From a virus, in IMG/VR virus record IMGVR_UViG_3300049783_000596, positions 1 to 25,619 of that record: DNA of 25,619 nt. One strand, 5' to 3'. The notes under the pieces are model-generated. The model was given only the letters and a program-made list of their open reading frames with translations. It had not been told where the DNA came from and searched no databases. Shown piece by piece: positions 1 to 25,619 of this stretch (the first letter of the stretch is position 1; every line of letters begins with the position of its first letter). The position numbers and the translations under genes are program-made.

Positions 1-1
1 T

Positions 2-3000
2 AACTATAAACTTAGTGATAAAATTAGAATCACTGGCACTGGATTTGATGGAGACTATTCGATAACCAACTTAGTAACGTCGGATGTTGTTCAATTGGAT
101 TCAGATTTTTTTACGCAAAACCAAATCACATATTCATTAATTAGGCCAAGGCTGTTGTCTGACATAGAATCTGACACTAGCTTCACCGCGAAGGATCTAC
201 GTGAGTATTGGTTTGATACTGTAAATAACCAACTTAGGCAGTGGGATGGTGCTATTTGGGACGTGAAGGTTCAGAACTTCAGTTACCTTGCGGACAACAC
301 ACACAACACACACCTCGTAGACCTAACTCAACGTAACGATTGGGTAGATCAAAATAAGTGGGTTCACCGGAATGATATTAACACGTTCACTGGGAAATCC
401 AGAGCACAAAACCCAATCATAGAATACTTCCCATACGTGGAGCTATCAAAACATTCATTTGCAGATAAATCTTGGAAGTATAGAGATAGTGATTTATTTT
501 CATACACACCTACCACCGTAGAGCCTAGCCTATTTGAGCTAATAGATACTAGAATAACTTCAGGTGGGGGCGAATTGAGTTTTGAAGCACTGAATATATT
601 AGTATTTGATTCTAAGTTTGGAAACCTTACACCATCTTTGGTTGCTGGCGATGAAATACAATTGGTTGACTTCGGGATCAACACTGGAGATTATACTGTG
701 GCGTCATCAGAATATGTGCAACCGACACCAACATCTAGGTTCATCACAAAAGTATACCTTGCAGGTAATGTTAATAGTGTAGCAATAGTGCCGATTGGTG
801 GGCATGTAGCGCCAAAGTATACTGCTGTTGGTGACCAATGGATATCATTTGAAACCGAACATTGGCAGTTTGAGGGAATAGAAGACATATCAGCATCTAG
901 CATCTCACCAACAAAAAACCCAATGTTAGATGGGGTAATAGATACGTGGACCGATGGGACGTTTCAGACTAAGTTGGGCTTGATGTTCCAAGAGTTCAAA
1001 CTATTGACTGGTAGTCAAACTGGTGGAGTTGTTATTACCTTTGACGAATCACTACATGACCTGTGCCTGTTTGAGGATTTTCAGGAAGGTGATTTACGGG
1101 TTTACATAAACGGTGTACGCCAATATGGGAATTTCATAGACATTGCTGCACCAGCAGCCACCAACTTTGTGGGTTCTATTATATTTGACGACAGCATCAC
1201 AATAACAAGTGATGATGTTGTTCGTGCCGAACTTGGGGAGTATGCATTGGATGAGATCGGTAAGCGTGCAGTGTACGTAAACACACCCAACGGGCCAGAG
1301 CTATTCAACCTAGTTGATATACGCTATATTGAGCAAACCAAGGACGATAGGTCACAATACCCGTGGTTCAGCATCTATAATGTTAACAATGAGCCACTAA
1401 GAAAAGCAAGTAATTTATTTAAATTTACAAACTCTGTTACGGGTGAGTACCTTCCGAATATAGATCAACGAGTAGATTACGATGCTGCTACACAAAATTA
1501 TACATTCAGTCAGGACTTGATAGGTAGTGAAACTGGTGAACTATATCTCTACTATGACCGTGGGGAATTTGGTGAAGAGTATCAGTCTATATGGAAGAAA
1601 GGACTGTACAATGAGCAATACGTTCCTAGGTTGGAAGATGGTCTGTGGGAAATACCAAACCAGTTGTTTTTCAATCCAAAACACGATAACCGGGAAACTA
1701 TTAAATTAACTGAAATATTCAGGCACTTCACAACAATCACCAATAGCCAATATGCACAGGGTATTAGTGGTGGTGTTAGCAATATGTACAGGCTAACTGG
1801 AATACCAAACTATGGGCTTGGTGGTAGAATTAAAGAGCATAACGATGGCTTTGATACACTACTGTCCGCTATGTTTGTTAATAACATAAACCCGATAGAC
1901 TTAATATACTTTGCCCGTCAGAGGTATGCAAGCTTGCAAGCAAACTTGTTTGAAATACTAGAGGAAAATATAGTAACGTATCTATCACAGGGTGGTGCCA
2001 CAAACTATATTGACTTAGTTTCATATATTAATGAAGAAGTAAAAGACAACTTTGAGAAGAATGATAGGCTTGACCAATGGTTTGGTGATAGTACAACATA
2101 TAACGAAGACACAAATGAGGGCGTGAAGAACTGGATAGCAACTGCACCTTTCTTTGGGTTAGCTCCAAAAGTACAACCATATATCATTAATGATAACATA
2201 CGTGGGCTTCGACAAGTAGTCCACCACGACGGACATAGGAAAACAATAGTTTCAAACCCAGCGATAGTTTCAGCAATATTTAGTAGAATATTAGCCAGTG
2301 CAGATACTAACAGCGAAACACAAACAGTGGCATCAGAAGGGGACGCATTTCCAACTACAATTAATGGTAATGCTGTGGCTACGGGTGATTTTGTTGTAAG
2401 ATCAAACACTACTACAAAAACACGAAAACTATACATGTATTCTAATATTGCGGTATGGGAAGAGGTAGATGTGTACGATATGTACGCTGAAGTGATATTA
2501 AACATCGAGACTGCATTATATAGCGTGCTTGATGATAGTCTATTACCAAACAACTTCGTAAGTAAGTTTGACTTTGATATTGTAAAAAATGATGAAGAGT
2601 ATGCTGCTAAAATACAAGAACAGTTTTCAGTGTATCTTTTACAGAACCACATCCAAATACCGTACTTGAATACAACTTACGTTCAAAATGACACATTCAC
2701 ATGGAACTATGCTTATACGGGTATATCAACAGGCCCAATAACTGGATCTCCAACCACAAACACATATGCGTCATGGCAGGCACTATATGAAAACTTATAC
2801 GGGACGCCATACCCACACTTAGAGCCTTGGGTTTTACAGGGATACACTAGCAAACCGTCATGGTGGGATGCTGAATACCTTGATGTAAGTTTAACAAGAA
2901 CTTGGTTAGCTGTAATGTGGGCTAACATCCTAGACGGTACAATTCCAAGTGGTAACCCTGCACCAAATGGTTTGTTTGGTACAGGTGTGGCTGGTCAAAT

Positions 3001-6000
3001 AACACAATTGTTTACATATTTACCAGTAAATATTGAAGCAACGAATACGCTAGATGGTTACACTCCCGATGGGATACTACCACCCTATTGGAATAGTAAC
3101 AATTCAGCAAATGTTGCAGTCAGGACACCATACGACGCGAAGTTGCAGGAGTTTATCGTAACCCCCAATGCTGGTTTTTCTTTCGGGCAGCTTGGCCCAG
3201 ATGAGTGGAAATGGTCTGTATCGAATAACAAAATATATGACGATATGATAGTGGCGTTCAAAATCCAACCATTACGATTTATGAACCAATCCTTCGGCAA
3301 AGATTTAATTGATGTTGCTGCACTACAATTGGACGATACAACAAATAAAGTATCAAGCCACGATAATATTTTATTCCATGGTGAGGTGTATAACACGAAC
3401 CAGACATTTAAATCTAATGGCATAAATCAATGGTATGTTCATTTCAATAGGTATAGTGGCTTTGATGGTGTATCTTCAGAGTTTAGGCAAATGTGGACCG
3501 GTTGGGAAGCGCCACTAACATACCAATTTGGTGCATTTATAGATACACAAAACTTTAAAATAGGATCAGATTTATTTGATGTTACCACCAAAGATTACGG
3601 TGTATTGTTTAAAAAAGCATCTGGCATACGTGATATGTGGCTTGATGCTCTAGTTGCAACGTCAGTATCTTCACCATCTAGGTATGCCACTGAATTTGAA
3701 GCTGGGCTTGATTGGACCGTAGAATTTAGCAATACATCGCCAATTGGAAAACCCATAGAGGCACATGGTGTTCAAAACTATCCAGTTAGTATAGAGTCGG
3801 GAAGTAACATACTCCGAACATTTAGCTTTACTATTGACTCTGCAGAAATAAGTGATAGTTTTGGCTTTGATGTGGTGCAATATTCAGAATCATTGGTTGG
3901 TGCGACAGCAACCGAGTTGGCAAATGACGCAACGGTATACACTGCGACAGTAACTTTCGATGGTGTGGACGTAGTTAACCTGTCAGTAACTGGGAGTGCT
4001 GCACAGACCTTCTCTGAGTTACTTGCAGTTATCAATATTCAACTTGGGGTATACGGTACAGCATACCTATCTGGTGGTAACTTGACCATAGCTAGTGATA
4101 CTATAGGTGGGTTAACGTTTTCAACCATAGTTGACGTTGATTTATTTTCAACAGCTAGCTCTAATTTCCTTGGGACTACGGGAAATTCATTTAACCCAAC
4201 AACATTTGATAAAGTATTATATGTGAGTGATGATTTGTCTAAATATTTTTCAGCTGGGAGCACGTTTGATATTGTTAATTCAACTAACTTGAACGGCACA
4301 TACACTGTTAGTGCATCAGCGTATAATGCATCAACGAAGCTAACACGAATAGAGATAGATGGTGGTATAATCATAGGTAACACTATAATAGACGGGTCAA
4401 TTGAGCCAACTGCTGCCGTTGATTTACCAGAGCAGTGGACAACTGGTGTCGGGTTGAATTGGACATCCAACGGGATGATATCTGCACCATTTAACACTAC
4501 AAGCCTATACTATTTGATTCGAGATAATGGTAGGGAATTTAGATTATCAACTACTCGCGAGGGTGCGGTTGCTGGTACTGACATAATAACACCAACTACA
4601 GTACCACTAAACCAAAACTATATTGGCAGAATACAAAACACATTCACAGCTTTTGGTGCACGGAAAGTATTAGCGTATTGGAAACAGCACTATGTAGATG
4701 ATAGAGTAGTATATTCATACCCAACACCAACAACAATATCTGGCATACAAAATATGATAGATTTTATAAATGGGTATAGGAGCTACTTGGAAAGTATAGG
4801 CTTTGTATATGATGATACTGATGGTACTAATAGAGATGTTTCTACTGGCAGGGCATATACTTGGCAGTTAGAAACTGAAGAGCTAATTGAGTTTTTATAC
4901 AACAGTAGAACAATAAATGAAGAGAACTCTGAACAATATAGTGTAACACCAAATGCCCCAAGTAATGCATTTACCAGTGAATATGCTATAACATGGAACA
5001 CGGGAACTAAGGTAACACTGTCAAGTGTTGGTGGGACATTACCTGCTGAACTTGAAAACCCAATAGTTAGCACAGTACCTTATTATATCATCCAAGGTGT
5101 TGGTATTGGCACATTTCAATTGGCTGGATCACAAACAGACGCACGTAACGGTAAACCAATCAAGTTCTCAGATAACGGGACGGGGGTAACTGTCGTAACA
5201 CTGGCTAAGAGTAATAAAGCATTGCCATCAATCGAACTAAACCCACATAAGCAATCAGTAATGGTTGATACAGATACTGGAATAATATCTAATATGGTAG
5301 CTGGTAATAACTTAGATGTCATAACCAACCAAAGAGTGTATGGTTCTGACAACATAGCAATATCAAACAGTGACTTAATCGTATCCCGTCGGGACTTAAG
5401 AACTAGGATACACTTAACCGGGGATAGGGTTACTAAAAATATAACGGGGTCAGCACCCATTGTTAATATTGCAGGTATGCACGTATTCGTTGATGGGTAT
5501 GAGCATGTGTTGCAATTTGAAAATGTGAGCAGTGGTGGCATATTAATATACGATAGTTTCCTTGGAATAAACACACTACGTTTCACTTTAGAGTTTGATA
5601 GACAGGATGGTTTTACATTACGACCAAACGTTGGAGGTGATGTTATATTGGGCGAGTCTCAGGTTCAGAACATGGAGTCTGCAATTGAATCGTTGAGATA
5701 TGCGTATAGTGCATATGGTTCTAGGGAAGGTGATGATATTACTAAGAGTGTTAGGGCAGCATTGGGGTACGCTGGGCCGTATGATTATGGTGATGACATC
5801 GGGTTAACTGATAAAAGTCAATTTACATTCTACCGTGGCCTTATACAGAAAAAGGGCACAAATTTCGCAGCGAATGCTTTCGCTAACCAGAAGCAATACA
5901 GTAACTTGGATATAGATGAGTTTTGGGCGTACAAGCTTGGCACCTATGGTGATTCTAAATTAAAAACATACCCCGAACTTAAGCTGTTTTCACGTGAAGT

Positions 6001-7915
6001 TTCACGAAAGGAACTCAGGTTAGATTTCATTGAACCTCTGGGAACATCAGATAACTCTGACTTATTTAATGCAACCGCTGCTATTGATTTGACCGATAGC
6101 ACTAGGTGGTTTGAGCAGCCCGATCAATTGGAAAAGATGCACCCGCGTAACAGGTTTTACTTGAACGCAAGGGTAGCCGAAAGGTTAGAGGGTGTATCAG
6201 CTGACCTCATTAATGGTAACTATTATATTCAACTAACTGAACCTGCAGATGGTGCTATCATAACACATCAGGTATCCGCAGGACCACCGACTGTTCGTGT
6301 GGAACTGGTGGCTGGGGTTGGCTATCAATTTATTACTAATAAATTGATTAAGTTTATTACTGACCCAACAACACTCACATCAATTAATGTTTCAACATTA
6401 ACTTATAGTTATGATGCTGAAAGTCCTGCAAAAATAATTAATAGAAAGGCTAAGTATGTAGTGAGTGAAGTTCCGATATGGAACCCAGCACGCCAACAAT
6501 ATTATTCTACTGCAATATATGGTGTTGATTATAGGTCAAGCACCGACCCCGCAAACTACACAACAAATTTGTGGGATAGTAGGTTTAATGATAAGGTGTG
6601 GTTTGATATAACATACGAATATTACCTACCTTTCGATGACATCTTCATTCAACCGGATGTTAACGCCCGTATGAGCAATTGGGGCAAGCTGTCACCGTAT
6701 GGTAAGATACAAACATACCAATGGGTAGAGTCTGACGTTATACCTACAGAGTACGATAGGTTTGCTCAGCTAGAAGGGCAGTCTGGGGCGACAGCCATAG
6801 ATGACAGGAAAACTGGAACATCACGTAAATTACTGTATGTTAATACTTCAACGTACCCAATACAAACTTGGGAGGAGATTCTTACGGGAGCCACAAACAC
6901 TCGCGACCAGATAGTTCCATTTATTGCGGAACTAGTCACAACATCATCATTTACTGCGGCAGGGTTGCCTACCACTAAAGATGTGAGTGTGTATGTTGAC
7001 TCCGTTTTTTATAGTACAGGCACTTTTAATAATACTACATTTGCTGCATTTGCGGTTTTTGTTGCTGGTACTTCTGCAAAGACAATACATGTAGTTAATT
7101 TAGCAGTGGAACCCACACCTACACAAATAACAGCATTTGAATATAAGTATGATTCACCTTACGTTACAGTGAATAAGGTTGACCCTATAACTGGCAATAA
7201 TGTTCCAAATTATTATTTTTGGGTAAGTGGTCGGTTAGCTACCATTCCAGTATTGGGTGGTACTTCAAGCAAGACCACATTATTCACAATCAATAAGGGT
7301 TTGGGAAATATACCAACACCGTACATGATACCTGATAAGCTAACCGACATAAGTGCATCCATCTCATCAGATGTTCTTAACTTGTCATACGAATTCCCAT
7401 ATGCATATACTAGGTTAGTTGTCAAGGGTATTGGTGGCACTGTTCCCACTGAGGACACTTATACACTGAGGTTCACTAAGGATTTCAGTTTACGTGATAG
7501 GCTAGATAGTCCTAATATATCTGAACTAAACCGAAAAAATGTACATACCGAATGGAAAATGTTCAGGGAAAGACAATTTGATAAAATTGACGTAACCCTA
7601 TGGAATGCGGTCGTTGAGTCTATATTGGGTTTTGAGTATGATGGTGGTGCGTTGGTAGATGTTGTACCGGATGTGTCTTCACCAGTACTAACACCAACCC
7701 CGACTATAGATGTTAGCCCCAGTGCCACCTCAGCCGTTGATGTGACACCGACACCGACACTTACACCTAATGTGACACCGACGCCCACCCTGACACCAAA
7801 CGCTACTCCGGGAAGCTCAAGTGCGTCCACACCATTACCGTCGGCAACACCAGCAAATACTCCAGTGGTTTCTTCAACACCAGAACCCACACCTACTCCA
7901 ACTTCTGGGACATAG
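2..7915 (+). CDS. Giant phage virion structural protein (3' part, 5' end outside window)
   Basis: The frame is open from the first bases of the window, so the gene begins upstream; 2,637 residues are visible (numbered here from the codon at position 2). I do not recognise a single family; it looks like a baseplate- or fibre-associated virion protein built from beta modules. Visible parts are: a YWFD...QWDG...W motif (about residues 69-87) that also occurs in the three downstream fibre proteins; three copies of a G(D/T)Y(T/S)(V/I) module (about 12-32, 214-258, 1417-1458); a domain centred on AQTFSELL (about 1301-1384) that recurs in the tail sheath; two related modules around YYLIRDNG and YYIIQGVG (about 1500-1527 and 1694-1738); a FYRGLIQKKG ... 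DEFWAYKLGTYG region (about 1943-1984); and a Pro-Thr-rich tail (from about 2562). There is no signal peptide or catalytic motif that I can see. The stop is one base before the next start codon. Confidence 0.8.
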   Translation, partial: NYKLSDKIRITGTGFDGDYSITNLVTSDVVQLDSDFFTQNQITYSLIRPRLLSDIESDTSFTAKDLREYWFDTVNNQLRQWDGAIWDVKVQNFSYLADNTHNTHLVDLTQRNDWVDQNKWVHRNDINTFTGKSRAQNPIIEYFPYVELSKHSFADKSWKYRDSDLFSYTPTTVEPSLFELIDTRITSGGGELSFEALNILVFDSKFGNLTPSLVAGDEIQLVDFGINTGDYTVASSEYVQPTPTSRFITKVYLAGNVNSVAIVPIGGHVAPKYTAVGDQWISFETEHWQFEGIEDISASSISPTKNPMLDGVIDTWTDGTFQTKLGLMFQEFKLLTGSQTGGVVITFDESLHDLCLFEDFQEGDLRVYINGVRQYGNFIDIAAPAATNFVGSIIFDDSITITSDDVVRAELGEYALDEIGKRAVYVNTPNGPELFNLVDIRYIEQTKDDRSQYPWFSIYNVNNEPLRKASNLFKFTNSVTGEYLPNIDQRVDYDAATQNYTFSQDLIGSETGELYLYYDRGEFGEEYQSIWKKGLYNEQYVPRLEDGLWEIPNQLFFNPKHDNRETIKLTEIFRHFTTITNSQYAQGISGGVSNMYRLTGIPNYGLGGRIKEHNDGFDTLLSAMFVNNINPIDLIYFARQRYASLQANLFEILEENIVTYLSQGGATNYIDLVSYINEEVKDNFEKNDRLDQWFGDSTTYNEDTNEGVKNWIATAPFFGLAPKVQPYIINDNIRGLRQVVHHDGHRKTIVSNPAIVSAIFSRILASADTNSETQTVASEGDAFPTTINGNAVATGDFVVRSNTTTKTRKLYMYSNIAVWEEVDVYDMYAEVILNIETALYSVLDDSLLPNNFVSKFDFDIVKNDEEYAAKIQEQFSVYLLQNHIQIPYLNTTYVQNDTFTWNYAYTGISTGPITGSPTTNTYASWQALYENLYGTPYPHLEPWVLQGYTSKPSWWDAEYLDVSLTRTWLAVMWANILDGTIPSGNPAPNGLFGTGVAGQITQLFTYLPVNIEATNTLDGYTPDGILPPYWNSNNSANVAVRTPYDAKLQEFIVTPNAGFSFGQLGPDEWKWSVSNNKIYDDMIVAFKIQPLRFMNQSFGKDLIDVAALQLDDTTNKVSSHDNILFHGEVYNTNQTFKSNGINQWYVHFNRYSGFDGVSSEFRQMWTGWEAPLTYQFGAFIDTQNFKIGSDLFDVTTKDYGVLFKKASGIRDMWLDALVATSVSSPSRYATEFEAGLDWTVEFSNTSPIGKPIEAHGVQNYPVSIESGSNILRTFSFTIDSAEISDSFGFDVVQYSESLVGATATELANDATVYTATVTFDGVDVVNLSVTGSAAQTFSELLAVINIQLGVYGTAYLSGGNLTIASDTIGGLTFSTIVDVDLFSTASSNFLGTTGNSFNPTTFDKVLYVSDDLSKYFSAGSTFDIVNSTNLNGTYTVSASAYNASTKLTRIEIDGGIIIGNTIIDGSIEPTAAVDLPEQWTTGVGLNWTSNGMISAPFNTTSLYYLIRDNGREFRLSTTREGAVAGTDIITPTTVPLNQNYIGRIQNTFTAFGARKVLAYWKQHYVDDRVVYSYPTPTTISGIQNMIDFINGYRSYLESIGFVYDDTDGTNRDVSTGRAYTWQLETEELIEFLYNSRTINEENSEQYSVTPNAPSNAFTSEYAITWNTGTKVTLSSVGGTLPAELENPIVSTVPYYIIQGVGIGTFQLAGSQTDARNGKPIKFSDNGTGVTVVTLAKSNKALPSIELNPHKQSVMVDTDTGIISNMVAGNNLDVITNQRVYGSDNIAISNSDLIVSRRDLRTRIHLTGDRVTKNITGSAPIVNIAGMHVFVDGYEHVLQFENVSSGGILIYDSFLGINTLRFTLEFDRQDGFTLRPNVGGDVILGESQVQNMESAIESLRYAYSAYGSREGDDITKSVRAALGYAGPYDYGDDIGLTDKSQFTFYRGLIQKKGTNFAANAFANQKQYSNLDIDEFWAYKLGTYGDSKLKTYPELKLFSREVSRKELRLDFIEPLGTSDNSDLFNATAAIDLTDSTRWFEQPDQLEKMHPRNRFYLNARVAERLEGVSADLINGNYYIQLTEPADGAIITHQVSAGPPTVRVELVAGVGYQFITNKLIKFITDPTTLTSINVSTLTYSYDAESPAKIINRKAKYVVSEVPIWNPARQQYYSTAIYGVDYRSSTDPANYTTNLWDSRFNDKVWFDITYEYYLPFDDIFIQPDVNARMSNWGKLSPYGKIQTYQWVESDVIPTEYDRFAQLEGQSGATAIDDRKTGTSRKLLYVNTSTYPIQTWEEILTGATNTRDQIVPFIAELVTTSSFTAAGLPTTKDVSVYVDSVFYSTGTFNNTTFAAFAVFVAGTSAKTIHVVNLAVEPTPTQITAFEYKYDSPYVTVNKVDPITGNNVPNYYFWVSGRLATIPVLGGTSSKTTLFTINKGLGNIPTPYMIPDKLTDISASISSDVLNLSYEFPYAYTRLVVKGIGGTVPTEDTYTLRFTKDFSLRDRLDSPNISELNRKNVHTEWKMFRERQFDKIDVTLWNAVVESILGFEYDGGALVDVVPDVSSPVLTPTPTIDVSPSATSAVDVTPTPTLTPNVTPTPTLTPNATPGSSSASTPLPSATPANTPVVSSTPEPTPTPTSGT
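7684..7912 (+). repeat. Pro-Thr-rich low-complexity C-terminal tract
   Basis: The last roughly 75 codons of the giant protein are dominated by Pro, Thr, Ser and Val in a degenerate TPTPT-like pattern, encoded by acaccaac/acaccgac-type DNA repeats. The same kind of tract forms the tail of the next protein and the hinges of the two long fibre proteins, so this is probably a flexible linker or exposed tail. Confidence 0.75.
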
Positions 7916-7916
7916 T

Positions 7917-8981
7917 ATGAAGTTTAGTATTTTACAGGGTATTTTTCTGACAAGTAGATCTAAAAGATACTTATCATTAAACAGTGCTGGTAATATTGAT
8001 TTGGTTATAGTGGATACAATTGGGTTGATAATATCACATGGTACGGTAAACTATCATGTGAAGGAGCCAGCAACTGTTGAGTCTGCATGGAAAGGCCCGT
8101 TTGGTAGTAGTACACAGTATTTGTACTGGGATATAGATCAAGCTACTGGTAGAGTATCATATGGTACTACACTCCTAGAGCCAACATACGGCAATACATT
8201 ACCAACGACACCAGAAATAGATCAACACTTTTTTAATAAAGTTGAAAACCGAATGTTGGTGTGGAATGGGGGCGTCTGGACTAAAAAGATACGAGTTTTT
8301 TCTGGGTCAGTATCTGGGACTAACATAGCAATGTTAGGTGCAAATTCACAAATAGATAGCATAGGAAATTACTATGCGCATCCGATAAGGTTCTTTAGAG
8401 ACGGAAAGCCAGTAGTTAAAGAATTGTCAGATGGCAACTTCGTATTTGTTACGGAAACTGGTGATGGGATTCAAGATGTTGGCCAAATCAGTAATGTAAA
8501 GTTTGATAGGTTAGACAATGGGCTGGTTGCAGACACTACCATACCAAAGTACCGTGCTGTGATTATGAGTGGTCAAAATACTATCAAATTAGCATCAAAC
8601 TTTATAATAACATCTGAGGTGGTTGGTATAACTGAAAACCTTGTTAATGGTGGAAACACAACACCTCTTATAACTTTTGGATATATAGAGAATAGAGATT
8701 TATTTAATTTCACTGACAAACCATTGGCCCATATATACTGCGGGGCAGATGGTGAGCTTACTACTACCATCCCAACAGGTGGATCTATTCAAAAGTTAGG
8801 ACATGTAGTGTCACCTAATATAATTTTTATTGATATTCAACCACAACTTATCATACTGGATAACTACGCAACAGTAACACCAACCGTAACACCAACAGTA
8901 ACTCCAGCAATGACAATTACCCCGACACCATCGGGTGTAGTGGTAACCCCAACACCATCACCAACTGGGTTCCCAGCATAA
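7917..8981 (+). CDS. Short fibre-like protein: adaptor domain plus Pro-Thr tail (paralog stub)
   Basis: This 354-residue protein starts at the ATG one base after the preceding stop (TAG T ATG). The start is fixed by paralogy: its MKFSILQGIF aligns with MLTTIRQGIV and MLISFRQGII of the two long downstream proteins. The shared domain (about residues 1-315) has signatures W.GPF.....YLYWDI near residues 56-74, FG/YGTT.LEPTYG, and QHFF...M.VW.G..W near 102-121. A Pro-Thr tail (about 318-354) ends in SPTGFPA. In the 1413-aa paralog the equivalent SPTGVSLP is followed by a beta-propeller, so this protein stops exactly at the hinge. It is probably a virion-attached fibre base or decoy, or a paralog that lost its receptor-binding half. 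The frame is intact, so nothing marks it as a pseudogene. A good Shine-Dalgarno site is lacking, which suggests translational coupling to the giant protein. Confidence 0.8.
   Translation: MKFSILQGIFLTSRSKRYLSLNSAGNIDLVIVDTIGLIISHGTVNYHVKEPATVESAWKGPFGSSTQYLYWDIDQATGRVSYGTTLLEPTYGNTLPTTPEIDQHFFNKVENRMLVWNGGVWTKKIRVFSGSVSGTNIAMLGANSQIDSIGNYYAHPIRFFRDGKPVVKELSDGNFVFVTETGDGIQDVGQISNVKFDRLDNGLVADTTIPKYRAVIMSGQNTIKLASNFIITSEVVGITENLVNGGNTTPLITFGYIENRDLFNFTDKPLAHIYCGADGELTTTIPTGGSIQKLGHVVSPNIIFIDIQPQLIILDNYATVTPTVTPTVTPAMTITPTPSGVVVTPTPSPTGFPA
8870..8978 (+). repeat. Pro-Thr tail of the stub paralog
   Basis: Degenerate acaccaac-type repeats encode VTPTVTPTVTP and TPTPS-type residues at the C-terminus of the 354-aa protein. 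The tract matches the first hinge of the two long paralogs in position and composition. Confidence 0.7.
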
Positions 8982-8984
8982 ATA
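8977..8984 (+). promoter_or_regulatory. Near-consensus T4-type late promoter (CATAAATA)
   Basis: One mismatch from the T4 late octamer TATAAATA, placed 21 bases upstream of the ATG of the 102-aa gene and overlapping the end of the preceding gene. The same CATAAATA variant precedes the sheath gene, which makes it more credible than a chance match. It remains unproven. Confidence 0.4.
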
Positions 8985-9005
8985 TAATATACTATTAGGA
9001 TTAAT

Positions 9006-9314
9006 ATGGACCTTAAACAATTATACAAGAATGTGATCACTGGTGAGAGTATATTACTTGATCCCAAAGAATCGACAATGTGCCCATATTCTGAAATATT
9101 CACATCACTCACCGATTGGGTTGTGACTCACAATAATGACACCATGTTAATCGTTATGCAAGTATTTGTTAATGATATTTTAGTAGACCCCGATGGAGTA
9201 GTAATAAATGATGGCAATACGTTTACTGTTAAATTTGGGGTTCCAACGGCAGGTAGGGTAAACTTCTTGGTATATAAAGGCATTGGTGGTAATGGTTGTG
9301 GAGTTGTTGATTAG
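9006..9314 (+). CDS. Small virion-associated protein, possible single beta-domain
   Basis: This 102-residue protein has an ATG with AGGA (8997-9000) at suitable spacing. I do not recognise the family. The second half (VFVNDILVDPDG ... FTVKFGVPTAGRVNFLVYKG) has the beta-strand rhythm of phage structural modules in which a short 'V(F/Y)(V/I)NG' strand is followed by a turn and a hydrophobic strand. The giant upstream protein contains a comparable LRVYINGVRQYG segment, and its C-terminal region has a VVKGIGG segment resembling VYKGIGG here. No signal peptide or membrane segment is apparent. Lying between two fibre paralogs, it may be a fibre-associated cap, a small attached subunit or an assembly chaperone; the sequence cannot decide. 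Confidence 0.65.
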   Translation: MDLKQLYKNVITGESILLDPKESTMCPYSEIFTSLTDWVVTHNNDTMLIVMQVFVNDILVDPDGVVINDGNTFTVKFGVPTAGRVNFLVYKGIGGNGCGVVD

Positions 9315-9331
9315 CAAAGAAAACCATAGAC

Positions 9332-9339
9332 TATAAATA
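9332..9339 (+). promoter_or_regulatory. T4-type late promoter (exact TATAAATA)
   Basis: This is an exact match to the T4 late -10 octamer in the 59-base gap upstream of the first long fibre gene. In T4 the transcript starts about six bases downstream of the octamer, which here would be close to 9345, the first base of a nine-codon reading frame whose stop overlaps the fibre start codon. Confidence 0.7.
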
Positions 9340-9344
9340 CCCAT

Positions 9345-9374
9345 ATGTTAAATAATTATGAGTATAAAGTGTAA
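9345..9374 (+). CDS. Possible nine-codon leader ORF overlapping the fibre start
   Basis: ATG at 9345 opens a frame encoding MLNNYEYKV and stops at TAA 9372-9374, overlapping the next ATG by one base (TAATG). No Shine-Dalgarno site precedes it, but the predicted late transcript would begin almost exactly on this ATG. It may couple translation of the fibre gene, whose own start lacks a clear ribosome site. A mini-frame this short can also occur by chance. Confidence 0.25.
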   Translation: MLNNYEYKV

Positions 9375-12300
9375 TGCTTACAACAATACGACAAGGTATA
9401 GTATCAAAGCAAGAGTCCATTAGGTTTATAGCACTCTCCAATGGGAATGTTAACCTTAATGCGGATTCTTCGCCTACCATATTTACTCTGGCCCACGGTG
9501 TAACCGATTATTTACATACCGAACTTGAGACTGTAGCGAATGCATGGGTTGGGCCTTTTTCAAGAACATCAAATTATTGGTTATATGTTGATATAGATAC
9601 TACTACTGCTGTGCGAACATTTGGTAAGACCACACTTGAACCAACCTTCGGACGAACACAACCAACCAAGCCAAGTAAAGATCAACACTTCTTTGACACA
9701 ACAATTAATAAGATGTTAGTGTGGACTGGTTCATACTGGAAAGAAAGAATAAGAGTATTTACATCCAACATATTAGCAGGGAAGATAGCTATATTAGATG
9801 TTGGTTCTCAGATAAAACTAAACCAAACACGGAAGGCTGGTGAGATAATATTTGATGTTAACGATGAACCCGTAATGAGGTCGTATGGTTCTTTCCTAAC
9901 ATCTGAAACTATAGTACATTCTTCGGAAAATCCTTCAAACTCATTTAAGCTTGAACAGTTCCAGATAAAGGCTAAGGCTATTGAAAATATTCCAAAATTT
10001 CACGCGGTAACATGGAAAGGACCATCCAAGTTAGGTGTGGCATCTTATATTGATATTGTGAATGGTCAATGTGTGGGTGTTTCTGTAAACGATATAATGA
10101 AGGATGATATTAATAAATTTGCAACAAGTGGGCACATTTACAATGGTGCTTGGAATTTTTCTAAGCCAGCCGGTACATTATTGTTTGTTGGGCTTTCAGG
10201 TGAGATAACTACAGATGTTCCAGATAACACATCAATTCAAATTGTGGGAAAGGTTGTTACACCGAATACAATATTCCTAGATATCCGTGATAGGTTAAAA
10301 ATAAATGCACCAGTTATATCACTAACACCAACACCAACAGCAACTGGAACGGTAACACCAACCCCAACTGCAACTGGAACGGTAACCCCAACCCTAACAG
10401 CTGCACCAACATTAACACCGACATTAACTCCAACATATACGCCAACCACAACATTAACTCCAAGTCCCACGGGCGTATCACTTCCAGTACTACGGCATTC
10501 AATAATAGACCCCAATCCACATTGGTTTAGTAATAATGATTCATTTGGGTATACTGTTTCAACATGGGGGAACTATGCCATCGTTGGTGCTCCAAAGGAA
10601 TCTTACGTTGGGACAGAGGACTTTGCCAGCGACAACGGAATAGCATATATTATAAATGTAAATAGTGGCGATGTTATTCGGACACTATACAACCCAAACG
10701 ATTACAGTTTCTCGGAGGGTGACGAGTTTGGCGCAGCAGTTGCAATGCATGGGAATCGCGCATTAATCTCAGCAATAGATGAAGAGACTGAGGCTAGTAG
10801 AGGTGCTGGTGTGGTATACATGTTTGACGTTGGCACTGGTGAAGTCACACTCACACTCAGGAATCCAAATTTGGACACAGCTAGTGAAGCCTTTGGTTCG
10901 GCAGTAGCATTGAGTGACGATTATTGTGTTATAGGGGCTTATAGGGTTGGTGACTTTAACGATGGTGAGGCATATGTGTACAGCGCCAGCACCGGAACAT
11001 TATTACACACTCTAGTGAACCCAAACCCATACGGCCTTACAGCCTTTGATAATTTTGGGTTTGCTGTTGCCGCAAGTGGTAGATATGCAATAGTGGGGGC
11101 ACCATATGAGGACAATGGTGGTGTGGTGTATGTGTATGATATGCTAGGAACGACACCCGCAACGCCAACACACACGATATTAAATCCAAACCTTAATGGT
11201 ACAACTGTTAATGGCACATTAGTTGGTGATAGATTTGGAAACGCGGTTGCAATTGATGGAAACTATCTTATTGTTGGTGCACCGGATGAAGTTAATGCAC
11301 TTGCCGCCAAGGTGGGTGCAATATACATATATGACCTCACTAGTGGAACCCCAACATTAACATACTCCATCCCAAGTTACAATAACACCACAGGTGGTGA
11401 ATTTGGGTCGAGTGTTAGCCTTAGTGGGAATTACGCAGTCGTTGGTGCAACTGAGGGCAACATATATGGCATGGCATATTTAATTAATGTTACAACTGGG
11501 CTGTTGGAGTACACATTCGATTACCCCGGAACAGGGGATGCAAACCAATCGTGGTTTGGGTTTAGTGTAAGCATATCCAATGAAACTGTTATAGTAGGTG
11601 CACCATATGAATCAAACAACACACTTTCTCAATATGGTGGGGCATCATACATATACAACATATTAACAGTTTCAAACGTGCCAGCATACACACCGGCAAC
11701 CACAAATACGGTAACACCAACACCGACTGCTTCATATAATTCGTACAGCTATACTTTGAATAACCCATATGCCGCACCTACAGACTTATTTTACGGGTAC
11801 GCTATCGCATTATACGGTGACTTGTTATGTGTGGGGGCACCTGCGTACAATAACAACAACGGGGAAGTATATGTATATGACATATTGACCGGTACTTTAT
11901 TAGAAACAATAAGCAACCCACTGGCATCAACCGATGAATTTGGTATGAGCTTGGAGATGAACGCAAATTACCTAATAATTAGGTCAGAAACTAATGTGTA
12001 TGCATATAACGCATCAACAAGGGCACTACTATTTACATTTAATGTTGCTGGCAGCAACTTGAGTGTGTATGGTCAACCATCTCGCGGGATTGGGTTAAGT
12101 GGAGCATTTTTAATAGTTGGTGACACACTATTTGATGGTGCAGCCGCAAATACGGGCAGGGCATACATATACGACATGGCTGGTGGTACACCGACCACCC
12201 CAATACACACGTTCGAGAACCCAAATGCTCATGGGACAGCACTTAATGATTATTTTGGTTCAGGTGTTGCAATGGATGGGAATAGTGTAATTATTGGTGC

Positions 12301-13615
12301 AATGCGAGAGAGTGAAGATGTTGTTATAACTGGTTTTTCTATTACGAATGGAAAAGCGTACATATATGACCTCACTAGTGGGACTCCGACTATTCCGGTA
12401 TACACATTAGATAATCCAACAAGTTCCACCGCATTATACTTTAATTATGATTATTTTGGGGCGTCCGTGGCTATCGAAGGTAATGTTATTGCGGTGGGCG
12501 CACCATTTGCAAGTCGAGAAGGACAAACAATATCAGGCAGTGTCTACCTATATGATGCATCAACGGGGGGGTTGACACGCACAATAAATAACCCGGCGGG
12601 TGAAGGATATAATGCCAGATTTGGCGCGTCGATAAAAATTTATGGCAGTAACTTAATGGTTGGCGCAGAAGCCCAGAAATCTCTTGAGGGTTCAACTGTG
12701 GGCAAGGCATACATATATGACATAGTAACGGGAGATTTGAAATACCAGTACGACAACCCTGTTACGGGTGGTGTTGTTGTTGGTACTACTTTTGACGGGT
12801 ACGCAGCATTTAATTACTTTGGGCACGGTATAGCAATATCTGAAAATTATGCAGTTGTGGGTGCATATAATACGGCATATGGTGAAAACTATGCATCATT
12901 TAATGACGGCACAGGGAGGGTATATGTGTATCGACATGTAATCGCAACACCAACACCAACACCAGCATCAACGCTTACACCAACACCAACGTTAACGGTA
13001 AATGCATCCGTAACACCGACAGTGACACCCACACCCACACCAGTGTACGAGTTCTTAAGTGGGGATATAATAGCTACTGTTGTGCCAGCTTCACAAGGTG
13101 ACATATATACCATGCCCAATAGTAATGTTTATCATAGATACCTATTAATAGCCACATATAGTTCTGCTGAAGTGTTGGCTATTACTGGTGGCAATACTAC
13201 TGTAAATATACTGGGCATGGAGTTTGACGTGGATCTACAACCAGATAACCAACCGTTCCCTGATTACGGGATTGGTATGAAACTAACAACAAATGATATA
13301 ACGCTTGACAATTCAGGGACAAACGGTGGCACGTTCACAATAGTAAAATCACCCTCACCTGAAAGCTTTACTACTGGAGTTGTTAAGGAGTTCACGTTTG
13401 ATACCCCATTGCAGTGGACAGAAGGCAACAATTTGGTAGTATCGTGGGCTTGGGGTGACACCACAGCTTGGACTAATACTGGATACACACCATCGGGTGC
13501 CGGGATAATGTATATAAATGGTCTGGATACTGCGGGTACATTTGCCGTGGATGACCCGGCTGATTGGAGTGAGCCATGGCGACCAGTATTCAGGTTGAAG
13601 CTGTCACCAGTGTAA
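9374..13615 (+). CDS. Fibre/adhesin with two tandem seven-bladed FG-GAP-like beta-propellers
   Basis: This 1413-residue protein is probably a tail-attached host-recognition fibre. Domain order: N-terminal adaptor (about 1-313) homologous to the two paralogs; Pro-Thr hinge (about 314-372); propeller 1 (about 375-770); short Pro-Thr hinge (about 773-788); propeller 2 (about 790-1190); Pro-Thr hinge (about 1190-1224); C-terminal domain (about 1225-1413). Each propeller has seven repeats of the pattern D.FG..VA..G.Y.IVGAP ... G.AY.YD..TG.L..T..NPN, for example DNFGFAVAASGRYAIVGAP and GDRFGNAVAIDGNYLIVGAP (each 20 residues or fewer). This is the FG-GAP repeat family known from integrin alpha chains and bacterial surface proteins; the integrin-type DxDxDG calcium loops are not evident. 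The C-terminal domain has PDYGIGMKLTT, PSPESFT and WAWG, shared with the next fibre. The start at 9374 is supported by N-terminal alignment to the paralogs. A late promoter lies just upstream. Receptor binding is inferred. Confidence 0.85.
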   Translation: MLTTIRQGIVSKQESIRFIALSNGNVNLNADSSPTIFTLAHGVTDYLHTELETVANAWVGPFSRTSNYWLYVDIDTTTAVRTFGKTTLEPTFGRTQPTKPSKDQHFFDTTINKMLVWTGSYWKERIRVFTSNILAGKIAILDVGSQIKLNQTRKAGEIIFDVNDEPVMRSYGSFLTSETIVHSSENPSNSFKLEQFQIKAKAIENIPKFHAVTWKGPSKLGVASYIDIVNGQCVGVSVNDIMKDDINKFATSGHIYNGAWNFSKPAGTLLFVGLSGEITTDVPDNTSIQIVGKVVTPNTIFLDIRDRLKINAPVISLTPTPTATGTVTPTPTATGTVTPTLTAAPTLTPTLTPTYTPTTTLTPSPTGVSLPVLRHSIIDPNPHWFSNNDSFGYTVSTWGNYAIVGAPKESYVGTEDFASDNGIAYIINVNSGDVIRTLYNPNDYSFSEGDEFGAAVAMHGNRALISAIDEETEASRGAGVVYMFDVGTGEVTLTLRNPNLDTASEAFGSAVALSDDYCVIGAYRVGDFNDGEAYVYSASTGTLLHTLVNPNPYGLTAFDNFGFAVAASGRYAIVGAPYEDNGGVVYVYDMLGTTPATPTHTILNPNLNGTTVNGTLVGDRFGNAVAIDGNYLIVGAPDEVNALAAKVGAIYIYDLTSGTPTLTYSIPSYNNTTGGEFGSSVSLSGNYAVVGATEGNIYGMAYLINVTTGLLEYTFDYPGTGDANQSWFGFSVSISNETVIVGAPYESNNTLSQYGGASYIYNILTVSNVPAYTPATTNTVTPTPTASYNSYSYTLNNPYAAPTDLFYGYAIALYGDLLCVGAPAYNNNNGEVYVYDILTGTLLETISNPLASTDEFGMSLEMNANYLIIRSETNVYAYNASTRALLFTFNVAGSNLSVYGQPSRGIGLSGAFLIVGDTLFDGAAANTGRAYIYDMAGGTPTTPIHTFENPNAHGTALNDYFGSGVAMDGNSVIIGAMRESEDVVITGFSITNGKAYIYDLTSGTPTIPVYTLDNPTSSTALYFNYDYFGASVAIEGNVIAVGAPFASREGQTISGSVYLYDASTGGLTRTINNPAGEGYNARFGASIKIYGSNLMVGAEAQKSLEGSTVGKAYIYDIVTGDLKYQYDNPVTGGVVVGTTFDGYAAFNYFGHGIAISENYAVVGAYNTAYGENYASFNDGTGRVYVYRHVIATPTPTPASTLTPTPTLTVNASVTPTVTPTPTPVYEFLSGDIIATVVPASQGDIYTMPNSNVYHRYLLIATYSSAEVLAITGGNTTVNILGMEFDVDLQPDNQPFPDYGIGMKLTTNDITLDNSGTNGGTFTIVKSPSPESFTTGVVKEFTFDTPLQWTEGNNLVVSWAWGDTTAWTNTGYTPSGAGIMYINGLDTAGTFAVDDPADWSEPWRPVFRLKLSPV
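10321..10490 (+). repeat. Pro-Thr hinge 1 of first fibre, with a tandem 30-bp repeat
   Basis: Codons for TPTPTATGTV repeat twice (10327-10356 and 10357-10386, differing at only a few bases), followed by degenerate LTPT repeats up to the first propeller blade. The hinge probably separates adaptor and propeller physically. Its repeated DNA is a likely site of slippage or recombination. Confidence 0.75.
11324..11346 (+). repeat. 23-bp block identical to 12359-12381 (blade duplication trace)
   Basis: This block, encoding the YIYDLTSG strand of a blade in propeller 1, is identical base for base to 12359-12381 in propeller 2. Most other blade sequences have diverged, so this suggests recent copying or gene conversion between the propellers. 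Confidence 0.7.
12359..12381 (+). repeat. 23-bp block identical to 11324-11346
   Basis: Second copy of the identical block, in a blade of propeller 2 (YIYDLTSG). The flanking bases differ within a few positions on both sides. Confidence 0.7.
12946..13047 (+). repeat. Pro-Thr hinge before the C-terminal domain, first fibre
   Basis: This acaccaac-type repeat DNA encodes TPTPTPAS...LTVNASVTPTVTPTPTPVY. The LTVNASVTPT core is almost identical at protein level to the matching hinge of the next fibre at 17108-17220, which shows that hinge and tip domain are inherited together. Confidence 0.75.
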
Positions 13616-13639
13616 TATATACCTAATAGGGAACACAAA

Positions 13640-13705
13640 ATGAATACACCAACAATTAGGATCAGTATTATAATAATGCAAACATATTATGTTAATATCA
13701 TTTAG
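13640..13705 (+). CDS. Possible 21-codon leader ORF overlapping the second fibre start
   Basis: ATG at 13640 has a fair ribosome site (AGGGA at 13628-13632, seven bases upstream) and opens a frame encoding a hydrophobic 21-residue peptide (MNTPTIRISIII...). It runs 17 bases past the ATG of the second fibre at 13689, which itself has no recognisable ribosome site. This arrangement could couple fibre translation to leader translation. No relative is known to me and it could be fortuitous. Confidence 0.3.
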   Translation: MNTPTIRISIIIMQTYYVNII

Positions 13706-16700
13706 GCAGGGGATAATATCCTATCAAACAACACCACCATACCTTGTGCTTTCAGGTGGGTTCGTTGACCTATTCACCGATTTATTACCAGTAGAATTAA
13801 CCTTCGCAGATAAAGACACAAATTACCTGCATGTGGAAAATGAAAACATTAGTGGTGCGTGGTCAGGACCATTTGATGTTGGGACTGACTATTGGTTATA
13901 CTGGGATATCTCCACCACTACTGGCATTAGAACATTCGGCACAACAACCCTAGAGCCGGTATATGGTAATCTAAAACCAACTAGTGCTGGGATAGGCCAA
14001 CATTACTTTGATACAGTAACAACTGATATGTCTGTTTGGGATGGCGATGATTGGGTAAGGAAAATACGAGTATTTGCTGGTAAAATAACATCAGGTACTA
14101 GTTTAGAAATATACTCTACTGGAACCCAAGTAGAAATACACGAAGATGTAATAATAGGTTACTTGTTGTTTGATAACACTGGGCCACTAACTCGTAAGAA
14201 TGGCACACTACTAACTACAGAATCACCTATTAACATAACAAGCAGCCCACACAATTCATATAAATCAGAAGTTGAACAACATATTGCACGTGCGGTCCAG
14301 TACATAGATAAATTTCAATTAGTATCGTTTAGGGAAAATAATGATATTGGAGCGGTATCTTCAGTTGTGCTAACATCGGGACCGTGCATAGGTATTGCCA
14401 TAGATAGCATACCTACTGGTGGCGTTGGCAATTATGTTACTGGTGGATATGTAAGCAACCCTATGTGGAACTTCACAAATGATCCGGGATCGCCAGTGTT
14501 TGTGGGTAAGGACGGTGAAGTAAGTGTGAGCTTATCACCTAGGATATCTCTGCAGCGAGTAGGCCAGATAGTTAATAGTACAACAATATTTCTTAATATA
14601 GAAGAAAGAATATTACTTACATCAGTAGCACTCACACCAACACAAACAGTAACACCAACACAAACAGTAACACCAACAGCGACGGTAACACAAACAGTAA
14701 CACCAACAGCGACGGTAACACAAACAGTAACACCAACTGTTACGCCCACTGGTGTAGTTCTTTCACCAACACCAACACCAACAACAGTGTACCTGCCCCC
14801 CATTGATAGTATTGCAAACCCAAACACTTATGGCAATTCTAGTGGTGATGGTTTTGGGGATAGTTCTAACTACGATGCACAGGATGTAAGAACCATTGAT
14901 GCTAATGCCAACTATATAGTTGTTGGCGCATATGGGCAGGGGACTGCAGAGTTCCCATCTAAGAAAATGGGAATGGTATATGTATTTGATGCAACAACAA
15001 GAGAATTGGTACACACATTAGAAAACCCAGAAGACAGAGTAATATACGTGTCCGGGTCGTCAACCCTTTATGCTGATGCCTTGTGGGGTTTTTCTGTGGC
15101 AATATCTAGTGATAACATAATTGCTATCGGGTCACCAAACATGAGGGTTTTTACTGTTAGTAATTACAACTTTAAAGGTGGGGTATATCTGTATGATATG
15201 GATAGTGTCACACCGACGGAACCATTCAAGTTTATAACAGATGGCATATCTGCTAATAATATCTACTTTGGCAGGAGCATTTCGTTTTATGGTGATAACC
15301 TCATTGTTCGGTCTGAATACTCGGGCCTAACTAGAAATGGGGCGGCATATAGATATTCAGTTCTAAACGATACTTTAACCCAAATCACCCAACTCGCGAA
15401 ACATAGGGTCGTAATACACGGCAATTTAATTGCAATAAATTACAATAATACCGAAACTAGAATATATGATACTAACCTTTCACTACTAACCACAGTTCCG
15501 TATGCTAGCCGCTATCTTACAATATATAATAATTATGTATTGATAAATGACCGTGTATATGATGTGGGTATAGGGAGTAATGTCTTATTATATTCTATAG
15601 TACCACCCACAGGATATGATACCATTAACACTACAGGAGTTATGAGTAATGGTAAATTAGTACTACCACTTATTGATCTAATAACTCAACGCGGGTGGGT
15701 TTTTGTATACGATTTGCCAACTGGTGCGTTTTTATTCAAAACACCACAGCCGGGTGCTGCCCAAATACCATACCTGAACGATACTGGGTACGGTTTCTTG
15801 GGAAAATCTATGGCTGCAATTGGCGACACATTTGTAATATCAGATAATCGAAATTCTGAAGCTGGAACGGAAGCAGGGCATGTCCATGTGTATGATCTTT
15901 CTGATAGGTTTGCTGCGATTTCACCAACACCAACACCAACACCAACCGTTACGCCACTAGCACAGCAGATAATACTGTACGAGAACGATGTCGAATCTAC
16001 AAATTACGAAATTTCTTCGGTGGCAATGTCAGATGCCTATCAAGTTATCGGTGAGTATGAAACTAACACAGTGTTTGTTCGTGATGCTATAACTGGCGAT
16101 TTATTACACACAATTACAAACCCCCTTGGTAATTTCGAATTTGGAGAAGTTGTTGCTGCCCATAATAATTATGTTGTTGTAAGTGGGCGTAGCGCAGTAA
16201 ACAACCGAATGATATTTGTATATGACATGGTTAGTGGAACCCCTACAGTACCAGTGACAACCATTACAAACCCAGAAGGCACTTTGTATAATTTTGGAGG
16301 AGTTACTAACAGCTTTGACGTTTCCGACACACATGTGATAGTCGGCTCATATGGATATAGTAGCAACACTGGGAGGGCATACATTTTTGATATAATTACG
16401 GGTGCATTAGTACAAACACTAAACCCAACATTTACGAGTGATCACTTCGGGTACGCGGTTGCAATATCAGGAAATTATGCATGCTGTGGTGCCCCAGCCA
16501 TCGGTCGCCTCACACCAAGAAGCTACATATTCAACGTTACTACGGGTGCACTGCTAACCACCCTAACAAAACCCGTGATTACCGGAAGGTATGCTGGGTA
16601 TAGTCTTTTTGGTACAAGTATGTCGATGGTGGGGGATTATTTGGCAATCGGTGCAAGCCAAGCATATTCAAACACTATACCATTTGCCCTTCAAGATAAG

Positions 16701-17792
16701 GAATCATTCTCAGGTGAGGTGCACCTTTTCCAACCATCCACGGGTGCATTAATACGATCTATAGTAAACCCAGATGCATACGGCAATGGGCCAATAGGTG
16801 ATAGGTTCGGCGCTGCCCTTGACATGAACAGTACGCATATCATTGTCGGCGCTAATAGGGAGGGTGATAATGATATAAAGGGAGCCTGTTATTTAATCAA
16901 CATATCAACCGGGGAAGCAGACTATCGATTTTTACATGAATATGCCAATATTAATGATGATGTTAGTGGTAATTTAAAAAATGTTTACGATTTTGGTAAA
17001 GATGTTGCCATATCAGACGCGGGGTATATGATTGTCGCATACGGCTACTTTACATCTTCCCTTAACAACATGATTAGTAATGTCTCATCATACTTATTTG
17101 CTGCGCCAACAGTTACACCGACGCAAACTGTTACCCAGACAGCAACCCCAACCCCAACCCCAACACTGACAGTAAATGCATCAGTAACCCCAACAATAAC
17201 CCCAACCCCAACCCCAGTGTACATCACGTGGTCAGGTGACATACTGTTGGCAGATGGTGTTAGTGGTAACCAAGACGCATCACCAGTAAACATATATTAT
17301 AGAAGAACCATAATCACAACCACGTATAGTGAGGCTGAATTGAGGGCGGCATTTGGGGCGAATGGCACGAGCAATTTAGTTATAAGTAAAATGAGATTCC
17401 TAGTAACTGAACAACCACTCTATCAACCGCTCCCAGATTACGGAATTGGTATGAAACTTACCACTTCGGGAATTACTACTAATACATCTGGCTCTGGGTT
17501 TACTGTAGTAAAGACCCCATCACCAGAAAGCTTTACTGCTGGGGAATACAAGGAATTCATACTAGATACCCCATTTACTTTGACTCCGGGGAATAACCTA
17601 TCAATAGCGTGGGCTTGGGGGCAATGCCCTGTAAATTGGAATGCAACTGGCAGGATGCCTATTGAAACAGTTAGTGGTGGGCTATCATTTTCGGATGAAA
17701 CTGATGACGGGGGGGCATATGTAGTCAATGACGGGGCGTTTAATACTTGGAATTATAGGCCAGTAATCCAATTAGAATTTACAATATTATAA
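13689..17792 (+). CDS. Second fibre/adhesin with two seven-bladed beta-propellers
   Basis: This 1367-residue paralog of the preceding fibre has the same architecture: adaptor (about 1-313), Pro-Thr hinge (about 314-370), propeller 1 (about 372-742), hinge with TPTPTPTVTP (about 742-758), propeller 2 (about 760-1137), hinge (about 1138-1178), C-terminal domain (about 1180-1367). Propeller 1 is degenerate: several of its seven blades lack FG and VGAP and keep only the hydrophobic strands (for example HGNLIAINYNN and MSNGKLVLPLI). Propeller 2 keeps clearer blades such as SDHFGYAVAISGNYACCGAP. The C-terminal domain shares PDYGIGMKLTT, VK.PSPESFT.G, KEF..DTPF and WAWG with the first fibre. The ATG is fixed by alignment of MLISFRQGIIS with the paralogs and by an in-frame stop 13 bases upstream. 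It is probably an alternative or co-assembled receptor-binding fibre; the role is inferred. Confidence 0.85.
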   Translation: MLISFRQGIISYQTTPPYLVLSGGFVDLFTDLLPVELTFADKDTNYLHVENENISGAWSGPFDVGTDYWLYWDISTTTGIRTFGTTTLEPVYGNLKPTSAGIGQHYFDTVTTDMSVWDGDDWVRKIRVFAGKITSGTSLEIYSTGTQVEIHEDVIIGYLLFDNTGPLTRKNGTLLTTESPINITSSPHNSYKSEVEQHIARAVQYIDKFQLVSFRENNDIGAVSSVVLTSGPCIGIAIDSIPTGGVGNYVTGGYVSNPMWNFTNDPGSPVFVGKDGEVSVSLSPRISLQRVGQIVNSTTIFLNIEERILLTSVALTPTQTVTPTQTVTPTATVTQTVTPTATVTQTVTPTVTPTGVVLSPTPTPTTVYLPPIDSIANPNTYGNSSGDGFGDSSNYDAQDVRTIDANANYIVVGAYGQGTAEFPSKKMGMVYVFDATTRELVHTLENPEDRVIYVSGSSTLYADALWGFSVAISSDNIIAIGSPNMRVFTVSNYNFKGGVYLYDMDSVTPTEPFKFITDGISANNIYFGRSISFYGDNLIVRSEYSGLTRNGAAYRYSVLNDTLTQITQLAKHRVVIHGNLIAINYNNTETRIYDTNLSLLTTVPYASRYLTIYNNYVLINDRVYDVGIGSNVLLYSIVPPTGYDTINTTGVMSNGKLVLPLIDLITQRGWVFVYDLPTGAFLFKTPQPGAAQIPYLNDTGYGFLGKSMAAIGDTFVISDNRNSEAGTEAGHVHVYDLSDRFAAISPTPTPTPTVTPLAQQIILYENDVESTNYEISSVAMSDAYQVIGEYETNTVFVRDAITGDLLHTITNPLGNFEFGEVVAAHNNYVVVSGRSAVNNRMIFVYDMVSGTPTVPVTTITNPEGTLYNFGGVTNSFDVSDTHVIVGSYGYSSNTGRAYIFDIITGALVQTLNPTFTSDHFGYAVAISGNYACCGAPAIGRLTPRSYIFNVTTGALLTTLTKPVITGRYAGYSLFGTSMSMVGDYLAIGASQAYSNTIPFALQDKESFSGEVHLFQPSTGALIRSIVNPDAYGNGPIGDRFGAALDMNSTHIIVGANREGDNDIKGACYLINISTGEADYRFLHEYANINDDVSGNLKNVYDFGKDVAISDAGYMIVAYGYFTSSLNNMISNVSSYLFAAPTVTPTQTVTQTATPTPTPTLTVNASVTPTITPTPTPVYITWSGDILLADGVSGNQDASPVNIYYRRTIITTTYSEAELRAAFGANGTSNLVISKMRFLVTEQPLYQPLPDYGIGMKLTTSGITTNTSGSGFTVVKTPSPESFTAGEYKEFILDTPFTLTPGNNLSIAWAWGQCPVNWNATGRMPIETVSGGLSFSDETDDGGAYVVNDGAFNTWNYRPVIQLEFTIL
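14635..14785 (+). repeat. Pro-Thr hinge 1 of second fibre, with perfect tandem repeats
   Basis: An 18-bp unit is repeated exactly (14635-14652, 14653-14670), followed by a 30-bp unit repeated exactly (14671-14700, 14701-14730). They encode TPTQTV and TPTATVTQTV steps. Perfect copies indicate recent expansion by slippage or unequal exchange, and the hinge length probably varies between relatives. Confidence 0.85.
15919..15960 (+). repeat. Short Pro-Thr hinge between the two propellers, second fibre
   Basis: accaacacc repeats encode SPTPTPTPTVTP and separate the degenerate first propeller from the second. The first fibre has a matching short tract near 11690-11736. Confidence 0.7.
17108..17220 (+). 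repeat. Pro-Thr hinge before the C-terminal domain, second fibre
   Basis: accccaacc-type repeats encode VTPTQTVTQTATPTPTPTL followed by TVNASVTPT and TPTPTPVY, matching the equivalent hinge in the first fibre at 12946-13047. Confidence 0.75.
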
Positions 17793-17837
17793 CCGGCTAA
17801 GGCACGAACGCAATATATAAAGGATGAGGATCATAAC

Positions 17838-18587
17838 GTGGACACACCAACATTAGGCAACTATTACTACAACGAGCAATTCAGAAAGCATATCATCCAG
17901 TTCATGGCGATATTCACTGGACTAAAAGTCTCCACAGGTAAAAATGATTTTAACTCTGCAAGTAACCTTATAGCCGTACCTATCGTGTATGGTAGTAGGG
18001 ATAGAGTAGTATCCCATATCTTTTCAGAACAAACACAGAATAAGTTATTGAGGCTTCCAATTATGAGTGCCCAAATAACGGGGATTGACCTAGCCACCGA
18101 TAGGCTTGCTGGGCAAAGCCAAGAACGTAAAGAGATAAAGTTAAAGCGTGGTGGGTCCATACCAGACGACTTACAGCAACACTCTATGATTAAGCCAGTC
18201 CCATACGAAATACAAATGGAAGTGGCACTAAACACATCTAACACTGACCACCATTTTCAGTTACTTGAACAGATATTATTATTGTTTAACCCCTCACTGC
18301 AGATACAGGTATCCGATGCATACGGCAACCAACAAAGTGTTATAGATGTATTCTTACGGGGTATAGCATTAGATGAGAATTACCCAGCAGGTACAGACAG
18401 TAGAATAGTATCATCCACTATACAGTTTAGTTATGTGATGTACCTATCATCGCCTGTTAATTTGCGTAATGAAATAATCAAAGAGATACAATTGCGTGTT
18501 GCGGCATCCAATGATTTTGCTAGTATAAACTATGGTGGCATTGACCCATTCATAATTTCTGCTGAAGATTGGGATAAACCCCAATAA
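17838..18587 (+). CDS. 15: Tail terminator / sheath stabiliser, T4 gp15-like
   Basis: This 249-residue protein (T4 gp15 is about 272) probably forms the hexameric ring that caps tube and sheath and joins tail to head. The N-terminus GNYYYNEQFRKHI ... FTGLKV ... IAVPIVYGSRDRV follows the gp15 pattern (FYNSSFRRY ... VPITYASK). The middle MIKPVPYEIQMEVAL ... QLLEQILLLFNP matches the gp15 segment around PIKMIYELSIFTR and VEQILPYFQP. The start is the GTG at 17838, preceded by GAGG at good spacing; no ATG lies in frame before residue 28, which would cut into the conserved N-terminus. It sits directly upstream of the sheath gene, consistent with its partner. The upstream gap has only a weak TATATAAA-like sequence. 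Confidence 0.85.
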   Translation: MDTPTLGNYYYNEQFRKHIIQFMAIFTGLKVSTGKNDFNSASNLIAVPIVYGSRDRVVSHIFSEQTQNKLLRLPIMSAQITGIDLATDRLAGQSQERKEIKLKRGGSIPDDLQQHSMIKPVPYEIQMEVALNTSNTDHHFQLLEQILLLFNPSLQIQVSDAYGNQQSVIDVFLRGIALDENYPAGTDSRIVSSTIQFSYVMYLSSPVNLRNEIIKEIQLRVAASNDFASINYGGIDPFIISAEDWDKPQ

Positions 18588-18621
18588 TATAATCAATTTT
18601 ACAAGAAACAGTTACACTCGT

Positions 18622-18629
18622 CATAAATA
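18622..18629 (+). promoter_or_regulatory. Near-consensus T4-type late promoter (CATAAATA) for sheath
   Basis: One mismatch from TATAAATA, 33 bases upstream of the sheath ATG. A strong ribosome site, GAGGAG (18648-18653), lies between them, as expected for an abundant virion protein. Confidence 0.5.
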
Positions 18630-18661
18630 GTAATAACGATAACTTATGAGGAGATATCAGC

Positions 18662-20788
18662 ATGGCAAAATTAGTAAGCCCCGGAGTGGCAGTATCAGTA
18701 ATAGACGAGTCCTTTTATGTTCCGGGCCGTCAATCAACTGTACCAATAATTTTCATAGCTACGGCTGATGAAAAAGCACAACCAGATGGAGTAACCCCAG
18801 CACTAGGTACATATGAAAATAATGTAATTAGGACTGTGACTAGTCTATCACAATCACTGGCATTATATGGAACACCAAACTTCCTAGTAGATAGTGCTGG
18901 ACAACCACACCATGGTGATGCTCGTAACGAGTATGGCCTTGACGCACTAAACAAGTTCCTAGAAATCGGCAATGTTGCATATGTTGTTCGTGCTAACGTA
19001 AACTTAGATGATACCTACACTAATGTTAAGGCACTGTGGACAGCAAAGGTTAGTGAAGCTGGCGACACGCTTAACACATTGATCACAAATTATATTGAAG
19101 AATATAATAGTGCAAATGGATTAGTGCCTGCATCTCCCGGCTATAAGCAGACGGTAACCAACGTTGAACTAAAAACACTGGTTGACGAAGCTATGGTTCA
19201 GGTATTTGACTCATATTCATTTAGTTCTTCACAATTTGAATTGGATTTCCTACAAGATCATACTACTGATATTGCTGGATACCAAGACATCTGTTACGAT
19301 GATACAGGTGGTAACATCACTGGCCTAGACGTAACTGGACTTAATAACGACACAACTCTTTATGGATTTGAAGTAGCTGTAGTTGACAACGGTGGTAGCA
19401 ACACATTCAACGTTTCAATCGCTGGACAAGATGCACAAACCTTTGTTGAACTTATATCTGAAATTGAAGCTGATATTCAAGGTGTAACTGGAGACGCGGG
19501 CACAGTTGTTGAGATAATCTCTGGTTGTATCCGAATTACCTCTGGTCTAGCTGGTGCAACATCTTCAATTGAGGTGCTCTCTGATGGGTTCTCTGGTACT
19601 GCGGCATTGTTCGCAAACACCAACCTGTTCAGCACATTCGAAACCCCGGTTGACGGAGTAGGACCATCACCCCTTGACATATATACTGATGATTTCACGT
19701 CTATTGTTGACACATACGATGGGCTTACATCTATAGTTGACGGTTGGAGTGCTGGTAGTGTTTCCGCAACAGAGTTTACTGCAAGTGAAGGTGAAGGTGT
19801 TCTACTAGCCGGTGCTGCAGATTTTGATAACACACTTGAGTTCAAAAACCTAACATCGTTAGGTGGAAATGATGCAGCACGACGTGCAGCTATTGTTACT
19901 CAACTGCAAGGTGCAATCAATAACCCAAACAGCCTATTTAGGTCTGATCGATATGACTACAATCTAGCAATATGTGCTGGTTATTGGGAAACAACAGATG
20001 AGTTGGTTAGGCTTACTAATGACCTAGATAATGAAGTATTTGTTATCGCAGACACACCGTTTAATCGTGCACCAACTGGACCAAATGGCCTAGTTGAATG
20101 GCAGGAAGATAACAAGGTGTTCAGTAACATGGTTGCATATTACTATCCACATGGCTTATCTAGCAACACTGATGGTGTAAATATTATGACTTCAGCTGCA
20201 TCGTCTGCATTGCGAACTTATGCAATAAGTGACCGAGATACTGAACTGTGGTATGGCCCAGCTGGTCCAACCCGTGGTACGGCATCACACTTGAATGATA
20301 TTGGGTATGTTTATGGAAACCTTGGAACAGCTACTACTTTCGTAGTTAATAACGTTGACAAAGGAACACAAGATACGTTGTTCGCAGTAGACATCAACTA
20401 CTTTGCACGCGTCAGAAATAGAAGTATTGTCTTAATGTCACAAAATACTACACAATCTGCAAACTCAGCACTTGACCGTGTTAACGTTTCTAGACTGACT
20501 GCACATATTCGACGCGAATTACGTCATAGCTTATTCGACTTCTTGTTTGAGCCAAACGATGACCTTACTCGCCAGAACGTTAAGGCAGCAACAGATAGTT
20601 ACTTGGGATCACTACTTAGCCGAAGGGCATTGTATGACTTTGCAACGCAGGTTGACGATGGAAACAACACACCTGATGTTCTTGATCGTAGTGAATTGAT
20701 TGTTGATATAGCGATCAAGCCAGTGAAGGCTGTTGAGTTTATACTTGTTGATTTACGACTTGTAAGGACTGATGCTATTATCAACTAA
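18662..20788 (+). CDS. 18: Contractile tail sheath protein, T4 gp18-like
   Basis: This 708-residue protein (T4 gp18 is 659) assembles as stacked hexamers around the tail tube and contracts to drive injection. The N-terminus KLVSPGVAVSVIDES is the classic sheath start, followed by a segment ending NVAYVVRAN. The C-terminal third carries the conserved sheath core: IRRELRHSLFDFLFEPND, then NVKAATDSYLGSL, then a beta-rich end with VDIAIKPVKAVEFILVDLRL. An inserted domain at about residues 218-325, centred on AQTFVELI and ending near NLFSTF, also occurs in the giant structural protein at 3902-4152. It is probably on the outer surface, as the variable sheath insertions are in T4. A strong GAGGAG ribosome site fixes the start. 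Arginine codons lean towards CGN, unlike the AGG-rich giant protein, consistent with high expression. A terminator follows. Confidence 0.95.
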   Translation: MAKLVSPGVAVSVIDESFYVPGRQSTVPIIFIATADEKAQPDGVTPALGTYENNVIRTVTSLSQSLALYGTPNFLVDSAGQPHHGDARNEYGLDALNKFLEIGNVAYVVRANVNLDDTYTNVKALWTAKVSEAGDTLNTLITNYIEEYNSANGLVPASPGYKQTVTNVELKTLVDEAMVQVFDSYSFSSSQFELDFLQDHTTDIAGYQDICYDDTGGNITGLDVTGLNNDTTLYGFEVAVVDNGGSNTFNVSIAGQDAQTFVELISEIEADIQGVTGDAGTVVEIISGCIRITSGLAGATSSIEVLSDGFSGTAALFANTNLFSTFETPVDGVGPSPLDIYTDDFTSIVDTYDGLTSIVDGWSAGSVSATEFTASEGEGVLLAGAADFDNTLEFKNLTSLGGNDAARRAAIVTQLQGAINNPNSLFRSDRYDYNLAICAGYWETTDELVRLTNDLDNEVFVIADTPFNRAPTGPNGLVEWQEDNKVFSNMVAYYYPHGLSSNTDGVNIMTSAASSALRTYAISDRDTELWYGPAGPTRGTASHLNDIGYVYGNLGTATTFVVNNVDKGTQDTLFAVDINYFARVRNRSIVLMSQNTTQSANSALDRVNVSRLTAHIRRELRHSLFDFLFEPNDDLTRQNVKAATDSYLGSLLSRRALYDFATQVDDGNNTPDVLDRSELIVDIAIKPVKAVEFILVDLRLVRTDAIIN

Positions 20789-20804
20789 GATAAATAGCGG
20801 AAAC

Positions 20805-20830
20805 AAAAAAGGGGCTTAGGCCCCTTTTTT
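20805..20830. terminator. Bidirectional rho-independent terminator
   Basis: A six-A run, GGGGC, a four-base loop, GCCCC and a six-T run form a hairpin with a T tract on both strands. It ends the sheath transcript on the plus strand and the convergent 247-aa gene on the minus strand, whose stop codon begins at its edge. Confidence 0.9.
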
Positions 20831-21573
20831 TATTTCTCTAATAAAGGTTTTATTCGTTGATCATAAAAACTTTCTAACCTATTGTACAACTTCTCTTTAT
20901 TTTCTTTACTAAGATCACCCGCATCTGTCATCATACCATTAACGACCTTTTTAAATTCATTAAAGTTATCACCGAAAGAATCTTTAATTACAGACTTCAT
21001 GGCACGCTTGCACGTTTCACGCTTACCGGTATCCTCAGTATCCATTTCACTTTTAAGCTCACTTATAGTACCTTGGACTTCTTCCATAAGATCTTTTAAT
21101 TTTGAAATTATAGCCTCATACTTATGTTCAAATGCCTTATTGTAGCTGGCATCCTCTTCATATTTTGTACGAACAGTATTAATACCATTCTCCAAATACT
21201 TGTCACTTAAGTACTTAGATATTATACTTTTAATGGCTAGTGCCCGAGTCCTATCCTTAGCTAAGAATGCATCTATTTCACTTCTAAGAGGTAGGTCAGA
21301 CGTAACATCAACAACTATAGTATAATCACCCTTTTGTTTATTTTTACCAAGCCTAACACTATCGGATTCACCACTACGGATAACCATATCAATGTCGATA
21401 TCGCTATTTTTAATGATCCTACCTATGTGGAATTCAATCTTAGTGTCACTAAAATCAATGTGGGCATGATCCAGAACATCTAATACTTTTTGATATATTA
21501 GGTCAGCATTTGCCTCAACGTTATTCTTTTCACTGAGAATAGACTCTGCGATATACCTTTTTAGACTACCCAT
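20830..21573 (-). CDS. Reverse-strand protein with T4 internal-protein-like capsid-targeting N-terminus
   Basis: This is a 247-residue protein of unknown family. An upstream in-frame extension exists, but the start at 21573 is clear from AAGGAG nine bases before the ATG and a late promoter octamer 26 bases upstream. The N-terminus MGSLKRYIAE/S aligns gaplessly with the ten-residue capsid-targeting sequence of T4 internal proteins (MKTYQEFIAE/A), including the I-x-E prohead protease cleavage point after residue 10. The body is charged and largely helical, with a coiled-coil-prone stretch (about residues 148-185, KLKDLMEEVQGTISELKSEM) and a central mixed region (IEFHIGRIIKNSDIDIDMVI ... DYTIVVDVTSDLP). 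It is the only reverse-strand gene here and separates sheath from tube. I infer a packaged, possibly injected, head-internal protein; a core protein or unrelated late protein is possible. Confidence 0.7.
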   Translation of the reverse strand: MGSLKRYIAESILSEKNNVEANADLIYQKVLDVLDHAHIDFSDTKIEFHIGRIIKNSDIDIDMVIRSGESDSVRLGKNKQKGDYTIVVDVTSDLPLRSEIDAFLAKDRTRALAIKSIISKYLSDKYLENGINTVRTKYEEDASYNKAFEHKYEAIISKLKDLMEEVQGTISELKSEMDTEDTGKRETCKRAMKSVIKDSFGDNFNEFKKVVNGMMTDAGDLSKENKEKLYNRLESFYDQRIKPLLEK

Positions 21574-21598
21574 ATTAAAAAACTCCTTATTGTATATG

Positions 21599-21606
21599 TA
21601 TTTATA
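21599..21606 (-). promoter_or_regulatory. T4-type late promoter (exact TATAAATA) for the reverse-strand gene
   Basis: The reverse complement reads exactly TATAAATA, ending 26 bases upstream of the start at 21573, with AAGGAG in between. The expected transcript would have a short leader of about 20 bases. It lies back to back with the near-consensus promoter of the tube gene. Confidence 0.75.
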
Positions 21607-21647
21607 TGCAATACATCCCAAAACATGTAAAAAATAAGTGCACATCT

Positions 21648-21655
21648 GATAAATA
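21648..21655 (+). promoter_or_regulatory. Near-consensus T4-type late promoter (GATAAATA) for tube
   Basis: One mismatch from TATAAATA, 32 bases upstream of the tube ATG, followed by a GGAG ribosome site at 21674-21677. Its spacing resembles that of the exact octamers in this window. Confidence 0.45.
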
Positions 21656-21686
21656 ATTAAACAAACTCTTATTGGAGAAATACAAC

Positions 21687-22280
21687 ATGGCATTAATTAC
21701 AGATTTAGGTGTTGACGGTGGTGGGATCGCTCAACCGCGTCTAAAGCACAAATGGGCAATAACCTTCCAAAACATGGCGGGTGATAGCGAGCCATTGCGA
21801 TTGAACGCTATAACTGCCGGTAGACCAAAACTACAGTTTGCCGATATCGTGCTTGATCGTTATAACTCAAAGGTATACATTGCTGGTAAGCATGAATTTG
21901 AAACTCTTGATATTCAGTTTGAAGATGACCTTAATGGTGGCGTAACTTCAGCATTGCAGGAGCAACTTGAACTTCAACAGAACATCATAGGCTTGAACGC
22001 AGCACCAAGATTGACTTCAGCTGCATCTGGTCAGGACTACAAGTTCGCTGTTAAGATGGATCTTTTGGATGGTGGAACGAATATCGTTGAAACTTGGGTA
22101 TTAGAAGGCACGTATATACAGAACATTGATTACAATGATTTGGACTACACTGCATCAGAAACTCTTAAAGTTACTATTACTTTACGATTTGACCATGCCC
22201 GTCAGAACATCAACCCAGACAAGATCACTGGTAAGGCTACTGGTGGTGCCGGTTCTACTGGTGCTGGTTTCATTTTATAA
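21687..22280 (+). CDS. 19: Tail tube protein, T4 gp19-like
   Basis: This 197-residue protein (T4 gp19 is 163) stacks as hexamers to form the inner tail tube through which DNA passes. The tube fold can be followed: RLKHKWAITFQNM (first strand pair), ITAGRPKLQFADI ... DRYNSKVYIAGKHEFETLDI (centre, comparable to gp19 NRKINVAGDRTFDDWTVTV), and WVLEGTYIQNIDYNDLDY followed by LKVTITLRFD near the end, like the gp19 C-terminus. The start is the ATG at 21687 (MALITDL); an in-frame TTG 15 bases upstream overlaps the GGAG ribosome site and is unlikely. The gene is followed by a strong terminator, giving it a separate short transcript suited to an abundant protein. In T4 the tube directly follows the sheath; here a reverse-strand gene intervenes. 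Confidence 0.9.
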   Translation: MALITDLGVDGGGIAQPRLKHKWAITFQNMAGDSEPLRLNAITAGRPKLQFADIVLDRYNSKVYIAGKHEFETLDIQFEDDLNGGVTSALQEQLELQQNIIGLNAAPRLTSAASGQDYKFAVKMDLLDGGTNIVETWVLEGTYIQNIDYNDLDYTASETLKVTITLRFDHARQNINPDKITGKATGGAGSTGAGFIL

Positions 22281-22309
22281 CCTATAGTATGGTGTATAAA
22301 ATAAGTATA

Positions 22310-22342
22310 AAGGAAGGCTCGTAATTCGAGCCTTCCTTTTTT
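22310..22342 (+). terminator. Rho-independent terminator after the tube gene
   Basis: A long perfect stem (AAGGAAGGCTCG pairing with CGAGCCTTCCTT) with a five-base loop and a T run. The next late promoter starts at the last base of the T run, so the two regulatory elements abut. Confidence 0.9.
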
Positions 22343-22349
22343 ATAAATA
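22342..22349 (+). promoter_or_regulatory. T4-type late promoter (exact TATAAATA)
   Basis: Exact octamer 21 bases upstream of the gp54-like ATG, directly abutting the T run of the preceding terminator. GGGGAG (22359-22364) follows as the ribosome site. Confidence 0.75.
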
Positions 22350-22370
22350 CTATTATATGGGGAGATAAAT

Positions 22371-23462
22371 ATGGCCACACCAACAAATAAAGGTAAGAAT
22401 ATTATCCTGTCTAGAAGGGCAGATGTCCTCCCCAATGGAGTGGATGGTGACGTGGCTGGGTTCGTTCAAGATGACTTAGCAACCGCTAAACGCCCAAAGC
22501 TTAAATTTAATTATACAGTATCCTTTAATTTTAGGAACAACGCAGCCGACTACCTTAAATCAAACGGTGATGTTCGTATGAGCACCCCGATGACATTTGC
22601 TGTAAAACAGGCATCTAGGCCAAACCCAACAGTCGTATATCAAGATGTGAATTTTTATAACTATAGATCTAAAGTAGCAACAAAAGTAGATTATGGTACA
22701 ATGAATGTGACTATGTTTGATGATGTCGCTAACCATGCGCATGATATATTTGAAACGTATATTAAAAGTATAAGCCCAATTGCGAATGTCAGCAAAACAA
22801 TGGCTACACGGGAGAGGCTTGAAAGTGACGGCGCACTTAATACTGGGTTTGGTCAAACCGATGCAAATGGTGCAAATGTCAGGGGTGGTACTGGTTCCCT
22901 TGGCCCATTACTGGGTGGTCAGGAGTCTGGTATAATTTCAGATATAACTATACGCCATTGGTTTTTTAGTCAAATGGTTAACAGGTTAGACGGGGATGCT
23001 GTTGCTTCTCAAGACCTTGGTTCTGATGCGGGGGGAGCTAGTGCATATGACACGGCAAATATACAATATGTTGAATACCAGTACATAAACCCCAAAATGG
23101 TTAATATGACATTAGATGAGTTAGACATGTCACAATCAGATGCTAGCACACTCATGATGACGTTTGTGTATGATTCCGTATATATTAGCTCACCAAAGTC
23201 AGCAGGAAATAAAGTCACATACGTTGATCCAGAAAATATACAAAAGGATTATACTCTTAATGATGCACTGTCTCGCTGGCGAGATGCTGAACGATTAATA
23301 CGCAAATACAAACGGTTGGATACTATACCTGACATTTCAGTGCTACAGACAGTGGGCGCGTTCTTTACACCTACATCACTGCTCAACGAGTTCCTACCTA
23401 AAATAACAGACTTTAAACCGGAAGTTGATCTCCCACCTGTACTAGACGTATTCATTGGATGA
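22371..23462 (+). CDS. Tube-fold protein, probable baseplate tube initiator (T4 gp54/gp48-like)
   Basis: This 363-residue protein has a tail-tube fold interrupted by a large insertion. RPKLKFNYTVSFNFRN parallels PRLKHKWAITFQNM of the neighbouring tube; ASRPNPTVVYQDVNFYNYRS ... YGTMNVTMFDD parallels AGRPKLQFADIVLDRYNS ... FETLDIQFEDD; and QYINPKMVNMTLDELDMS ... LMMTFVYDSVYI parallels the C-terminal strands of T4 gp54 (CIPISVSAPELSYDGD ... TTFDVTFAYRV). In T4, gp48 (364 aa) and gp54 (320 aa) share the tube fold and form the first rings on which tube and sheath polymerise, so an initiator role is likely; I cannot separate gp48 from gp54. The tail beyond residue about 300 is not tube-like. The start has a GGGGAG site and an exact late promoter. 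It ends eight bases before the next gene. Confidence 0.75.
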   Translation: MATPTNKGKNIILSRRADVLPNGVDGDVAGFVQDDLATAKRPKLKFNYTVSFNFRNNAADYLKSNGDVRMSTPMTFAVKQASRPNPTVVYQDVNFYNYRSKVATKVDYGTMNVTMFDDVANHAHDIFETYIKSISPIANVSKTMATRERLESDGALNTGFGQTDANGANVRGGTGSLGPLLGGQESGIISDITIRHWFFSQMVNRLDGDAVASQDLGSDAGGASAYDTANIQYVEYQYINPKMVNMTLDELDMSQSDASTLMMTFVYDSVYISSPKSAGNKVTYVDPENIQKDYTLNDALSRWRDAERLIRKYKRLDTIPDISVLQTVGAFFTPTSLLNEFLPKITDFKPEVDLPPVLDVFIG

Positions 23463-23469
23463 TAGTTTA

Positions 23470-23913
23470 ATGGGCTGGCAACAAAATTACTATACCGTTA
23501 GGAATCCTGAAAAGTATGATGGGGATGTTAACAAGGTATTCTATCGGTCATCGTGGGAACTGGAAGCATTTCTATTCTGTGATGGCAACCCAAATGTAAT
23601 TAAATGGTCGTCTGAGGAAATAGTCATACTCTATAGCATGCCAACCGCAAACGGTGGGGTTAGGCCAGCAAAGTACTACCCTGATTTATACATGGAGTTT
23701 ATCAGATATAGTGATGGGAAAACATGCAGGGAATTGATCGAAATAAAACCAGCTAAACAGGCTAAGCCATCTAGGTCTAAGAATCCTAAAACAAAGATGT
23801 TTGAGAACCAAGCATATATGAAAAATCAACTAAAATGGGAAGCGGCCAGAGGGTGGTGCATGCAGCATGGCATCACCTTCCGGGTTTTAACTGAAAAAGA
23901 ACAGTTTAATTAA
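23470..23913 (+). CDS. 4: Head completion protein, T4 gp4-like (nuclease fold)
   Basis: This 147-residue protein (T4 gp4 is about 150) acts in T4 as a head completion protein needed before tails join DNA-filled heads. YYTVRNPEKYDGD, FYRSSWELEAFLFCD, NPNVIKWSSEE and LIEIKPAKQ follow the gp4 pattern. E30, D72 and E91-x-K93 (in RSSWE, YYPD and IEIKP) are all present and match the arrangement of PD-(D/E)xK/TnsA-type nucleases, so a DNA-end-processing activity is plausible. The start chosen is the ATG at 23470 (MGWQQNYYTVRNP), which matches the length of gp4. A TTG 15 bases upstream overlaps the preceding gene and would add five residues. The ribosome site is weak, so translation is probably coupled to the preceding gene. 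Confidence 0.88.
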   Translation: MGWQQNYYTVRNPEKYDGDVNKVFYRSSWELEAFLFCDGNPNVIKWSSEEIVILYSMPTANGGVRPAKYYPDLYMEFIRYSDGKTCRELIEIKPAKQAKPSRSKNPKTKMFENQAYMKNQLKWEAARGWCMQHGITFRVLTEKEQFN

Positions 23914-23934
23914 TAACTAACATAGTATCATACT

Positions 23935-23942
23935 TATAAATA
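23935..23942 (+). promoter_or_regulatory. T4-type late promoter (exact TATAAATA)
   Basis: Exact octamer 23 bases upstream of the ATG of the acidic prohead-core-like protein, with a GAGG ribosome site in between. It begins a new transcript for head genes. Confidence 0.75.
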
Positions 23943-23965
23943 TAACTAAAGATTTGAGGATAAAC

Positions 23966-25282
23966 ATGAAAAACGTCAATGAAACAGCAGCTGGTGGATC
24001 AACAGGAGCCGGTTCTATTGCTACGGTTCCCAGTAATAGGCTGGGTGGTATGCAGAGCCGACTGTCCCTTAAAGACTTTATGGTCAAGTTCCACGCGAAG
24101 GTGGCTAACCGTGGTCAATTTAAACCAGTACCACCGCACCTTACAGGGTCAGTATCAAAGATAAATGAGACTGCTGGGTTTCCATACCAATTGGATGATG
24201 CAACTTCGCGATTAAAAAATATACAACAGCAAGGTGAAAATGACGATAAAGATATAATAACATATGGTGTGCAGGATGATACCGGCAACATGATGTTGGT
24301 AACTATCCCACTTCAACAGGCCGAAGACTTCGAAAGCTCTGTTGCTATGGTTCTTGCTGATGTGTTGGAGTATAAAAAAACTGGCAAAGGTGAAAATAAG
24401 ACTTTGGCTGAATTGCTATACGAGCTAAAAGACCAATTTACTATAGTAGATGTTCAATTCCCAACAATCCCATCCGATGCAGTATACAATGCTGACGATA
24501 TAAGTAATAGCCTACCTGAAGCAGAGGGTATGGGTGATGACGAGGGTATGGGCGACATGGGTGATGACGAGGGTATGGGCGATGAAGATGGCATGGGCGA
24601 TGAAGATGGCATGGGTGATGACGAAGGTATGGGCGACATGGGTGATGACGAAGGTATGGGCGACGAAGAAGTTGGATCAGACTTCGATGAGGCTAATGAT
24701 AAAGAAAGCCTATTAACAGCTGTACTTGGAATGCTTAAGTCACAGAATGAAAAGGAAACTGCACAGGCTGAAGCTGAGGCTGAGAAGGCTAGGGCTAAGC
24801 AGGCTGAGATGGCCCTACGTTCATCCAAGAATGAAATGAAATCACAAGAAGAGATGGTCTCAGCACAGGCAGAAATGGAAGCAGAAAAAGATAAAGAAAA
24901 ACGCTCAAAGGAAATGGCAAACCTAGCAAAGTTCAACTATAAAAAGAAAAGGGGGTTAGGTGAAGGGTTTTCGCCAATGTTTAAATCAACCCTTTTGGAG
25001 TTGGATAGCGCAGATACCACGGCATCATTACGTAGGCAAATGTCAATAGTCGCAACAAAATATAGGGCAGAACCTACCGACGATCAGGCTACTATAAAGT
25101 TTAAGCGAGAGCAACAGAATGCGGCAGGGCGTGAACTTAGAATAAAAATGAATGCCGCTCGTAGTCAAGAACGATATAATGCTACGATGAATAAAAAGAA
25201 TGATGAACTATCAAAGGATCAGGAAGCAGCGGATGCTGCAGCTAATGACCAAGCCGATGGCAATCAAAACGGGAATAGGTAA
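23966..25282 (+). CDS. Acidic coiled-coil protein, probable prohead core/scaffold component
   Basis: This 438-residue protein is not assigned to a named family. Its N-terminus is MKNVNE/TAAGG, then a flexible Gly/Ser/Thr segment; V4-N5-E6 and I66-N67-E68 (KINE/TAGF) resemble T4 gp21 prohead protease sites. A mixed region (about 90-175) precedes a 48-residue acidic repeat of GMGDDE, GMGDED and MGDMGDDE units (188-235). Then comes a long Glu/Lys/Ala/Gln coiled coil (about 250-322, for example QAEAEAEKARAKQAEMAL) and a charged helical C-terminus rich in Lys, Arg and Asn. Charge, helicity and possible cleavage sites fit an internal scaffold that is degraded on head maturation, comparable in role to T4 gp22 or gp67/68, but without clear sequence similarity to them. 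The start is the ATG at 23966 after GAGG; a TTG 12 bases upstream is less likely. Confidence 0.65.
   Translation: MKNVNETAAGGSTGAGSIATVPSNRLGGMQSRLSLKDFMVKFHAKVANRGQFKPVPPHLTGSVSKINETAGFPYQLDDATSRLKNIQQQGENDDKDIITYGVQDDTGNMMLVTIPLQQAEDFESSVAMVLADVLEYKKTGKGENKTLAELLYELKDQFTIVDVQFPTIPSDAVYNADDISNSLPEAEGMGDDEGMGDMGDDEGMGDEDGMGDEDGMGDDEGMGDMGDDEGMGDEEVGSDFDEANDKESLLTAVLGMLKSQNEKETAQAEAEAEKARAKQAEMALRSSKNEMKSQEEMVSAQAEMEAEKDKEKRSKEMANLAKFNYKKKRGLGEGFSPMFKSTLLELDSADTTASLRRQMSIVATKYRAEPTDDQATIKFKREQQNAAGRELRIKMNAARSQERYNATMNKKNDELSKDQEAADAAANDQADGNQNGNR
24527..24670 (+). repeat. Acidic tandem repeat in the core-like protein
   Basis: About nine degenerate units of ggtatgggcgat(gaa/gac) encode 48 residues consisting almost entirely of Gly, Met, Asp and Glu, including two longer MGDMGDDEG copies. 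The high DNA similarity between units suggests recent expansion. Confidence 0.85.
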
Positions 25283-25287
25283 CCAAT

Positions 25288-25619
25288 ATGAAGATTGATT
25301 CGATTTTAAATGAGACAGTTATTACGGAAAATCAGATAATTGCTGAACAGGCGGTGTTTGTAGTTGATGAAATAGAGACCTCAATTGAAGACATACAAGA
25401 ACTACGTAAAATACTTAGAGAAAATGACCTATCGGATGATGATGTTAAGATCATTAATTCAATATTAAATGAGATAGCTGAGTTTATACATAATGGTGAG
25501 TTGATGCAACTCGCAGAGACCGTAGACAGACAGTTCCGCAGATACGGTGATAAGTTTGTTAGACAGTACAGGTGTACAAGTGGGCCAAAATCTGGTAGAA
25601 TGGTTGTAACGCCCGATAA
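25288..25619 (+). CDS. Small probable head protein (3' end outside window)
   Basis: The frame opens at an ATG six bases after the preceding stop, with AGG upstream, and is still open at the window end after 110 codons. The N-terminus MKIDSILNE/T carries an L-x-E motif like a prohead protease site, and a second I-A-E occurs at IIAEQ. The body is acidic and helical (IEDIQELRKILREND, IINSILNEIAEFI), then turns basic, with QYRCTSGPKSGRMVV near the visible end. That basic Cys-Thr-Ser-Gly-Pro segment seems familiar from small proteins of T4-like phages, but I cannot name the family. The position after the core-like gene fits a second head-core or head-internal protein. Confidence 0.6.
   Translation, partial: MKIDSILNETVITENQIIAEQAVFVVDEIETSIEDIQELRKILRENDLSDDDVKIINSILNEIAEFIHNGELMQLAETVDRQFRRYGDKFVRQYRCTSGPKSGRMVVTPD

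Follow-up and report, generated by a model that had tools for sequence, protein, structure and literature searches.

Two neighbouring fibre genes of an uncultured jumbo T4-like phage encode FG-GAP propellers in tandem on a shared base

Two adjacent genes of an uncultured jumbo T4-like phage, a relative of Xanthomonas phage XacN1, encode proteins (W1 and W2) in which an N-terminal base is followed by FG-GAP propellers flanked by Pro-Thr linkers. We consider it probable, at roughly 60%, that these are trimeric fibres of the virion, expressed late, whose arms are flexible, multivalent and adhesive and whose tips are exchangeable. A first-pass annotation of the same DNA (25,619 nucleotides, hereafter the window) had proposed an unusual class of host-recognition fibre with integrin-like double propellers in place of the usual trimeric folds, and our analysis bears this out in part, in that the fibre assignment and the integrin-like fold stand, propellers have precedents in phage receptor-binding proteins, and the contrast with trimeric fibres probably does not hold.

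Gene neighbourhood and layout of the fibre proteins

W1 and W2 lie within a block of tail and baseplate genes, with a gp5-like hub, gp25, gp6 and the gp7 slot upstream and gp15, sheath and tubes downstream. In a longer contig (G001) gp6 and gp25 immediately precede the gp7-slot gene, an order matching XacN1 ORF323-325, and the first 933 aa of the gp7-slot protein within the window are 38-42% identical to proteins of XacN1, CM1 and RAS14. XacN1 ORF373-375 were considered as gp13/gp14 neck genes and rejected because they are glycosyltransferase-like, so that no argument about the neck is drawn from them. No tRNA or Rfam features were found in the window. A second contig (L001) differs from it at 7 positions in ~25 kb, and as the two represent one population the pair is uninformative on variability.

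Features surrounding the two genes, all on the + strand, are as follows:

2..7915, +: large protein of the T4 gp7 slot, C-terminal ~2640 aa, ending in a Pro-Thr tail (phrog_10938, virion structural protein, E 1e-68)
7917..8981, +: W0, a tipless fibre of base domain and Pro-Thr linker with nothing beyond (base 35-37% identical to that of W1)
9006..9314, +: small protein, a lone domain copy (phrog_21918, E 2.7e-5)
9332..9339, +: T4-type late promoter TATAAATA, 35 bp upstream of W1, assigned by placement
17838..18587, +: tail sheath stabiliser gp15 (PF16724, E 8.6e-42)
18662..20788, +: tail sheath (54% identity to XacN1)

The domain encoded at 9006..9314 is part of larger fibre or structural proteins in related phages; it also occurs in XacN1 ORF370/372 and in RAS14, and by eye a LamG-like fibre of the environmental contig L020 begins with it. 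The late promoter is supported by its placement, since all four copies of TATAAATA in the window fall within its 577 intergenic bases, on the same strand and 20-35 bp ahead of a gene, whereas the total is not above chance (4 observed vs 3.7 expected) and placement alone is telling.

Both open reading frames named in the first-pass annotation were confirmed, and their layout is the following:

9374..13615, +: W1 fibre gene, 1413 aa
9374..10297, +: W1 base domain, residues 1-308 (pLDDT mostly 80-93; profile match to 8keg_a)
10304..10483, +: W1 Pro-Thr linker 1, residues 311-370, predicted disordered (62% T+P+S; pLDDT ~30)
10484..11689, +: W1 propeller A, residues 371-772, seven FG-GAP_2 blades (profiles, AlphaFold2)
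11744..12943, +: W1 propeller B, residues 791-1190, seven FG-GAP_2 blades (profiles, AlphaFold2)
12944..13048, +: W1 Pro-Thr linker 2, residues 1191-1225
13049..13612, +: W1 C-terminal beta domain, residues 1226-1413, of no known family
13689..17792, +: W2 fibre gene, 1367 aa
13689..14612, +: W2 base domain, residues 1-308 (38.5% identity to the W1 base; pairs with L020 fibre 2)
14616..14792, +: W2 Pro-Thr linker 1, residues 310-368
14793..15920, +: W2 propeller A, residues 369-744, five recognisable and two degenerate blades (blade profile; low model confidence)
15960..17102, +: W2 propeller B, residues 758-1138, seven blades (blade profile, structure model)
17103..17222, +: W2 Pro-Thr linker 2
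17223..17789, +: W2 C-terminal beta domain, residues 1179-1367

The C-terminal beta domains of the two proteins are 44-46% identical to one another, with no significant relatives in Pfam, the PDB, phages or 84,980 genomes and none in IMG/VR outside the phage's own population. They may resemble secreted beta domains of Bacteroidota, a resemblance that plays no part in the argument.

Blade number and fold of the propellers

The count of seven blades in each of four propellers, made from a repeated motif, largely holds: it is borne out for W1 A, W1 B and W2 B, with W2 propeller A as its weak point. The Pfam family FG-GAP_2 (PF14312) matched W1 over 12 stretches (E 2.8e-73, 242 bits) and W2 over five (E 2.5e-22, 79 bits) against a curated cut-off of 23, whereas the classic integrin-type FG-GAP family (PF01839) remained below threshold with 9.9 bits against a cut-off of 22.1. 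A blade profile built from W1 found 14 blades in W1 (residues 391-1196) and 12 in W2, and the seed profile alone scored 23 domains above 5 bits across W1 and W2, compared with 6 in 400 composition-preserving shuffles.

Residues 1-1195 of W1 were modelled with AlphaFold2 at a mean pLDDT of 70, with most propeller strands at 75-92 and the Pro-Thr linker (312-369) at ~30. Each propeller in this model consists of 28 strands arranged as seven four-stranded blades, the last of which is closed by an N-terminal strand (372-378 in A, 793-796 in B). W2 propeller B was likewise predicted as a closed seven-bladed ring with moderate confidence (about 70-86 in most strands), so the models show 7+7 blades for W1 and seven for W2 B. 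Propeller A of W2 gave a poor, low-confidence model with five recognisable blades, and the other two (~566-665) were placed from spacing only; seven is its probable number, and it is degenerate, as if intactness were not required of every propeller.

The integrin comparison survives as a likeness of fold only, as profile and fold matches of the propellers to the integrin propeller were obtained whereas the full DxDxDG calcium-loop motif was not found in either W1 or W2.

Many propellers are glycan enzymes and phage endosialidase tailspikes contain one, which raises the question as to whether those described here act as depolymerase-like enzymes instead of binders. We regard this as improbable, as their matches are confined to repeat families to which no catalysis has been assigned, they have diverged to ~30% and no sign of a catalytic signature was seen in them, and one of the four is degenerate.

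A shared base and exchangeable tips

W0, W1 and W2 have a base of ~308 aa in common, and residues 195-310 of the W1 base form a bead domain homologous to gp82C (gp82 residues 126-240) of the neck fibre of cyanophage A-1(L) (profile match to 8keg_a, E 2.8e-13). Three copies of the bead make up a trimer in the A-1(L) model (PMC10966104), so that the contrast drawn earlier with trimeric fibres is probably wrong. The base was also found in 20-odd environmental phage contigs, where it is joined to classical fibre shafts or to one that is collagen-like (L021, L034, L035, L037, L038, L052) or is followed by Pro-Thr hinges and then DUF5122 propellers, kelch-like repeats, LamG or PKD domains; in L031 and L036 it stands alone, adjoining the gp7-slot gene and fibre genes. 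It was found neither in 50,697 deposited phages (tblastn) nor in 84,980 bacterial and archaeal genomes, and on these searches it looks phage-specific and environmental. Bead homology, classical shafts on the same base, the tail-gene neighbourhood and the late promoter together uphold the identification of W1 and W2 as fibre proteins. That they are instead secreted or intracellular adhesin-like cargo is suggested by similar FG-GAP_2 proteins in bacteria and haloarchaea (plasmid matches), yet we hold this to be very improbable given a phage-specific base common with classical fibres and absent from the cellular genomes searched, and a site inside the tail gene block behind a late promoter.

A neck-fibre-like role is possible since, in A-1(L), the distal carbohydrate module of these fibres failed to bind that phage's host (PMC10966104). 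W1 and W2 could then be neck, collar or whisker-type fibres with accessory functions, such as loose adhesion to matrix or other surfaces or control of other fibres, and not primary receptor binders. The sole solved relative of the base does sit in a neck fibre, jumbo relatives bear 'hairy' whiskers of unknown gene (Atu_ph07), and EM of XacN1 showed no tail fibres despite its Pro-Thr-linked modular proteins adjoining gp15. We nevertheless think this rather unlikely, as the neck anchor gp82N (residues 1-125) is unmatched, with the alignment beginning at gp82 residue 126, the gene block comes after baseplate genes (gp6, gp7 slot), and other phages carry long classical fibre shafts on the same base.

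The base tree pairs W0, W1 and W2 with fibres 0, 1 and 2 of L020 (support 100/99, 99/98 and 84/92, the W2 pairing being the weakest), and a clade of W1 and W2 bases was rejected (AU p=0.0076, in a test run after the tree was seen). The L020 ortholog of W0 shares its tipless layout, and the L020 orthologs of the W1 and W2 bases carry unrelated tips. Tips within a genome match each other (W1 vs W2, E 1e-57; L030a vs L030b, E 3e-61), whereas no cross-genome pair matched among the tips compared. Tips and bases are incongruent, and because orthologous bases bear unrelated tips in L020 while those of W1 and W2 are alike, tips move between bases. We read this as a sign of an interchangeable module that would grip the host or a surface and that is seemingly undescribed in phages.

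In the adhesive virion fibre that we favour, the base would hold W1 or W2 in the particle, at the baseplate or neck, and its bead domain would probably trimerise the fibre. Each chain would extend through a flexible ~60-residue Pro-Thr hinge bearing a pair of seven-bladed FG-GAP_2 propellers, followed by another Pro-Thr hinge and a small beta domain, so that the three mobile arms of a trimer could display as many as six propellers and grip the host envelope or its surface polymers with multivalent low affinity. The bases would be old paralogs whose order is kept between phages, with tips replaced and copied between neighbouring bases. More tentatively, we propose a distinct class of adhesion fibre comprising a phage-specific trimeric base, mucin-like Pro-Thr hinges and a plug-in adhesive cassette, which is repeatedly a propeller or tandem pair from unrelated families (FG-GAP_2, DUF5122, kelch-like) and may be copied from one fibre gene to its neighbour within a genome, the tips then changing together as the bases stay.

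Significance and comparison with known systems

The locus shows adhesive tips of several propeller families exchanged on one base, and the base domain provides a handle for exposing such fibres in uncultured phages. XacN1 was reported without tail-fibre homologs (PMC5852040), and jumbo T4-like phages of its kind can infect a broad range of hosts even where no fibre genes are recognised. Should the tips prove to bind hosts, base and tip together would make host-range evolution of uncultured giant phages directly testable. A literature search combining FG-GAP with phage and tail fiber found no paper; a 2024 paper put forward an algal virus as what may be the first in which FG-GAP repeats are confirmed (PMC11467894), and here such repeats are located in phage fibres.

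Propellers as such have precedents among phage receptor-binding proteins in the five-bladed Gp45 of Staphylococcus phage phi11, PRD1 P2 and the seven-bladed gp131C of phiKZ (PMC4901313); FG-GAP pairs on hinged arms are a new variation on these. In phi11 Gp45 and phiKZ gp131C the propeller belongs to a baseplate or receptor-binding protein; in our phage the propeller is evident and gene order suggests a comparable location in a tail-tip protein of the particle. Gp45 forms a trimer in which every chain has one propeller, and these systems differ from W1 and W2 in the single propeller, the lack of a reported FG-GAP motif and the absence of Pro-Thr hinges and a tandem pair.

The A-1(L) neck fibre gp82/gp81/gp80 (PDB 8keg, PMC10966104) shares the bead domain with the W1 base and has trimeric beads in a virion fibre, an arrangement that is probable for W1 and W2 too. 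It assembles its fibre from individual bead proteins, is tipped by a carbohydrate module and has the neck anchor gp82N, which was not found in the window; unlike W1 and W2 it has no propellers. The same blade family (PF14312) or the same fold occurs in proteins of bacteria, cyanophages and giant viruses, among them S-TIM5 gp054, a giant virion protein of S-MbCM6, an Atu_ph07 'hemagglutinin' and a protein of prasinovirus MntV1, none of which is known on a base of this type or from a test of function. XacN1 ORF369-372 are likewise Pro-Thr-linked modular proteins adjoining gp15, some with tips that are propeller-like by eye, and differ in having other N-terminal domains and no FG-GAP_2. The integrin alpha-subunit propeller shares seven blades and the FG and GAP motifs with W1 and W2, which lack its calcium loops, beta subunit and downstream integrin domains, carry their propellers as a tandem pair and align with it by fold at 11-16% identity.

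Phage identity and gene neighbourhood

The window, 25.6 kb long, comes from an uncultured jumbo phage of the T4-like type, whose tail sheath is 54% identical to that of Xanthomonas phage XacN1 and 52% to those of Stenotrophomonas phages CM1/RAS14. A 51-kb IMG/VR contig (G001/L001) that differs from it at 7 positions continues it upstream with gp6, gp25, hub-lysozyme, SbcCD and portal genes. The gene order is gp5-like, gp25, gp6, gp7-slot protein, W0, a 102-aa protein, W1, W2, gp15 and sheath, after which come, past one inverted gene, two tube paralogs and a head-closure protein. The order gp25, gp6, large protein is identical in XacN1, and from its position we infer that the very large protein after gp6 is gp7; it ends in a long Pro-Thr tail (7459-7915) with nothing beyond. 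Both tube paralogs have XacN1 counterparts (ORF351, ORF349). Neither the inverted gene nor the acidic-tract protein had a PHROG match.

7917-8981, W0, tipless fibre gene (base domain and Pro-Thr linker)
9374-13615, W1, fibre gene, 1413 aa, propellers A and B
13689-17792, W2, fibre gene, 1367 aa, propellers A and B
20830-21579, minus strand, inverted gene after the sheath and ahead of the tube genes, with a late-promoter-like site of its own
21672-22280 and 22371-23462, paralogous tail-tube genes, of which the second is far longer
23954-25282, protein with acidic GMGDDEGMGDMGDDEG repeat tract, encoded downstream of the head-closure gene

The window contains four copies of the T4 late-promoter octamer, a count no higher than chance; all of them lie in intergenic DNA (2.3% of the window), 20-35 bp before a correctly oriented gene, the start of the inverted gene being taken for this spacing as the ATG closest to its octamer. 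One copy precedes W1.

Propellers of W1 and W2

Both proteins matched FG-GAP_2 strongly. The first-pass annotation had counted seven blades in each of four propellers, and a profile built from W1's own blades recovered 14 of 14 in W1 and all 7 in W2 propeller B, but only 5 in W2 propeller A, where about 100 residues (566-665) leave room for two degenerate blades. AlphaFold2 modelling of W1 residues 1-1195 gave a well predicted base, a disordered Pro-Thr linker and 28 strands in each propeller, each with a closing N-terminal strand; W2 propeller B was modelled likewise, W2 propeller A and the C-terminal domain were not. The proposed likeness to integrins is supported by fold matches to integrin alpha chains, alongside tandem WD40 proteins, and by a sequence match of a four-propeller profile to integrin alpha-M in the PDB (E 4e-4), but does not extend to the classic calcium-binding FG-GAP, which these propellers lack.

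A shared base with apparently exchanged tips

W0, W1 and W2 have in common an N-terminal base of ~308 residues (32-39% identity), the second half of which matches the bead domain at the C-terminus of gp82, a neck fibre protein of cyanophage A-1(L) (E 2.8e-13). In that phage this domain has been modelled as a trimer, within a bead-chain fibre ~100 nm long. As the neck-anchoring half of gp82 matched nothing in the window base, this homology argues for a virion fibre but not for the neck. Relatives of the base turned up in 20-odd IMG/VR contigs and in none of the bacterial or archaeal genome contigs.

In one group the base stands alone next to the gp7-slot gene (L031, L036) or bears classical shafts (L021, L034, L037, L038, L052) or a collagen-like shaft (L035). 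In the group closest to the window, a Pro-Thr linker follows the base and leads to a variable tip: none in W0, L020 fibre 0 and L027; FG-GAP_2 pairs in W1 and W2; DUF5122 propellers in L030 (two fibres) and L046; two blocks of kelch-like repeats around a Pro-Thr hinge in L026 (counted by eye and motif, without a Pfam match); a LamG-like part plus repeats in L029 (by eye); PKD-like (weak Pfam match) and leucine-rich-like repeats in L020 fibre 2; and an unassigned repeat domain in L020 fibre 1. L027 also encodes a 1697-aa protein (10408-15501) with another N-terminus (AIHPQNM type) and PQQ, FG-GAP_2 and other propeller matches, and in the 363-kb contig L041 an RCC1-like propeller gene (12801-13934, by eye) lies right behind a fibre with this base.

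In the base tree each window fibre has one L020 partner, W0 with fibre 0 (100/99), W1 with fibre 1 (99/98) and W2 with fibre 2 (84/92), and the genes run in the same order in both. Grouping of the W1 and W2 bases was rejected (p 0.0076) in a test done after the tree, on a grouping that is nonetheless the natural prior expectation. At the tips, by contrast, W1 and W2 match one another (E 1e-57) but not their respective L020 partners. L030 is similar: the tips of its two fibres match (E 3e-61), whereas the bases beneath them do not group as sisters and one forms a long branch. On these patterns, replacement of tips and their copying from one neighbour to another seem to have left the bases where they were.

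Proposed working and comparison with known phages

We infer a place for W1 and W2 in the particle, where most likely a trimeric base would present six propellers on flexible hinges for multivalent surface adhesion. The hinges might, as a guess, be glycosylated, given the glycosyltransferase-like genes by the Pro-Thr-linked genes of XacN1 and the glycoproteins reported in its virion (PMC5852040). In XacN1 (L002) sialyltransferase/glycosyltransferase-like genes (2070-4692) immediately adjoin these genes, ORF369-372 (4700-17069, beside gp15), which encode modular proteins, some apparently with propellers, whose linkers may be glycosylated; the XacN1 paper, in contrast, reported tail-fibre homologs absent (PMC5852040).

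FG-GAP_2 or similar propellers also occur in cyanophage, jumbo-phage and giant-virus proteins; the 407-aa protein gp054 of cyanophage S-TIM5 (L015, 7650-8873), annotated as virion structural, lies under an FG-GAP match. That fibre tips can be exchanged is a classical theme, and phage receptor-binding proteins with propellers are already known (PMC4901313). Within the literature searched, the new elements are the paired FG-GAP propellers on hinged arms, a base domain that can serve as a marker among environmental phages, and the concerted exchange of tips.
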